From the NCBI GenBank assembly GCA_025370845.1, contig JAMXFF010000003.1, positions 73,581 to 137,580 of the forward strand: a stretch of 64,000 bases of DNA. The letters are read 5' to 3'. The notes beneath the pieces were generated by a model. The model did no database searches and had not been told where the DNA came from. It saw only the letters and a list, made by a program, of their open reading frames with translations. The translations under genes and the position numbers were made by a program. Position 1 is the stretch's first letter; the number at the start of each line of letters is the position of its first letter. This stretch comes from Laspinema palackyanum D2a. Its GTDB lineage: Bacteria > Cyanobacteriota > Cyanobacteriia > Cyanobacteriales > Laspinemataceae. Below are positions 1 to 64,000 of this stretch, piece by piece.

Positions 1-40
1 CAGTCGTTCTTAATTGTTCAACGTCCCGACTTCAGTCGTT
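1..40. repeat. Dispersed repeat copy, ttcaacgtcccgacttcagtcgtt family
   Basis: A copy of a short repeat with core cgacttcagtcgtt. The form preceded by gttcaacgtcc also occurs near 2498-2522 and 63798-63823, and a related form preceded by gtagtaa occurs in the clusters at 13.2 and 63.8 kb. The core is near-palindromic. It lies in non-coding DNA next to gene ends, which suggests a REP-like dispersed element. Confidence 0.6.
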
Positions 41-53
41 CTCTTAAGTTCAT

Positions 54-105
54 GGGATCATCTTCCTTCCTTGCGATAGTCAGGGAGAAAGATGATCCCT
101 TTTTT
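54..105 (+). terminator. Rho-independent terminator reading left to right
   Basis: An 11-bp perfect stem (GGGATCATCTT at 54-64, AAGATGATCCC at 89-99) is followed directly by six T residues on the plus strand. This is a classic intrinsic terminator. It would end a plus-strand transcript that begins left of the window. The serpin gene that follows is on the minus strand and ends at 156, so the element may also separate the two converging units. Confidence 0.7.
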
Positions 106-155
106 AAGGGCATGAGCAGAATAATTTAAAATTGCTCAATCTAACTTTTTAAAAC

Positions 156-1469
156 TTAAAGGGTCGGATTAACCAAAGTCCCCATAAACAGTAAAGTTCC
201 GGTGGTATCATCCCGAATTGCAAAAAAGAACGGACGATCAATAATCATTTCCACTGGGCCACCGCGAGTCCCCACTATTCCGGTTACTGCCGAAGCTTCC
301 GTTCCTTTTTCATTCACCTCTACAAAGGTTTTATGCTTAACTTTACTAATCCAGAAAGGTTCGGGAGTAATTGAGCTAAAATCTGCCTCGGGGCTAAAGG
401 CTATGCCCATATTCATTGTGGTTAGAATATTTTTCAGTTCAATCTCATATTCTATCTTAAACCGGGGAAACCCCAATTTGACAGGTTTGTGTTCCCAATA
501 TTCTTTAAGCCATAAATTCCAGTTTTCAGGATTCAGTTGCTCTAAAAACGAATCTAAACCCACTCCAGAATTCGGCAGGAAAATATATAAATTTACTTCT
601 GCTGTATTGCCATAAGGCAAGGCGATCGCCTGGAACAAGGCATTTTCATAGTAAGCAAAATCTTGGGTTTGAAACATCAGGGGATGAGGTTTCATCTGTC
701 CATCAGCTAAGACAAATGGGTGTTCACGAGTGTCTGCTTCAGAAAATGGACTCAACCAGGCGGATTTAAAGTAAATCGCATTTACCAACAGGGCGATCGT
801 ACCACTATCGAAATCATGAGGATCTAAAATATGGTCTATCTTTTGACCCGTTTTTTCCGCTACCCACCCATTAATTACAGGGGCAGTAGTAGCGGGACTA
901 CTAAAATCAATTTCACGAGTTAGGGCTTGATAACAGGTTTTAGTCCTTTCCATAAAAGTAGAATTAAAAGAGTCACCTTGCCTCATCCAAAAAGAATTGG
1001 CAATGGCTAATTCTACTTCCGAATCCATTTCTTGGAGGTAAGTTTGCAGTGCAGATAGGGTAGAATCAATTTGCTCTTGCTCCATTCCTGGGGTTTCCAA
1101 AACCGAGGCGATCGCCTCGTGAGTTGCACCCGTTGCACCCCCATTAAGCATTTGTAAAGCCAGGGTCAAACTCAAGGGAGAAATAAAAATATTATTAGCC
1201 TTTTCTTGCTGATAAATTTGAGAAAACAACTTGATACCAAAGCGAGTATTGGCTGCAATGATGGGTTTAGTATCCACCGTATTTTCTAATCCTCCATTCA
1301 AAGTTATCCACAGTGGATCGACGGCTGTATGCTCCCTCATATTGATGGCTGGAATTTGAGCATACAAAGCTTCGGAACCCTCCAATCGTGCCATCCCACC
1401 TAGGATGGCGATCGCCACTGCACCCAGTAACGCGATCGGTCTTATCGCATCCATACAATCTTTTTTCAT
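156..1469 (-). CDS. Serpin family serine protease inhibitor, secreted
   Basis: A 437-residue protein that looks like a full-length serpin. The N-terminus is basic then hydrophobic (about residues 1-38) and reads as a signal peptide for export. The core carries serpin-type stretches such as NIFISPLSLTLALQMLNGGA and LLVNAIYFKSAWLSPF. The C-terminal hinge EVNEKGTEASAVTG and the exit strand DRPFFFAIRD...LFMGTLVNP frame a reactive-centre loop. Small residues in the hinge fit an inhibitory serpin that can insert its loop. The loop contains VGTRGGP, so the scissile residue is probably Arg or the next Gly; the loop is about one residue shorter than in alpha-1-antitrypsin. The target protease is unknown. 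The gene is 121 bp downstream of the phosphoesterase gene on the same strand. No strong ribosome site precedes the ATG. Confidence 0.93.
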   Translation of the reverse strand: MKKDCMDAIRPIALLGAVAIAILGGMARLEGSEALYAQIPAINMREHTAVDPLWITLNGGLENTVDTKPIIAANTRFGIKLFSQIYQQEKANNIFISPLSLTLALQMLNGGATGATHEAIASVLETPGMEQEQIDSTLSALQTYLQEMDSEVELAIANSFWMRQGDSFNSTFMERTKTCYQALTREIDFSSPATTAPVINGWVAEKTGQKIDHILDPHDFDSGTIALLVNAIYFKSAWLSPFSEADTREHPFVLADGQMKPHPLMFQTQDFAYYENALFQAIALPYGNTAEVNLYIFLPNSGVGLDSFLEQLNPENWNLWLKEYWEHKPVKLGFPRFKIEYEIELKNILTTMNMGIAFSPEADFSSITPEPFWISKVKHKTFVEVNEKGTEASAVTGIVGTRGGPVEMIIDRPFFFAIRDDTTGTLLFMGTLVNPTL

Positions 1470-1590
1470 ACCAGTCTAATACATTCTGTTTATCTTCAAG
1501 GCAAACCCTTGTAGACAGCACCCTGAGCGATTTTTCTTCGGGAATACTAGAGATGAGAAAACCACTTTATTCCCTTGGGGTATCCTCATC

Positions 1591-2460
1591 TTACTGCAAC
1601 GTAATAATCGTCACTTCGGGGGGACAAAATAGCCGTCCTGGGAAATAAGTCCCCAATCCCCGACTCACATAAAGTTGGTTGTTTCCAACCGGATGAAACC
1701 CTTGAGACCACTCCCATCGCTCCACAATTTTATAAGAGTTTTTGGATAAATAAGGAATCCATTGCCTCAACCCTTTAGGAACTTTTTCACGGAAGCATTT
1801 GAAATAAGCTGGAAGTGGCCCAATTTTGGGTAAAATAATTTGTCCCCCATGAGTATGACCGGATAGCTGTAAATCCACTCTCAGAGTTTGTAAATAAGCG
1901 GCAGTATCGGGACTATGGGAAAGAACAATTCGAGGAATTGACGGATTAATTCCGGGAAAAACTGCCCGAGTATTAAACTGACCCGACTGCACCTCTGCCA
2001 TCCCTACAACGGCTAAACCTGGCCCCAAAGGATAGACTACTTCGTTCCAGAGAATCGGAATTCCTATCCTCTCGAATGCGGCAATAATGGTTGACTTAGA
2101 ATGAGGCAATTTGATATCATGGTTACCTAAAATACCATAGATACCCCGGCGACTTTGGAGATGCTTGAGTTTCAATGCCAAAGGGTAAATGCAGTCAGGA
2201 TTATGGGTTATATAGTCCCCCGTCAGCAGGACCAAATCGGGGTCAGCATGATTGGACGCGCAGATCGCCTCCGCCAAGAGTTTATCCGACAATCCCTCGT
2301 TTTCATAATGAAAATCGGATAACTGGACTAACTTTGTCCCTCTGAGATCAGTGGGTAAATCGGCGATCGCCACGTTTAACCGTTCAATTTTTAACGATCC
2401 AGTCAAAAACCCGTGCATACCTGTAATTATCCTACTGGACAGATAATCCCAGCATAACAA
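1591..2460 (-). CDS. Metallophosphoesterase, YkuE-like
   Basis: A 289-residue calcineurin-like metallophosphoesterase. The metal-binding motifs come in order: SDFH (D-x-H), LTGDY (GD), LGNHD (GNHD), LSHSPD and SGHTHGG. These are the residues that hold the two metal ions in the family. The SGHTHGGQI ending and the short N-terminus resemble the YkuE/LpxH-like group acting on phospholipids or nucleotides, but the substrate cannot be read from sequence. Residues 1-20 are weakly hydrophobic, and an internal Met at residue 15 is an alternative start. The gene lies between the serpin and GST genes, all on the minus strand, though the GST gap holds a dispersed repeat. Confidence 0.9.
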   Translation of the reverse strand: MLCWDYLSSRIITGMHGFLTGSLKIERLNVAIADLPTDLRGTKLVQLSDFHYENEGLSDKLLAEAICASNHADPDLVLLTGDYITHNPDCIYPLALKLKHLQSRRGIYGILGNHDIKLPHSKSTIIAAFERIGIPILWNEVVYPLGPGLAVVGMAEVQSGQFNTRAVFPGINPSIPRIVLSHSPDTAAYLQTLRVDLQLSGHTHGGQIILPKIGPLPAYFKCFREKVPKGLRQWIPYLSKNSYKIVERWEWSQGFHPVGNNQLYVSRGLGTYFPGRLFCPPEVTIITLQ

Positions 2461-2495
2461 ACTTTCTCAAATCACCCCCCAAAGCGGTTCCCCCC

Positions 2496-2523
2496 TGTTC
2501 AACGTCCCGACTTCAGTCGTTCT
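2496..2523. repeat. Dispersed repeat copy between phosphoesterase and GST genes
   Basis: Carries gttcaacgtcccgacttc followed by agtcgttct. It matches the copies at the left edge of the window and near 63800. It sits in the 130-bp gap between two minus-strand genes. Confidence 0.6.
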
Positions 2524-2590
2524 CCCCATCCCCTATAAAATTAACCCGCTTCCTTTTCTCCCGCACAATTTTCTCTTAAAAAAGAGTAAT

Positions 2591-3199
2591 TTATGCGGGG
2601 ACTGCCATACCCCGTTGCACTGCCGGACGTTCCTGTAGTATTTCTACCCAATGCTTCAGATGGGGATGTTGTTCCAAAGTCAACCCCATAAACGGGTAAC
2701 TCGCCACCCAAGGATAAAGCGCAATATCCGCAATAGAGTAATCCTCCCCTGCAATATAGGGGCGATCGGCCAATTGTCCGTCTAATACCCCATACAATCG
2801 TAAAGTTTCTTGCTCATAACGGGCGATCGCATAGGGAACTTTTTCTGGCGCAAACCGATTAAAATGATTAAACTGCCCAAACATCGGACCCACACTTGCC
2901 ATCTGAAACATCAACCATTCCATCACTTGATAGCGAGATTTCGTCTCCCTAGGCAGCAACTTCCCAGTTTTTTCCGCCAGATACATTAAAATAGCCCCCG
3001 ATTCAAACACCGTTATTTCTATATCATGGTCGATAATCGCCGGGATTTTGCTATTAGGATTAATCTCTACAAAATCCGGTAAAAATTGCTGTCTTTGGGT
3101 AATATCAATTTTATGGACATTGTAAGAAAGGCCTAACTCTTCTAACAAAATAGAAACTTTGTGTCCATTGGGAGTCGGAAAGGTATAGAGGTCGATCAT
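2591..3199 (-). CDS. Glutathione S-transferase, Ure2p/YfcG-like
   Basis: A 202-residue cytosolic glutathione S-transferase. The thioredoxin-fold N-terminus reads MIDLYTFPTPNGHKVSILLE, and the glutathione-binding motifs NPNSKIPAI and ESGAIL follow at about residues 47-70. The helical C-terminal domain has the folding motif IADIALYPW. The TPNGHKVS stretch and the NPNSKIPA loop are typical of the Ure2p/YfcG (nu-like) group, which has disulfide-bond reductase or peroxidase activity on glutathione conjugates. The protein is of usual length and looks intact. The upstream region is AT-rich (ttaaaatattataaaataat near 3239-3258), suitable for a promoter. Confidence 0.93.
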   Translation of the reverse strand: MIDLYTFPTPNGHKVSILLEELGLSYNVHKIDITQRQQFLPDFVEINPNSKIPAIIDHDIEITVFESGAILMYLAEKTGKLLPRETKSRYQVMEWLMFQMASVGPMFGQFNHFNRFAPEKVPYAIARYEQETLRLYGVLDGQLADRPYIAGEDYSIADIALYPWVASYPFMGLTLEQHPHLKHWVEILQERPAVQRGMAVPA

Positions 3200-3762
3200 C
3201 GGTGAAAAGTTTCCTAGAATTGCGGGAACATTCTAACATTTTAAAATATTATAAAATAATTGAGTGAAATGTTTCCTGATGAGGAAAAAACCAGTTCACT
3301 GAAGTATTAGGAGATGAGAAGCCCTTCATTTCCGACACCAGATTTAGTTTTTTTGAGGGAAGGATTACTGTTTGGTCTCCGTTTGTCAGACCGATCGCCC
3401 GAGACAACCCTCCCTTTTTTTAGGATCCCTAGGGGTTTTACCCCTCATTGACCTAACCCATCGGCACCCCCAAAAATATTCCGGTTCAGAAAGGCGGTTG
3501 TAGGAGCGATAGTGGGGACTTTTCCCCCCATTTATCCCCCAGAAACCCGGTGTTCTCCCCTCATGCTCACGGATACCCCAGACCCCTTCTGGCGGCGTGG
3601 AAAAGAGGCGATCGCCCATCCAAGGGACAGTTCCCTTGAGAAAAGTTAAAAAATCTTTAGTCCCTCTCCATCTCATGGTTTAATAAGTAACTGTAACCCT
3701 TTGTCTATAGCTTCTTTTTCCAGTCAACCTCAGTCCTTAATTGGCAATACACGGAGGCCAAG
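3200..3762. other. Non-coding gap between divergent genes
   Basis: About 560 bp between the minus-strand GST gene and a plus-strand gene of unknown function. The first 60 bp are AT-rich and probably hold the GST promoter. The rest is C-rich on this strand. The only open frame inside (minus strand, about 3386-3676) has no recognisable domain and atypical composition, so I do not call it. No RNA gene or convincing hairpin seen. Confidence 0.5.
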
Positions 3763-5052
3763 ATGAAAAATTTAGAGTTGCTCGATGAAACCATTCGCAA
3801 CTTAGAGCAGGAAGCCAATCTCACTCGCATTAAAAAATTAATGCTTTGTCTATGTCAGGGAAGATGGGAAAACAATGCTGAATTACTGTCCGCCTTGAAT
3901 TTACGCGACTTAATTATTGAAGTCTGCGAAGTCACCGGAACTTTAGACAATCTTAAATTTTCTTTAGATGGAATTGTCAGCAATATTAATAAACCGCAAC
4001 AATATACGTTAGTTGCTAAAATTTTAATTTCAACTTTGGGTAAATTTTATGAAGAGGGTTCAACCCAGTCCGGACTCTCAGATTTTCCCCCTCCTCCGGA
4101 TCTCGCCAATACCCTGGTCATTGTGTCTGACTTTACCAATGAGACTGACTTTGACCTGCCGAATTACCCTGAATCTCTGACTCCTATCTCGCGAGAAAAA
4201 ATATTTGATTTGCGGCTCAAAGTAGTTCAGCACACGAGTCCATTACGGGCCAAAATTCTCATCTTCTCGGCCCTCGATCGCCTCTTTGAATTTAATCGGG
4301 ATGAAGACTGGCTCAACTTAAAAAAAATCCAGCTAGACGAACTGTTCCAGCAAATTTATGAACTCTGTCCCAGTGTTGAGGCTCTCGAATCTCACTTGTA
4401 TGAAACTGCCAAAAACCTCCCCGAAGCAGATGAAAACTATCAATCGGCTGGGGTGATTGTCCAGTACATGACGCCGTTATATTCCCCAATCGGAAAACTC
4501 CCCCCCCTCCCGGACTCGATCGCCCCCGGGAGCGATCGCTGGAATGCTGCACCGGGCATCCCGGGGAGCGAAGAAAACAGCAGTGCTAGTCAAGGCTTTA
4601 TCCCAGATGATGATGACGATCGCGATTATAGTGAAATCATGGATGAAAGTCAGGACAGTAGCGATATATTGAGCGAAGTCTTACCCCCCGTCTCCACGAA
4701 TTCCGGAACTCTGAACGGTAGCGATCGCAAATTTTCCTTAAGCGCCCTCAAAAAAATCGATCCGGTTCAACAAAAACAAGAACTAGAGAAAAAACTAAAT
4801 CTTAAAGTCAACCACAGTGTGGAAGAAATTGTGCAATTTATTGAAAATCGCTTAAATCATCTCGAACGGGAAATTAGCGAAGAACTCGAACCCCTAGACA
4901 TTGAAGACGGAATTTCAGTCAAATATGAAACGATGGGAGATTTTATCACCCAAGTCAAACAGGCTACTTCTCAATTCCTAGAACTTCTGATAAACTTAGA
5001 AGAAGCCGAAAGAAACCAACCCATTGAACGAGAAGATAACTCGGGGTCTTAA
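3763..5052 (+). CDS. Hypothetical protein with acidic linker and C-terminal coiled coil
   Basis: A 429-residue protein I do not recognise. The N-terminal 210 residues are helical and look globular. They include a segment near residues 20-55 with Leu- and Cys-rich helices (KLMLCLCQGRW). A Pro/Ser/Asp-rich, probably disordered linker follows (about 245-320, with a DDDDDR run). The last 110 residues are charged and predicted helical, with a likely coiled coil (LEKKLNLKVNHSVEEIVQFI). No signal peptide or membrane span is visible. The ATG is well supported by GGAGG about 7 nt upstream. A pentapeptide-repeat gene begins 76 bp downstream on the same strand and may be co-transcribed. Confidence 0.8.
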   Translation: MKNLELLDETIRNLEQEANLTRIKKLMLCLCQGRWENNAELLSALNLRDLIIEVCEVTGTLDNLKFSLDGIVSNINKPQQYTLVAKILISTLGKFYEEGSTQSGLSDFPPPPDLANTLVIVSDFTNETDFDLPNYPESLTPISREKIFDLRLKVVQHTSPLRAKILIFSALDRLFEFNRDEDWLNLKKIQLDELFQQIYELCPSVEALESHLYETAKNLPEADENYQSAGVIVQYMTPLYSPIGKLPPLPDSIAPGSDRWNAAPGIPGSEENSSASQGFIPDDDDDRDYSEIMDESQDSSDILSEVLPPVSTNSGTLNGSDRKFSLSALKKIDPVQQKQELEKKLNLKVNHSVEEIVQFIENRLNHLEREISEELEPLDIEDGISVKYETMGDFITQVKQATSQFLELLINLEEAERNQPIEREDNSGS

Positions 5053-5128
5053 ATACCCACCGAGATAAACAAATGCAACCCTAAATCCAGGGATTCATGT
5101 CAGGGGAAAAAGCGGGGAAAGAGGGATA

Positions 5129-6130
5129 ATGTTGATGAATGTCGAAGAATTATTGCGGCGCTATACAGCCGGAGAAACCAATTTTAACGGAGCCAGTCTC
5201 TGGGGGGCAAACCTTCGCGGGGCGGATTTAATTGGGGCGAAATTACGGGGAGCGGACCTCCACGGAGCGGACCTAATTTTTGCCTACTTGAGCCGAGTCA
5301 ACCTGAGTGCTGCCTACTTAGTTAGTACCAAACTCAGTGGTGCCAACCTCAATCAAGCCAATCTCTCCGGTGCCAATCTCAGCGATGCGGACCTACATGG
5401 GGCGACCCTCCAAGGTGCCGATCTTCGGAAAGCAAACCTCAATTTAGCCAATCTACTGGATGCGAACCTCAGCGATGCGGATTTGCGCGGAACCACCTTG
5501 AGCGGGGTTTGTTTGCGCGGAGCCTGTTTGCGCGGGGCCAACTTCCGGGAGGAACGGCGGATCTACAGTGCGGCGAACTTGCGGGGTGCAGATTTACGGG
5601 GTGCGGATTTGCGCGGGGTCAACCTTAGCGGTGCGGACTTGACAAAGGCGGATTTAAGTGGGGCAAATCTCACCGAAACCAACTTGCGCGGGGCGAATTT
5701 GGAACGGGCAAAAATGGCCTCAGCAATTGTTAACGGAGGGTTTTTGAGTGATGCGAATCTATCTTATGTAGATTTGAGCGGGGCTTGTATGACCAATGTC
5801 AAGCTAGAACGAGCGCTATTGGGCGAGGCGAATTTGGAGGGAGCTAAACTGGATGTGGCGATCATCACTGATGCCAAACTGGGGAAAGCCAACTTATCCG
5901 GGGCAAATTTAACCCGGGCGAATCTATCTCGGACGGATTTGAGTCGGGCGAATCTGTCTCATGCGCTGTTGAATGAGGCGAATCTATGTGAGGCATATTT
6001 AGCCCGAACGAATTTAATGCGGTCCAATTTGACTAAAGCGAGCTTAATCCGAGCAGAAATGAGCGGCGCGAATACGGCTGGGGCGTTATTTAGTCAGACG
6101 ACGATGCCGAATGGGGATGTGCAGAATTAA
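5129..6130 (+). CDS. Pentapeptide repeat protein
   Basis: A 333-residue protein built almost entirely of A(D/N)Lxx pentapeptide repeats, for example GANLRGADLIGAKLRGADLH. Such repeats fold into a right-handed quadrilateral beta-helix. Residues 1-15 (MLMNVEELLRRYTAG) are a short non-repeat cap. An interruption at about residues 139-147 (REERRIYSA) breaks the register and may form a loop. There is no signal peptide or membrane segment, so it is probably cytoplasmic. Family members act as binding scaffolds or DNA mimics, but no role can be assigned here. A purine-rich GGGAAAGAGGG lies just upstream of the ATG. Confidence 0.93.
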   Translation: MLMNVEELLRRYTAGETNFNGASLWGANLRGADLIGAKLRGADLHGADLIFAYLSRVNLSAAYLVSTKLSGANLNQANLSGANLSDADLHGATLQGADLRKANLNLANLLDANLSDADLRGTTLSGVCLRGACLRGANFREERRIYSAANLRGADLRGADLRGVNLSGADLTKADLSGANLTETNLRGANLERAKMASAIVNGGFLSDANLSYVDLSGACMTNVKLERALLGEANLEGAKLDVAIITDAKLGKANLSGANLTRANLSRTDLSRANLSHALLNEANLCEAYLARTNLMRSNLTKASLIRAEMSGANTAGALFSQTTMPNGDVQN

Positions 6131-6190
6131 ACCGATCGCCCATTTGTAGTATAAAAAACCGTGAGCGAATAGTCTAGGGAGAACAGGCAG

Positions 6191-7702
6191 ATGACCCAGT
6201 ATGATGCGATCGCCATTGGCAGTGGAATTGGCGGGTTAGTCACAGCAGCCTTACTGGCTCGGTATGGCAAGCGCGTACTCGTTTGTGAGAGTCATGCGAT
6301 CGCCGGAGGTGCTGCTCATGGATTTTCTCGCCAGGGATTTCACTTCGACTCCGGACCCTCCTTTTACTGCGGATTAGGAGATTCCCACAGCCTCAACCCC
6401 CTGCGCCAAGTCCTGGAACTCCTGGGAGAAACGGTGCAAACCATCGCCTACGACCCCTTGGGACATTATCACCTCGGGGAGATTACCCTGCCCATTTACG
6501 GCAGTTGCGATCGCTATCGGGCGGAAATTGCTGCCATTACCCCCACGGGAGCCAAGGAACTTCAACGGTTTGAACGGCGGATGTTGTCCTTGTATGACGC
6601 GCTCAAAGGCATACCTACGTTAATCTTACGCAGCGATCGCAAGCTGCTTCCCGTCCTCCTGTCATACTGGCCCGCCTTGCTCCAATTACTGCCCCATCTT
6701 CGGGAGATTCAAGGGTCCGTGGGTCAACTCCTCGATCGCGATGTGAAAGACCCCTTCGTGCGGCGTTTAATCGACCTGGAATGCTTCTTACTCTCCGGAT
6801 TCAAAGCTCATGGCACGATCGCCCCAGAAGTGGCCTTTATGTTCGGAGAACGCAGTCGCAGCGCCATCGACTATCCCCTAGGCGGGAGTACCGCCCTGAT
6901 TGAAGCCCTCGTGCGGGGATTAACCCGATGGGGAGGGGAACTGCGCCTGAATGCTCATGTGGAGCGCATTTTAGTCGAGGGGGGGCGAGTCACCGGGGTG
7001 CGTCTGCGAAATGGCACCCTCCTCAAAGCACCGATTGTCATTTCTAATGCCACGATTTGGGATACCTATACCCATCTGCTGGCACCGGAGGACCTCCCGG
7101 AATCTTATCGCCGTCAAGCCCTAGAAACCCCGGTTTTAGATAGTTTTATGCATCTGCACCTGGGAATTAGAGCGGAAGGATTAACCGGATTGACGGGACA
7201 TCATGTGGTGGTTCATGACGGCGATCGCGACATTACCGAACCGGGGAATACCTGTATGATTTCCATTCCCTCGGTTTGGGACCCCAATCTGGCCCCAGCG
7301 GGACATCATGGGATTCATGCTTATACGATGGAACCCTACCAGTCTTGGCAGTCTGATGTCACTTATAAAGCGCGGAAGCGACTGCGAGCACAATCGCTAT
7401 TTCGAGCCTTAGAACGGATTATTCCCGATCTGCGCGATCGCATCGTCCTCGAACTGATTGGTACTCCCCTCACCCATGCCAAATTCCTGCGGCGCGATCG
7501 AGGGACTTATGGTCCGGCGATCGCCGCTGGGAAAGGGACATTTCCCAGTATTCATACTCCCATTGCCGGATTATACCGAGTGGGGGATAGCACCCTTCCT
7601 GGGATTGGAGTGCCAGCGGTAGCAGCATCGGGAATCCTCTGTGCCAACACCCTGGTGGAACCGGAGCAAACCGCACAATTACTCAAAACTCACCGGACGT
7701 GA
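6191..7702 (+). CDS. FAD-dependent oxidoreductase, CrtI/CrtISO-like carotenoid desaturase or isomerase family
   Basis: A 503-residue flavoprotein of the phytoene desaturase / carotenoid isomerase superfamily. It starts with a dinucleotide-binding fold, AIGSGIGGLVTAALLARYGK, followed by the E at the end of beta-2 (VCESHAIAGGAAHGF). The C-terminal family signature GLYRVGDSTLPGIGVPAVAA closes the FAD site. The length fits the CrtISO-like branch. The likely substrate is a carotenoid or similar polyene, but cyanobacteria carry several paralogues with unassigned roles, so the exact reaction is open. GGGAG lies upstream of the ATG at a suitable distance. No carotenoid genes are adjacent. Confidence 0.85.
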   Translation: MTQYDAIAIGSGIGGLVTAALLARYGKRVLVCESHAIAGGAAHGFSRQGFHFDSGPSFYCGLGDSHSLNPLRQVLELLGETVQTIAYDPLGHYHLGEITLPIYGSCDRYRAEIAAITPTGAKELQRFERRMLSLYDALKGIPTLILRSDRKLLPVLLSYWPALLQLLPHLREIQGSVGQLLDRDVKDPFVRRLIDLECFLLSGFKAHGTIAPEVAFMFGERSRSAIDYPLGGSTALIEALVRGLTRWGGELRLNAHVERILVEGGRVTGVRLRNGTLLKAPIVISNATIWDTYTHLLAPEDLPESYRRQALETPVLDSFMHLHLGIRAEGLTGLTGHHVVVHDGDRDITEPGNTCMISIPSVWDPNLAPAGHHGIHAYTMEPYQSWQSDVTYKARKRLRAQSLFRALERIIPDLRDRIVLELIGTPLTHAKFLRRDRGTYGPAIAAGKGTFPSIHTPIAGLYRVGDSTLPGIGVPAVAASGILCANTLVEPEQTAQLLKTHRT

Positions 7703-8293
7703 TTTCGGGACCCCCTCGGGTTTTGCCAGATCTGGATTCTTTACTTCCCTGGAGCCATAAGCGATAATCATAATTATGCTGATTTGGGAGTTGGATTGGG
7801 CATTATAGGTCTGAGGCTTCCCCGGTCCGGCAACGGGATGATCGAACTGACAAAGGCACCCCGGATAGAGGGACCTTAACCCTAGGGTAACTCCCTGGGC
7901 AAGATGCGCGATCGCAGATCGACCGATGAAGGATGAAGCTACAGTTTAGGGCTCGCATCCTGGTCTAGGGCGTCAGTATAGTAGAGGAAAGAAAACCTGT
8001 TTTCTTGACCATATCTCTACTCATTAGCAGTAAATTTGGACCCGAAACCGAATTTCGGGTCCAGTGAAGCGAATCAGGAACCGATGCTCTAGGGGGGTGG
8101 ACGATGCCGCCACTTCCTAACTAGGCGATACAGTAGGCCATATAGCGAACCGATCACCGATCTATAGAATTATGGAGCGATCGCGCCACTCTTATTCCGT
8201 GCAGTTACCTCGTGCCAACATAAACGATTTCTTCGCCGGAACTACCGTTTTGGTGGATCGGTTGAGTAACGAAGATGAGGGTGTCAGCATTCT
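7703..8293. other. 590-bp intergenic leader upstream of CHASE4 kinase
   Basis: No convincing gene. It holds one perfect 10-bp hairpin (8038-8047 pairing with 8053-8062, loop of 5 nt) without a T tract. It probably contains the 3' end of the flavoprotein transcript and the promoter and leader of the kinase gene. No tRNA-like cloverleaf seen. Confidence 0.5.
8038..8062. other. Perfect 10-bp stem, 5-nt loop hairpin
   Basis: GGACCCGAAA (8038-8047) pairs exactly with TTTCGGGTCC (8053-8062). There is no T run after it, so it is a weak terminator candidate. It lies about 230 bp upstream of the kinase start and could be a leader structure or operator. Confidence 0.5.
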
Positions 8294-11200
8294 ATGAAAT
8301 TGCGAAAGAAAATACTGATTATAGTCGGCACGACCTTGTTAGGTCTAAATGTCGTGCTGTACGCTACAGCATCGAGTATTTTACTGGGAGACTTCAAAGA
8401 ATTAGAACAGAAAGTCGTCCATCAAGATGCAGTCCGAGGCTTACAGTCCCTCCAGGAAACCATTAACGAACTGGAATCCATCGCTCGCTATCATGCGGAA
8501 TGGGATGATACCTACAGCTTTATCACCCCAGGAGACCCCAACTACGTTAACTCCAATTTTGGCAATGAAACCTTCCTTCAATTAAAGCTGAATCTGTTGC
8601 TAATCCTGGACGAACAAAGAAAACCTGTTTTTAGCAAAGCCTTTGATTTTCAACAAAAGGTAGAAATCCCTATGCCAGGGATCATTCAAGATTTAGCCTC
8701 GGCTTATCAACAACAACTTGAGAAAAAATTCACCGAAACCGGACACTACAACCACCCCCTCAGTGGCATTGTCCTCCTCCCCCAGGGACCGGCCCTGATT
8801 GCGGCTCAATCCATTCTCACCAGTCAAGGAGAGGGTCCGTACCGGGGGACTTTATGGGTCGGACGCTTTCTGAATCAGCCGGAAATTGATCGCCTCGCGG
8901 ATCTGACCCAATTATCCCTTTTGGTCTATCCGATGAGTGCTTTGCCACCGGAATTAGACGGGGTGAGAACTGAGTTAGAGGAGTCGAACCCCTCCGCAAC
9001 TCCCTCAGAACCGTTCCAGAGGATGGACTTAGGGAGCCGCCAGCTCTTGTCGCCCATCGTAGTCAAAGCCCTCAGCGAGACAGAAATGGCCGCCTATACC
9101 GCCATTCCAGCGATCGCCAGCAATAACCGTTTACTACTGCAAGTCACCCACAATCGCGAGATTTACGCCAAAGGTAAAACCAGCGTCCGCTATTTTATTG
9201 GGGCTCTGTTAGGGGTGAGTCTGGGGTTTAGTGGTCTAACCCTGCTCTTATTTGAAAAATTAGTCCTCTCGCGACTGACGGTGCTCACCCGAAAAGTTGA
9301 ACGCATCGGGGACAAAGGGGACCTGTCCATGCGCGTTAAAATTGTAGGTCAGGATGAACTTTCGAGTTTAGGGATGACCATCAACGGGATGCTCAAAGCC
9401 CTGCAAGAGTCCCAGTATAAGCTCAGAGAAAGTGAAGAACGCTATCGCTTGATGGCGGAAAACTCCACCGACATGATTTCCCGCCATACTCCAAAAGGCA
9501 AGTTTATTTACGTCTCCCCCGCTTGTCATTCGTTATTGGGATATGAACCCGACGAACTGATCGGCTGTAACCTCTATGACTTTTTCCATCCCGAGGATGC
9601 CAAGACCCTGGCCAAATCCTACTTGGCAATGGTCAAAGGTCAAGTTAGTTATACGGTTAGCTACCGGATCCGCCATAAATATGGTCATTACCTGTGGTTT
9701 GAAAGTACCAGTCGCACGGTTCGCAATCCCCAGACTGAAGAAATCGAAGAATTAGTCGCCATTTCCCGGGATATCACCGAACGCCATCAAACCGATGAGG
9801 AACTGCGGGAAAGTGAAGCCTCGATTCGAGCGCTTTATAAAATCACATCCTCCCGTAAACTCAGCTTTGAGCAACGGTTGCAACGGTTACTGAGCATGGG
9901 AAAACGGCGGTTTGGGTTAAGCGTGGCGATTTTATCTCGGATTAAAGGCGATCGCTATGAAATCATCGCCGTTGAATCCCCAGACAATACCCTCCAACCG
10001 GGCGATCGCTTCTCCTTGAGTCAAACCTACTGTCGCGAAACCCTCCGCCTCAAAGAACCCCTCTATTTTGAATCCGTCAGTGTGACCCGCTGGCACAACA
10101 AACCCACCCAAACCCCCTTTCCCCAAGAAGCCTATATCGGGACAAGGGTGATTGTCGGGGGCAAAATCTATGGCACCCTCAGCTTTTCTAGTAGCACCCC
10201 CCTGGGACGCCCGTTTAAAGCCGTGGATAAAGAACTGCTCAAACTGATGGCTCAATGGATTGGCAGTGAAATCGAGCGTCGTGCTGCCGCTGCGGATTTA
10301 GCCCGGGCCAGAGACGAGGCCCTCGCTGCCACTCGGGCTAAAAGCGAATTTCTCGCCACCATGAGCCACGAAATCCGCACCCCCATGAATGCCGTGATTG
10401 GCATGACCGGATTACTCCTCGATACAAACCTCAACCCCGAACAACGCGATTTTGTCGAAACCGTCCGCGCCAGTGGGGATGCCCTGCTCACCATTATTAA
10501 CGATATCCTCGACTTCTCCAAAATCGAGTCCGGGAAACTCGACCTAGAACAGCAACCCTTTAACCTGCGCTCTTGTATAGAAGATTCCCTAGATTTACTC
10601 GCCTCCAGAGCCGCCGAAAAAGGCGTCGAGTTAGCCTATCTCATCGAACCCTCGACTCCGGAAATGATTATCGGCGATGTCACCCGAGTCCGTCAAATCT
10701 TGGTGAATTTGCTCAGTAATGCGGTGAAATTCACAGAAAAAGGGGAAGTGGTGGTCTCGGTGAGTGCTTCGACTATTCACCCGCAACAGGCTGTAGGAAT
10801 TGGGACTGACCGTTTAATCCTCAAGGATCAGCAGACGGAGAACGGTCATCTCCCCAAGGATCTGATCCAGGATCTCAGCACGAATACCCCCCCCTGTCAA
10901 ATCCAATTTACCGTGTCCGATACCGGCATCGGTATTCCCCCAGAACGGATGAATCGGCTGTTTAAGTCCTTTTCCCAGGTGGATTCCTCAACCACTCGTG
11001 AGTATGGTGGCACGGGGTTGGGTTTAGCCATCAGCAAGCGTCTGAGCGAATTGATGGGGGGTCGGATGTGGGTGGTCAGTGGCGAGGGAGTCGGTGGCGA
11101 CCCGGACCCGGCCTTTCAATGGCCGATCGCCCCCGCCATTCCTGACAACTTCTCCCCTCGAACCGACCCCGAGCAAAGTATCTTTACTTTGACCGATGCC

Positions 11201-12607
11201 AAATCCGCTCATCCCGATACCCCACCCACGGGCTCGACGTTCTATTTCACGGTGATGGCAACTCCAGCAGTCAATCCTTTGCCGGTGGACCTAAATGGCA
11301 CTCAACCCTCTTTGGCGGGTAAGCGGGTGCTGATTGTGGATGATAATGCCACAAACCGCCAAATTTTAACCCGTCAAGCCTTGTTTTGGGGGATGAAGCC
11401 AAAGGCCGCGAGTTCGGCCCGGGAAGCCCTAGATTGGCTGCAAAACTCGGAAATCTTTGACATTGCCATTCTGGATATGCAAATGCCTCAAATGGATGGC
11501 ATTACGTTGGCGTCCTACATCCGAGGAATTGTCAAAAATCGTGAATTCCCCCTGGTGATGCTGACTTCTATTGGCAGACAGGAAGTGGACTGGCCTCATA
11601 AGGTCCCCTTTGCTGCATTTCTGAATAAACCGATTAAACAATCCTATCTCTACAATGTGTTGGCGGGAATTTTTGGGGGAGTGCCGATTCTTTCTCGTCC
11701 AGTTCTGATGAACGCCCTCGCCATTGACCCCCAGATGGCTCAACACAAACCGTTACGCATTTTGTTGGCGGAGGATCATTTAGTCAATCAAAAGGTGGCC
11801 CTGCAAATTTTGCATCGGTTGGGCTATCGTGCTGATGTGGCGGGGAATGGGATTGAAGTGTTGCAAGCGTTGGACCGCCAGCATTACGATGTGGTCCTGA
11901 TGGATGTTCATATGCCGGAAATGGATGGGTTGGCGGCAACTCGGCAAATTTGTGAAGATGCCCGAGATGGCCGACTGCTGCACAAACCGCGAATTATTGC
12001 GATGACGGCGAATGCGATGCAGGGCGATCGCGAACTTTGTCTGGAAGCGGGGATGGATGACTATATTAGTAAACCGATCCGAATGCCGGAATTGGTGGAA
12101 GCGCTGGCCCTCTGTTCGTTGGATTCCGACCATTCCCCCCTGATGATGCCGACTTTATCCCCAGGGGATTCGGATGCCCCAAGGTCGGAATTATCTGGGT
12201 CTGACCCCGAAACGCCTCCGGGTTCGCCGTCCAAGGCGATCGCAGACCCGGTTCTGAATCAGGCCATGTTAGCCTCGTTACGGGATATTGAGGCCCTTGA
12301 AGAGGTAATCGAGATTTATTTAGAGGAGTCTCCCAAGCTGATTGACCTGCTCACGGTGGCGATCGCCCAGGATGATAGTTTTGAACTGCAAGAAGCAGCG
12401 CACTCGCTGAAATCAACGAGTGCGGCAGTGGGTGCAATGAGTTTGGCAGATCTGAGTCAGCAACTTGAATCCATTGGGCGATCGCATCACAACACCCAAA
12501 CCCCTCCCCCCCCAGAAGTCACCGATATTTTCTCTGACCTGATTACGGAATACCAACGGGTCAAAACGGCACTGAACTGGGAACTGCAACAGGGGGAATC
12601 TAGCTAG
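8294..12607 (+). CDS. CHASE4-HAMP-PAS-GAF hybrid histidine kinase with two receivers and HPt
   Basis: A 1437-residue membrane hybrid kinase. It starts with a transmembrane helix (about 7-28), then a periplasmic CHASE4 sensor containing HAEWDDTYSFI. A second transmembrane helix (about 302-325) leads to HAMP (about 325-375), PAS (380-500) and GAF (515-660). HisKA has the phospho-accepting His692 in MSHEIRTPMN. The ATPase has N box NLLSNAVKF, DTGIGIP and GGTGLGLAIS. Two receivers follow, with phospho-Asp1061 (LDMQMPQMDG) and Asp1204 (MDVHMPEMDG). A C-terminal HPt carries His1370 (AHSLKSTSA). All phosphotransfer residues are present, so it should run a full His-Asp-His relay after sensing an extracytoplasmic ligand. 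The output partner is not adjacent. Its stop overlaps the convergent downstream gene by 4 bp. Confidence 0.96.
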   Translation: MKLRKKILIIVGTTLLGLNVVLYATASSILLGDFKELEQKVVHQDAVRGLQSLQETINELESIARYHAEWDDTYSFITPGDPNYVNSNFGNETFLQLKLNLLLILDEQRKPVFSKAFDFQQKVEIPMPGIIQDLASAYQQQLEKKFTETGHYNHPLSGIVLLPQGPALIAAQSILTSQGEGPYRGTLWVGRFLNQPEIDRLADLTQLSLLVYPMSALPPELDGVRTELEESNPSATPSEPFQRMDLGSRQLLSPIVVKALSETEMAAYTAIPAIASNNRLLLQVTHNREIYAKGKTSVRYFIGALLGVSLGFSGLTLLLFEKLVLSRLTVLTRKVERIGDKGDLSMRVKIVGQDELSSLGMTINGMLKALQESQYKLRESEERYRLMAENSTDMISRHTPKGKFIYVSPACHSLLGYEPDELIGCNLYDFFHPEDAKTLAKSYLAMVKGQVSYTVSYRIRHKYGHYLWFESTSRTVRNPQTEEIEELVAISRDITERHQTDEELRESEASIRALYKITSSRKLSFEQRLQRLLSMGKRRFGLSVAILSRIKGDRYEIIAVESPDNTLQPGDRFSLSQTYCRETLRLKEPLYFESVSVTRWHNKPTQTPFPQEAYIGTRVIVGGKIYGTLSFSSSTPLGRPFKAVDKELLKLMAQWIGSEIERRAAAADLARARDEALAATRAKSEFLATMSHEIRTPMNAVIGMTGLLLDTNLNPEQRDFVETVRASGDALLTIINDILDFSKIESGKLDLEQQPFNLRSCIEDSLDLLASRAAEKGVELAYLIEPSTPEMIIGDVTRVRQILVNLLSNAVKFTEKGEVVVSVSASTIHPQQAVGIGTDRLILKDQQTENGHLPKDLIQDLSTNTPPCQIQFTVSDTGIGIPPERMNRLFKSFSQVDSSTTREYGGTGLGLAISKRLSELMGGRMWVVSGEGVGGDPDPAFQWPIAPAIPDNFSPRTDPEQSIFTLTDAKSAHPDTPPTGSTFYFTVMATPAVNPLPVDLNGTQPSLAGKRVLIVDDNATNRQILTRQALFWGMKPKAASSAREALDWLQNSEIFDIAILDMQMPQMDGITLASYIRGIVKNREFPLVMLTSIGRQEVDWPHKVPFAAFLNKPIKQSYLYNVLAGIFGGVPILSRPVLMNALAIDPQMAQHKPLRILLAEDHLVNQKVALQILHRLGYRADVAGNGIEVLQALDRQHYDVVLMDVHMPEMDGLAATRQICEDARDGRLLHKPRIIAMTANAMQGDRELCLEAGMDDYISKPIRMPELVEALALCSLDSDHSPLMMPTLSPGDSDAPRSELSGSDPETPPGSPSKAIADPVLNQAMLASLRDIEALEEVIEIYLEESPKLIDLLTVAIAQDDSFELQEAAHSLKSTSAAVGAMSLADLSQQLESIGRSHHNTQTPPPPEVTDIFSDLITEYQRVKTALNWELQQGESS

Positions 12608-13032
12608 TTGGGATTTTGGGTAATCGAGAGGGTATAGCTATGCTGTCCTCCCCCGAGGTCGCCAATATAGATTTGATAAGTCCCAACGGTCCATAAACCG
12701 GACATTTCCGGTTGTTCTCCCACGGTACTATCGGCAAGTACACAGAACCGTCCCGTGGGACCTTCAATTAATAAAGTGGGTTCTCCGGCACTTTCGACTC
12801 TTAACCGGAGATAGGGAAACTGCTGTCCGACTTCCAGGGTTTGACTCGGTTGCTCAGAAATGCTACCACAGTCACTTTTTTGCAATCCACCAGATGTCCC
12901 TTGGAGTTGGATCGGATCGCTACCGAACTGGGGTTGCAGTTGGACCACTTCTGCATGAAGTCGATGGGGGGCGATCGCAGCTAAAAGCACCGCGAACAAA
13001 GGAGCAATCAGGGAGCGAGTGGGTAGTTGCAT
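12604..13032 (-). CDS. Small secreted hypothetical protein
   Basis: A 142-residue protein with a clear signal peptide (MQLPTRSLIAPLFAVLLAAI, likely cleaved after HRLHA at about residue 27). The mature part is beta-rich, with two Cys (SDCGS and RFCVL) that could form a disulfide. The ending GTYQIYIGDLGGGQHSYTLS resembles the beta-sandwich of secreted PPC-type domains, but I cannot assign a family firmly. It is convergent with the hybrid kinase, and the stop codons overlap by 4 bp. A GGGG run upstream of the ATG serves as ribosome site. It is probably periplasmic. Confidence 0.75.
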   Translation of the reverse strand: MQLPTRSLIAPLFAVLLAAIAPHRLHAEVVQLQPQFGSDPIQLQGTSGGLQKSDCGSISEQPSQTLEVGQQFPYLRLRVESAGEPTLLIEGPTGRFCVLADSTVGEQPEMSGLWTVGTYQIYIGDLGGGQHSYTLSITQNPN

Positions 13033-13163
13033 AGATTTTTTCCCCTTCGGGTTTAAAAAGCTTTTTTCGTAATCTCTATTACTTACAGACGTTCGGTATT
13101 TTCATCCGTTCCGATCGCCACAGAGAACTCGGGTTCGGGCAGTTTCAATCTTTTTCATTATAG

Positions 13164-13587
13164 ATGATGGGGAGGATGGGGGGGATGGGGAGGATGGGGA
13201 GGATGGGGAGGATTGCTCATGTTCGTAGTAACGACTTCAGTCGTTATCCGCGTTACGAAAGCGATCGCTTTCGTAACGCCTTACCCGGGGATTGCTCGTG
13301 TTATGGCTGATGCCATACCACGAGAGCAACGACTGAAGTCGTTACTACGAACAGGAAACAACAACTGTGGTTTACCCCGGGGATTGCTCGTGTTATGGCT
13401 GATGCCATACCACGAGAGCAACGACTGAAGTCGTTACTACGAACAGGAAACAACAACTGTGGTTTACCCCGGGGATTGCTCGTGTTATGGCTGATGCCAT
13501 ACCACGAGAGCAACGACTGAAGTCGTTACTACGAACATAACCAATCCTCCCCATCTCCCCCATCTCCCCCATCTCCCCCCTCTCCCC
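13164..13587. repeat. Nested palindromic repeat cluster with 92-bp tandem units
   Basis: The outer flanks are short inverted tandem repeats: ggatggggag units at about 13164-13214 on the left and ctcccccat units at about 13546-13580 on the right. Inside, gttcgtagtaacgacttc (with agtcgtt) on the left is mirrored by its reverse complement on the right. Between them is a 30-nt perfect palindrome centred on GCGATCGC (13250-13279), then 92-bp tandem units at 13291-13382 and 13383-13474 and a partial third unit from 13475 to about 13537. Each unit carries its own stem (ttgctcgtg...cacgagagcaa) and an aacgactgaagtcgtt element. The region could fold into a very long cruciform. Open frames on the minus strand here are artefacts of the repeats. 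Confidence 0.85.
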
Positions 13588-13736
13588 AAACAACCCTACT
13601 CAAAATCGTTATGATTATGATATTCTTGTAACGGTTCGTAAAGAATCGGGCGCGTTGATCGCTGTGAGCGTGCTTTTCAAGCCTACGCCATAGCCTGTTC
13701 GCGCCAGTTAACCCTCATAACATGGAGAATCAAACA

Positions 13737-14333
13737 ATGACCGAAGGATGTATCCGCGTCGGCCAACAGGCCCCCGACTTCACCGCCACTGCCGTTGTGG
13801 ATCAAGAGTTCAAAACCATCAAACTCTCCGACTACCGGGGTAAATATGTGGTGTTGTTCTTCTATCCCCTGGACTTTACCTTTGTGTGTCCCACGGAAAT
13901 TACCGCTTTTAGCGACAGTCATGGAAAATTCAGCCAATTGAACACCGAAGTGTTGGGTGTGTCCGTTGACAGTGAATTTTCTCACCTGGCTTGGATCCAA
14001 ACCGATCGCAAATCTGGGGGTCTCGGCGACTTGAACTATCCTCTGGTTTCCGATATCAAGAAGGAAATTAGTTCCGCTTACAATGTCCTCGATCCTGAAG
14101 CAGGAATCGCTCTGCGTGGACTGTTTATCATCGACAAAGACGGTGTGATCCAGCACGCCACTATCAATAACCTGGCATTTGGCCGTAATGTCGAAGAAAC
14201 TCTGCGGATTCTGCAAGCTATCCAGCACGTTCAAACTCACCCCGATGAAGTTTGTCCCGCAGGTTGGCAACCCGGTGCGAAGACGATGAACCCGGATCCC
14301 AAGAAGTCTAAAGAATTCTTTGCCGCTATCTAA
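13737..14333 (+). CDS. 2-Cys peroxiredoxin
   Basis: A typical 2-Cys peroxiredoxin (AhpC/Prx1 class), about 198 residues from this start. It reduces peroxides using the peroxidatic Cys in FTFVCPTE and the resolving Cys in DEVCPAGW near the C-terminus. The Cys is recycled by thioredoxin in cyanobacteria. Both cysteines and the catalytic PxxxTxxC arrangement (PLDFTFVC) are intact. I prefer the ATG at 13737 because GGAG lies 8 nt before it; an in-frame ATG at 13722 would add MENQT and has no clear ribosome site. It protects against photosynthetic oxidative stress. A second redoxin gene follows about 170 bp downstream, but hairpins separate the two. Confidence 0.97.
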
Positions 14334-14358
14334 TTCCCATTGCTGGGATTGGTACCGG

Positions 14359-14394
14359 AGGCGATCGCGATGGAAACTTGATCGGCGATCGCCT
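14359..14394 (+). terminator. Possible terminator hairpin after peroxiredoxin
   Basis: AGGCGATCGC (14359-14368) pairs with GCGATCGCCT (14385-14394), followed by TTC. The stem is made of two HIP1 octamers in inverted orientation. The T tract is short, so the terminator call is tentative. Confidence 0.4.
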
Positions 14395-14406
14395 TTCAAC
14401 CCTTTG

Positions 14407-14455
14407 AAACCCAACTCTTTCCCCCAGCTACTTCAGCAAGGATTGAGTTGGGTTT
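14407..14455. terminator. Second inverted repeat between redoxin genes
   Basis: AAACCCAACTC (14407-14417) is perfectly complementary to GAGTTGGGTTT (14445-14455), with a 27-nt loop. It ends in TTT then AAAATTT. It is a candidate weak terminator or leader structure just upstream of the next gene. Confidence 0.4.
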
Positions 14456-14505
14456 AAAATTTATGAATGATTTTCTTTAATGAATTGGCTCAAGAGGCTT
14501 AAACT

Positions 14506-15087
14506 ATGTTGACATCTACGGATTTTAGAGGATTACTCAATCAACGCTTTTTCAATAATTTTTTGCCGGTTCCTGCCCTCAATAAACTCTACCCGGCAGT
14601 TTGCCCCCCTGATTTTCAACTTCCTCATGTCAATGGGGAGGGTTCGATTCGCCTTTCTGAATACCGCGAAAAACAACCTGTTATTCTCTATTTTACTCGC
14701 ATTTTTACGGAAAAACAATATTGTCCTCTCTGTTTTCCTCACATTAAAGCCATGAATACGGCTTATGAGCAGTTTGTAGAAGCCGGTGCGGAAGTGTTAT
14801 TAATCACCAGTACCGATGAACGTCAATCTCAAATTGTCATCCGGGATTTGGGTTTAAAAATGCCGGTGTTGTGCGACCCGAGTTGTTTAGTGTTTCGGGC
14901 GTATGGGACGGGACAAGCTTTGGGTGCACCGTTACCCGCACAGTATGTACTGGATATAGAGGGCAAGTTACGGTTTAAGCATTTGTTTTCATTTTTAGAA
15001 CCCAATGCTCAAGTGAGCCGCTTATTAGAGCAGTTACAGCAGATTTCAGGGGGACTTGCACCCGTAGCAACACCCGGCGGGGGTTAA
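14506..15087 (+). CDS. AhpC/TSA-type redoxin (peroxiredoxin-like)
   Basis: A 193-residue thioredoxin-fold protein of the AhpC/TSA redoxin group. The N-terminal 40 residues precede the fold. The CPPDFQLPHVNGEG stretch and the active-site region YFTRIFTEKQYCPLCFPHI follow, with a CPLC pair where peroxiredoxins hold the catalytic Cys. The C-terminal half carries LCDPSCLVFRAYG and PAQYVLDIEG, usual for the family. It probably reduces peroxides or disulfides in the cytoplasm. GAGG lies about 8 nt before the ATG. The last residues (LAPVATPGGG) and the stop codon are encoded inside a 45-bp inverted repeat, so the C-terminus appears to have been captured from a repeat element. Confidence 0.88.
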   Translation: MLTSTDFRGLLNQRFFNNFLPVPALNKLYPAVCPPDFQLPHVNGEGSIRLSEYREKQPVILYFTRIFTEKQYCPLCFPHIKAMNTAYEQFVEAGAEVLLITSTDERQSQIVIRDLGLKMPVLCDPSCLVFRAYGTGQALGAPLPAQYVLDIEGKLRFKHLFSFLEPNAQVSRLLEQLQQISGGLAPVATPGGG

Positions 15088-15220
15088 AACCCCCGCCTAA
15101 TAGCTAAAGTCGTCTAAAGACGACTGCAAGTCTTATGCCGTGGTGTTTTTAGTCGGTTTTAACCGACTTGAGCTGTTAGGCGGGGGTTTTAACCCCCGCC
15201 GGGTGTTGCTACGGGTGCAA
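15056..15220. repeat. 45-bp perfect inverted repeat element (MITE/REP-like)
   Basis: The arms at 15056-15100 and 15176-15220 are exact reverse complements over 45 bp. Each begins or ends in ttgcacccgtagcaacaccc and contains a smaller ggcgggggtt/aacccccgcc palindrome. The 75-bp centre has two more small hairpins (agtcgtc/gacgact and agtcggtt/aaccgact). The left arm covers the last 32 bp of the redoxin gene. There is no internal ORF, so it looks like a non-autonomous or REP-type element. It may also work as a transcription terminator between converging genes. Confidence 0.88.
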
Positions 15221-15312
15221 GATGTCGGTTAAAACCGACTGCAAGTCTTATGCAGTGGTGTTTTCAGTCGGTTTCGCCCGACGTAGGGGCGCTTCGCGAA
15301 GCGCCCCTACAG
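15221..15312. repeat. Secondary repeat copy and 28-nt perfect palindrome
   Basis: The string tgcaagtcttatgc, followed by gtggtgtttt and agtcggtt, repeats the interior of the neighbouring element. It leads into a perfect 28-nt palindrome at 15283-15310 whose half is gtaggggcgcttcg. A similar gtaggggcg hairpin occurs at 49570-49617. It lies between the converging redoxin and GGDEF-EAL genes. Confidence 0.75.
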
Positions 15313-15368
15313 GCCGCCAATCGATTGATCCCCCGCCGGTTGCAACTGTGCCAAGTCCTAATTGAGGG

Positions 15369-17204
15369 TTACCACTGGGGAGAACGGGCTAATAATTCGC
15401 CGATCGCCTCTGGATCTAAGGGTTTAGAGAAGAGGTATCCCTGGGCGAAATCACAGCCTAATCCTCGGAGTTTTTCTAATTGGATGGGAGTTTCCACCCC
15501 TTCGGCGATCGCAATCATGCCCATTGTGTGAGCAATTCCAATAATACCAGGAACCAATCCGCACTGATGTTCCTTGCCATCGATGCGCTGGATAAAGGAC
15601 CGGTCAATTTTGAGGACATTGACCGGAAATTCTTCTAGGTAACTTAAGGAAGAATAGCCGGTGCCAAAGTCATCAATGCTTAATTCAATGTGGCAGTCGC
15701 GAATTTGATGGAGAATATCTAGGGTGGCTTGGTTTTTATTGGCGATCGCACTTTCAGTAATTTCCAGTTTAATCATTTGCGGATTAATTTGTGTAGATTC
15801 CAGGAGTTCCCGCAGATGCTGGATAAACGAAAATTGCAGAAAATGCCGCGCTGATAAATTGACACTACAAGTTACCGTGTCATTAATCAGGGTTTGATGT
15901 TGCCATGCTTGGAGTTGTCGCACGGATTCCCCTAATACCCACAGGTCAATTTGGGCGATTAAACCCGTTTCTTCGGCGACGGGGATAAAATCAATGGGAG
16001 AGATAAATCCCCGGGTGGGATGTTGCCAGCGCACGAGGGCTTCAAAGCCATAAATTTGCCCCGTAGTTAGGGAAATAATCGGCTGATAATAAACTTTAAA
16101 TTCCTGTCGTTCTACGGCGCGTCGCAAGTCGTTTTCAAGTTTGAGACGGTTTAATGCCTCGTCATGCATTCCCGGATCAAAGAGATAATATTGGCCTTTG
16201 CCTAGGGCTTTGGCGCGGTACATGGCGGTGTCTGCATCTCGGAGGAGATATTCGGGTTTTTCGTGATAGAAACTCCCCAGGGTAATGCCGATACTGGCAT
16301 TAATAAAGACTTCATACCGGGAGAGTTGAAAGGGTTCGGTTAAAGAGTTTAAGATGCGATCGGCGATGGTTTGGGCGCGATCGAGGGTGGGGAGTTCTTC
16401 GACGAGGACAGCAAATTCATCGCCCCCTAACCGGGCTAAGGTATCTTCTTCTCGGAGGGCGGATTGGAGGCGTTTGCCAATGGCAATTAGGAGTTCATCT
16501 CCGACGAGATGACCGAGAGAATCGTTGACAACTTTAAAGCGATCGCAGTCTAAAAAGAGGACGGCAAACTGATAATGGGGGTTAGCTTGTCGGAAGGCGA
16601 TCGCCTGGGCCAATCGTTCCATAAATAAAGCACGATTGGGTAAATTTGTCAAGGGGTCATGAAGGGCTAAATGGAGTAACCGTTCTTGGAGTTGCTTGCG
16701 TTCCTTGATTTCCTGAACGAGTTCTTGATTGGACTGTTCTAATTGGAGGGTGCGTTCTTGGACCCGAGTTTCCAGTTCCGCATTGAGTTGCTGAATTTTT
16801 AATTCAGCATCCCGGCGCAGGAGTTGGGTTTGGATGCGCGCTAAAACCTCTTCCAATTGAAAGGGTTTACTAATGTAATCGATGCCGCCGACATTAAAGG
16901 CTTTGACCTTATCAAAAGCATCATCTAAGGCACTCAAAAAAATCACGGGGACTTCACAAGTGGCTTCATTTGCTTTTAAAATTTCGCAAACTTGATACCC
17001 GCTCATATCCGGCATCATAATATCCAGTAAAATCAGGTCCGGGACGACCACGCGACAGGCTTTGAGAGCCATTTGACCATTTAAGGCTTTGCGAACTTTA
17101 TAGCCTTCCTCGGTTAAAATCGTGGCCAGATAGCGGAGATTATCTTGGGTATCATCCACGATTAGAATATCTTTTTGGAGCAGTTGAACAGATTCGGCGT
17201 TCAT
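15369..17204 (-). CDS. Response regulator with GGDEF and EAL domains (c-di-GMP turnover)
   Basis: A 611-residue soluble regulator. The receiver (about 12-128) has phospho-Asp61 in LLDIMMPDMSG. A coiled coil (130-175) follows, then GGDEF (about 178-340) with intact GGDEF at 260-264 and an RxxD inhibitory site, REED, at 251-254. The EAL domain (about 352-605) has EAL at 388-390 and the later catalytic motifs NLSARHF, LEITES, DDFGTGYSSL, KIDRSF and EGVET. Both active sites look complete, so it may both make and break c-di-GMP, with the receiver setting the balance. It overlaps the upstream hybrid kinase by 4 nt (ATGA), making that kinase its likely phosphodonor. It converges with the redoxin gene across the repeat region. 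Confidence 0.95.
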   Translation of the reverse strand: MNAESVQLLQKDILIVDDTQDNLRYLATILTEEGYKVRKALNGQMALKACRVVVPDLILLDIMMPDMSGYQVCEILKANEATCEVPVIFLSALDDAFDKVKAFNVGGIDYISKPFQLEEVLARIQTQLLRRDAELKIQQLNAELETRVQERTLQLEQSNQELVQEIKERKQLQERLLHLALHDPLTNLPNRALFMERLAQAIAFRQANPHYQFAVLFLDCDRFKVVNDSLGHLVGDELLIAIGKRLQSALREEDTLARLGGDEFAVLVEELPTLDRAQTIADRILNSLTEPFQLSRYEVFINASIGITLGSFYHEKPEYLLRDADTAMYRAKALGKGQYYLFDPGMHDEALNRLKLENDLRRAVERQEFKVYYQPIISLTTGQIYGFEALVRWQHPTRGFISPIDFIPVAEETGLIAQIDLWVLGESVRQLQAWQHQTLINDTVTCSVNLSARHFLQFSFIQHLRELLESTQINPQMIKLEITESAIANKNQATLDILHQIRDCHIELSIDDFGTGYSSLSYLEEFPVNVLKIDRSFIQRIDGKEHQCGLVPGIIGIAHTMGMIAIAEGVETPIQLEKLRGLGCDFAQGYLFSKPLDPEAIGELLARSPQW

Positions 17205-20200
17205 TGGCCCTCCTGTTGAGTCAATTCCTCAATCAGATCAAACTGATAGTTATGGGCTAACTCCGCTAAGGCTTGGGATAGGGGGGCTAGATCCGGGGGA
17301 ATCTCTTCGAGTAAGTGTAAAATCAAATCATCGCTGCATTGCATAGCGGCATCATAAAGCTGATGAATCCAACTTTGGGGCATAATTTTCAAAGCCTCCG
17401 GGGAGAGGGAATACAGGGGTTTAGAACTATCTGGAGGGGAGCCTTTTTGGTCCGGGGAGAGGTCTTCAAAAATATAGTCAATATTCAGATATTTGCCGAT
17501 GGTTTCGAGCAAAAAGTCTTCTTGAAACGGCTTGCGAATGAAGTCATCGCAACCGGCATCTAAAATCATTTTTCTTTCTTCCTCAAAAGCACTAGCCGTT
17601 AAGGCGACGATGGTCGTTTTTTGACCCTGAACGGTATTTTTAATATGTCGGGTGGCTTCATAACCATCCATGACGGGCATTTGCATATCCATTAAAATTA
17701 AGTGAGGTTTCCAACTTTCATAAACCGCGATCGCCCCTTGGCCGTTCTCCGCCTCTTGCACTTGAAATCCGATGGATTGCAAGATTGTCTTCAACAACAG
17801 ACGACTTTCAAAAGCATCATCCACGACTAAAATGCGAGATTCCTTCCCCTGAGCTTGGGGGGCGATCGCCACGGCACGGCGCTTGGTTTGGCGAGTTTGA
17901 ACCTCTCCCTCGCTACTCGGTGCGATCGCCACGGCAAAGGCAAACACCGTTCCTTGCCCCACAGTGCTGGTGACCTGAATATCCCCTCCCATTAATTGTA
18001 CGAACTTTCGGCTAATTGGTAAACCCAGGCCCGTCCCTTGCTGAGATTTACGTCCTGTTTCTGTTTGTCCAAAGGGTTCAAACAATTTCCCCATTTCCTC
18101 GGGAGCAATCCCTGGACCCGTATCCTCAATTTCCAAATATAAGAACTTCCCCTGATTACCGGAGTCCGAAAAATCCCCCGGGTCAGGATTCACCCCCGTC
18201 AAGGCATCTTTCACTTCAATCCGGAGGATAACGCGACCTGTTTCCGTAAACTTAATGGCATTCCCCACAATATTAATCAGGACCTGACGTAACTTGCTCT
18301 CATCGGTTTTCACAAACTGAGGAAGGGTCTCGCACCCCTCAAAAATAATCTGAAGTTGCTTGGACTCCGCCTTGAGCTGAAACATCTCATTTAAGGATTT
18401 CAGCAAATTAAGCAAATCAAAATTGACCGGATTAAAACTCATCCTCCCCGCTTCAATTTTGGACATCTCCAACACATCATTAATTAAAGCTAAAAGATGC
18501 CCTCCGGCCCGATTAATAATTTTTAAATGCTCGTGATTTTCAGGTTTCAGGGAGGAATCCCGGGCCAAAACTTGAGTAAACCCCAAAATTGCATTTAGCG
18601 GAGTTCGCAGTTCATGGCTCATATTGGCGAGAAACTCACTTTTGGCCCGGTTAGCCGCATCCGCAGCGAGGGCGGCTTTTTGGAGGGCGTGGGATTGTCG
18701 CTGAGTTTTGTCCAGTAACTCCGCTTGCTGGAGGGCAACTCCCAACTGATTACCAATTTGCACCACCACTTTAATTTCTGCTTCTTTCCAATGGCGAGGG
18801 CCGCTATTTTGATAGCTGGCTAATAATCCCCAGAGTTTATTCCCCGAAAAAATCGGAACAATAATATAGGCTTTGGCTTGAAATTGCTCTAGGATAGTGA
18901 GGTAAGACTCATCAAAGCCTGCATTGTAAACATCTTCAACCGCCAAATAGGTCAAACCTAAATTCCACTCTTCAGTTCGGGCAGATTGCATATAGCAATC
19001 TTCTAGTACAACCTCGTTGTCCCCGAGTAAATTAGAGTCATCCCCGTTCAGTTTCACCTCCGTTTCGGGTAAATCCTGGATGTTATCCATTAAAGAAATC
19101 CATTCGGGACCCGTGGATTCCGCCACCACCTCACCTCGCCAGTCGTCATGAAAATGGTGAACTAAAACGCGATCGCACTTGAGCACCTGGCGCAATTCCC
19201 GGGTGGTTGCCGAAAAAATCGTTTCCAAATCCAGCGTCTCGCGCATCCGTTGAATCACTTGGGACAGGGCCCGTTCCCGTTGGACACTTTCCTGTAACGC
19301 TTCTTCCGCTTTTTTGCGTTCCGTAATATCCGTTAACGTCCCGGTGAGTCGGTAGGCTTCCCCCTCTTCATTCCGGATACATTTACCCTTGACTTCCACC
19401 CAAATCCAACTCTTATCTTTCCGTTCCATGCGGTGGGTATGATAATAGTATAGCGGATTTTGCCCTTGCACATGGTCTTGCAGGGTTTGCATCGCCACAG
19501 ACAAATCGTCCGGGTGGACCTTGTTAAACCAAGTGCTAACCCGATAGGGTAATTCCCCTTCCTCATAGCCTAAAATTTGCATCCAGACTGGAGAGTAATA
19601 AATTTGGTCATTTTTTAAATCCCAATCCCAAATCCCATCATTCGTCCCAGATACGGCTAATTTAAACCGTTCCTCACTTTCGCGCAGGGCATCTTCAGCC
19701 CGTTTGCGTTCCAACAGTTCAGTTTTAGCTTGCTCAAACAGGGTACATTGTTGAATGGCGATGGACAATTGCACGGAAAGCTGCCGGAGAGATTCAATTT
19801 CCGATTCATGCCATTGTCTTTCGCCGCTACAGTGATGAGCAATCAGCAATCCCCATAATTGTTCCCCTTGTCGCAGAGGAACCACGAGATTCGCTTGAAC
19901 TGCAAACCGACTGAGAAGTTCTACATGACAGTCCGAAAGTCCAGCGGTGTTAATATTATCAATCGACCGAATTCGACCTTCCGCATAGAGAGGAATATGG
20001 GTTTCAATAAAACAGCGATCTTCGATTTCAATTCCTTTGACAGACATCCAGTCAGAACCTACGGATTCAACGGCAATCACCCCACCCCAATCCGGGTTAA
20101 AACGGTAAATTAAAATGCGGTCCGTGGCTAAAAAGCGGCGAACTTCATTCACTGCGGTTTCCAGGACTTCTTCTAAGTCAAGAGAGGATCGAATCCGTTC

Positions 20201-22687
20201 CTGAATAGAACTCACTAGGCGTTCCCGTTTTAGCTGCTGCTGTAAGGCAATTTCCGCCCGTTTGCGTTCGCTGATATCCGTAATGGTGCCGAGATAGCCC
20301 TGAACTTTGCGATCATCGCCGATTTCCGCGATCGCCTGCCCGATCGCCCAAACTACAATCCCATCAGGACGAACAAAGCGATATTCTGACTTAAACGGAA
20401 CCCGAGTTTCCGCAGCTAAAAACCACTCCGATTGCACCCGCTTTAAATCATCGGGATGGAGATTGGCAATCCAACTTTTGCCGATCGCCTGTTCTAAAGA
20501 AAGTCCCGTCAACTCCGTCCAACGCTGGTTAACATAAAGACAATTTCCCTGAGCATCCGTATGAAAAATACAAACCGGAGAAGCTTCAGCTAGGGTTTGA
20601 TACCGACGCTGACTCTCCTCTAAGGCTGCTTCCGCCGTTTTTCGGGGTGTAATATCTTTATGGGTGCCGCTCATGCGTAAGGGGATACCAGATGGGTCTC
20701 TTTCTACTACTTTACCGCGAGAGAGAATCCATTTCCACTCCCCAGACTGCGATCGCATTCGTAATTCCCGTTCATATACCGGGAGAATCCCCTGTAAATG
20801 GTCCTGTAATGCCCGCAGGGTTGGCTTCCGGTCCGATGGATGTAATAATTCTTCCCAGATTTGATAGTAATTGTCAATTTCCTCAACTTCATACCCCAGC
20901 ATCCGTTTCCATTGCGGGTCAAAATAGGTTTTGCCTGTGGGAATTTGCCAATCCCAAATGCCCAAATCACTGCCTTCCAAGGCCAATTGTAAGCGCCGTT
21001 CACTCTCACTCAAGGCAGCTTCTGCCACCTTTTGTCCGATGGAGGAACCTAACTGAGTGGCAACCGCCCCCACTAAGGCGATCGCCCGGTCATCTCGGGG
21101 ACTTTCTATGCGTTTAAAGAAGGTTAAAACTGCTAAAATCCCATTGCCTCGGATAATGGGTACGGCAAAACTGGCTTTTAATCCCTGTTTTACCGCCATG
21201 ACTGCATCGGCAAGGGGTTCAGTTTCCTCGGTCAAATTTTCAATCCAGTCCGGTTGCCGAGACTCCCAAACCCGTCCGGGAAGTCCTTCCCCCAACGGAT
21301 AGGTAACCGTTTCCCGTTGCAGTCGGAACCCTTCCACATCGGGTTCTGGATAATACCAACCGGGACGATAGGTGAGGATTTGCTGAGTTTCATCGGGAAG
21401 CCACGCCTCGGCTACATCCCAATTAATGGTCATACAAATTGAGCGTAAGACAGAGGCGATCGCTGTTTCTAAATCCGGTGCATGACGGATGGCTTGATTG
21501 GTATCTAACAGCAGCCGAATTTCGTCTTCACTTTGCTTGCGATCGCTGATATTACTAAAGGTACAAACGACTCGTTCAACTTGGCCCGATGCATCGAGTT
21601 GGGGGTCCATATTCAGCAGCAACCAGACTGTATCTTTTTTCCCCCACCGACAGATTCCCGTGACTTGATTTTGCACAGGTTGACCCTGGGCGACTGCCTG
21701 ATGAAGGGGATTTTGTTCTTGAAGGGAAATCTTGCCATCTAGGGAAAGAATTTGCCAATTGAACTCGAAGGCATTTTTCCCTTGCAACCCTGAATTTGGG
21801 ACATCCAACAGTTCACTAGCTAGGGGATTACTTAATAAAATATTGCCTTTGGCATCCAGAAGTAATACCCCAACGGGCATATTTTCCACCAAAGTGCGGA
21901 ATCGGATTTCACTTTCTTGGAGGGCCTGTTCTCGTAACAGGCGGGATTGATACCGGCGATCGACCAGGGAGGTAATCAGGGTGCCTATCAGCAAAATCAG
22001 CGTTCCTACGCCGATTTGCATCGCTAACCAGGATTGGTCCGCCCCTTGAATCAGTATCGCTTCTGGGTGGGAAATTGCCGCAAAACAGGTGGCCCACATT
22101 CCGGTATAGTGCATCCCGGCGATCGCCACTCCCATAATTCCGGCACTCCCCAGTTTCACCCATTCCCGATGAGGACTGAGGGAGTCGCGAACCTCAAATG
22201 CTAACCCTAACGCCGTAGTCGAGGCAAAAATGGCGACTGCCACAGACAGGGTGACGCCCCAGGGATTGTAATGGAGGGTTGCCGGGACCTGGACTGCTGC
22301 CATTCCTAGATAATGCATCGAAGCGATCGCCAATCCCATGACCACACCCCCTCCCACCAGGAGGCCGACCCTCAACTGCTGACGATTGTACAGCAACATC
22401 GCCAAAGCCGAAGCTACAATCGCATCCACCCAAGACAACAGGGTAAGCGGGATATTGTATGCCGTGGGGACGGGCAACTGTAACGCCAACATCGCGATAA
22501 AATGCATCGACCAGATGCCGGTTCCCATCGCCACGGCACCTCCGACACTCCAGATTAAGCGCGATCGCATCGAAGAGTTTGGATTAACCCGTCCCGCTAA
22601 ATCCAACGCCGTGTAAGAAGCAACTGCCCCAATAATTAATGAAAGCGTGACTAAAACCGGCTCATACTGACCCCGAATTATGTCCAT
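17201..22687 (-). CDS. MHYT-PAS-GAF hybrid histidine kinase with a DXCF cyanobacteriochrome-type GAF
   Basis: A giant hybrid kinase, 1828 residues from the preferred ATG at 22687, which has AGGGA 8 nt upstream; an in-frame ATG at 22723 adds 12 residues. Residues 10-235 form a MHYT membrane sensor with three repeats (MHFIAM, MHYLGM, MHYTGM). Next come PAS, GAF, PAS, PAS, GAF2 (about 825-985), PAS, GAF3, HisKA with His1358 (MSHELRTPLN), HATPase (GTGLGLPIS) and a receiver (LMDMQMPVMDG). A 65-residue tail ends the protein. GAF2 holds EDRCF (Cys892) and SDCHVELL (Cys920), the two bilin-linking cysteines of DXCF cyanobacteriochromes, spaced 28 apart. GAF3 is similar but lacks the second Cys (DESYL). 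Light sensing is inferred; membrane redox or gas sensing by MHYT is a family suggestion. Its stop overlaps the GGDEF-EAL gene by 4 nt. Confidence 0.94.
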   Translation of the reverse strand: MDIIRGQYEPVLVTLSLIIGAVASYTALDLAGRVNPNSSMRSRLIWSVGGAVAMGTGIWSMHFIAMLALQLPVPTAYNIPLTLLSWVDAIVASALAMLLYNRQQLRVGLLVGGGVVMGLAIASMHYLGMAAVQVPATLHYNPWGVTLSVAVAIFASTTALGLAFEVRDSLSPHREWVKLGSAGIMGVAIAGMHYTGMWATCFAAISHPEAILIQGADQSWLAMQIGVGTLILLIGTLITSLVDRRYQSRLLREQALQESEIRFRTLVENMPVGVLLLDAKGNILLSNPLASELLDVPNSGLQGKNAFEFNWQILSLDGKISLQEQNPLHQAVAQGQPVQNQVTGICRWGKKDTVWLLLNMDPQLDASGQVERVVCTFSNISDRKQSEDEIRLLLDTNQAIRHAPDLETAIASVLRSICMTINWDVAEAWLPDETQQILTYRPGWYYPEPDVEGFRLQRETVTYPLGEGLPGRVWESRQPDWIENLTEETEPLADAVMAVKQGLKASFAVPIIRGNGILAVLTFFKRIESPRDDRAIALVGAVATQLGSSIGQKVAEAALSESERRLQLALEGSDLGIWDWQIPTGKTYFDPQWKRMLGYEVEEIDNYYQIWEELLHPSDRKPTLRALQDHLQGILPVYERELRMRSQSGEWKWILSRGKVVERDPSGIPLRMSGTHKDITPRKTAEAALEESQRRYQTLAEASPVCIFHTDAQGNCLYVNQRWTELTGLSLEQAIGKSWIANLHPDDLKRVQSEWFLAAETRVPFKSEYRFVRPDGIVVWAIGQAIAEIGDDRKVQGYLGTITDISERKRAEIALQQQLKRERLVSSIQERIRSSLDLEEVLETAVNEVRRFLATDRILIYRFNPDWGGVIAVESVGSDWMSVKGIEIEDRCFIETHIPLYAEGRIRSIDNINTAGLSDCHVELLSRFAVQANLVVPLRQGEQLWGLLIAHHCSGERQWHESEIESLRQLSVQLSIAIQQCTLFEQAKTELLERKRAEDALRESEERFKLAVSGTNDGIWDWDLKNDQIYYSPVWMQILGYEEGELPYRVSTWFNKVHPDDLSVAMQTLQDHVQGQNPLYYYHTHRMERKDKSWIWVEVKGKCIRNEEGEAYRLTGTLTDITERKKAEEALQESVQRERALSQVIQRMRETLDLETIFSATTRELRQVLKCDRVLVHHFHDDWRGEVVAESTGPEWISLMDNIQDLPETEVKLNGDDSNLLGDNEVVLEDCYMQSARTEEWNLGLTYLAVEDVYNAGFDESYLTILEQFQAKAYIIVPIFSGNKLWGLLASYQNSGPRHWKEAEIKVVVQIGNQLGVALQQAELLDKTQRQSHALQKAALAADAANRAKSEFLANMSHELRTPLNAILGFTQVLARDSSLKPENHEHLKIINRAGGHLLALINDVLEMSKIEAGRMSFNPVNFDLLNLLKSLNEMFQLKAESKQLQIIFEGCETLPQFVKTDESKLRQVLINIVGNAIKFTETGRVILRIEVKDALTGVNPDPGDFSDSGNQGKFLYLEIEDTGPGIAPEEMGKLFEPFGQTETGRKSQQGTGLGLPISRKFVQLMGGDIQVTSTVGQGTVFAFAVAIAPSSEGEVQTRQTKRRAVAIAPQAQGKESRILVVDDAFESRLLLKTILQSIGFQVQEAENGQGAIAVYESWKPHLILMDMQMPVMDGYEATRHIKNTVQGQKTTIVALTASAFEEERKMILDAGCDDFIRKPFQEDFLLETIGKYLNIDYIFEDLSPDQKGSPPDSSKPLYSLSPEALKIMPQSWIHQLYDAAMQCSDDLILHLLEEIPPDLAPLSQALAELAHNYQFDLIEELTQQEGQ

Positions 22688-22757
22688 AATTGTCCCTGAG
22701 AGTGTTCTTCCCTGCTTCCCCAAATGTTGGAATAAAAATAGCCTATTTATTGTTGTT

Positions 22758-22802
22758 AACTTTTCATTATTTAAGTTTAAAGTCTGGTGCTAATGAAAAG
22801 TT
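22758..22802. promoter_or_regulatory. 12-bp perfect inverted repeat upstream of the MHYT kinase
   Basis: AACTTTTCATTA (22758-22769) and TAATGAAAAGTT (22791-22802) are exact reverse complements with a 21-bp spacer. It starts 71 bp upstream of the preferred kinase start, inside an AT-rich stretch. It is a candidate operator for a dimeric regulator. A weak terminator for plus-strand transcripts is an alternative, since TTT follows the right arm. Confidence 0.45.
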
Positions 22803-22954
22803 TTTAAATTGAGAATAATGTTTTATGTTAACATAAATTGAGGCAGTTAACCGTAAATCCCCAGAAGAATTTGGGAAGCACCCAACCCCATTGGGACCAA
22901 CCGGAGGGCATCATCGGCGCGAGGGTGAGAATGGGGGTGAGGAGGAGGGCGATC

Positions 22955-23011
22955 AGCACCCTGATCAACGATATCGGGTTTCGAGTCGTCTGCCATCTGC
23001 CGTTCCCGTAG
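22955..23011 (+). pseudogene. 3' remnant of an FGE-sulfatase-domain gene
   Basis: This stretch encodes TLINDIGFRVVCHLPFP followed by a stop. That matches the C-terminus of the intact FGE-sulfatase protein ending at 24723 (TLINDMGFRVVCHLPFP). Upstream of about 22950 the similarity stops abruptly and no FGE domain remains. It is best read as the leftover end of a deleted or recombined paralogue at the boundary of a tandem duplication with an offset of 1712 bp. Confidence 0.8.
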
Positions 23012-23221
23012 GCCCTTCTTTTCCGTTATGGGGAATCCCGTAAGCTAGACTGGAAATTGCTCCAATCCCGTTGAATTGTAAATTTTTGTATGAGTCCCTT
23101 GCACGGAAATGACTGAATACCTTAAAATCAGGGAGGAAAACTAGAGACAGCATTTGCTTGGGGTTCTCAAACCTGGGCCGCAAGTTAAATGAGTTTTGGG
23201 ATATTTTTTCAAGGTTAAATC

Positions 23222-23683
23222 ATGAATCAACAGCGTCTCAATGATTTACAAGAAAATCTGGACCTACTTTATGAAAAGTTGGGGATGTTTGAACAAGAAC
23301 TCGCTATTTGTGCAAACGCGAATCAAAAATTTGAACTGAAGCAACGAATCAAGAAAGAAATTATCCCTCAAATTAAAGGCTATGAAGTTGAGTTTTGGGA
23401 GATAATAGCTCAAGATGCGGGGGTTTATTTTGAAAATCCAGATGAACAAACGGCAACGGAGGTTTTAGCAACGCTCCAATCAGAAGTCACGGCAATCGAA
23501 CGAGTTAATAGTAGCACTTCTTCTAATGAAGTGATGGAAATTATTCGAGATATTCAAGCCAAACTAAATGAACCGGAGGCATCTGCATCGGCCAAGCTAA
23601 AGGGGACTATCCCGTTAGTTCCATTACTTTTATCCTGTGAAGTAGAGCTAGATATTGAAAAGTTTCTTTTTAACAAAGTGTGA
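23222..23683 (+). CDS. Coiled-coil protein, effector-associated-domain-like (copy A)
   Basis: A 153-residue protein, paralogous to the one at 24934. The N-terminal 60 residues are helical (MNQQRLNDLQENLDLLYEKL then KFELKQRIKKEIIPQIKGY). This pattern is like the short helical effector-associated domains in cyanobacterial NTPase-based conflict systems. A linker and a conserved C-terminal patch (SAKLKGTIPLVPLLLSCEVE) follow. No enzyme motif is seen. It probably acts as an adaptor joining partners by homotypic contact. Its stop TGA overlaps a GTG (GTGTGA) that would open a 14-codon frame, a point of difference from copy B. AAGG precedes the ATG. The family assignment is inference. Confidence 0.78.
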   Translation: MNQQRLNDLQENLDLLYEKLGMFEQELAICANANQKFELKQRIKKEIIPQIKGYEVEFWEIIAQDAGVYFENPDEQTATEVLATLQSEVTAIERVNSSTSSNEVMEIIRDIQAKLNEPEASASAKLKGTIPLVPLLLSCEVELDIEKFLFNKV

Positions 23684-23727
23684 CAACCGCTCCGCCGGAA
23701 GTTATTAAGATTGAGATAATATAGAGT

Positions 23728-24723
23728 GTGTTAGAAAAAGCTATACAAGACTTAAAAAAAGCCAGAAGCAAATGGTTAGAAAGGATAAGTTATTTGGAGC
23801 TAGACTTTTCCATAACATCTGATCCAAGCACTAAGTTTACATTAAAAAAACAGATAGAAGAATGCAAAAAAGAAAGTGAAAGGCTACAGAGAGAAATCCA
23901 AGAACTATTAGAACTGCCAAGTATTTACCGCTATAAGCGCCAGAACAAGTGTTTTAAACAAGGCCTTGGAGACGGCGTAATATTAATATTAATGAAAATT
24001 CCCCCTGGAGAGTTCCTGATGGGTGCACCAGAGACCGCACCCGAAAGTTTTGACAGCCAACGACCCCAGCATCGAGTGAGGCTAGAACCATTTTTTATGG
24101 GGTGCTATCCAGTTACTCAGGCACAATGGCGGGTGGTGGCAAATTATCCGCAAGTTGAGCGAGATTTAGACCCGAATCCGTCAAGATTTACAGGAGAGAA
24201 TCGTCCAGTAGAAAATGTTTCCTGGGATTATGCAACAGAGTTTTGCAAGCGATTGTCTGCCAAGACGGGACGGGAATATTGCTTACCCAGTGAAGCCGAA
24301 TGGGAATATGCTTGTAGATCGGGCATGGAAACCCCCTTTCATTTCGGAGAAACGATAACGACTGAGTTGGCAAATTATAACGGAAATTATCCTTTTAATG
24401 ATAATGAAGGCTCTCAAGGAGAGTATCGAAAAACTACGACAGAAGTTGGCAGCTTTCCGGCAAATGAATGGGGCCTTCACGATATGCATGGGAATGTTTG
24501 GGAGTGGTGTGAAGATGATTGGCATGATAACTATGAAGGTGCGCCTAATGATGGAACCGCTTGGATTGAGGAAAATCGGACAGGAACTGGACGAGTATTT
24601 CGAGGAGGTTCTTACTTCAGTAACCCGGGACACTGTTCCTCTGCTTTTCGCGATAACGGTACGCGCATCACCCTGATCAACGATATGGGGTTTCGAGTCG
24701 TCTGCCATCTGCCGTTCCCGTAG
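23728..24723 (+). CDS. FGE-sulfatase-domain protein with N-terminal coiled coil
   Basis: A 331-residue protein. Residues 1-65 form a coiled coil (STKFTLKKQIEECKKESERL) resembling the helices of its neighbours. Residues 75-331 are a formylglycine-generating-enzyme-like domain: IPPGEFLMGAP, HRVRLEPFFMGCYPVT, CLPSEAEWEYACRSG, LHDMHGNVWEWCEDDW, RGGSYFS and GFRVVC. Only the second of the two cysteines used by copper-dependent FGE oxidases is matched (GHCSSAF); the first is Ser. So it is probably a ligand-binding C-type-lectin-like domain rather than a sulfatase activator. The GTG start has a weak ribosome site. It sits between the two coiled-coil copies and probably belongs to the same conflict-type locus. 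Confidence 0.85.
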   Translation: MLEKAIQDLKKARSKWLERISYLELDFSITSDPSTKFTLKKQIEECKKESERLQREIQELLELPSIYRYKRQNKCFKQGLGDGVILILMKIPPGEFLMGAPETAPESFDSQRPQHRVRLEPFFMGCYPVTQAQWRVVANYPQVERDLDPNPSRFTGENRPVENVSWDYATEFCKRLSAKTGREYCLPSEAEWEYACRSGMETPFHFGETITTELANYNGNYPFNDNEGSQGEYRKTTTEVGSFPANEWGLHDMHGNVWEWCEDDWHDNYEGAPNDGTAWIEENRTGTGRVFRGGSYFSNPGHCSSAFRDNGTRITLINDMGFRVVCHLPFP

Positions 24724-24933
24724 ACCCTTCTTTTGTGTCATGGGGAATCCCTTAAGCTAGACTGGAAATTGCGACAATCCCGTTGAATTGTAAATTTTTG
24801 TATGAGTCCCTTGCACCGGAATGACCGAATCCCTTAAAATCAGGAAGGAGAACTAGAGCCAGCATTTGCTTGGGGTTCTGAAGCCTGGGCGTCAAGTTAA
24901 GCGAGTTTCGGGGAATTTTTTCAAGGTTAACTC

Positions 24934-25434
24934 ATGAATCAACAGCGTCTCAAAGATTTACAAGACAATCTGGACCTACTTGATGAAAAGTTGGGGATGT
25001 TTGAACAAGAACTCATTATTTGTGCAAACGCCAATCAAAAATTTGAAGTTAAGCAACGAATCAAGAAAGAAATTATACCTCAAATTGAACGCTATGAAAC
25101 TGAATTTTGGGGGATAATAACAACTCAAGATCCGGGGGTAGTTTTTGAAAATGCAGATGAACACACGGTAACGGAGGTCTTGACAAGTATCCAATCAGCA
25201 GTAACGGCAATCAAACGAGTTAATAGCAGCAATTCTTCTAATGAATTGATGGAAATTCTCCGAGATATTCAAGCCAAACTAAATCAACCGGAGGCATCTG
25301 CATCGGCCAAACTAAAAGGGACTATCCCGTTAGTTCCAGGACTGTTATCCTATGAAGTTGAGCTAGATACTGAAAAGTTTATTTCTAATAGAGTGTTACA
25401 AGGGGCCAGAAAGTTATTAAAAAAGCCCTTCTAA
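24934..25434 (+). CDS. Coiled-coil protein, effector-associated-domain-like (copy B)
   Basis: A 166-residue paralogue of the protein at 23222, very similar along its length and with the same 5' leader. It carries the same N-terminal helices (KFEVKQRIKKEIIPQIERYE) and the patch SAKLKGTIPLVPGLLSYEVE. It is 13 residues longer because the TGA that ends copy A reads TTA here (25396-25398). The extension LQGARKLLKKPF overlaps, in another frame, the upstream part of the VMAP-like reading frame. It probably serves as the adaptor partner of the VMAP/MoxR/vWA proteins that follow. No catalytic motif seen. Confidence 0.78.
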   Translation: MNQQRLKDLQDNLDLLDEKLGMFEQELIICANANQKFEVKQRIKKEIIPQIERYETEFWGIITTQDPGVVFENADEHTVTEVLTSIQSAVTAIKRVNSSNSSNELMEILRDIQAKLNQPEASASAKLKGTIPLVPGLLSYEVELDTEKFISNRVLQGARKLLKKPF

Positions 25435-25538
25435 AAACATCGGGTCCAATCATCGAGTTTGATTTAATAGAAGAGTTAAAAACATGGAAAGAAAAGCATG
25501 AAGATTTACAAAGAAAAATCGAAGAAGAACTATTAAAA

Positions 25539-26492
25539 TTGCATCAAAGCCAAGACAGCTTGATTTTGAATAGGTTGAAAAATTCCAATATTTTACTTTC
25601 TCAAAATAAACAACCAATGAATATAGTTTGGTTGCCAAGAGATGAGCGAGTGAATCCATGCCATCAGGTATCGGCTCATTTGACGATTGCAGTTTTTCCG
25701 GATCTTCAGAGAAAACAAAGCATTCGGATTCTACCGGAACTGTACTATGATGACCCTAAAGAGGCGGAAATCGCTCTAATACCTCTAGTAGAAGACACCT
25801 GTTCGGAGGCGATCGCAAAGTTTCCGGAGGTTTTACATGGGTTAGTTAAGTATGTAACAACTAACAAATTAAGAGCGCTTCATAAAGGCATCAATCCTGT
25901 AGAACTGACAATTTATTTGTTTCTACCTGTTGAGTTCTTAGGTTACTCATTAAAATATTGGTGTAGTGAATCAAGTAAGCTCGCTACAAGCTATCCCGTT
26001 GTTGTAGGATGTTCAGATCGGTTTAACCCTGATCGTGACGATTCATGGAGGTTGCATAATCAACTAAAAAAGGGATGGGAACGGCTATCTAAGTCTGCAA
26101 CAGCACTTCGTCAGGTGAAGTGGATTCAACCGGATGAATCGTTTAATGGTGACCTGGAACGCTATGCCGGACTGCAATGCTTTGGTCACTGGCTAAAATC
26201 AGGGGAAAAATATCTCGATCGCTGGGAAAAACTCGTCGAGTCTGGGATTCCCCTAGCATTGTGGATGTGCGAAGTAGAAGCTGACCGAGAGGCGATCGCC
26301 CAAACCTTTAACTCGCTCACGGATTGCAATGTCTCAGAATTTTTGCAGCGTGTTCGGCAAGAGCGTCGGCAACCCTCAATATCGGTAGCCAATTCCGGTT
26401 ATCATCTGGGTGTCTTCTATGAAGATCCCAACTACGTGCCGACCGTTCCTCCCCAGGACGAGGATGAACCGTTTTTTTCCTGGCCGCAATGA
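25539..26492 (+). CDS. VMAP-C-domain-like protein (vWA-MoxR associated), start uncertain
   Basis: The predicted 317 residues from a TTG. The body looks like the C-terminal domain of vWA-MoxR associated proteins: an alpha/beta region with LTIYLFLPVEFLGYSLKYW and PVVVGCSDRFN, the LALWMCEVEADREAIA helix, and the ending GYHLGVFYEDPNYVP. In such ternary systems this protein links a MoxR ATPase to a vWA protein. The same frame stays open upstream to at least 25395 and encodes coil-like residues (DLIEELKTWKEKHEDLQRKI), but holds no ATG or GTG. At 25395 it reads GTT where copy A has GTG. The gene may therefore have lost its original start. Full-length relatives usually have another N-terminal domain. 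The MoxR gene follows after 16 bp. Confidence 0.7.
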   Translation: MHQSQDSLILNRLKNSNILLSQNKQPMNIVWLPRDERVNPCHQVSAHLTIAVFPDLQRKQSIRILPELYYDDPKEAEIALIPLVEDTCSEAIAKFPEVLHGLVKYVTTNKLRALHKGINPVELTIYLFLPVEFLGYSLKYWCSESSKLATSYPVVVGCSDRFNPDRDDSWRLHNQLKKGWERLSKSATALRQVKWIQPDESFNGDLERYAGLQCFGHWLKSGEKYLDRWEKLVESGIPLALWMCEVEADREAIAQTFNSLTDCNVSEFLQRVRQERRQPSISVANSGYHLGVFYEDPNYVPTVPPQDEDEPFFSWPQ

Positions 26493-26508
26493 AGATTGGA
26501 GACAGAAC

Positions 26509-27570
26509 ATGACACAGAAGCGATGGAAACTCTTTTTGGGGAATGGTCAATCTGAACCACTGACAACAATGCCAGAACCTCCTGCATGGCGACGGTTTAT
26601 GTCGGCTCAGGATTTTGAGACCCACCGCGAGAAAAGCCAAGAACGCTGGCAGAAGATCCAGGAGTTAGCAGAAGCGGATAACCGAAGTAAGGAACGGGGT
26701 AAAAGTTTCTTCCTAGAGGATAGCTATACCGATGTCTTTAATGCAATCAATGCGGCGATTTACCTGCGAAGACCGCTGCTGGTAACGGGGAAACCCGGTG
26801 CAGGTAAAACCTCCCTGGCCTATGCGGTCGCGCAGGAGTTAAAATTAGGGGCAGTGCTGTCTTGGTCGGTGACGGCGCGATCAACTTTGGAAGAGGCGCT
26901 TTATCGTTACGATGCGATCGCCCGCTTGCAAGATGCCCAATTTAAGCAGGAAAAGCCCATCATCGGCGACTATATCCGCCTGGGTCCAGTGGGGACTGCC
27001 TTTTTACCCTCCCATCTCCCTCGGGTGCTGCTCATTGATGAAATTGATAAATGTGACATCAATTTACCGAACGACTTACTGGAACTGTTTGAAGAAGGTC
27101 GTTATGAAATTCCCGAACTTGTACGCCTCAAAGATCAAGCGACTGAGGTGGAAGTGGGAACTGCCGATCGCGATCTACCGGCTACCCTGTACAGTGGTCG
27201 CGTCTTTTGTTACGAGTTTCCCTTCGTTGTCATGACTAGCAACGGGGAACGAGACTTTCCCCCGGCCTTTCTGCGGCGTTGTCTGCGACTGAGAATGCCG
27301 GACCCCAGCCAAAATCAAGCCGTTTTGGAACGGATTGTGGAAGCGCATCTGAAACCAGGCCAAAATGAGGAGAACTGGGGGAGACTTCAGGACGAGATTA
27401 AGGAATTAGTCCAGCAATTTGTGGCTAAAGGAGCAGGGGAAACCGCTGATATTGCCACCGACCAACTGCTGAATGCGGTTTACTTGTTGACCGCAGAGGT
27501 CAAACCCGAAAGCATCGATCGCGACAGTTTGACGGAATTATTGTTAAAAGGACTCAGCGAGGAGAACTAA
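26509..27570 (+). CDS. MoxR-type AAA+ ATPase
   Basis: A 353-residue AAA+ ATPase from the ATG at 26509, which has GGAGA 6 nt upstream; the frame stays open further upstream but overlaps the VMAP-like gene. Walker A is TGKPGAGKTSLAYAVA (Lys100), Walker B is RVLLIDEIDKCD, sensor 1 is VMTSNGERDFP and the arginine finger region is FLRRCLRLRMP. This is the MoxR branch, which works as a chaperone-like remodeller together with vWA proteins. Its neighbours, a VMAP-like gene upstream and a vWA gene directly downstream, are the expected partners. The three are probably one operon. It is cytoplasmic. Confidence 0.92.
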   Translation: MTQKRWKLFLGNGQSEPLTTMPEPPAWRRFMSAQDFETHREKSQERWQKIQELAEADNRSKERGKSFFLEDSYTDVFNAINAAIYLRRPLLVTGKPGAGKTSLAYAVAQELKLGAVLSWSVTARSTLEEALYRYDAIARLQDAQFKQEKPIIGDYIRLGPVGTAFLPSHLPRVLLIDEIDKCDINLPNDLLELFEEGRYEIPELVRLKDQATEVEVGTADRDLPATLYSGRVFCYEFPFVVMTSNGERDFPPAFLRRCLRLRMPDPSQNQAVLERIVEAHLKPGQNEENWGRLQDEIKELVQQFVAKGAGETADIATDQLLNAVYLLTAEVKPESIDRDSLTELLLKGLSEEN

Positions 27571-27644
27571 CTATCGAACCGGCAACTCGACGACTCATCT
27601 CTACACTCGCTCAGTCTGGACTGACGGGAACCGAAATCGCAGAA

Positions 27645-30600
27645 GTGATTTGGCTGGCCCTTCAGGAGCGAGTAGATAGTGATGGCGTTTCGAGTGACGT
27701 TCCCTTTGAGGAGGTGATAGAGACGCCCTCCAGTCCGTCAAAGCCGGTGAGCGAGCCAATTCTGCCATCGGAACCCCCACTACCAGCAGAACGACAAGCT
27801 GATATTGTCCCGGAACTCCCTAAACCCTCATCCTCTCTATCCCTGCCTGAACACTATCGACCGATTCCCGTTCCCGATCCACCTGCCATTCCCGATACCC
27901 TACAACAAGCGCGAGCCTTACGACTCCTGGCACGTTCGGTTCCAGTGGGTGTGGCACAGATACTCGATGAAGCGGCGACAGTCGATCGGATTGCGGATAC
28001 CGGAGTATGGCAACTCGTCCTTAAACTGAAAATGGAGCTATGGTTGGACGTGGCGCTGGTTTACGATTTGAGTCCATCGATGTCTCTGTGGGGGCGATTT
28101 GGCAAGGACTTACGGCAGCTATTGTCACGGTATGGCGAATTTCGGGATTTGCGGGAATGGAGACTTGAGTATGACTCCTCTGGAAAGGTTAGTTTGCGAT
28201 CGCGCAACGGAACCCGTCATAACCCTCGCGAACTGCTCACAGGCGATCGCCGTCGCCTGGTGGTAATCGTTAGCGATTGCGTGGCTCCTGCTTGGCATGA
28301 TGGCAAAATCCACGATTTCATAAAAGTCTGGACGGAAGAGTTACCCACTGTAGTCTTGCAGGTATTCCCAGAGCGATTGTGGCATCGCACAGCCTTAGCG
28401 CGGGCGATCGCGGTGGAATTCAGGGGACGACGAGCGGGACTCCCAAGCAACCAATTGATTCCCACAGCGCGTTCTTATTGGGATCGCCGTCGTATTTCAA
28501 GTAAAAACCGCCCTGAATCCCAAATTTATCTTCCCATTGTCACGATTGAACCCGAGTTTCTCCTTGATTTGGCGCAAGTTTTGGTGGGTGATCGCCGTGC
28601 CAGTGTTGCAGGAATTGTTTGGGATAAAAGCCATTGCTCTTTACCCGCGAATCGGAAACAGTTGCCCTCCAATACATCTAGGTCTAAACCGCGAGATCGG
28701 GTTGATACTTTTTTCCTGACGGCTTCTCCGACGGCGCGGGAATTAGGCGGGTTACTGGCAACTGCTCCTGTGATAACTTTGCCAATTATCCGCTTAATCC
28801 AGCGAGCAATATTACCTGAGTCGAGTTCCGTTCATGTGGCTGAAGTATTGATGAGCGGATTATTTAAATTGAGTAGCGACGAGAAACCAACGATTCAGAA
28901 TGCAGAACGGTTGCTGTATCAACCCATTGACGATGGCGTGCGCGATCGCCTCCTACAAACCGTCCCCTCTCTTGATGGGGTAATCATCATTGAACGGGTA
29001 TCCCGCTATATTGCTAAGGGGCTTGGAAAGTCGATGGCAGATTTTAAAGCCTTGCTTCGCGCTCCAAATCAAGACAGTAACACTCCAGGGGAAACCGCAT
29101 TTATCACCGCTTTCGCGACGGTGACGGCGAAGGTATTGCGAGGATTAGGGGATGAGTTTGCGGCGATCGCAGATAGTTTAGCTCCTCCATTACCGTCTCC
29201 TGACACTAAAACTCAACCCCTTAATTTCACCCTAGAAGATCGCGAGTATGAAGTTGCCAAAATTGTTGAATTCCTACCGTTGCACCCCTTCGATTATGAA
29301 CCGGCGATTATTACAGATATTCTGAAATTCTTGGACTTTGAGACGGCAGATCCGGAAGAATTTAGTGTTAATCCAAAGGTTTTTAATCGCGACGTTTATA
29401 TCCTGATCGAACAAAGCGTGTCAATGATTAGAAAAGATCAGGGTAAAGACAAAACTCGTTGGCAACTTATAGCTGAATATGTATCGGGTGATCTTCAAGA
29501 TCTGATGCGTGGTCGTAATGGTCGAAAGGTTTGTGACAAAGTTACTGTGTATTTTTTTGGTAGTCCAACACAAATTGGAAACTGTTATGAAATTGACCAA
29601 AGTTCTAATATTCTACGCAGCATATTTTATGAAAATCGTCCGCGTCACAAGACTTATATTGCAAAAACATTTGAAGCCTGTTTAGCCGAGCTAAGGCTAA
29701 CCCCTAAAACAGAATCTAATAAAAATGGCGCATTCATTATCATTTACACAGATGGAATGCTAGATGACCACTCTACTTTTGCGGAACAAATTCATCAGAT
29801 TGCCGAGGAACTACCCAATGCAGATGTTCTCAAAGTCATAATAATTGGGGTGGGAGATGATATTAAAAGTAATCCGGAACCCTTTCTAGACTTAGATTTT
29901 AATTTGACTAATAATAAGCATAACATTGTTATCTTCGATATGGCTGATGAAATGGAGGATATTATCGAGACTCTTGAGCGCCAATTGAGAGACGACAATA
30001 TCCAACATATAATTCCCGAGTGGGTTAAGCAAAATTACCCGGAATGGTTCGCTGAATATTCAAAATCTGTTAGGTCTAAGCAATCCCTTGAAAACCAGAT
30101 TTTTATCAGACGCTATACACGCAACGGGCAATATTTTTGCCAACCTTTAGGCAACAGTATCGGTTTAGAGATGGTACTCATCCCTGGTGGCACATTTCTA
30201 ATGGGTTCTCCTGACAATGAACTTGACAACTATGGCAGTGAGAAACCCCAGCATCCAGTGACAGTAGGTCAATTTTTCATAGGGAGATATCTCATCACCC
30301 AAGAACAGTGGCGAGTGGTGGCTAGTTATGAGAGTGTTGAGCGAAGACTAGAGCCAGAACCGTCCTATTTTAAAGGAAATCACCGTCCCGTTGAGAGAGT
30401 GAATTGGGATGACGCCATAGAGTTTTGTAAACGTCTCAGCGTGAAAACGGGAAGAACTTACCGACTCCCGACTGAAGCAGAGTGGGAATATGCCTGTCGC
30501 GCCGAAACTCAAACTCCATTTCACTTTGGTGAAACCATCACTGATGAATTGGCAAATTATAATGGAATAGCAATTTATGGCCGAGGTAAAATAGGAAAAG

Positions 30601-30890
30601 AGAGTAAAGAAACTACGGATGTCGGCAGTTTTCCACCCAATAATTTTGGATTGCACGATATGCATGGGAATGTTTGGGAGTGGTGCAAAGATGACTGGCA
30701 CGACAACTATGCGGGCGCACCAAATGATGGAAGTGCTTGGATTGGAAAAAATAGTACAACAACTGGACAGGTGGTACGCGGGGGTTCTTGGAATTTCCTT
30801 CCAAGGCTTTGCCGTTCTGCCTGTCGCGACGACATTCTACGGGGGTACCTCGACAATTATATTGGTTTTAGAGTCGTTTGCGAACCTTGA
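27645..30890 (+). CDS. vWA / SAV_2336-like protein fused to FGE-sulfatase domain
   Basis: A fusion of at least 1081 residues from GTG. Residues 1-90 are Pro-rich. A first vWA-like domain of the SAV_2336 type follows, with VYDLSPSMSLW (Asp141). A second vWA domain (about 580-800) has IEQSVSM with Glu589 in place of the usual metal-site Asp, THIA-like TYIAKTF and YTDGMLDD. The last 260 residues are FGE-sulfatase-like (LIPGGTFLMGS, TYRLPTEAEWEYACRA, NVWEWCKDDW, RGGSWNFLP, GFRVVC). The first FGE-oxidase Cys is absent (Phe). The frame extends upstream to overlap the MoxR gene end and reads EPATRRLISTLAQSGLTG, so the true start may be near 27573 (ATC, with GGAG 8 nt before). It is probably the effector or sensor arm of the MoxR system. 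Confidence 0.88.
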   Translation: MIWLALQERVDSDGVSSDVPFEEVIETPSSPSKPVSEPILPSEPPLPAERQADIVPELPKPSSSLSLPEHYRPIPVPDPPAIPDTLQQARALRLLARSVPVGVAQILDEAATVDRIADTGVWQLVLKLKMELWLDVALVYDLSPSMSLWGRFGKDLRQLLSRYGEFRDLREWRLEYDSSGKVSLRSRNGTRHNPRELLTGDRRRLVVIVSDCVAPAWHDGKIHDFIKVWTEELPTVVLQVFPERLWHRTALARAIAVEFRGRRAGLPSNQLIPTARSYWDRRRISSKNRPESQIYLPIVTIEPEFLLDLAQVLVGDRRASVAGIVWDKSHCSLPANRKQLPSNTSRSKPRDRVDTFFLTASPTARELGGLLATAPVITLPIIRLIQRAILPESSSVHVAEVLMSGLFKLSSDEKPTIQNAERLLYQPIDDGVRDRLLQTVPSLDGVIIIERVSRYIAKGLGKSMADFKALLRAPNQDSNTPGETAFITAFATVTAKVLRGLGDEFAAIADSLAPPLPSPDTKTQPLNFTLEDREYEVAKIVEFLPLHPFDYEPAIITDILKFLDFETADPEEFSVNPKVFNRDVYILIEQSVSMIRKDQGKDKTRWQLIAEYVSGDLQDLMRGRNGRKVCDKVTVYFFGSPTQIGNCYEIDQSSNILRSIFYENRPRHKTYIAKTFEACLAELRLTPKTESNKNGAFIIIYTDGMLDDHSTFAEQIHQIAEELPNADVLKVIIIGVGDDIKSNPEPFLDLDFNLTNNKHNIVIFDMADEMEDIIETLERQLRDDNIQHIIPEWVKQNYPEWFAEYSKSVRSKQSLENQIFIRRYTRNGQYFCQPLGNSIGLEMVLIPGGTFLMGSPDNELDNYGSEKPQHPVTVGQFFIGRYLITQEQWRVVASYESVERRLEPEPSYFKGNHRPVERVNWDDAIEFCKRLSVKTGRTYRLPTEAEWEYACRAETQTPFHFGETITDELANYNGIAIYGRGKIGKESKETTDVGSFPPNNFGLHDMHGNVWEWCKDDWHDNYAGAPNDGSAWIGKNSTTTGQVVRGGSWNFLPRLCRSACRDDILRGYLDNYIGFRVVCEP

Positions 30891-30958
30891 GCGCCCCTCC
30901 TAAATCCTTTCAACATGAACTTTTTGTAACTCTTAAACCCTTTGTCCTCCCCTTCTAC

Positions 30959-31101
30959 CTAGGGTGGAGTCCCCAATCAACAACGAAGCCCTAAATCCCC
31001 CTCCACCTCCGGTCCCCTCCCCTTGGCAAGGGGAGGGCTAGGGTGGGGTCCCCACTGAACAACGAAGCCCAAAATCTCCCGCTACCTCCGGTCCCACGCC
31101 C
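30959..31101. repeat. Two imperfect direct repeats with an intervening hairpin
   Basis: The units at 30959-31022 and 31038-31101 share ctagggtgg, gtcccca, aacaacgaagccc and ctacctccggtccc-like blocks. Between them CCCTCCCCTT (31015-31024) pairs with AAGGGGAGGG (31028-31037) across a 3-nt loop. This type of cctccccttg...caaggggagg repeat is common in bacterial intergenic DNA. Confidence 0.7.
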
Positions 31102-31348
31102 CTCATCCCCCAACCAAATCGCCCCTTGCCAACTGTTAAATTTTGTCAAAGAAACGCGAATTCCCCCTCAAACCCTGATTCCCTCGTGGGAAATGTCAAA
31201 AAACCATAGAAAACCGATCCGGCGCTTCAGAGTAGATCCGTTAGAATTTTCCTTAAGAACCGATACCCTAGCGTCTTTTTGACTCATAATCATCAGACCT
31301 AGGGTTGAATCCCTAAACCCAAACTCGCGGAACCTTTAACAGTCCCCT

Positions 31349-31443
31349 GTCATTTGTCATTTGTCCTCTGTCATTTGTCATTTGTTAAGGGACCAAGGAC
31401 CAACAACCAAGGACCAAGGACCAAGGACCAAGGACAAATGACC
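31349..31443. repeat. Short tandem heptamer repeats (gtcattt and ggaccaa)
   Basis: Runs of tgtcatt units are followed by ggaccaa units. The two halves are partly inverted: gtcatttgtcc on the left mirrors ggacaaatgac on the right. Heptamer arrays like this are typical cyanobacterial short tandem repeats. It lies 33 bp upstream of the gltB start, so it would be in the leader or promoter. Confidence 0.75.
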
Positions 31444-31475
31444 TCTGACCTGATTTTCCATCCTTAACGAGCGTT

Positions 31476-34400
31476 ATGAACCATCAAAAACTGCCACAAA
31501 AACAGGGACTCTATGACCCTCAGTTTGAACACGATGCCTGCGGTGTTGGCTTTATTGTTCATCAAAAAGGTCAAAAATCCCACTCCATCGTTGAACAGGC
31601 CCTGACCATTCTCCTCAATCTGGACCACCGGGGTGCTTGTGGTTGCGAAAATAATACGGGGGATGGTGCTGGAATCTTAATCCAAGTCCCGGATGCCTTC
31701 CTGAAAAAAGTTGCAGCAGCAGAAAACATCACCCTGCCAAATGCCGGTGAATATGGCGTCGGCAACATCTATTCTTCTCAGGACCCTGCCATTCGCCAGC
31801 AAAGTAGGCAGCAGTTTGAAAAAATTGTCGCCGAGGAAGGGCAAAAGGTTCTGGGATGGCGGGATGTGCCCACGGATCACTCCTCTTTGGGGAATACGGC
31901 GAAATCCAGCGAACCCTTTATTTCCCAGGTATTCATCCAACGCAGTGCCAATATTACCGATGATTTGGCCTTCGATCGCAAGCTGTATGTTATCCGCAAA
32001 CGGGCAGAACGGGAAATCCATATCAGTCAACTGGACTCGTTCTGGTATGTTTGTAGTCTCTCCTGCCGCACCCTAGTTTATAAAGGGATGTTAATGCCCG
32101 TCCAGGTGGGTGACTATTTCCCTGAACTCCATGATGAGACAATGGAGAGTGCTTTGGCCCTGGTGCATTCCCGCTTCAGTACCAACACTTTCCCCAGTTG
32201 GGAACGGTCCCACCCCTATCGCTACATTGCCCATAATGGGGAAATCAATACCTTGCGGGGCAATATCAACTGGATGCACGCCCGGGAGTCCCTGTTTGAG
32301 TCGGAACTCTTTGGCGAGGACCTGAAAAAGCTGCATCCGGTGATTGACTTAGAAGGCAGCGATTCGGCCATTTTTGATAATGCCTTGGAAATGCTGTTCC
32401 TGTCTGGACGGTCCTTGCCTCATGCGGTGATGATGATGATTCCCGAACCCTGGACCGCCCATGAGTCCATGAGTCCGGAGAAAAAGGCGTTCTACAAGTA
32501 CCATTCTTGCTTGATGGAACCCTGGGATGGTCCCGCCTCGATCGCCTTTACCGATGGCACCATGATGGGGGCAGTCCTCGATCGCAATGGTTTACGTCCC
32601 TCTCGCTATTACGTCACTAAGGATGATTTAGTGATTATGGCCTCAGAAGCAGGGGTGTTACCGATTGAACCAGAACGAGTTGCCTATAAGGGTCGCCTGC
32701 AACCGGGTCGGATGTTCCTGGTTGATATGAAACAGGGTCGGATTATTTCCGATGAAGAAATTAAAACCCAAATTGTCAATGAACATCCCTATCAACAGTG
32801 GATTGATGAGAATTTGGTCGCCCTTTCTCAACTGAAAGAGGCTCCCCAATTGCGGGAAATTGACCCGGTGCCGTTGATTCAGCGACAAATGGCCTTCGGG
32901 TACACTTTTGAGGAATTGCGCCTGTTGATGACGCCAATGGCGACCAATGGGGTGGAGGCGATCGGGTCGATGGGAACGGATACGCCTTTGGCGGTGTTAA
33001 GCGATCGCCCGAAATTGCTGTATGACTATTTCCAACAACTGTTTGCCCAAGTGACAAATCCCCCGATTGACTCGATTCGGGAGGAAATTGTCACTTCGGC
33101 AGAAACCACCATTGGGTCGGAACGAAATCTCCTCAAACCCACTCCGAAAAGCTGCAATTTAATTGAGTTAAAAACTCCAGTTCTCACCGATGAAGACTTG
33201 GCAAAACTCAAGGCAGTCAATGAAGGGGAGTTTAAATCCACAACCATTCCAATGTTATTTGACCCGACTACTGGGGTGAAGGGATTGGAAGCGGCCCTGG
33301 AAGCAATTTTTGCCCAGGCAACTCAGGCGATCGCCTCGGGTACGAATATCCTCATCCTCAGCGATCGCGGGATGAACAAGGACAAGACAGCGATTCCGGC
33401 ATTATTAGCAGTTGCCGGACTGCATCACCATCTGATTCGCGAAGGCACTCGCACCCAGGTGGGATTAGTCCTGGAATCGGGCGAACCTCGGGAAGTGCAT
33501 CACTTTGCCGCCTTGATTGGGTATGGTTGTGGGGCCATTAATCCTTATCTCGCCTTTGAAACCGTTGATGACATGATTCGCGAGAAATTACTCGTGAATG
33601 TGGAGTATAAAACCGCTGTCAAGAATTACATCAAAGCGGTGACGAAAGGGGTGGTGAAAATTGCCTCGAAGATTGGGATTTCGACAATTCAAAGCTATCG
33701 CGGTGCCCAGATTTTCGAGGCGATCGGGTTAAATCAGTCGGTGATTAGTCGGTACTTTACCTGGACTGCTTCCCGGATTGAAGGGGTGGATTTAGAGGCG
33801 ATCGCCCATGAAACCATCATGCGTCATTCTCACGCCTTCCCCGATCGCGATGCCAATGGTCATACTTTAGATGTTGGTGGCGAATACCAATGGCGCAAAG
33901 ATGGAGAAGCTCACTTATTGAGTCCGGAAATCATTCACGCCTTGCAACAAGCAACTCGTGAGGGCAATTACGAACTCTATAAGAAGTATGCCGCCAAAGT
34001 GAACGAGCAAAATCAGAAGTTCTTCACCTTGCGCGGATTGCTGGAGTTTAAGGCACAGGAACCGATTCCCTTAGAAGAAGTAGAACCGATTGAGAGCATC
34101 ATGAAACGGTTTAAAACCGGCGCGATGAGCTATGGTTCGATTTCCAAAGAGGCGCACGAATCCTTGGCGATCGCCATGAACCGAGTCGGTGGCAAATCCA
34201 ACACCGGCGAAGGTGGCGAGGACCCGGACCGTTATACCTGGACTAACGAACAAGGCGACTCCAAAAATAGTGCAATCAAGCAGGTTGCTTCCGGACGGTT
34301 TGGCGTTACTAGCTTGTATCTCTCTCAGGCGAAGGAACTTCAAATCAAAATGGCACAAGGTGCTAAACCCGGGGAAGGGGGACAATTACCGGGACTGAAA

Positions 34401-36065
34401 GTCTATCCCTGGATTGCCAAAGTGCGCCACTCTACCCCAGGGGTCGGGTTGATTTCGCCTCCGCCTCACCATGATATCTACTCCATCGAAGACTTGGCGG
34501 AGTTGATTCATGACCTCAAAAATGCCAACCGCAACGCCCGAGTTAACGTCAAGTTAGTCTCGGAAGTCGGTGTGGGAACCATCGCTGCAGGAGTTGCCAA
34601 AGCACACGCCGATGTGGTGCTTGTCTCTGGATTTGATGGTGGAACAGGTGCATCCCCCCAAACCTCGATTAAACACGCTGGTTTACCCTGGGAGTTAGGG
34701 TTAGCGGAAACCCATCAAACCCTGGTTTTAAACAATCTGCGGAGTCGGATTGTAGTAGAAACCGATGGACAGATGAAGACAGGACGAGACGTGGCGATCG
34801 CTGCCTTACTCGGTGCCGAAGAATACGGATTTTCCACCGCACCTTTGGTCACCTTGGGCTGTATTATGATGCGCGTCTGCCATAAAAACACCTGTCCCGT
34901 GGGGATTGCCACCCAAGATCCGCAACTGCGCGCCAAATTCATGGGAGACCCAGAATATGCGGCCAACTTCATGAAATTTATCGCCCAAGAACTGCGGGAA
35001 ATCATGGCCCAGCTTGGGTTCCGCACCCTGAATGAAATGGTGGGACGGACCGACTTGCTGGAACCGAAGAAGGCAGTGGACCACTGGAAAGCGAAAGGAA
35101 TTGACCTTTCTAACATTCTGTATCAACCCAAAGTGGGTCCGGAAGTGGGTCGGTATTGCCAGATGGCGCAGGACCACGGATTAGAGAAATCCCTGGATAT
35201 GACGGTGTTGCTGGATCTGTGCAAAGATGCGATCGACAAGGGCGAAAAAGTCAAAGCAACCCTGCCAATCAAGAACATCAACCGAGTCGTTGGCACAATT
35301 CTCGGCAACGAAATCACCAAGAAACATTGGGATGGATTGCCAGACGGCACAATTCACCTGCATTTCCAAGGTAGCGCCGGACAAAGTTTCGGGGCCTTTG
35401 TACCCAAAGGAGTCACCCTAGAACTGGAAGGCGACGGCAACGATTACATCGGCAAAGGACTCAGTGGCGGTAAAATTATCGTTTATCCGTCCAAGAAATC
35501 GACCTTAGTCCCCCATGAGAACATCATCGCCGGTAACGTCGCCCTCTATGGTGCAACCAGTGGGGAACTGTATCTGTCAGGGATTGCCGGGGAACGGTTC
35601 GCCGTCCGCAACTCCGGGGTTCATGCCGTTGTCGAAGGCGTCGGGGACCACGCCTGTGAGTATATGACCGGCGGTAAAGTCGTGGTGATTGGACCTGCCG
35701 GACGGAACTTTGCAGCAGGGATGAGTGGCGGAATTGCCTACATCCTAGATGAATCGGGAGATTTCGCCACCCGGTGTAATACGCAGATGGCGGATATGGA
35801 GAAGTTGGAAGAACCGAGTGAAATTGCGATCGTCCGCGAGATGATCCAGAAACACGCGGATTATACCAACAGTCCGAAAGCGGCAGCAGTGTTGGCAAAC
35901 TGGGAGGAAATGGTGCCCAAGTTTGTCAAAGTGATGCCACGGGATTACAAGCGGGTGTTGCAAGCGCTGGAAAGTGCGTTAGCGTCGGGTTTAAGCGGCG
36001 ATGATGCCTTGGATGCAGCGTTTGAACAGAATGCCCGAGATGTTGCCCGGATTGGGGGTAGTTAG
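31476..36065 (+). CDS. gltB: Glutamate synthase large subunit
   Basis: A 1529-residue glutamate synthase large chain. The class II amidotransferase domain begins near residue 22 with the catalytic Cys in HDACGVGF, which becomes N-terminal after propeptide removal. The central and FMN-binding domains follow ([30 protein letters not shown]). The 3Fe-4S cysteines are in [15 protein letters not shown]. The C-terminal beta-helix is present ([25 protein letters not shown]). It makes glutamate from 2-oxoglutarate and glutamine, the main ammonium-assimilation step with glutamine synthetase. With gltD 3.9 kb downstream it is probably the NAD(P)H-type enzyme. The ferredoxin type (glsF) is very similar, so the electron donor is an inference. 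All key residues are intact. Confidence 0.96.
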
Positions 36066-36074
36066 GAGATAATA

Positions 36075-36100
36075 GGAGGGTGGGCAGTTGCCTGCCCTCC
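36075..36100. terminator. Possible hairpin after gltB
   Basis: ggagggtgggca pairs with tgcctgccctcc, allowing two G-T pairs, immediately after the gltB stop. There is no T tract, so the terminator call is weak. Confidence 0.3.
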
Positions 36101-36136
36101 GGAGGACAGAATTTTTACCCTGCGATCGGTAACGGC

Positions 36137-36442
36137 ATGATAGAAGAAATTCGGGATAAAATAAAAGCAGGTAACTATGAGTTTTCCAAACACGCCTTTG
36201 ATCAAAGCATTATCCGAAATATTAGTGTATTAGAGATTCGAGAAGCCATAGAGAGTGGAAATATTATAGAAAACTATCCCACAGATAAATATGGTCCCAG
36301 TTGCTTAATATTCGGATACACACAACTTCAAAGACCTTTACATATTCAGTGTAGTTATCCATCCCGACCTAGAGTAAAAATAATTACCCTTTATGAACCC
36401 GATGTAAATCGCTGGATTAATTTTGAAACAAGGAAACCCTAA
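36137..36442 (+). CDS. DUF4258-like protein, putative toxin
   Basis: About 101 residues from the ATG at 36137; the frame is open a little upstream but that part reads non-native. The opening EIRDKIKAGNYEFSKHAFDQ, with SKHAFDQSIIR, matches the [FY]-S-x-H-A-x-x-[RQ] pattern of DUF4258, a small RelE-like fold often found as a toxin. The ending RVKIITLYEPDVNRW is typical as well. The next gene starts 2 bp later and encodes a YgiT-like protein, the usual antitoxin partner. So the pair is probably a toxin-antitoxin module. Function is inferred from family and position only. Confidence 0.82.
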   Translation: MIEEIRDKIKAGNYEFSKHAFDQSIIRNISVLEIREAIESGNIIENYPTDKYGPSCLIFGYTQLQRPLHIQCSYPSRPRVKIITLYEPDVNRWINFETRKP

Positions 36443-36444
36443 TT

Positions 36445-36678
36445 ATGACTGATGATTTTTCCCAAGAAACATTGATAGAAAAAAAGGTGACTTACACCTT
36501 AGAAGTGAATGGCAAATTTTTTATGATTGAAAATGTCCCCGCCCGAGTTTGTGAAGAAACGGGGGAATCGTTTTTTTCTCCTGAGACAGTAGAGCGAATT
36601 CAGCAAATGATTTGGGGACAAGAAAAACCTAAGCGAGTGATAGAAACTCCGGTTTATGAGTTTAGTACGAGTTCATAG
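36445..36678 (+). CDS. YgiT-like protein, putative antitoxin
   Basis: A 77-residue protein with the YgiT/MqsA N-terminal pattern: VTYTLEVNGKFFMIENVPAR followed by VCEETGESFFSPETVERIQQ. Typical members have CxxC zinc ligands at the N-terminus and a second pair at VCxxCGE. Here the N-terminal pair is absent and the second reads VCEETGE, with only one Cys. So the fold is recognisable but the zinc site appears lost. The gene lies 2 bp after the DUF4258 gene and probably neutralises that product. Confidence 0.8.
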   Translation: MTDDFSQETLIEKKVTYTLEVNGKFFMIENVPARVCEETGESFFSPETVERIQQMIWGQEKPKRVIETPVYEFSTSS

Positions 36679-36848
36679 ACTCCACTCTTTGATGTATCCG
36701 ATAACTACGGGGAGTTTCTGTCTTATCCAGAATTCCTCGTTCTTTTGATTTGGGGAGGGATGAACCACGGATTACACAGATTTTCACGGAGAGATGAATT
36801 AATTAAGCGATTTTGTTGGAGTTGCTCTTATGTAATCTTAAAACTAAT

Positions 36849-37265
36849 ATGCCTCAACTTGATATCATTCATAACGCTGTCAAAAATTCTCTGATTAAAG
36901 CGGGTTGGACCATTACGGATGATCCCTATATTATCCAATATCGGAGTACCAAACTTTATGCGGACCTGGGCGCTGAAAGACCGATCGCCGCAGAACGCGA
37001 TCAGGAAAAAATCGTTGTAGAAGTAAAAAGTTTTGTAAGTGCGTCCCAGTTCCAGGATTTAAAGGAGGCGTTGGGTCAGTACGATATTTATCGTTATCTT
37101 TTAGAAGAAACTAAAATAAACAGAAAACTCTATGTTGCTATCAGCGCCCTAATTTACAACACATTTTTTCAACGAGATGTGATTCAGTTGATTATTAAGA
37201 AGCATCAACTTCCTATGATTATTGTAGATACGGAATTAGAGGAAATACTGCAATGGATAGAATGA
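36849..37265 (+). CDS. xisH: XisH family protein
   Basis: A 138-residue protein from the ATG at 36849; an upstream in-frame start at 36813 is less likely. It has XisH features: MPQLDIIHNAVKNSLIKAGW, the nuclease-like core ERDQEKIVVEVKSF and ALGQYDIYRYLL. The name comes from a factor controlling excision of the fdxN element in heterocyst-forming cyanobacteria. The E-V-K core resembles PD-(D/E)xK nucleases. Stand-alone XisH/XisI pairs are very common in cyanobacteria without any such element. It overlaps xisI by 13 bp, so the two are translationally coupled. Confidence 0.92.
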   Translation: MPQLDIIHNAVKNSLIKAGWTITDDPYIIQYRSTKLYADLGAERPIAAERDQEKIVVEVKSFVSASQFQDLKEALGQYDIYRYLLEETKINRKLYVAISALIYNTFFQRDVIQLIIKKHQLPMIIVDTELEEILQWIE

Positions 37266-37594
37266 GTGAATATCCCCAATTAATTGAGCGGATTTTAACC
37301 GAATATATTGAGTTGTGCAATCGCCGCCCCAATCCTAATTTTGAAAGTTTTTTAATTGCAGATAAGGTCAATCATCATTATATCTGGATGAATCTGGGTT
37401 GGGAAAAAGGCGATCGTATTAATGAAATGACGGTTTATGTTAGGATTCGCGACGGTAAATTTTGGATTGAAGAGGACTGGACTGAAGAGGGAATTGCCAA
37501 TGAATTAATTCGGGTTGGAGTCCCGAAACAAGATATCGTGTTGGCGTTCCAAGAACCTAAAATGCGGCAGCATACAGAGTTTGCTTGGACATGA
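37253..37594 (+). CDS. xisI: XisI family protein
   Basis: A 113-residue protein (or 110 from the second ATG at 37262). It has the XisI stretches YPQLIERILTEYIELCNRRP, YIWMNLGWEKGDRI and KFWIEEDWTEEGIANELI. It is always partnered with XisH, and the genes overlap by 13 bp here. The pair may act as a nuclease-type addiction or recombination-control unit; the biochemical role is not settled. No fdxN-type element or site-specific recombinase is visible in the window. Confidence 0.92.
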   Translation: MDRMSEYPQLIERILTEYIELCNRRPNPNFESFLIADKVNHHYIWMNLGWEKGDRINEMTVYVRIRDGKFWIEEDWTEEGIANELIRVGVPKQDIVLAFQEPKMRQHTEFAWT

Positions 37595-37724
37595 TGCCGA
37601 TCGCAACAATCTCGTTCTCCGATAGAGTTGGGAACGAGATTATCACCGGATTAGTTAACTCGATTAGGAGGCAGAGTTTCAAATTGGGGATTCCCAAGCA
37701 GATTCTGGAAGTATTAATATTTGA

Positions 37725-38234
37725 ATGCAAATCTCAGCCATTACTGAATTAGATTTTTATAAAATTGACCGATGTCGGCGAGTTATTTCCCATGATTGCG
37801 CTCAAAAGTTTGCGGCGATTGATTTGGGGGTTCCGTTGGGATGTTATGGACTGAGTTGGAGAAGCGATATCCTGGAACCTATTATCGTGCGATCGCCCGA
37901 CTGCCTGACTGTCTGGATAGGGGTGGATCAACAGTTAGCGGCGATTAGTCTGGATGAGGGTCGGATTATTGTTGCTTTACCGTTGACTGATTATCTGGTT
38001 CAAATTGTGGCGATCGCTGATGTAATTGCGGTTCTGACTCAGGAGAAAGTGCTGCTGTTTAACGCCAGTGGTTCTATTCGATTCAGTGACGATTTACCGG
38101 ATCAGGGAATCGGGATGACGGTTGAGGGGGAAAATCTGGTGATTCAAATGCTGGAAGGGGAGTGTTTGACTCTGAATCCAATGAGGGGTTATTTTCAGAG
38201 TATGGCGGCATCAACGACTAGGCGATCGCCTTAA
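37725..38234 (+). CDS. Hypothetical protein, beta-rich
   Basis: A 169-residue protein I do not recognise. It is rich in short beta strands (LTVWIGVDQQLAAISLDEGR, DVIAVLTQEKVLLFNASGSI) and looks like blades of a beta-propeller or a similar repeat fold. No catalytic motif, signal peptide or membrane span is seen. It lies 130 bp after xisI and may be independent. Confidence 0.65.
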   Translation: MQISAITELDFYKIDRCRRVISHDCAQKFAAIDLGVPLGCYGLSWRSDILEPIIVRSPDCLTVWIGVDQQLAAISLDEGRIIVALPLTDYLVQIVAIADVIAVLTQEKVLLFNASGSIRFSDDLPDQGIGMTVEGENLVIQMLEGECLTLNPMRGYFQSMAASTTRRSP

Positions 38235-38321
38235 AAAGAGTGCTTGCGATCGCCCACTGGTCAAGATTGACCGAGGGTCCGAGGTTAAGCTAGAATAGGG
38301 ATAATGTAGAGGGACAATCCG

Positions 38322-38567
38322 ATGAGTCTTACTGAATTATTCCCCATCGTGAAAAATTTATCTCCCGCTGAAAAAATCCGCCTCTTAGAATTCCTGCAAG
38401 CTGAGATTGAGCAGGGTCAGAGTGCTTCAGAATCTTCTGAATCAATACACCCGACACTCCATCGCAAAAATGATATTTTAGTCATTGATACAGTTCCTCT
38501 CAATCACATTGATTTTAATCGCTTGATTGAGGAAGTGCGGGAACAGCCTATTAAGACGAGAGATTAA
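38322..38567 (+). CDS. Small hypothetical protein upstream of Uma2, antitoxin-like
   Basis: An 81-residue protein. The N-terminus MSLTELFPIVKNLSPAEKIR is a helical segment seen in many small cyanobacterial antitoxin-like proteins (LSxxEKLRLLEFL). The C-terminal half is acidic and less defined. The ribosome site (GAGGG) is good. A Uma2-family nuclease gene starts 31 bp later, so the two may form a pair. Function is inferred from position. Confidence 0.65.
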   Translation: MSLTELFPIVKNLSPAEKIRLLEFLQAEIEQGQSASESSESIHPTLHRKNDILVIDTVPLNHIDFNRLIEEVREQPIKTRD

Positions 38568-38598
38568 TTTAAAATGATCCATTATATTGGAGGCAACT

Positions 38599-39246
38599 AT
38601 GGAAGTTAAACTTAAACAAATTCTTCTCCAACCGGGTACACAATTTTTGATATATGATGTTAGTTGGCCGATGTACGAGCAACTGTTAGAAGAGTATGCT
38701 GAAAACCCGGGTGTGCGGATTAATTATAGTCAGGGGGTCGTAGAAGTTATGGTGCCGTTACCGGAACATGAAGATGATAAAATTATTATTAGTAACTTGG
38801 TAGAAGTTTTACTGGAAGAAATTGATATTGAGTTTAGAAATTTGGCTTCTACTACATTTAAAAGTGAAAAGATGCAACAGGGTTTAGAAGCCGATAGCTG
38901 CTTTTATATTGAAAATGAGGCAGCTATCCGGGGGAAAAAGCGGATTGATTTAACGGTAGACCCGCCGCCGGATTTGGCGATTGAAATTGATATTACTGCT
39001 CGATCGCGGTTTAATAATTATCAAGCATTAGGGGTAAAGGAACTCTGGCGGTTTGACGGGACGCGGTTGGAAATTAATGTGTTGCAAGGGGGGCAATATG
39101 TCCAGGTGAGTGAAAGTCCTCATTTTCCTGGGTTGCCTTTGAGTGAGGTGATTCCTCAGTATTTAGAGCAAAGTAAAGTTGAAGGTAGAAATAGAGCAAT
39201 CAAAGCTTTTCGCGCTTGGGTGAGGGGGAGGATTGAGACAAGGTAG
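38599..39246 (+). CDS. Uma2 family endonuclease-like protein
   Basis: A 215-residue protein from the ATG at 38599, which follows GGAGG closely; an in-frame TTG at 38587 is the alternative. The Uma2/DUF820 restriction-like fold shows in YEQLLEEYAENPGVRINYSQ, VEVMVPLPEHE and the PD-(D/E)xK-type core DPPPDLAIEIDITARS with KELWRFDG. Uma2 proteins are present in tens of copies in many cyanobacterial genomes, and their biological role is unknown. Confidence 0.9.
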   Translation: MEVKLKQILLQPGTQFLIYDVSWPMYEQLLEEYAENPGVRINYSQGVVEVMVPLPEHEDDKIIISNLVEVLLEEIDIEFRNLASTTFKSEKMQQGLEADSCFYIENEAAIRGKKRIDLTVDPPPDLAIEIDITARSRFNNYQALGVKELWRFDGTRLEINVLQGGQYVQVSESPHFPGLPLSEVIPQYLEQSKVEGRNRAIKAFRAWVRGRIETR

Positions 39247-39292
39247 GGAGGAAGAAATGAGTTATACTTAAGATGGTAAATTCAGGAGACTT

Positions 39293-39496
39293 ATGAACTG
39301 GATTAGAACAATTTGGGGTAGGTTTAAAGCTGCGAAGATTGAGCGACTTGAGTGCTCTGAGTTGGAGGACGGAATGCAGGGATTGGGGACCTTAGTTCCT
39401 GCTGATGAGGCTGAGTTTTGGCAGGGGGTTAGTCAGGTTTCGTTGCAGGAAGTCTGGGACGATCCGGCTGATGATATTTATGCTGAGTTACTCTAA
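39293..39496 (+). CDS. Small acidic hypothetical protein
   Basis: A 67-residue protein. It starts with an amphipathic basic segment (MNWIRTIWGRFKAAKIERLE) and ends acidic (WDDPADDIYAELL). AGGAG lies 6 nt upstream of the ATG, which supports a real gene. The ending resembles the (W/E)DxPEDDIYxxL tail common in small cyanobacterial proteins next to toxin-like genes. Function unknown. Confidence 0.6.
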   Translation: MNWIRTIWGRFKAAKIERLECSELEDGMQGLGTLVPADEAEFWQGVSQVSLQEVWDDPADDIYAELL

Positions 39497-39941
39497 CAAT
39501 GAGGTGATTTGCGTTCCCTGTTGGTTTGGCTGATTGAGCGAGTTCAATTGCGATCGCCCCCTTGCCTCAAAGCTGAGAATCTGGGGATAAACGCAATCCA
39601 GAGGCGATCGCACGCACCCTACAACGGCCCCTCAACCCAGTCGGATGATGCCCTCGGGATGGGCAGAATGTTGGAAAATGATAACATTTGGAATCCTGGG
39701 AGAGTTGCCGGGGAGAGGGGGAGAGAATCCGCTTGGGATGAGGATTGGCTGGATTTTTTCCCCGGGAATCGATAGGGCCTTGCTTAACAATTCGATATTC
39801 ACTTTCAATGACGGCAATGATAAAATACGGCAAACCTGTAGAATCAAACGGCTTGTCAGCGATCGCTTGTACAGTTTTGACCGTCTGCATGATCCCGCCT
39901 TTTAACTGCAACCACCGAATCTTGAACAGAGGACACTAACA
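39497..39941. other. Intergenic region upstream of gltD
   Basis: About 445 bp. Several short open frames occur on both strands, but none has a recognisable domain, a good ribosome site or consistent composition. The last 100 bp, with tcttgaacagaggacactaac just before the ATG, hold the gltD leader and ribosome site (GAGG). Confidence 0.45.
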
Positions 39942-41426
39942 ATGGGAAAACCCACTGGCTTTATTGAATTCCTGCGTGAATTACCGTCTGAACTAAATCC
40001 CCTCGATCGCATCGGTAATTGGGATGAGTTCCACCTCCACATGGAGGATGACAAGCTACGCACCCAGGCGGCGCGTTGTATGGATTGCGGGACTCCCTTC
40101 TGTCATACCGGCACCTTGATCAGTGGGATGGCAAGCGGTTGTCCGGTGAATAACCTGATCCCCGAATGGAATGACCTGGTGTATCGGGGTCTGTGGCATG
40201 AAGCGCTCGATCGCCTCCACAAAACCAACAATTTCCCAGAATTCACGGGTCGCGTTTGTCCCGCCCCTTGTGAAGGGTCCTGCGTCCTGGGCATCACTAA
40301 CCCCCCGGTGACGATTAAAAATATTGAAAATACCATTGCCGATAAAGGATGGGATGAGGGATGGATTACCCCGGAACCCCCGGAAAAACGCACGGGTAAA
40401 ACCGTTGCGGTGATCGGTTCTGGTCCTGCGGGATTGGCGGCAGCAGCACAGTTGAACCGGGTGGGACATCAGGTTACGGTCTATGAAAGGGCCGATCGCC
40501 CCGGGGGATTGCTGATGTATGGCATTCCTAACATGAAACTGGATAAGGAACAAGTGGTCTTACGCCGGATTAAACTCCTGGAAGATGAAGGGGTGAAATT
40601 TGTCTGTAATACAGAAGTGGGCAAAGATATCTCGGCGCAACAACTGATGCAGGAACATGATGCGGTGATTCTCTGTACTGGCGCAACCAAACCCCGGGAT
40701 TTACCGATTGAAGGGCGCGATTTACAGGGGATTTACTTCGCGATGGACTTCCTCACCGGGAATACCAAAGCGGTGTTAGACCGACATAAAAACGGTAGTT
40801 TTATTTCTGCTGAAGGCAAAGATGTGGTAATTATCGGTGGCGGTGACACCGGGACCGACTGTGTGGGAACCTCTGTGCGTCACGGATGCAACAGTGTGGT
40901 GCAGTTGGAAATTCTGCCGAAACCGCCAGAAACTCGGGCCCCCAACAATCCTTGGCCGGAATGGCCGAAGGTGTATAAGTTAGATTATGGTCAGGAAGAG
41001 GCAGCGGCGAAATTTGGGGCTGACCCTCGGGTTTATACCACGACGGCGACGAAGTTTGAAGGCGATGACAAAGGCCGGGTGAAAGCGGTACATACGGTGG
41101 TGGTAGAATGGCTCAAGGATGAGCAAGGTCGCTTCACTCCGAAGCCGGTTCCAGGAACTGAGAAGGTGGTTCCGACTCAGTTGGTGCTGTTGGCGATGGG
41201 ATTCTTGGGTCCCGAACAGCCGTTACTAGATTCCTTGGGATTGGAACGGGATGGTCGCAGCAATGTCAAAGCGGAACATGAGAACTATACAACCAGTCTT
41301 CCCGGGGTGTTTGCGGCAGGAGATTGTCGCCGGGGTCAGAGTCTGGTGGTTTGGGCGATAAATGAAGGTCGCGGGGTGGCGCGGGAGTGCGATCGCTACC
41401 TGATGGGTAATACGGATTTACCGTAA
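39942..41426 (+). CDS. gltD: Glutamate synthase small subunit
   Basis: A 494-residue GOGAT small subunit. The N-terminal iron-sulfur domain holds CMDCGTPFC and [11 protein letters not shown], plus [12 protein letters not shown], which ligate two 4Fe-4S clusters. The FAD-binding motif is [19 protein letters not shown], and the NAD(P)H-binding motif is [13 protein letters not shown]. The end [20 protein letters not shown] closes the FAD site. It passes electrons from NAD(P)H to the large subunit GltB. Length and residues are normal. The ATG has GAGG about 10 nt upstream. It is separated from gltB by 3.9 kb of unrelated small genes, so it is transcribed on its own. Confidence 0.96.
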
Positions 41427-41441
41427 GTCCGGAATACTTTG

Positions 41442-41488
41442 TGCCGCCGAAGAACCGAACTGCGATCGCCAGTTCAGCATCGGCGGCA
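41442..41488. terminator. Nested hairpin after gltD
   Basis: TGCCGCCGA (41442-41450) pairs with TCGGCGGCA (41480-41488). An inner stem, GAACTG/CAGTTC, flanks a HIP1 octamer. It starts 16 bp after the gltD stop. There is no T run, but position and stability suggest transcript ending or 3' protection. Confidence 0.45.
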
Positions 41489-41549
41489 TCCCCACCGGGA
41501 TGTTGAGGGGAGAATTGAGTGTTCTCGCCTCTAATCTGCTAAATTTACC

Positions 41550-41750
41550 TTAGTAACTATCCTCTCCAGGCACTTCATCTTCGGTCTCAACGGCTTTAGT
41601 TGAGGCAAGATCCAACGAGGCATCGTGAATCGCTTGCCATAAAGGCATTAACTCAGTCCCGCTGAGGTCGCTATTTTTATACTCTTTGACGGCCTCTTCT
41701 ACTTCCTTTTGAGTATGCAGATGGGGCACGGTTTGGTTATCAGATGACAT
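41550..41750 (-). CDS. Small acidic hypothetical protein
   Basis: A 66-residue protein from the ATG at 41750, which has GAGG 7 nt upstream; the frame is open upstream, but that part lacks a ribosome site. The sequence is hydrophilic and acidic, with a helical centre (HTQKEVEEAVKEYKNSDLSG) and the tail ETEDEVPGEDSY. No known domain. It lies between convergent gltD and the Coq4-family gene. Confidence 0.65.
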   Translation of the reverse strand: MSSDNQTVPHLHTQKEVEEAVKEYKNSDLSGTELMPLWQAIHDASLDLASTKAVETEDEVPGEDSY

Positions 41751-42108
41751 AAAACAACCTCTACTGATCAAACTAACGACATGGGATTGAGGGATGGGTG
41801 GTGAATCAATGGGTAATTCTTCACTCCTCATCGGCAATCCGGTTTGTTTCAATCCAAGGTGCATAGGCATGAACGCCTAAAACCCCTAAATCTTAGCCCC
41901 CCATTCCAACTGGAATATCCCTCTATTATCGGGATAAATTTAGAGGGAATGGGGACTCGCTGATTTGACTTTATTGTAATCAAATTTCCTAAAAAAAAGG
42001 ATTAACTGTTACATTTTTTCGCAATGCGAGATAAAAATTACATAAAAATTTAAGAATTAGAAACGTTATATGTTAACCTTTAATGCTGCGATCGCCAAGG
42101 GATTCTCG
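41751..42108. other. AT-rich intergenic region
   Basis: About 360 bp. The half next to the Coq4-family gene is markedly AT-rich (aaatttcctaaaaaaaagga and attacataaaaatttaagaa). It probably holds the promoter of the small acidic gene, which runs on the minus strand, and the 3' end of the Coq4 transcript. No gene or clear hairpin. Confidence 0.4.
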
Positions 42109-42729
42109 TTAACGCTGCTCCACAGTGGTCCGTAATCCTAAATGCTGCCGCACTTGGGCGATCGGTTCGTGCCAATGGTCTTCAAATCGATAACCGAGTA
42201 AAAAATCAGCCTGTTTTCCCAGTTCTTGTCCTTTAGCTAGATTAGCCCAAATCGCCCCGCGCTGTCGAGGGGCCAATATCGGATAGAGAAGTTTGGCGAA
42301 AGTGAGGCCAACTTGGAGGGAATGGCTATAATTTTGTGCTGCCGCAAAGGCTAAAACGCCAATTTCTCCGGCATAGCTGGTATCAAAGCCGAGCAAACAG
42401 TGGAAAATATCGTGGGTGACGGCATAGCGCAGAGCAAAAACATTCCGTTGGGCGATCGCATCAAGTTCGGGACTGACATTAAAGGGTTTTAGGTGATTTT
42501 TTGTGAGATGCTCCGCATACTCGCGTCCGAAAGTACCGGGGGGATACTGTAACAATTGTTCTATATTAATCTCGGGATAGTATCCCGTTACCGCTGCCAG
42601 TTTAGGGGCCAGATTCGGATTGGCTTTGGCACCTAAAGCATCAGCCTTTAACAGAGCAAAATCACCTAATTTCCCCGATTTTTGGTAGAGTTGAAAGGCG
42701 CGATAGAGCTGTTTAACTTGAATGCCCAT
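42109..42729 (-). CDS. Coq4 family protein
   Basis: A 206-residue member of the Coq4 family. The conserved metal-binding motif HDxxH with the following glycine appears as YAVTHDIFHCLLGFDTSYAG (about residues 103-122), with a further conserved block EIGVLAFAAAQNYS. In eukaryotes Coq4 organises or takes part in ubiquinone biosynthesis. Cyanobacteria make plastoquinone rather than ubiquinone, so the role here may be quinone-related but is not established. It is of usual length, and no signal peptide is seen. Confidence 0.88.
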   Translation of the reverse strand: MGIQVKQLYRAFQLYQKSGKLGDFALLKADALGAKANPNLAPKLAAVTGYYPEINIEQLLQYPPGTFGREYAEHLTKNHLKPFNVSPELDAIAQRNVFALRYAVTHDIFHCLLGFDTSYAGEIGVLAFAAAQNYSHSLQVGLTFAKLLYPILAPRQRGAIWANLAKGQELGKQADFLLGYRFEDHWHEPIAQVRQHLGLRTTVEQR

Positions 42730-42987
42730 AGCGGGAGAACATAGAAATAGACTACCGCCATTCTAATCCAGATTAGCCTGGGTCGGTGACCCCAATCCAC
42801 CGGGAAATTTCCTAGAAAAGAATCTACCCAAAATTATACTTTTTGTAAACTGGAGCCAAAGCACGGTCACCCTTGGAGTAAAATTGGTCTCAAACAAAAC
42901 AACCCGCCCTATACCCAGACCACTCGTATGAGGAGATGCCAAGTCCGCAACCCAATGACCTAGCAACTGATACAAATCTTCAGAATC

Positions 42988-44892
42988 ATGAAAATAATTT
43001 TAGTGGAAGATGACGAACCCGCGAGTGCCGCGCTTTCCGTTGCCTTGCGAAAACAGAATTATAGCGTAGAAGCAGCAGCCGATGGGGAAACAGCCCTGGA
43101 ACTCGCAACCATGTTGGAATGCGACCTAATTTTACTGGACTTAGTAATTCCCAAACTCGATGGCATCAGCTTGTGCCGGAAACTGCGGGAACAAGGCTAT
43201 CAAAAACCCATCCTCCTGCTGACGGCGAAAGACTCTCCCCAGGATATTGTCACCGGGTTAGATGCGGGGGCGGATGATTATGTGGTTAAACCCTATAATC
43301 TCCCGGAACTCATGGCGCGGATTCGGGCTTTGCTGCGACGGGGGACAGCCCCTGTTACCGAGACCCTAACTTGGTTGGAGTTGTGCTTAAACCCCGTTTC
43401 TGGGGAAGTCACCTGGAGTGGACAATCCTTGGGGGTGACAGCGACGGAATATAAACTCTTGGAACTGTTTTTGAGAAATCCGCAACGGGTGTTTAGTCGC
43501 AGCGCCATTATCGATCGCCTCTGGTCCTTTGATGATTCCCCCACCGAAAATGCCGTAACCGTTCATATTAAAGACCTGCGGCAGAAATTCAAAGCGATCG
43601 GCATTGACAAAGACCCCATTGAAACCGTCTATGGACTCGGGTATCGACTCAAACCCGCCACCGAGCCCAATCCTGAGACCCCCGAAACTGAAACAACCCC
43701 AAAGCAGAAGACTCCCAACCCGGGGAAGAAATTACAGGCGATCGCCTCCATTGCCCAGATTCTGGAAAAATATCGACCCCGGTTAAACGAACAAATTGCC
43801 CTCCTACGGCAAGCCTACAACGCTCTAGCTGAGGGAAAACTCACCAACGAACTCCAGCAACTAGCCATCCAGGAAGCCCATAAACTGGCCGGGTCCTTGG
43901 GTCCTTTTGGCTATTTAGAAGGCTCCAACCTGGCGCGGAAAATTGAATACCTGTTGATGTCACCAACCCCCCTAGGGAGTGCCGAAACCTATCAGTTAGA
44001 GCAACTGACCCGATCTTTAGCCGAAGAACTGACCAAACCCCCCACCGAGAGCAGCCTAGAAATCCCGGCCCCTGCCAAAGCGCGGACCCTGCTGGTGGTT
44101 GACTCCGATCGCGCGATCGCCACCGCCCTCAAGTCCCAAGCGGCCCAGTTAGGAATGGGAATAGAAAGCGCCCTCACCCTCACCGCAGCGCGTCAAGCGA
44201 TCGCCCGGACAACCCCGGACCTGATTCTCCTAGATATCGCCTGTCCCGAAACCAGCACCTCCCCCGGGGAAAAAGCGGGACTGCGATGGTTGCAGGAAGT
44301 CGCCCACCAATTTCCCACCCTGCCGATTCTCGTTTTTACCGCCCTGGATAACCTCGCCGATCGCGTTGCCGTTTCCCGCTGTGGAGGACGGGGATTTTTG
44401 CTCAAACCCGCCTCCAGCGAGCAAATTTTAAAGGCGATCGCCCAAGTTCTGCCCCCCAAAGCTACCCCAGAAGCCAAGGTCCTAATCGTCGATGACGACC
44501 CAGCGGCCCTTGCCGTCATGAAAGAACTCCTGCAACCTTGGGGACTCGAAGTCACCACCCTAGACAATCCTGAAAAATTTTGGAAAATTTTGACCACCGT
44601 CGCCCCACACCTGCTGATTTTGGATCTAGAGATGCCAAAATTTAATGGCATTGACCTTTGTCAAGTCGTGCGACAAGATCCAAACTGGGGGGACCTGCCA
44701 ATTTTAGTCGTCACCGCTCACACCGATGCTCAATCCCTGCGCCAGGTATTCGCCGTAGGGGCCGATGATTTTATTGGCAAACCGATTGTGGGACCCGAAT
44801 TAGTCACGCGCATTACCAGCCGGATCGAACGCGATCGCTTTCGGCAACAACTGGAAGCCCTCAAACACAAAACAAAAGAACAGCAGCCATGA
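42988..44892 (+). CDS. RcaC-like response regulator: REC-wHTH-HPt-REC-REC
   Basis: A 634-residue multi-domain regulator. The receiver has phospho-Asp51 (LILLDLVIPKLDG) and is followed by an OmpR-type winged helix (about 130-225: VTATEYKLLELFLRNPQRVF, ENAVTVHIKDLRQK, YGLGYRL). An HPt domain (about 255-345) has His298 in QEAHKLAGSLG. A second receiver has Asp416 (LILLDIACPE) but an atypical loop. The third has Asp546 (LLILDLEMPKFNG). This resembles RcaC, the chromatic-acclimation transcription factor (REC-DNA binding-HPt-REC), with an extra receiver. It probably binds DNA and is controlled by a phosphorelay. Its stop overlaps the following kinase gene by 4 nt (ATGA), so that kinase is its likely partner. 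Confidence 0.94.
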   Translation: MKIILVEDDEPASAALSVALRKQNYSVEAAADGETALELATMLECDLILLDLVIPKLDGISLCRKLREQGYQKPILLLTAKDSPQDIVTGLDAGADDYVVKPYNLPELMARIRALLRRGTAPVTETLTWLELCLNPVSGEVTWSGQSLGVTATEYKLLELFLRNPQRVFSRSAIIDRLWSFDDSPTENAVTVHIKDLRQKFKAIGIDKDPIETVYGLGYRLKPATEPNPETPETETTPKQKTPNPGKKLQAIASIAQILEKYRPRLNEQIALLRQAYNALAEGKLTNELQQLAIQEAHKLAGSLGPFGYLEGSNLARKIEYLLMSPTPLGSAETYQLEQLTRSLAEELTKPPTESSLEIPAPAKARTLLVVDSDRAIATALKSQAAQLGMGIESALTLTAARQAIARTTPDLILLDIACPETSTSPGEKAGLRWLQEVAHQFPTLPILVFTALDNLADRVAVSRCGGRGFLLKPASSEQILKAIAQVLPPKATPEAKVLIVDDDPAALAVMKELLQPWGLEVTTLDNPEKFWKILTTVAPHLLILDLEMPKFNGIDLCQVVRQDPNWGDLPILVVTAHTDAQSLRQVFAVGADDFIGKPIVGPELVTRITSRIERDRFRQQLEALKHKTKEQQP

Positions 44893-47699
44893 ACGGCATT
44901 TCCGACTGGGATAAAAGCCAAGCACAACTGATTGCCGAACTGGAAGAACTTCGCCGGGAAGTTCATCGCCTGGGCGGGGAGACCCTCGCGCCGGAGGAAT
45001 CCCTGACCTCAATCCCGTTATCGGCTGATGAAAATCGGGTTCGCAACATCCTAAATCTCGCCCCCCTGCCCCTGATGATCCATACCCAAAATGGGGAAGT
45101 CATCCAAATCAACAAAGCCTGGACCGATCTCACCGGATACCATCATCAGGACATTCCCACCATCGCCGACTGGACGAGACAAGCCCATCCCGACTGCTGT
45201 GAGGAAGTCCAAATTTGCATAGCCCAACTCTACGATTTGCACGAACGGATCTGCACTGCCGAATACAGCGTCACTACCAAAACTGGGGAACACCGAACCT
45301 GGCAGTTTACCTGTGCCTCCCTGGGTATCCTGGCCGATGGGCGGCGAGTGGCGATTAGTATGGCAACGGATATCACCGATCTCAAACAAACCGAAGCCAG
45401 GGTGCAACAAACCAATCTGGAACTCGAAACCCGAGTTGCCGAACGCACCGCCCAACTCAAAGCCCTCACCGATCGCCTGCAACAAGAACTCACAGAACGT
45501 CAGCAGACCGAACTACTCCTGCAACAACAAGCCCAGTTGTTAGAGTTAGCTCACGATACCATCCTCACCCGAGACCTCAAGGGTCGGATTACCTTTTGGA
45601 ACCGGGGTGCAGAACGAATGTATGACATTTCCAAAGCCGAGGCGATCGGGCAAATTTCTCACCAACTCCTCGCTTCAGAATTTCCCCAACCCCTAGCTGA
45701 AATCGAAGCCGAACTTCTGAGGGTGGGATACTGGGAAGGGGAAATTACCCATACCCCACCCCACGGCATCCCGTTGATCGTCGCTTCGCGCTGGGTCTTG
45801 CAGTACGATGAATTTCAACAACCCCTGCAAGTGCTGGAAATTAACAACAATATTACCCGTCGCCACCAAGCGGAAGCCGCCCTGCGCGAAAGTGAGTCTC
45901 GGTTCCGTCAGTTGGCGGAAAATATACGAGATATCTTCTGGAGTGCGGATCTCAACCCCAAGGAATTGATCTATGTCAATCCGGCGTATGAAAAGATGTG
46001 GGGTCGCCGTTGTGAAACTCTGTATCAGAACCCGGACGACTGGCTGGATGCAATTCATCCCGAAGACCGCCCCCGAGTGGAACAGGGGGTGAGTCAAAAA
46101 TATTTAAACGGGGAATATGATCAAGAGTATCGGATCTTGCGCCCCGATGGTTCCCTGCGTTGGATTCACTCTCGCGCCTTTCCGATTCGGGATCAGACGG
46201 GAAAATTAGTGAGAGTGGCGGGGTTGGCAACAGATATCACCGATCGCAAAACCGCAGAACGAGCCCTGCAAGCCTCTCAAGCGCGATTAGCGGGGTTGGT
46301 GGAAATTGCCGGAGATGCGATCCTTTCAGTGGATGCTAAACAACGGATTACTTTATTTAATCAAGGTGCAGAACGGATTTTTGGCTATTGTGCAGCGGAG
46401 GTTTTGGGTCAACCCTTGGACCTGCTGATGCCTAGTCGCTTTGTCAACAATCACCGTCTCTGGGTCGAGAATTTTGGCAAAACCTCCGTTAGAGCCGGAT
46501 CAATGGGAGAGGGGACTGAAATCACCGCCCGTCGTTCCGATGGGACGGAGTTTCCCGCAGAAGCGTCGATTTCTAAGTTGGAGATTGAGGGAGAACAAAT
46601 TTTTACGGCCATTTTGCGCGATATTAGCGATCGCAAACGCACTGAAGCGGCCTTATCTCAACTGGCGGCGATCGTTGAGGATTCTGAAGATGCGATTTTT
46701 AGCAAAACCCTGGATGGGACAGTGGTGAGCTGGAATGCCAGTGCACAAAAGTTATTTGGGTACTCTCCCGCCGAGGCGATCGGGCAGTCGATTTTGACCC
46801 TGATCGTACCGAGCGATCGCCAGTCTGAGGAAACCACCCTGCTAGAGAAAATTGTTCAGGGTGAATCGGTGCAACAGTTTGAAACGGTGCGGATGCGAAA
46901 GAATGAGACGTTGATTCATGTCGCCTTGACGATTTCTCCGGTGAAAGATGGGCGAGGGAAGATGATCGGGATTTCCACGATCGCCCGGGACATTAGCGAT
47001 CGCCGTCAAATTGAACGAATGAAAAATGAATTTATCTCGATTGTTTCTCACGAAATCCGCACCCCCCTCACTTCGATTCGCGGGGCGATCGGACTGCTTG
47101 CCAGTGGGATTTATCAAAATAAGCCCGAACGAGTCCAGCGAATGTTGGAAATTGCCCTCACCGACAGCGATCGCTTGGTGCGTCTGGTGAATGATATTCT
47201 GGATTTAGAACGGCTGGAGTCCGGTCGTCTGGAATTAGTCAAGGAACGCTGTGATGCGGCCAAGGCGATCGCCCAAGCTGTAGAAGGTCTCCAGGCGATC
47301 GCCGACCAAGCCGGAGTCCGCTTCTCCTTACCCCCTGGTACCGCCACCGTCTGGGCCTCTCCCGATGCCCTTCAGCAGGTTTTGACCAATTTGCTCAGTA
47401 ATGCGATTAAATTTTCTCCCCCTCAAAGTATCATTACCCTGACCGTTCAACCTCAATGGCAAGGGGTTCTATTCGCCGTCCAAGATTCCGGTCGAGGCAT
47501 TCCACCGGATAAACTAGAGATGATTTTTAACCCCTTCCAACAGGTCGATGCCTCCGACTCCCGGCAAAAAGGGGGAACCGGGTTAGGGTTGACCATTTGT
47601 CAGCGCATCGTCCATCAACATGGAGGCCGCTTATGGGTCGAAAGTACCCTGGGTGAGGGAAGTACCTTTTACTTTACCCTGGACGATCCTCCCCATTGA
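44889..47699 (+). CDS. Multi-PAS sensor histidine kinase
   Basis: A 936-residue soluble kinase. It has about five PAS domains (starting near residues 45, 218, 334, 460 and 585), with a coiled coil at about 165-215. HisKA has His721 (SIVSHEIRTPL), and the ATPase has NLLSNAIKF, DSGRGIP and GGTGLGLTI. No transmembrane helix and no receiver are present, so it hands its phosphate to a separate protein. The start is coupled to the end of the RcaC-like regulator gene (ATGA), the obvious recipient. PAS domains may bind flavin, heme or nothing; no diagnostic flavin Cys (GRNCRFLQ) is seen, so the signal is unknown. Confidence 0.95.
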   Translation: MNGISDWDKSQAQLIAELEELRREVHRLGGETLAPEESLTSIPLSADENRVRNILNLAPLPLMIHTQNGEVIQINKAWTDLTGYHHQDIPTIADWTRQAHPDCCEEVQICIAQLYDLHERICTAEYSVTTKTGEHRTWQFTCASLGILADGRRVAISMATDITDLKQTEARVQQTNLELETRVAERTAQLKALTDRLQQELTERQQTELLLQQQAQLLELAHDTILTRDLKGRITFWNRGAERMYDISKAEAIGQISHQLLASEFPQPLAEIEAELLRVGYWEGEITHTPPHGIPLIVASRWVLQYDEFQQPLQVLEINNNITRRHQAEAALRESESRFRQLAENIRDIFWSADLNPKELIYVNPAYEKMWGRRCETLYQNPDDWLDAIHPEDRPRVEQGVSQKYLNGEYDQEYRILRPDGSLRWIHSRAFPIRDQTGKLVRVAGLATDITDRKTAERALQASQARLAGLVEIAGDAILSVDAKQRITLFNQGAERIFGYCAAEVLGQPLDLLMPSRFVNNHRLWVENFGKTSVRAGSMGEGTEITARRSDGTEFPAEASISKLEIEGEQIFTAILRDISDRKRTEAALSQLAAIVEDSEDAIFSKTLDGTVVSWNASAQKLFGYSPAEAIGQSILTLIVPSDRQSEETTLLEKIVQGESVQQFETVRMRKNETLIHVALTISPVKDGRGKMIGISTIARDISDRRQIERMKNEFISIVSHEIRTPLTSIRGAIGLLASGIYQNKPERVQRMLEIALTDSDRLVRLVNDILDLERLESGRLELVKERCDAAKAIAQAVEGLQAIADQAGVRFSLPPGTATVWASPDALQQVLTNLLSNAIKFSPPQSIITLTVQPQWQGVLFAVQDSGRGIPPDKLEMIFNPFQQVDASDSRQKGGTGLGLTICQRIVHQHGGRLWVESTLGEGSTFYFTLDDPPH

Positions 47700-48451
47700 G
47701 GGCAGAAATCGGGAAATGAGGTTTCTTAATCAGTTCTTCATGTTGAGCGGGTAATCTCAACATCAATAGGCAAGGATTCGGTGGATTGAATACACTTGAC
47801 TCCCTCAGTCCTGGGGGATAAAATGCTCAATCTCACAGATTATGCCCTATTCCAAAGACCTTCAAGCCCAGATGTGAACCGGAGGAAAATCTGGGGCGGT
47901 TTTGACCCGTTAAAATTGGACTCGGGTATTGTCGGGCCCCTGTGAGCAACGGCGGATCCACAGGCCCTAACTCCATAGCCATTACAGTCCTGGATAAATT
48001 ACCCTGAACACTCTGATTTAAAAGTCTTATAGTGAGCCGCTCAATCCTTGCTGAATCCAGGAGAGAGGCGATCGCCCTACCCGGGGAAGGGGGAGCGGGT
48101 TTCTGTCTTCAAATGATGACTTTTACCGGCCAAATTTGGATTAAATCTCCGGGTGATTCCGGCAACGGACGGGTTGGATCAAATTCAGTGATTGACAAAT
48201 TCTCCAGGATCATGGAGAATCCTTTCTCGGAGGGGAAACGGCAATCTCGCCCATTCCCTAGACTGCATCAGGGTGAAGCCGAGAATACCCAAAAAAAGTG
48301 TTTTAGGGGGACCACAGAGAACCGAAAAAATCGGGAAAACCGGCAGGGTTTTCTGCGATCGCATCGAGGTGGAAAATCTAGCCCATAGTAACAACAATTA
48401 AATCCAGTTGATCGCCATTTCCCTAATATTTATTGGAGTTATGAGGGGGCT
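47700..48451. other. 750-bp gap before the orphan receiver
   Basis: No credible gene. Open frames at about 48032-48401 on both strands lack domains and ribosome sites and read like non-coding DNA. A purine-rich ggaaaatctggggcgg and scattered HIP1 half-sites are present. The promoter of the receiver gene should lie near the 3' end. No RNA gene seen. Confidence 0.45.
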
Positions 48452-48829
48452 ATGAATGAGAAACTCATCTTAGTGGTTGATGATGAAATTACGGTTCGAG
48501 AGGTGGTACAAATTTGCTTAGAAGACTTAGGGGGATGGCGGGTTTTATTAGCGCCATCCGCTCAAGATGGGTTAAATCTGGCGGCTACAGAGCAACCGGA
48601 TGCGATCGTGCTCGATATTTCCATGCCGGGAATGGATGGCTTTGCTTTTCTCGATCGCCTCAAAAAAAATCCCCAGTCCCAGTCAATTCCGGTGGTTTTG
48701 TTGACAGCCAAAGCACTTTGGTTTACCCAACATCAGCTTGAGCAGCTAAAAGTCGTCGGTGCTATTTCTAAACCCTTCAATTCCCTCACCCTCTCCCAGA
48801 CGATCGCCACCATGCTGGGGTGGGAATAA
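48452..48829 (+). CDS. Single-domain response regulator (CheY-like)
   Basis: A 125-residue stand-alone receiver. The acidic pair is VVDDE, phospho-Asp55 is in IVLDISMPGMDG, and the switch Thr and Lys are in VVLLTAKA and ISKPF. All needed residues are present. It has no output domain, so it works by protein contact or as a phosphate shuttle. GAGGGGG precedes the ATG closely. It is isolated by gaps of 750 bp and 1 kb, so no cognate kinase is linked; the large kinases on either side are candidates. Confidence 0.94.
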   Translation: MNEKLILVVDDEITVREVVQICLEDLGGWRVLLAPSAQDGLNLAATEQPDAIVLDISMPGMDGFAFLDRLKKNPQSQSIPVVLLTAKALWFTQHQLEQLKVVGAISKPFNSLTLSQTIATMLGWE

Positions 48830-49855
48830 CCCCATGAGGGCATCTTCTTCCGGGGAGTTCCTCTGTGGGTCTTTATGAGTTCTTTATCTTTGTGGGATAC
48901 TCTCGTCCGTTGTGCATTCCAGGCCATCAAGATTCACGGACTTAGAGAGCTAGGACCGGCTCAAGCTCCCCCTGTTGCGACTTCATCTTAACAACCTGCT
49001 CAGGGTTATTTCCCCGCAAGCAGCAAATCCAGGGTTTTGTAGGGGCTGGCTTGCCCGTTAGGGGAAATCAGATTGGCAACTTCTTTTATTCAGGAAGAAT
49101 CCCTCATGTTTATAATTAAAATAGCCAAATTATGCTTCCTCTCTCTGAAGAGACCCCAGGTAACTTATGACCAACAAGAAATTATACGTTTAATATTTTC
49201 CCCTGTCAAGAACAAGATATCCAGCCCAATGGGTGCTGATTTCTAAGCCGATTCCGTTGCTAAACCCATTCATACAGGGATTTGCCTTCCTTCACCTTCC
49301 CGGTTGCACCCCATGCCCTCGGGGACGCAACGGAGGAAGCGAGGGTGATCACCCCCCCGGAAACAGTCAGCTTGATTTTCCGGTAAGGATTGCGAGTTCA
49401 GGCTCGGGGGGGCGAAACCGATTAGCTCAGGGCGATCGCCCAAATCTAGCGTTTCCCGGACTCACAAACGGATAGCTACTATCCGTGGGAGTATCTTGCT
49501 CGCTTTTGAGTAGACCAGCAAAATGCTCCCACTCCCAAAAATTAGGACTGAAGCAGTTTGAATGCGGCCCCCCTAAATGTAGGGGCGATTCGCAAAAAAC
49601 GCCTCTACATTTAGGGGTGCTTGTCAAAATCGGGGGAAGTCCTATAAATGGACCGGATAACGGTGGGAACCGCCAGAGTGGGTCAGTACAGGATTAGACT
49701 TCATAGACCAGAAACCGGGTGTTACCGCCGCCCTGTCTTGAGTATGAATCAGTGAGATCTGGGGTCTTGGCTTAACTGTACCGACCTTTTCAAGGCGATC
49801 GCTTCGGGAATTTGCTCAGAATTCAATCCACTTTTTTGCTGAAAATCGAGGTCTA
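48830..49855. other. 1-kb gap upstream of the giant kinase gene
   Basis: No gene is supported. It contains one palindromic repeat (49570-49617, listed separately) and a weaker stem around 49302-49331 (ggttgcacccc/ggggacgcaac). Short open frames on both strands have no domain. The region just before 49856 has GAGG 5 nt upstream of the ATG. Confidence 0.5.
49570..49617. repeat. Inverted repeat, gtaggggcg family
   Basis: CCCCTAAATGTAGGGGCG on the left pairs with CGCCTCTACATTTAGGGG on the right (one mismatch) around a 12-nt loop. The inner gtaggggcg/cgcc(c/t)ctac motif matches the perfect palindrome at 15283-15310, so both belong to one dispersed family. Confidence 0.65.
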
Positions 49856-52800
49856 ATGATTACCCTTTCCGACGTGAGTTTAACCCAAAAACTGTACGAA
49901 AGCAGTAATTCTGAAGTCTATCGCGGGTATCTGCAAGCATCGGGACAACCCGTGATTTTGAAAAGTCTTAGAAATGCCTATTCCGTTCCCGAACGGCTGG
50001 GGTGGTTTTGGCGCGAATATGAAGTGACGCGATCGCTCAACTTATCCGGAATCCCCCAAATCTATGGGTTCAGCAACGAGGGCAACAGTCCGTTTTTCCT
50101 CTTAGAAGATTTTGGGGCGGAATCCTTAAGCCGGTTAAAAATTGCCGGACAACTAGACCTGAGAGATTTTTTAAAATTAGCCATTGATATCACGGAAATT
50201 CTCTCACAAATTCACGACCAGAACATCATTCATAAAGACATTAACCCCAGCAATATTGTCTTAAATCCCCAGACTGGACAAGTCAAAATTATCGATTTTG
50301 GCATTTCAGCGGTGTTATCCAAGGAAAATCCGATTTTCCAAAATGCCAATCGGATTGAAGGCACCTTATCCTATATGTCCCCAGAACAAACCGGGCGGAT
50401 GAATCGGTGCATTGACTATCGCACAGATTTTTATTCCCTGGGGGTAACCTTTTACCACCTCTTAAGCGGGACCTTACCCTTCCAAAGTGAGGACCAGATG
50501 GAATGGGTCCATAGTCATATTGCCAAACCGCCCATTTCTCTCCAAACGGTTAAACCGCAAATTCCCGCCACCCTGTCCAACTTAATTGCCAAATTAATGG
50601 CTAAAAATGCCGAAGAACGCTATCAATCGGCTTATGGATTGAAGGCGGACTTAGAAGAATGTTTGCGGCAGATTGAGACTGAAAACACCATCAAACCCTT
50701 TTCCTTGGGACAGCAGGACCTTTCGGACCGATTTCAATTACCCCAACAGTTGTATGGACGGGAGAGAGAAATTCAGACCTTATTGGCGGCATTTGAACGC
50801 ACTGCCGAGGGGAATCGGGAACTGATTCTGGTGGCGGGATATGCCGGGGTGGGTAAATCCGCTTTAGTCCGAGAAATTCATAAACCCGTCGCGGCTAAAC
50901 GGGGTAATTTTATTTCGGGAAAATTTGACCAATACCAAAGAAATATTCCCTATTTAGGGCTGGGACAAGCCTTCAATGAGTTTTGTAATTTTATCTTAGG
51001 GGAACCTGAAGCAGTTTTTGCTCAATGGCGCAGTCGAATTTTAGCCGCCCTCGGTAATAGCGGGCAGATTTTAATTGAATTAATCCCCAATTTAGAAAAA
51101 ATTATCGGACCTCAACCTCTCATGGCGGATTTGGGGGGACAGGAAGCGCAAAATCGGCTGCATTGGGTGGTTCAAAACTTTTTGAAAGCCGTTTGCGATC
51201 GCGAACATCCTCTGGTGATTTTTCTCGATGACCTCCAGTGGTCGGATCTGGCTTCTTTAACCTTGTTAGAAGCGATTCTGAGCGATCGCGATTTGCAATT
51301 TTTGTTGATAATTGGGGCCTATCGCGATCACGAAGTCGATGGTACCCATCCCCTGATGATGACGAAGGCACATCTGGAAACCGAATTCCCGAACCTAATC
51401 ACCATCGCCTTGGACAATCTCACGGGTTCTGATGTAGCCGACTTAATCGCCACCACCCTACACTCCCCCCGGTCCTTGGTGCAACCCTTAGCGGATTTAG
51501 TCTATGCCAAGACCCGGGGTAATGCCTTTTTTACCCTGGAATTTTTGAATTTCCTCTATCAGGACGGGTTGATTTATTTAAGTGGCGATCGCCAAACCTG
51601 GAACTGGAGTTTGGCCCAAATTGAATCCCTCGGAATCACCGATAATGTGGTTGATTTAATGGAGAGTCAACTGGTCAAATTTAACCCTGAAACCCAAACT
51701 CTCTTACAGTTGGCCGCTTGTATTGGCAGTCCCTTTGATTTGGAAACCTTAAGCCGAATTGCGCGATCGCAACCCGAGGCGGTGTTAAGCCATTTATTTT
51801 CCGCCCTGCAAAGTGGATTTGTCATTCCCATCAATGAAAATTATAAATTATTGAGGGTGCTTCCCGAGATTGACACCGGAAAAATTCAGTTTAAATTTTT
51901 GCATGACCGGGTTCAACAAGCCGCCTATTCTTTAATCCCCCCAGCTCAACTTCGCGATCGGCACTTAGAAATTGGGCGCTTGCTCTGGAGTAGCGCCAAT
52001 CCCTTGGCCCTCTCCCCAGAAGACCCCTCCTTGGAGTTAACTGAAGGCTTATTTATTATCGTTAATCATCTCAATCAGGGGAGTGAGTTGATGACGGAAG
52101 AATCGGAAAAAATAAACCTGGCTTATCTCAATTTATGGGCGGGCAGAAAAGCAAAAATATCCAGTGCTTATAGTCTGGCCGCTCAATATTTAAACCACGG
52201 GTTGAGTCTGTTACCCTCCCCGAGTTGGCAGACTCATTATGGCCTCACGCTCCAGCTTTACCTAGAAGCGGTAGAAGCGGAATATCTAACCACCCATTAT
52301 CCGGAAGTAGAAGCCCGGGCAGCGGTGGTCCTCAACCAGGCCCGAACGCTGTTAGAACGGGTCAAAGTTTATCAAATCCTCATCCAATTGTATAGTGGGA
52401 TTAACCAGCTTCAAAAAGCCGTTGATACCAGTTTAATGGTGTTGGAAATGTTGGGGGTTTCCCTGGCTGAATTAGTCCCCATTCAGTGGGATATTGGGGA
52501 ATTATCCTCTCTTCCCTTGATGGAGGATGCCGATAAATTAGCGGCGATGCAGATTTTAATGAGCGTCTGGGGGACAGCGATCATTGTGACCCCGGAATGG
52601 GTCCCCAGAATGGCCTTGACGATGGTCAAGCTCTCCCTGGAATATGGAAATTCCCCCTGGGCAGCCTTTGCTTATGCCTATTATGGGTTTAATCTTTGCC
52701 GTGCAGGGGAGATAGAACGAGGCTATCAGTTAGGACAATTTGCGTTAGAATTGTTAGAGCAGTTCGAGAGTGCGGAAAGCCGCTGTAAAGTCTATCATAT

Positions 52801-55800
52801 TTTTAATGGATTTATCCGACATTGGAAAGAACCTCTCCCAGCGGCGATCGCGGGTCTAAGGACCACGGTGCCTCTAGGGTGGGAAACTGGGGATTTAGAA
52901 TATACCTGTTATGCCACGATGCAATATAGCTGTTACTCTTTGCTGAGTGGTGAGCCTCTAGGGAAAGTCATCAAAAAGCATGAAGACTCTTTGCAAATTA
53001 TTAATAAATGCCACCAAGAGATTCAATTTTATTATACGAAAATCTGGTTGCAATTGGCATTAAATCTCCGGGGAAATGCCCGGGAATTTGAGCGCTTAAA
53101 TGGGGAAGCTTTTGATGATATCCAAGACCTGGATCTGTTAACCCAAAACAAGAGTGAGACCTCTTTATTTTGCTTCCATCTGGCCCAAGGGATGCTCAGC
53201 TATTATTTAAAAGAGGGGCAAAAAGCGGTGGAGAGTCTGACGATCGCCTCGGAATATGAAGCCGCGATCGCCTCCTTGATGCCCTTGGGTCAACTACCCT
53301 TTTATGATTCCCTGGCCCGATTAGCATTATATCCCTCTCTGGAGGGACCTGAGCAACAAGAGGTCCTGCAAGGAGTGGAACTTAATCAAAGGCGCCTGCA
53401 AGATTGGGCCCAGTCTGGACCGATGACTTATCAACATAAATATGATTTAGTCGCTGCCGAAAAAGCCCGGATTCTCGGTCAAAATTGGCAAGCGGCGGAA
53501 TTATATGAGCGGGCCATTGTTGGGGCTAGGGAGCATCATTTTATCCAGGAAGAAGCCTTAGCTTATGAGTTGGCGGGAGAGTTTTATCATCAGAGGGGGA
53601 TGAGCCAAATTGCTGAACTTTACATCCAAAAAGCCTATGCCCTCTATCAACAATGGCAAGGAGGGGCAAAAGTTCAACAATTAAGCGCCCAATATCCCCA
53701 GTGGTTGGACAAACCCCAAAAACCGAGTGAGTCCGAGAATCTGAGTGGAAATCAGTCAGAAACCATTCAGTCAACCAGCAGTAACCCAGAAGTGGTGTTG
53801 GATTTAGTCAGTGTTTTAAAATCCTCCGCAGCCCTGACTCGGGAAATAGAAATTGACAAGCTTCTTGGGGCCTTAATGAAAATTCTGATTGAAAATGCCG
53901 GGGCGCAAAAAGGCTATTTAATCGGAGAAGAAAACGGGGAATGGATGGTTCAAGCCGCCATTGATGAAAATCTGGTCACGACGCAACCGGGAATCCCCTT
54001 GAATGCCGTAGGAGAAAGAACCGGGCAGAACTTTCTCTCCGGGGCGATCGTCCGCTATGTGATTCGGACGCGGGAAACGGTGGCTTTAAACGATGCCACA
54101 TCCGAAGGACCCTTTCGAGGCGATCGCTATATTCGCGCCTTGCAGCCGAAATCCATCCTTTGTATGCCCATTTTAGACCGGATGAAACTCAGTGGGATTA
54201 TCTATTTGGAGAATAATCTCATTTCCGGCGCATTTCCCAGCGATCGCCTGGAAGTTTTAAAATTTTTATCAGTCCAGGCCGCAATCTCTTTAGAAAATGC
54301 CAAACTTTATACCTCCTTGCGCCAAAGTGAAAGCAAATTCAACCAATTTTTAGAAGCCCTCCCCATAGGAATTTCTGCCCTAGATCCCACGGGGAAATAT
54401 CATTATATGAATCAGGCGGGACAGCAATTGCTCGGACCCACCCCTGCCCCTATTTCCCTAGAAGAAGTCTCCACCGTTTATCAAGTTTATCTCGCTGGGA
54501 GCGATCGCCTTTATCCCACAGAACAACTCCCGGGCATTCGGGCGCTGCAAGGGGAAGCGGTAATGGCCGAAGATTTAGAAATTGGACGGGGAGAAAAGAG
54601 AATTCCCCTTCAGGTTTATTCCACACCGATTTTTGACGAAACCGGGCAGGTGATTTATGCCATTAATGCCTTTACCGATATCAGCGATCGCAAACAAGCC
54701 GAAAAACTCATAGCCGACTACAACCACACCTTAGAGGTGCAAGTCGCCGACCGTACCGCCGCCTTACGTCAAAGCGAAGAACAGTTTAGAAATGCCTTTG
54801 AAAGTGCCGCAGTGGGAATGTGTTTAGTCGCTCCCACTGGGCAGTTATTAGATGTTAACACGGCGGTTTGCCAGATCTTGGGATATTCTAAATCAGAATT
54901 ATTAGCCCTGAACATTCAAGATATTACCTATCCCGAAGACTGGGACAGTGACAACAGTCACTTAGAGGAATTGATGCAAGGGCAAATTTCCTATTATCAT
55001 CTGGAAAAACGCTACCAAGATAAAAGTGGAAAAATCATCTGGGGATTGTTGAGCGCTTCCCTGGTGCGCGACAGTGACAATCAGCCGCTTTATACCATCA
55101 AGCAAATCCAAAATATTACCCTGAGAAAAAACCTGGAACTCAACCTCCAGGAAAAAACCGAAGAAATCGATCGCTTCTTTACCATCGCCTTGGATTTACT
55201 CTGCATTGGTGATGTGGATGGCTACTTACGTCGAGTGAGTTTGGGCTGGGAAAAAGCCCTCGGATACACCGTCTCCGAATTAGAAGGAATGCGAATTTAT
55301 GAGTTAATCCATCCCGATGACTTCAACCGAACTGACATGGCGATGGATGAACTCGGGGATGGACAAGACGTGCTCAATTTTGTTAATCGTTATCGCCATA
55401 AAAACGGCTCTTATCGGTGGATAGAATGGCGCTCATTTCCCGTGGATCATCTCGTTTACGCAACCGCTAGAGATATCACCGAATCCCGAGAAGCGCAAGA
55501 GAAACTTCGCCACAGTGAAGCCAATTTAGCTAAAGCTCAGGAGATTGCTCATATTGGCAGTTGGGAATTTGATCCGATGAATCAAAGTACCCTCTGGTCC
55601 GACGAACTCTATCGGATTTATGGATTAGAACCCAGTCCCACCCCCCCCTCTTTAGAACCCCTTCACCCCCGGATTCATCCCGAGACTCCCTGGTTGGAAC
55701 AACGGGAAATTCAAGACAAATTGAGGGCCGGTGAACCCTGGGAACTGAACCAGCCGGTTCAGCGCCCGACTGGGGAAATTCGGGAGATAGAAGTGCGCGG

Positions 55801-58618
55801 CGAACCGGTTTTTGATGGGGAGGGAAACCTGGTCAAGTGGGTGGGCACCGTCCATGATATTACCGATCGCCAACAAATTGAAGCCAAACTCCGCCAGAGT
55901 GAGGCGGCATTGCGAGAAGCGCAACGGATCGCCCATATTGGCAGTTGGGAATTGGACCTGAAGACCGATCAACTCACGGCATCGGAGGAATGGTTCCAGA
56001 TGTTTGGGGTGGAGCCCACAGACCCGGAATCCGCCTATCAGGAGCATTTTAAGGCGATTCATCCCGAGGATCGAGTCCAACTGCAAGAGAATCTCAACCG
56101 GGCCATCTACGAGGGAAGGTCCTATCAAATGGATCTGCGGATTATGGAAGGCGATCGCATCTGCCGATACTTAGAAGCGCGAGGGGAAGCGGTTCGAGAC
56201 GAGAGGGGATCGGTGATCCATCTGCGAGGAACGGTCCTGGATATTACGGAACGCAAGCGCACAGTCCTGGCCCTGAGCGACAGTGAAGAACGATTTCGCA
56301 CCGCCTTTGACTATGCGGGGATTGGCATGGCCCTCGTCGGACTCGATGGCCGATGGTTGAAAGTTAACCGGGCCGTTTGCGAGATTCTGGGCTATTGCGA
56401 GCGTGAACTGTTAACCCTCGATTTCCAAACCATTACCCATCCCGATGATTTAGAGATGGATTTAAAGTATGTCGCCAAATTGCTGCGGGGTGAAATCGGG
56501 TCTTATCAATTAGAAAAACGTTACTTTCACAAACAGGGGTATTTTGTGTGGGGACTGCTGACGGGTTCGTTGGTTCGCACCAGTGAGGGGGAACCGTTAC
56601 ATTTTATCGCCCAAATCCAGGATGTGACGCTTCAGAAACAGGCGGAACAAATTCTGCGATCGCAGATGCAACGAGAGCAGGTGTTGAGTCAATTTGTCCA
56701 AAGTATTCGCAATTCTTTGGAGTTGACGACGATCTCATTTAGTGCGGCCCATGAAAGCGGACGGCTATTAGGGGCGGATTTGGTGAAAATCGTTCAATAT
56801 TTCCCGGAGGAGGGGTTGTGGCGCAATGTGGCGGAATATCAGCCCTTTGATACCCTCCCGAGTACCCTGGACCTGGATATTCCCGATGCCGGAAACCCCA
56901 TTACTGAGGTGATTAAGGGTTTACAACCCGTGGCTTTATCGGGGTGGGAACCGCATCCGGAGGATCCTCGGGTGGAGTTGCTGGGCCGCTTGGCCGGTCA
57001 CTGGTTGATTTTACCGTTACAAATGGGGACGGGGGTCTGGGGCGCTTTATGTTTGGCGCGGAATTTAAGTGAATCCCCTTGGGACAGTAGCCAGATGGAA
57101 TTGCTCCTGGCCATTGCCAATCAACTGGCGATCGCCCTCAACCAAGCGGAACTCTACCAACAGGTAGAAAAAGCCCGAGAAGCTGCGGATATGGCCAATG
57201 AAGCGAAAAGTGCATTTTTGGCGAATATGAGTCATGAATTGCGATCGCCTCTCAATGCCATTCTGGGCTTTGCCCAACTGCTCCTGTCCCATCCCTCTTT
57301 ATCCGAGGATGCCAAAGAAAATGTCGCAATTATTCACCGCAGTGGGGAGCATTTGCTGACGTTAATTAATGATATTTTGGATTTGGCAAAAATTGAGGCC
57401 GGACGAACTACAATTTTACCCACGGATTTTAATCTTTCTAATCTACTCGATGATTTACAATCCATGTTTAGCCTTAAGGCCCAACACAAAGGATTAGACT
57501 TGGTGATAGAACGCTCACAGGAGGTCCCGGAATCTATCCGCACCGATGAGATTAAATTACGGCAAGTGCTGATTAATCTGATCGGGAATGCGATTAAGTT
57601 TACCCAGAGGGGTCGGGTCTGCGTCACCATCCAGGGGATATCCCGGGAAGGGTTATCCAGTTTCTCACAGGGGAGTACCCTGAACCTGGTTTGTGAAGTG
57701 TCCGATACCGGACCGGGGATCGCCCTGGACGAGTTAGACCATCTGTTTCAACCCTTTGTGCAAACCAGTACGGGACTGGAAGCCCGGGAGGGAACGGGCC
57801 TGGGATTGTCAATTTCTCGCAAGTTTGTGGAGTTGATGGGCGGATCCATTCAGGTGCGATCGCAGATTGGGGAAGGGAGTACCTTTCGCTTTGAAATCCC
57901 CGTAACCGTAGCAGCTGCGAGTGAATCTAAACCGATTCCCCCGCAACGGCGCGCTTTGGCCCTAGAACCGAACCAACCCCAATACCGGATTTTAATCGCT
58001 GACGATCGCCCCGATAATCGCACCTTTGTGGTTAAATGCCTGAAGCCTCTGGGATTTGAACTGCTAGAGTGTAGCAACGGTCAGGAGACGGTTGCGCTGT
58101 GGGAAGAATGGGACCCCCATTTAATTTTTATGGATCTAAGAATGCCAGTAATGGATGGCTATGAGGCCACTCAACAGATTAAAGGGTCGATGAAAGGCCA
58201 AGGAACCGCGATCGTGGCTTTAACTGCCAGTTATCTTGAACAGGAAAATGCGGTTGGTCTCTCCTCTGGATTTGATGCTTTTATCCGTAAACCGTTTCGG
58301 GATACGGAACTGTTTGACTGCTTGACTCAACAGTTAGGGGTGCGCTTTGTGTATGAAGACCCCGGCGAATCATCGATGCCAACATTGGCCGTTCCCCCGG
58401 TCCCTTTAACCGAAAGCGATTGGCGTGACATTCCCCTAGACTGGTTGAATTCCTTTAACGTCGCCACGAAATCTGGTGATGTAGAATTAATGGTAACCCT
58501 GTTGCATGACATTCGCGATCGCCATGAATCCTTGGCCAATACCTTAACGAACTGGACCCAAAATTTTGAGTTTGAGCAAATCTTAACCTTTATCCAATCG
58601 GTCCTAGATTCACCCTAA
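49856..58618 (+). CDS. Giant Ser/Thr protein kinase - AAA - PAS/GAF - histidine kinase - receiver
   Basis: A 2920-residue hybrid of the HstK-like group. Residues 1-270 are a Ser/Thr kinase with all key motifs: HKDINPSNI (catalytic loop), IIDFGIS (DFG) and MSPEQ. An ATPase follows (about 300-600) with Walker A GYAGVGKSAL and Walker B IFLDDLQWSD. A helical repeat region (640-1310), GAF (about 1320), six PAS (about 1490-2260) and a second GAF (2270) come next. HisKA has His2460 (MSHELRSPLN), followed by HATPase and a receiver with Asp2760 (FMDLRMPVMDG). A tail of about 65 residues closes it. Neither GAF has bilin cysteines. It can in principle signal by both Ser/Thr and His-Asp phosphorylation. 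GAGG lies 5 nt upstream of the ATG. Confidence 0.95.
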   Translation: MITLSDVSLTQKLYESSNSEVYRGYLQASGQPVILKSLRNAYSVPERLGWFWREYEVTRSLNLSGIPQIYGFSNEGNSPFFLLEDFGAESLSRLKIAGQLDLRDFLKLAIDITEILSQIHDQNIIHKDINPSNIVLNPQTGQVKIIDFGISAVLSKENPIFQNANRIEGTLSYMSPEQTGRMNRCIDYRTDFYSLGVTFYHLLSGTLPFQSEDQMEWVHSHIAKPPISLQTVKPQIPATLSNLIAKLMAKNAEERYQSAYGLKADLEECLRQIETENTIKPFSLGQQDLSDRFQLPQQLYGREREIQTLLAAFERTAEGNRELILVAGYAGVGKSALVREIHKPVAAKRGNFISGKFDQYQRNIPYLGLGQAFNEFCNFILGEPEAVFAQWRSRILAALGNSGQILIELIPNLEKIIGPQPLMADLGGQEAQNRLHWVVQNFLKAVCDREHPLVIFLDDLQWSDLASLTLLEAILSDRDLQFLLIIGAYRDHEVDGTHPLMMTKAHLETEFPNLITIALDNLTGSDVADLIATTLHSPRSLVQPLADLVYAKTRGNAFFTLEFLNFLYQDGLIYLSGDRQTWNWSLAQIESLGITDNVVDLMESQLVKFNPETQTLLQLAACIGSPFDLETLSRIARSQPEAVLSHLFSALQSGFVIPINENYKLLRVLPEIDTGKIQFKFLHDRVQQAAYSLIPPAQLRDRHLEIGRLLWSSANPLALSPEDPSLELTEGLFIIVNHLNQGSELMTEESEKINLAYLNLWAGRKAKISSAYSLAAQYLNHGLSLLPSPSWQTHYGLTLQLYLEAVEAEYLTTHYPEVEARAAVVLNQARTLLERVKVYQILIQLYSGINQLQKAVDTSLMVLEMLGVSLAELVPIQWDIGELSSLPLMEDADKLAAMQILMSVWGTAIIVTPEWVPRMALTMVKLSLEYGNSPWAAFAYAYYGFNLCRAGEIERGYQLGQFALELLEQFESAESRCKVYHIFNGFIRHWKEPLPAAIAGLRTTVPLGWETGDLEYTCYATMQYSCYSLLSGEPLGKVIKKHEDSLQIINKCHQEIQFYYTKIWLQLALNLRGNAREFERLNGEAFDDIQDLDLLTQNKSETSLFCFHLAQGMLSYYLKEGQKAVESLTIASEYEAAIASLMPLGQLPFYDSLARLALYPSLEGPEQQEVLQGVELNQRRLQDWAQSGPMTYQHKYDLVAAEKARILGQNWQAAELYERAIVGAREHHFIQEEALAYELAGEFYHQRGMSQIAELYIQKAYALYQQWQGGAKVQQLSAQYPQWLDKPQKPSESENLSGNQSETIQSTSSNPEVVLDLVSVLKSSAALTREIEIDKLLGALMKILIENAGAQKGYLIGEENGEWMVQAAIDENLVTTQPGIPLNAVGERTGQNFLSGAIVRYVIRTRETVALNDATSEGPFRGDRYIRALQPKSILCMPILDRMKLSGIIYLENNLISGAFPSDRLEVLKFLSVQAAISLENAKLYTSLRQSESKFNQFLEALPIGISALDPTGKYHYMNQAGQQLLGPTPAPISLEEVSTVYQVYLAGSDRLYPTEQLPGIRALQGEAVMAEDLEIGRGEKRIPLQVYSTPIFDETGQVIYAINAFTDISDRKQAEKLIADYNHTLEVQVADRTAALRQSEEQFRNAFESAAVGMCLVAPTGQLLDVNTAVCQILGYSKSELLALNIQDITYPEDWDSDNSHLEELMQGQISYYHLEKRYQDKSGKIIWGLLSASLVRDSDNQPLYTIKQIQNITLRKNLELNLQEKTEEIDRFFTIALDLLCIGDVDGYLRRVSLGWEKALGYTVSELEGMRIYELIHPDDFNRTDMAMDELGDGQDVLNFVNRYRHKNGSYRWIEWRSFPVDHLVYATARDITESREAQEKLRHSEANLAKAQEIAHIGSWEFDPMNQSTLWSDELYRIYGLEPSPTPPSLEPLHPRIHPETPWLEQREIQDKLRAGEPWELNQPVQRPTGEIREIEVRGEPVFDGEGNLVKWVGTVHDITDRQQIEAKLRQSEAALREAQRIAHIGSWELDLKTDQLTASEEWFQMFGVEPTDPESAYQEHFKAIHPEDRVQLQENLNRAIYEGRSYQMDLRIMEGDRICRYLEARGEAVRDERGSVIHLRGTVLDITERKRTVLALSDSEERFRTAFDYAGIGMALVGLDGRWLKVNRAVCEILGYCERELLTLDFQTITHPDDLEMDLKYVAKLLRGEIGSYQLEKRYFHKQGYFVWGLLTGSLVRTSEGEPLHFIAQIQDVTLQKQAEQILRSQMQREQVLSQFVQSIRNSLELTTISFSAAHESGRLLGADLVKIVQYFPEEGLWRNVAEYQPFDTLPSTLDLDIPDAGNPITEVIKGLQPVALSGWEPHPEDPRVELLGRLAGHWLILPLQMGTGVWGALCLARNLSESPWDSSQMELLLAIANQLAIALNQAELYQQVEKAREAADMANEAKSAFLANMSHELRSPLNAILGFAQLLLSHPSLSEDAKENVAIIHRSGEHLLTLINDILDLAKIEAGRTTILPTDFNLSNLLDDLQSMFSLKAQHKGLDLVIERSQEVPESIRTDEIKLRQVLINLIGNAIKFTQRGRVCVTIQGISREGLSSFSQGSTLNLVCEVSDTGPGIALDELDHLFQPFVQTSTGLEAREGTGLGLSISRKFVELMGGSIQVRSQIGEGSTFRFEIPVTVAAASESKPIPPQRRALALEPNQPQYRILIADDRPDNRTFVVKCLKPLGFELLECSNGQETVALWEEWDPHLIFMDLRMPVMDGYEATQQIKGSMKGQGTAIVALTASYLEQENAVGLSSGFDAFIRKPFRDTELFDCLTQQLGVRFVYEDPGESSMPTLAVPPVPLTESDWRDIPLDWLNSFNVATKSGDVELMVTLLHDIRDRHESLANTLTNWTQNFEFEQILTFIQSVLDSP

Positions 58619-58840
58619 AGACCGAGAGCTAAGGATTCTTAAACCGAAAGAAGCAGTTTGGGGAGGGGTTAATGGAGATGGCATGACTCTGGCTTCTTCC
58701 ATTCGCATAGATGAGAGAGGCGATTCAGGGGATCGGCGATCGCCATAAATCCCCCCTTTGAATTCCCGAACTGCCTAGACCCCGGATTTCCCGTTTCCAT
58801 CCATTTTCCATATTCATTGCATCGGCGAGGTATTGACATA
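58619..58840. other. Gap between two hybrid kinase genes
   Basis: About 220 bp. GAGG lies before the ATG at 58841. No gene or strong hairpin is seen. It probably holds the promoter of the next kinase pair. Confidence 0.4.
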
Positions 58841-61800
58841 ATGAAAACAGAGGGAGAGCGGTCTTATAAAGGCGAGGTTTTGGTCGTTGATGACACTGTA
58901 GCTAACTTAAAACTGTTAGTGGATTTGCTGTCCGGTCATGGGTATAAAGTCCGAGCTGCACCGAATGGACTCTTAGCACTTCAGGCGGTGGAGGTCAATA
59001 TTCCCGACCTGATTTTACTGGACATTATGATGCCGGACCTGAATGGATATGAGGTTTGTAAAAGGCTCAAATCCCAAGAGGAAAGTCGCCATATTCCGAT
59101 TATTTTTATTAGTGCTTTATATGAGACCTTTGATAAGGTTAGAGGGTTCGCCGTGGGCGGGTCGGATTATATTACCAAACCGTTTCAGGAAGCGGAAGTC
59201 TTAGCCCGCATTGAGCATCAAGTGAAACTGCAAAAATTAGAGGGAGAATTAAGAGAGCGCAACTTTCAACTAAGCTGGGAAATTCAGCAACGGAATGCGG
59301 CGGAACGGGAAAAAGATAGATTAATTGTTTCCTTACAAAAAAGTCAAAGGTCTTTAGCCACGGCCCAACGAGTGGCTGGGGTGGGCAACTGGGAATTGAA
59401 TTGGTTGACCCGGCATTTAGTGCTCTCCGATGAAATGTTTCGAGTTCTGGGGATTCCACCTCAACTCAAACCCAGTTTTGCTGAAGTGTTAAAGACGATT
59501 CATCCCCATGACCGCAGCCAGTTTTCTAAAACCTTAAAGCAGGCGATCGCTACGGGGAGTTCCTATCAAATCGAGGGGCGAATCCAGCGACCGGATGGGG
59601 AAATTCTTTATATAGAGGCCAAAGGAGAAGTGATTCTCGACCTCAACGGCAAGCCGAGCCAAATCTTTGGCACGATTTTAGATATTACGACCCGCAAACA
59701 GGTCAAAATTCAGTTACAAAAACAATTAGTTCGTAGCGAACTTTTGAGGGGGATTACCGAAAAAATCCGCTCGGAATTACAGCTAGAAAAACTGCTAGAT
59801 ACTGCGGCGCAAGAAATTAGAGATGCCTTTGGGGTGAGTTGCAGTGAAATTCATACCTACCGAGAAGCCCGAAATCCCCCCTTGCAAATTGCCGCTTACG
59901 CCGTGGCGCAGGGGTGCCACGGGTGTCGGGAGTTGGAACTGCCTCTGGATGAAACTCCCTACGCCGACCAATTTAAGACCAGCGATCGCTCCGTTGCCAT
60001 CAATGACTTGCAAAGCGACCCATTATTTCAGCCGGTTTTGGCTCGATACCCAAAGTTTCAGGTCAAATCTATGCTGTTGGTGCGGACCTCTTATAAAGGA
60101 CAACCCAATGGGGCCTTGGTCTTGCATGAGTACGATCGCCCCCGGGAATGGAGCTTAGGAGAAACCGAGCTGATTGAAACCATTGCGGCTCAAGTCGGGA
60201 TTGCGATCGCCCAAGCCAATTTTCTGAAACGGGAAAAACAAGCCCGCACTAAACTCAACCAACAAAACCAGCAACTTCAACAACAAATTAATGCCCGAAT
60301 CCTCACGGAAACGGCTTTAAAAACCAGTGAAAGCAAATATCGAAACCTGGTTGAAACTTCCCAAGATTTAATTTGGACTATTGATACAAAAGGACGGCTG
60401 ACCTTTGTGAATGCGGCGGTTCGAGAGATTTATGGATATACCCCCTCCGAGGCCATTGGGCGATCGTTTACGGATTTGATTCACCCCAGTCGGTGGAGTC
60501 AGGACCAAGAATTTTTCCGCCAGATTCTCCTAGAAGAACAGGAAATTTCTCAATATGAAACGACTCATATCACCCAAGCCGGAACCCCGGTTTACATGAT
60601 GCTGAATGCGATCCCATTGCGGGATGAAGCGGGCTTTGTGATTGGCATTACCGGGACGGCGAGTAACATTACGCAGCTTAAACAGACCCAAGCCAAACTC
60701 ATCGAAACCAACCGACTGCAAAAAGCTATTCTGAATAGTGCCGAACATACGATCATTGCCACAGACCCCCAAGGCACGATTCTCACCTTCAATGCGGCGG
60801 CTGAACGATTGCTGGGCTATAAGGCGCAAGAAGTGACCGCCCAGGCGAATGTGGTCATGCTCCACACCCGGGAAGAACTTCAGGAACGCGCCGCCACCTT
60901 AACCGCTGAACTGGGGTATGCGATCGCCCCGGGATTTGATGCGATCGTTGCCAAAGCCCGTCAGGGGGTCCCGGATATCCGGGAATGGACCTACCTCCGC
61001 AAGGATCGCTCCCGCTTCCCGGTGTGGCTTTCGATTACCGCCTTACAAGATACGATGGGTCAGATTACCGGATTTCTCGGCATCGGCAGCGATATCACCG
61101 ATCGCAAACAAGCGGAAGAAGCCCTCAAACAAGCGGCGATCGCCGCCGAAATGGCTAACCATGCCAAAAGTGAATTTCTCGCCAATATGAGCCATGAATT
61201 GAGAACCCCACTCAATGCGATCCTCGGCTTTGCTCAGGTAATGGCTGGGGACCCTTCCCTCCAACCGGAACACCAACAACAAATTGAAATTATCAATCGC
61301 GCCGGTTCTCACTTACTGGAACTGATTAATGACATTTTAGAAATGTCTAAAATTGAAGCCGGGAGAACCACTTTAAAACTAGAATCGTTTGATTTGGGGC
61401 TGATGCTGCGAGATTTAGAAGATATGTTGCGGTTTAAAGCCCATGAAAAAAATTTGCTCCTCATCACCAAAGTGGCTTCGGAGGTTCCCCTGTACATCCG
61501 CGCCGATCAAGCCAAATTGCGCCAGGTGTTAATTAACATTTTGGGGAATGCGATTAAATTTACCCAAAAGGGTTCCATCACTCTGCGGGTTCACCAGCGG
61601 AATGGAGAGTGTGAATCGGGGATTCATCGGGATTCCCCTGCCTGCTTTCTTCAGTTTGAAGTCGAAGATACGGGCTCGGGAATTGCACCGGAAGACATGA
61701 ACCTGATTTTTGAAAGTTTTGGTCAAACGGAAATGGGACGCAAATCCGGCCAAGGAACGGGATTAGGTTTACCCATTAGTCGTCAATTTGTGCGAATGAT

Positions 61801-62590
61801 GGGGGGTGAAATTCAAGTCAGCAGCATTCTGGGAGTCGGCAGTACCTTTATCTTTGCGATTCAGGTTGAACCTGTGCCTGCGAGTGAAGTCCCCCCGACT
61901 CAATCCAAGGGGACGGTGATGGGGTTAGCCCCGGATCAACCGAGTAAACGCATTCTCGTCGTGGACGATATGTTAGAAAGTCGGTTGTTGCTCATCCAAC
62001 TCCTGGGTAATATCGGCTTTGAAGTGCGCGAAGCTGAAAATGGACAAGAGGCGATCGCGGCATCCTTACAGTGGCAGCCTGATTTAATTTTAATGGATAT
62101 CCGAATGCCCGTCATGGATGGCTATGAAGCCACCAAACAGATTAAAGCCATTGCCGGAAATCAGAAACCTGCTATTTTGGCCCTAACTGCCGGTGTATTT
62201 GAGGAAGATCGTTCGGCAGTATTGGCTGCCGGATGCGATGACTTTCTTCGCAAACCTTTAGAAAAAGATGAACTCTTTGAAAAAATCGGATCCCATTTGA
62301 ATGTAAATTATATTTATGACCCAGATATTTCTCCCTATCACCGCTTAAATTCAGAACGGGAAGCCGGAGAAATATCCTCGGATCAACTCAAATCTTATTT
62401 AGAAAGAATGCCCACTCAATGGATAGAAAAAATTTATGATGCTGCTGCTCAATGCAGTGATGACATGATTATAGAATTAATAGAAGAAATGCCTCCCGAT
62501 TTTGAACCGGCAGGTCGGGCATTAAGCCAATTAGCCGAAAATTTTCAATTCCATCAGATTATGCATTTAACCTATGCGGAGGATTTATGA
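58841..62590 (+). CDS. Hybrid histidine kinase: REC-PAS-GAF-PAS-PAS-HisKA-HATPase-REC
   Basis: A soluble hybrid kinase of 1249 residues from the ATG at 58841, which has GAGG 10 nt upstream; an in-frame TTG at 58817 is less likely. The N-terminal receiver has LLDIMMPDLNG. PAS (about 175), GAF (295-465), PAS (495) and PAS (625) follow. HisKA has His785 (MSHELRTPLN), then HATPase (DTGSGIAP, GTGLGLPIS) and a C-terminal receiver (LMDIRMPVMDG). A tail of about 65 residues similar to that of two other kinases here ends the protein. The GAF has no cyanobacteriochrome Cys at the usual place. The stop overlaps the next REC-kinase gene by 4 nt, forming a pair. Confidence 0.94.
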   Translation: MKTEGERSYKGEVLVVDDTVANLKLLVDLLSGHGYKVRAAPNGLLALQAVEVNIPDLILLDIMMPDLNGYEVCKRLKSQEESRHIPIIFISALYETFDKVRGFAVGGSDYITKPFQEAEVLARIEHQVKLQKLEGELRERNFQLSWEIQQRNAAEREKDRLIVSLQKSQRSLATAQRVAGVGNWELNWLTRHLVLSDEMFRVLGIPPQLKPSFAEVLKTIHPHDRSQFSKTLKQAIATGSSYQIEGRIQRPDGEILYIEAKGEVILDLNGKPSQIFGTILDITTRKQVKIQLQKQLVRSELLRGITEKIRSELQLEKLLDTAAQEIRDAFGVSCSEIHTYREARNPPLQIAAYAVAQGCHGCRELELPLDETPYADQFKTSDRSVAINDLQSDPLFQPVLARYPKFQVKSMLLVRTSYKGQPNGALVLHEYDRPREWSLGETELIETIAAQVGIAIAQANFLKREKQARTKLNQQNQQLQQQINARILTETALKTSESKYRNLVETSQDLIWTIDTKGRLTFVNAAVREIYGYTPSEAIGRSFTDLIHPSRWSQDQEFFRQILLEEQEISQYETTHITQAGTPVYMMLNAIPLRDEAGFVIGITGTASNITQLKQTQAKLIETNRLQKAILNSAEHTIIATDPQGTILTFNAAAERLLGYKAQEVTAQANVVMLHTREELQERAATLTAELGYAIAPGFDAIVAKARQGVPDIREWTYLRKDRSRFPVWLSITALQDTMGQITGFLGIGSDITDRKQAEEALKQAAIAAEMANHAKSEFLANMSHELRTPLNAILGFAQVMAGDPSLQPEHQQQIEIINRAGSHLLELINDILEMSKIEAGRTTLKLESFDLGLMLRDLEDMLRFKAHEKNLLLITKVASEVPLYIRADQAKLRQVLINILGNAIKFTQKGSITLRVHQRNGECESGIHRDSPACFLQFEVEDTGSGIAPEDMNLIFESFGQTEMGRKSGQGTGLGLPISRQFVRMMGGEIQVSSILGVGSTFIFAIQVEPVPASEVPPTQSKGTVMGLAPDQPSKRILVVDDMLESRLLLIQLLGNIGFEVREAENGQEAIAASLQWQPDLILMDIRMPVMDGYEATKQIKAIAGNQKPAILALTAGVFEEDRSAVLAAGCDDFLRKPLEKDELFEKIGSHLNVNYIYDPDISPYHRLNSEREAGEISSDQLKSYLERMPTQWIEKIYDAAAQCSDDMIIELIEEMPPDFEPAGRALSQLAENFQFHQIMHLTYAEDL

Positions 62591-63729
62591 TTCAAGGGTC
62601 AGTGGACTTGAAGAAGCCGGTTATTTTAATTGTTGACGATCAGCCGGATAATTTACGAGTGCTCTCCTCCATGCTGGTCCTCAAAGGATATAACGTCCGC
62701 AAAGCCTTAACCGGGGAAATGGCATTAGCCACCTGCGAAAAAGTGGTTCCGGATTTGATTTTATTAGATATCATGATGCCGGATTTAACCGGCTATGAAG
62801 TCTGTGAATTTCTCCAGTCCAACCCCCTCACCAGCAAAGTTCCGGTGATTTTCCTCAGCGCACTTGATGATATCACGGCCAAAGTCAAAGCCTTTAGTTC
62901 CGGAGGGGCCGACTACATTACCAAGCCCTTTCAAACTGAAGAAGTCCTGGCGCGAATTCATAAACAACTGACCATCGATCGTCTACAACGGCAACTCCTT
63001 CAAAAAAATCAGGAGTTACAAACCCTGAATGAGGAATTACAAAGATCTAACGCGGAACTAGAGCAATTTGCGGCGATCGCCTCCCATGATTTGCAATCGC
63101 CCTTACAATTGATCATGGGCTATGCCGATATGTTACTCTGGAAATATGATACCCTACTGGATGAAAAAGGCGAACATTATTTAAGTGAAATTTCTAAAGC
63201 CACTCAGCGCATGAATCAACTGATTCATGATTTACTGTCCTATTCTCGGGTCCGAGTGGGGACAGCGGAACTTGAAACTATTGATTGTGAAGAAGTCTTA
63301 ACCGAAGCCTTAGCCAATTTACAAGACGATATCAACGGCAGTGGCGCTTGTATCACCCACGACCCTCTCCCCATCGTCCTGGGCGATCGCACCCAACTGA
63401 TCCAGCTTTTTCAAAATATCCTCAGTAATGCCATTAAGTTTCGCCGTCCCCAAGTGACCCCGGAAATTAACATCTCTCTCACCCTCCATTGTGAAAACTT
63501 CGCTGAATTTAGCATTCAGGATAATGGCATTGGCATCGCCGAGGAAGATTATCCCCTAGTTTTTGAAATCTTTAAACGAATCCATGCTTATCACAAATAT
63601 CCCGGCACCGGAATCGGCATGAGTCTCTGTAAAAAAATTGTAGAAGTACATGGGGGACGCATTTGGCTAAACTCTCAACTCGATACCGGCACCACTTTTT
63701 TCTTCACCCTCACCCTCCCAAGTCCGTAG
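62587..63729 (+). CDS. Receiver-histidine kinase (REC-HisKA-HATPase)
   Basis: A 380-residue protein. The receiver (about 10-130) has phospho-Asp in LLDIMMPDLTG and is close in sequence to the receiver of the GGDEF-EAL protein at 15369. A coiled coil (130-155) follows, then HisKA with His167 in AAIASHDLQSPLQ, a variant motif typical of phytochrome-associated kinases. The ATPase motifs are NILSNAIKF, DNGIGI and GTGIGMSLC. It is translationally coupled to the preceding hybrid kinase, which is likely to phosphorylate its receiver and thereby switch its own kinase. Its target is not in the window. Confidence 0.94.
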   Translation: MIQGSVDLKKPVILIVDDQPDNLRVLSSMLVLKGYNVRKALTGEMALATCEKVVPDLILLDIMMPDLTGYEVCEFLQSNPLTSKVPVIFLSALDDITAKVKAFSSGGADYITKPFQTEEVLARIHKQLTIDRLQRQLLQKNQELQTLNEELQRSNAELEQFAAIASHDLQSPLQLIMGYADMLLWKYDTLLDEKGEHYLSEISKATQRMNQLIHDLLSYSRVRVGTAELETIDCEEVLTEALANLQDDINGSGACITHDPLPIVLGDRTQLIQLFQNILSNAIKFRRPQVTPEINISLTLHCENFAEFSIQDNGIGIAEEDYPLVFEIFKRIHAYHKYPGTGIGMSLCKKIVEVHGGRIWLNSQLDTGTTFFFTLTLPSP

Positions 63730-63762
63730 CAAACCTAACCCCTCAACTCGCCATCCCTCCCT

Positions 63763-63898
63763 GTTTGTAGTAACGACTTCAGTCGTTCTCTTCAATTGTT
63801 CAACGTCCCGACTTCAGTCGTTATCTTATCTTTGTTTGTAGTAACGACTTCAGTCGTTATCTTATCTTTGTTTGTAGTAACGACTTCAGTCGTTATCT
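63763..63898. repeat. Tandem repeats with cgacttcagtcgtt core
   Basis: gtttgtagtaacgacttc (followed by agtcgtt) occurs at 63763, 63834 and 63870; the last two are 36 bp apart with identical spacer (atcttatctt). A variant gttcaacgtcccgacttcag sits between the first two. The same core is found at the left edge, at 2496-2523 and in the 13.2 kb cluster. Confidence 0.8.
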
Positions 63899-64000
63899 TC
63901 CCCTCCCCCAAATTTCCCCTCTCTACCCTCAACAGTTCAACCCGTTGCCGGACATCTTCTTTATACTTACCCAAAAGAATGCGCCACAACATTCGACCCA
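63792..64000 (-). CDS. Possible 3' end of a minus-strand gene, partial
   Basis: An open frame enters from the right edge on the minus strand (MLWRILLGKYKEDVRQRVEL then LLRVERGN) and ends at 63792. The part from 63900 to the edge has normal coding character. The last 40 residues come from the repeat array and read KITTEVVTTNKDKITTEVVT. So a real gene probably ends near here, with a repeat-derived C-terminus. I do not recognise a family, and the start is outside the window. Confidence 0.4.
   Translation of the reverse strand, partial: GRMLWRILLGKYKEDVRQRVELLRVERGNLGEGKITTEVVTTNKDKITTEVVTTNKDKITTEVGTLNN

Follow-up and report, generated by a model that had tools for sequence, protein, structure and literature searches.

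The window, by which we mean the whole stretch of 64,000 nucleotides analysed from the filamentous cyanobacterium Laspinema palackyanum D2a, carries on its minus strand a gene for a membrane-anchored hybrid histidine kinase and, adjoining it, a gene for a response regulator. The kinase has the domain order MHYT - PAS - GAF1 - PAS - PAS - GAF2 - PAS - GAF3 - HisKA - HATPase_c - REC. Its counts of four PAS and three GAF domains are our reading of overlapping Pfam models, and we also set the ends of the MHYT domain. The features are:

17201..22687, minus strand: hybrid histidine kinase, 1828 residues (open frame and Pfam scan)
21938..22687, minus strand: MHYT membrane domain, residues 1-250 (Pfam MHYT, E 1.7e-44)
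21044..21475, minus strand: GAF1, residues 405-548, of GAF_2 type (Pfam)
19712..20224, minus strand: GAF2, residues 822-992, a DXCF cyanobacteriochrome domain by sequence (Pfam, PDB search, alignments, tree)
20009..20020, minus strand: DRCF motif D890-F893, with the second Cys, C892, at codon 20012-20014 (minus-strand reading, alignment)
19925..19930, minus strand: canonical Cys920-His921, Cys codon 19928-19930 (minus-strand reading, alignment)
18698..19279, minus strand: GAF3, residues about 1137-1330, a cyanobacteriochrome GAF related to red/green members and without the canonical Cys (PDB search, tree)
18905..18907, minus strand: Ser1261, at the canonical-Cys place of GAF3 (alignment)
17930..18646, minus strand: HisKA and HATPase_c, residues 1348-1586 (Pfam)
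17498..17833, minus strand: C-terminal receiver domain, residues 1619-1730 (Pfam)
15369..17204, minus strand: REC-GGDEF-EAL response regulator, with a start that shares 4 bases with the kinase stop (ORF list, Pfam)

Among Pfam families scanned at E 0.001 no PHY domain was found in the kinase, and GAF1 was unmatched by a GAF2 profile at E 1e-3. By the usual motif rules the response regulator has an intact GGDEF motif with a preceding RxxD site, and an intact EAL motif. Elsewhere in the window, two similar small ORFs (23222-23683 and 24934-25434), an FGE-sulfatase domain protein and a VMAP-C protein stand in a row at 23222-26492, which may be a vWA-MoxR-associated conflict cluster, and 49856-58618 encodes a protein of 2920 residues with the layout Ser/Thr kinase - AAA - GAF - several PAS - GAF - histidine kinase - REC.

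The first-pass annotation, made from the letters alone, had placed the motifs EDRCF (Cys codon 20012-20014) and SDCHVELL (Cys codon 19928-19930) in one GAF domain. Reading of the minus strand confirms both: GAT CGC TGT TTT encodes D890, R, C892 and F893, and GAC TGT CAT encodes D919, C920 and H921. The residue numbers it gave, 892 and 920, and the spacing of 28 hold in the open frame 17201-22687. It had also compared the pair, by motif and spacing, with the DXCF and CH cysteines of DXCF-class cyanobacteriochromes such as TePixJ; the alignment it proposed as a check, in which misplaced Cys would have refuted its idea, has now been run, and both Cys fall in, and not beside, the DXCF and canonical columns of TePixJ. 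Pairwise, D492 of TePixJ aligns with D890, C494 with C892, F495 with F893, R507 with R905, C522 with C920 and H523 with H921 (60/150 aligned residues identical). The TePixJ chains read IEDPCF where GAF2 reads IEDRCF and AGLTECH where it reads AGLSDCH, with no gap between the two Cys in either sequence or profile alignments. In TePixJ (6PRU), the bilin is attached to C522 through the A-ring side chain and to C494 through C10 (PMC6955287); DXCF domains are defined by these two Cys and are spread over various lineages (PMC11284453).

A search of PDB chains with GAF2 returned, best first, 6oap (E 3.5e-52), 6bhn, 6mgh, 7lsc, 8k9o, 5zoh, 3w2z and 3vv4; phytochrome chains ranked below those of the cyanobacteriochrome kind, with far weaker scores, and 6pru is among the entries of one matched chain. 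The PDB table uses generic molecule names such as chemotaxis protein, histidine kinase and miRFP670nano. Apart from 3w2z, 6pru and miRFP670nano, we take the matched chains to be cyanobacteriochromes. For these three the identity was taken from the literature (3w2z, AnPixJg2), from PMC6955287 (6pru, TePixJ) and from PMC9378818 (miRFP670nano). For bilin synthesis the host genome encodes a single Fe_bilin_red protein (E 8.0e-73) along with a pair of heme oxygenases (E 1.9e-90 and 9.8e-81). Membership in the DXCF class is indicated by a GAF homologous to cyanobacteriochromes with no accompanying PHY, a canonical C-H, a second Cys at the C494 column and bilin-precursor genes in the host; GAF2 is, by sequence, a DXCF cyanobacteriochrome, with bilin binding and colour as predictions. 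This supports the first-pass reading of the domain, in which the blue/green-type colour is likewise a prediction. This domain type is already known, and GAF2 is one more such photoreceptor, ordinary as a domain. In our tree GAF2 lies in a group of its own and TePixJ, on a long branch, lies elsewhere, with a weak backbone between. It is hardly conceivable that GAF2 is an ordinary ligand-binding GAF in which the Cys pair is a coincidence: nothing beyond the generic Pfam name GAF speaks for it, and sequence relatives, motif columns and tree all place the domain among cyanobacteriochromes. A chance pair is ruled out by the alignment together with the conservation described below.

The GAF2 profile matched 65 places in the host genome. 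The best 30 of the 65 were scored for the Cys pair, which makes the resulting count a minimum: at least seven distinct GAFs, each scoring more than 130 bits, combine D-X-C-F with a canonical-column Cys. They are the window's own, L023, L024, L025, L026, L029 and L037; six read C-H and one (L029) reads C-Y, and L037 is a frame of 167 residues only. Among the lower-scoring of these 30 matches the pair is absent, many of them being partial and without the motif columns. The idea that the pair is rare in this genome was accordingly rejected; a DXCF GAF is ordinary in the host organism. The first-pass annotation had not noted these further GAFs, nor the Cys-less GAF3 of the kinase or the overlapping GGDEF-EAL gene.

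Conservation was followed in eight genomes of the genus, the window's and G292-G298; the near relatives, taken by record name, are Laspinema, Phormidium pseudopriestleyi and Oscillatoria. GAF2 is present in all eight (the other seven 94-96% identical), and both of its Cys, as well as the Asp, Phe and His, are kept in 8/8. A homologue in Oscillatoria princeps (L009/L131), 59% identical over the whole protein, also keeps both GAF2 Cys. Across seven genus genomes the codon of Cys920 is TGT in three and TGC in four and that of Asp890 varies synonymously, both residues staying constant, while Cys892 is TGT in 7/7. Mean dN/dS in the same seven is 0.063 for GAF2, 0.110 for GAF3, 0.144 for MHYT and 0.202 for GAF1, and the PAS that separates GAF2 from GAF3 has 0.027; the GAF2 value is the second lowest among ten domains measured, and GAF2 is under strong purifying selection. 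D890, C892, F893 and H921 do not vary across a wider alignment of 18 domains, two of which (L012 and L019) have Ser in place of the canonical Cys. These two are DXCF-type domains of Nostoc (L012 4508-5020 and L019 6837-7349) in which the DXCF Cys is kept and the canonical place reads D-S-H.

GAF2 might instead be a relic of a cyanobacteriochrome that holds no bilin, the kinase answering some other signal. The Nostoc domains show that a DXCF domain can have Ser at the canonical place, and loss of this kind does occur in the present protein, as the missing Cys of GAF3 shows. We nevertheless regard a relic as very unlikely in view of the retention of the Cys pair, Asp, Phe and His in every genus genome, the synonymous changes at the Cys920 and Asp890 codons and the low dN/dS rank of the domain.

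GAF3 lies directly N-terminal of HisKA. Its best PDB matches are 6bhn (E 5.7e-46), 5zoh and 3w2z, and it reads S-Y (Ser1261) where all three have C-H. It departs from the XRG cyanobacteriochromes in lacking the canonical Cys and in having L-E-D-C-Y-M in place of W-x-D-x-x-L. The Cys1231 within E-D-C-Y-M was considered as a DXCF Cys and rejected; it is offset by one residue to the N-terminal side of the DXCF column, and L095/L121 have Trp there. Homologues were gathered through the MHYT domain: the best matches to the window's MHYT (36 from a phylum set, and from an order set the listed ones down to about 312 bits) gave 96 frames, or 91 after removal of 5 duplicates. A GAF3 type with readable motifs occurs in 39 of the 91; six loci with weak or partial GAF matches only (L057, L058, L159, L162, L168 and L169) were left out of this count. 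Outside the genus the canonical place is Cys, always as C-Y, in 32/32 homologues, which are related to each other and not independent. Inside it the place reads S-Y in five and A-Y in two of seven, and an eighth genome (L007/L092), whose kinase is cut by a contig end, also has Ser, so that Ser or Ala stands there in 8/8. Loss of the canonical Cys of GAF3 in the genus is well supported; purifying selection still acts on the domain (dN/dS 0.110). C-H is found in almost every red/green member; C-Y has been connected with bright fluorescence, and two C-Y cases with photoconversion that went undetected (PMC9378818).

The tree (one search, 43 rows, weak backbone) unites the GAF3 rows in one group (99/99) and nests the window's GAF3 among Cys-bearing rows, at 96/92 with L138 and the L131 group; the fork joining it with the L131 group has 96/77, and its stem measures 0.52, that of the L131 group 0.11. 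Relative-rate tests, comprising four domain comparisons with one sister (L131) and one outgroup (L138), gave 42 vs 16 for GAF3 (p 6e-4), 29/16 for MHYT (p 0.05), 24/14 for GAF2 (p 0.1) and 30/17 for HisKA-CA (p 0.06). All four domains have changed faster in the window lineage, and because the GAF3 excess over the other three domains together is not significant (Fisher p 0.32), we do not claim a speed-up specific to GAF3.

At E 1e-3 MHYT was found in 34/292 genomes of the phylum, and at E 1e-20 in 109/388 genomes of the order. Among the 91 frames, 35 have no match to a cyanobacteriochrome-type GAF and 56 have one; by our count 49/91 have at least one with a Cys, a rate that is biased because the frames were picked as best matches to the window's MHYT. 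L161 has a GAF of this type with the Cys absent, and the MHYT of L085 is damaged or partial (91 bits). A GAF of C-H type occurs in six MHYT loci (L059, L139, L141, L147, L150 and L151), with Pfam confirming kinase domains for L059 only. Pfam reads L063 3976-6705 as MHYT - cyanobacteriochrome-type GAF - PAS - MCP, possibly a membrane light-taxis transducer, and L149 and L172 have similar motifs by motif reading. No description of an MHYT cyanobacteriochrome kinase was found in the openly licensed full-text literature, where absence is weak evidence; a 2022 review, in its consulted portion, calls MHYT activity unknown and treats MHYT and cyanobacteriochrome domains apart (PMC8846402).

The GAF2 domains of MHYT kinases form one group in the tree (97/99) made up of the window's, L121, L131, L132 and L138. 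Both L131 and L138 have a two-Cys GAF2 along with a Cys-bearing GAF3, and L132 has the DXCF GAF only; from this small tree the DXCF GAF would have been gained first and the GAF3 Cys lost later. Since that Cys is kept in all 32 homologues examined outside the genus and replaced in all eight genomes searched within it, light input may have moved in the genus from GAF3 to the DXCF GAF2. A broader reading, which we put forward tentatively and hold at somewhat less than an even chance, is that of a recurrent family of MHYT-cyanobacteriochrome kinases in which a C-Y GAF3 was the ancestral input and the output was c-di-GMP or, in another branch, a nucleotide-cyclase regulator. In one lineage a DXCF domain would have been inserted upstream, and in the genus the GAF3 Cys would have been lost, leaving GAF3 as a relay and switching the input colour to blue/green with no change in membrane domain, kinase or output. 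We hold this reading slightly less probable because the GAF3 rate excess is not significant. The family setting, an old GAF without its pigment Cys and upstream of it a DXCF GAF with the pair, is less ordinary than the domain, and it suggests that cyanobacteria have repeatedly joined MHYT to a light sensor. Kinases with GAF3 only, with both domains intact (L131, L138), with the DXCF GAF only (L132) and with a Cys-less GAF3 (the genus) make a natural series in which one can ask how a sensor kinase changes its input colour without a change of output.

The 4-base overlap of the kinase gene with the REC-GGDEF-EAL gene was found in 8/8 genus genomes and in O. princeps (L009/L131); the evidence comes from 7/7 loci (six genus genomes and L009) and from a second set of seven genus loci, L131, L125 and L135. 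This overlap across the genus points to c-di-GMP as the probable output of the kinase. It is also the ground on which we infer that the REC-GGDEF-EAL protein is the partner of the kinase, which has a REC of its own as well. Over a wider range, 40 MHYT-kinase loci that carry GAF3 or a DXCF GAF divide into 23 with a frame of GGDEF-like and EAL motifs starting at most 400 bases from the kinase end and 17 without, a count made by motif only and with the variant SGDEF accepted in L143 and L146. In L122, L128, L129 and L134 the neighbouring frames have REC and a similar length without GGDEF, and in L053 the protein that follows a GAF3-bearing MHYT kinase (4975-6945) has REC, PAS, GAF and Guanylate_cyc domains and is not GGDEF-EAL. 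That a hybrid kinase of a cyanobacterium can drive a REC-GGDEF protein has a precedent in the CdgK to CdgS phosphorelay of Anabaena (PMC9927289).

Taken together, we consider it very probable that GAF2 is a DXCF cyanobacteriochrome; it would have a blue-absorbing dark state and a green-range product and would tune c-di-GMP through the overlapping REC-GGDEF-EAL gene. The direct basis is sequence, alignment, conservation, gene overlap, bilin genes and the missing Cys of GAF3; from it we infer bilin binding, colours, signal direction and partner protein. Cys920 would hold a bilin derived from phycocyanobilin (PCB) through its A ring, and PCB would probably be converted to phycoviolobilin (PVB) in the fashion of TePixJ. 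A reversible bond between Cys892 and bilin C10 would produce the blue dark state, and light would then yield the green-range product. The light-driven change would then travel along helical linkers, by way of the PAS and the Cys-less GAF3, to the HisKA dimer, and the kinase would set the phosphorylation of the REC-GGDEF-EAL protein, so that blue/green light would tune c-di-GMP. Other sensor domains of the protein (MHYT, GAF1, PAS) may dominate the input of the kinase.

The product colour is the less certain part. In alignment with 6bhn, which we take to be NpR6012g4, GAF2 has Ile871 at the beta-2 position and Phe928 at the helix-4 position; TePixJ has Val at the beta-2 Phe position. Because of Ile871 at beta-2, with Phe928 at helix 4, we prefer blue/green over blue/teal with modest confidence; Ile871 argues against a teal product without settling the matter, and the product colour stays uncertain with the helix-4 Phe present and the beta-2 Phe absent. 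GAF2 could bind bilin and still not resemble TePixJ, keeping PCB or having weak C10 ligation, and give a blue/orange, blue/teal or mixed PCB/PVB behaviour. DXCF members with green, teal, yellow and orange products are described, and one forms PVB without the second Cys (PMC5240096, PMC11284453). Phe928 with Ile871 at beta-2, and the distance of GAF2 from TePixJ in the tree, lean the same way, but the pair and its spacing are like those of TePixJ, and we judge such behaviour unlikely, if deserving some weight, and keep to the TePixJ-like blue/green photocycle.

Among known systems, CdgK of Anabaena PCC 7120 is, like the window's kinase, a membrane-bound hybrid histidine kinase containing PAS and GAF domains, and acts on CdgS, a regulator that makes c-di-GMP; it differs in having CHASE and not MHYT and in having an Hpt, and the consulted portion of the source makes no mention of a cyanobacteriochrome domain (PMC9927289). 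The GAF of TePixJ (PDB 3vv4, 4fof, 4glq, 2m7u, 6p58 and 6pru; blue/green, DXCF) has the same D-X-C-F and C-H columns and the same 28-residue spacing as GAF2, and neither has Phe at beta-2. The two are apart in the tree, however, and differ in the pocket, where Gln526 and Trp499 of TePixJ become Leu924 and His897 of GAF2; TePixJ is a chemotaxis-type transducer, whereas GAF2 belongs to a hybrid kinase. The closest solved sequence to GAF2 (79/163 identical) is 6oap, a dual sensor histidine kinase whose short name we take to be PPHK; it too is a bilin-type GAF in a histidine kinase, but has Tyr at the DXCF Cys place, where GAF2 has Cys892, so a second thioether is not expected there. Red/green AnPixJg2 (3w2z) and NpR6012g4 (presumably 6bhn), with one host paralogue, are the sister group of the MHYT-kinase GAF3 clade. 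They have W-x-D-x-x-L and C-H, whereas in the clade the first motif is mostly D-T-Y-L, lacking the Trp, and the second is C-Y; the window's GAF3 has no canonical Cys at all. SesA, SesB and SesC are cyanobacteriochromes that control c-di-GMP by light colour with the output domain inside the photoreceptor; the window's system shares with them the link between cyanobacteriochrome and c-di-GMP, but its kinase and its GGDEF-EAL are separate proteins.
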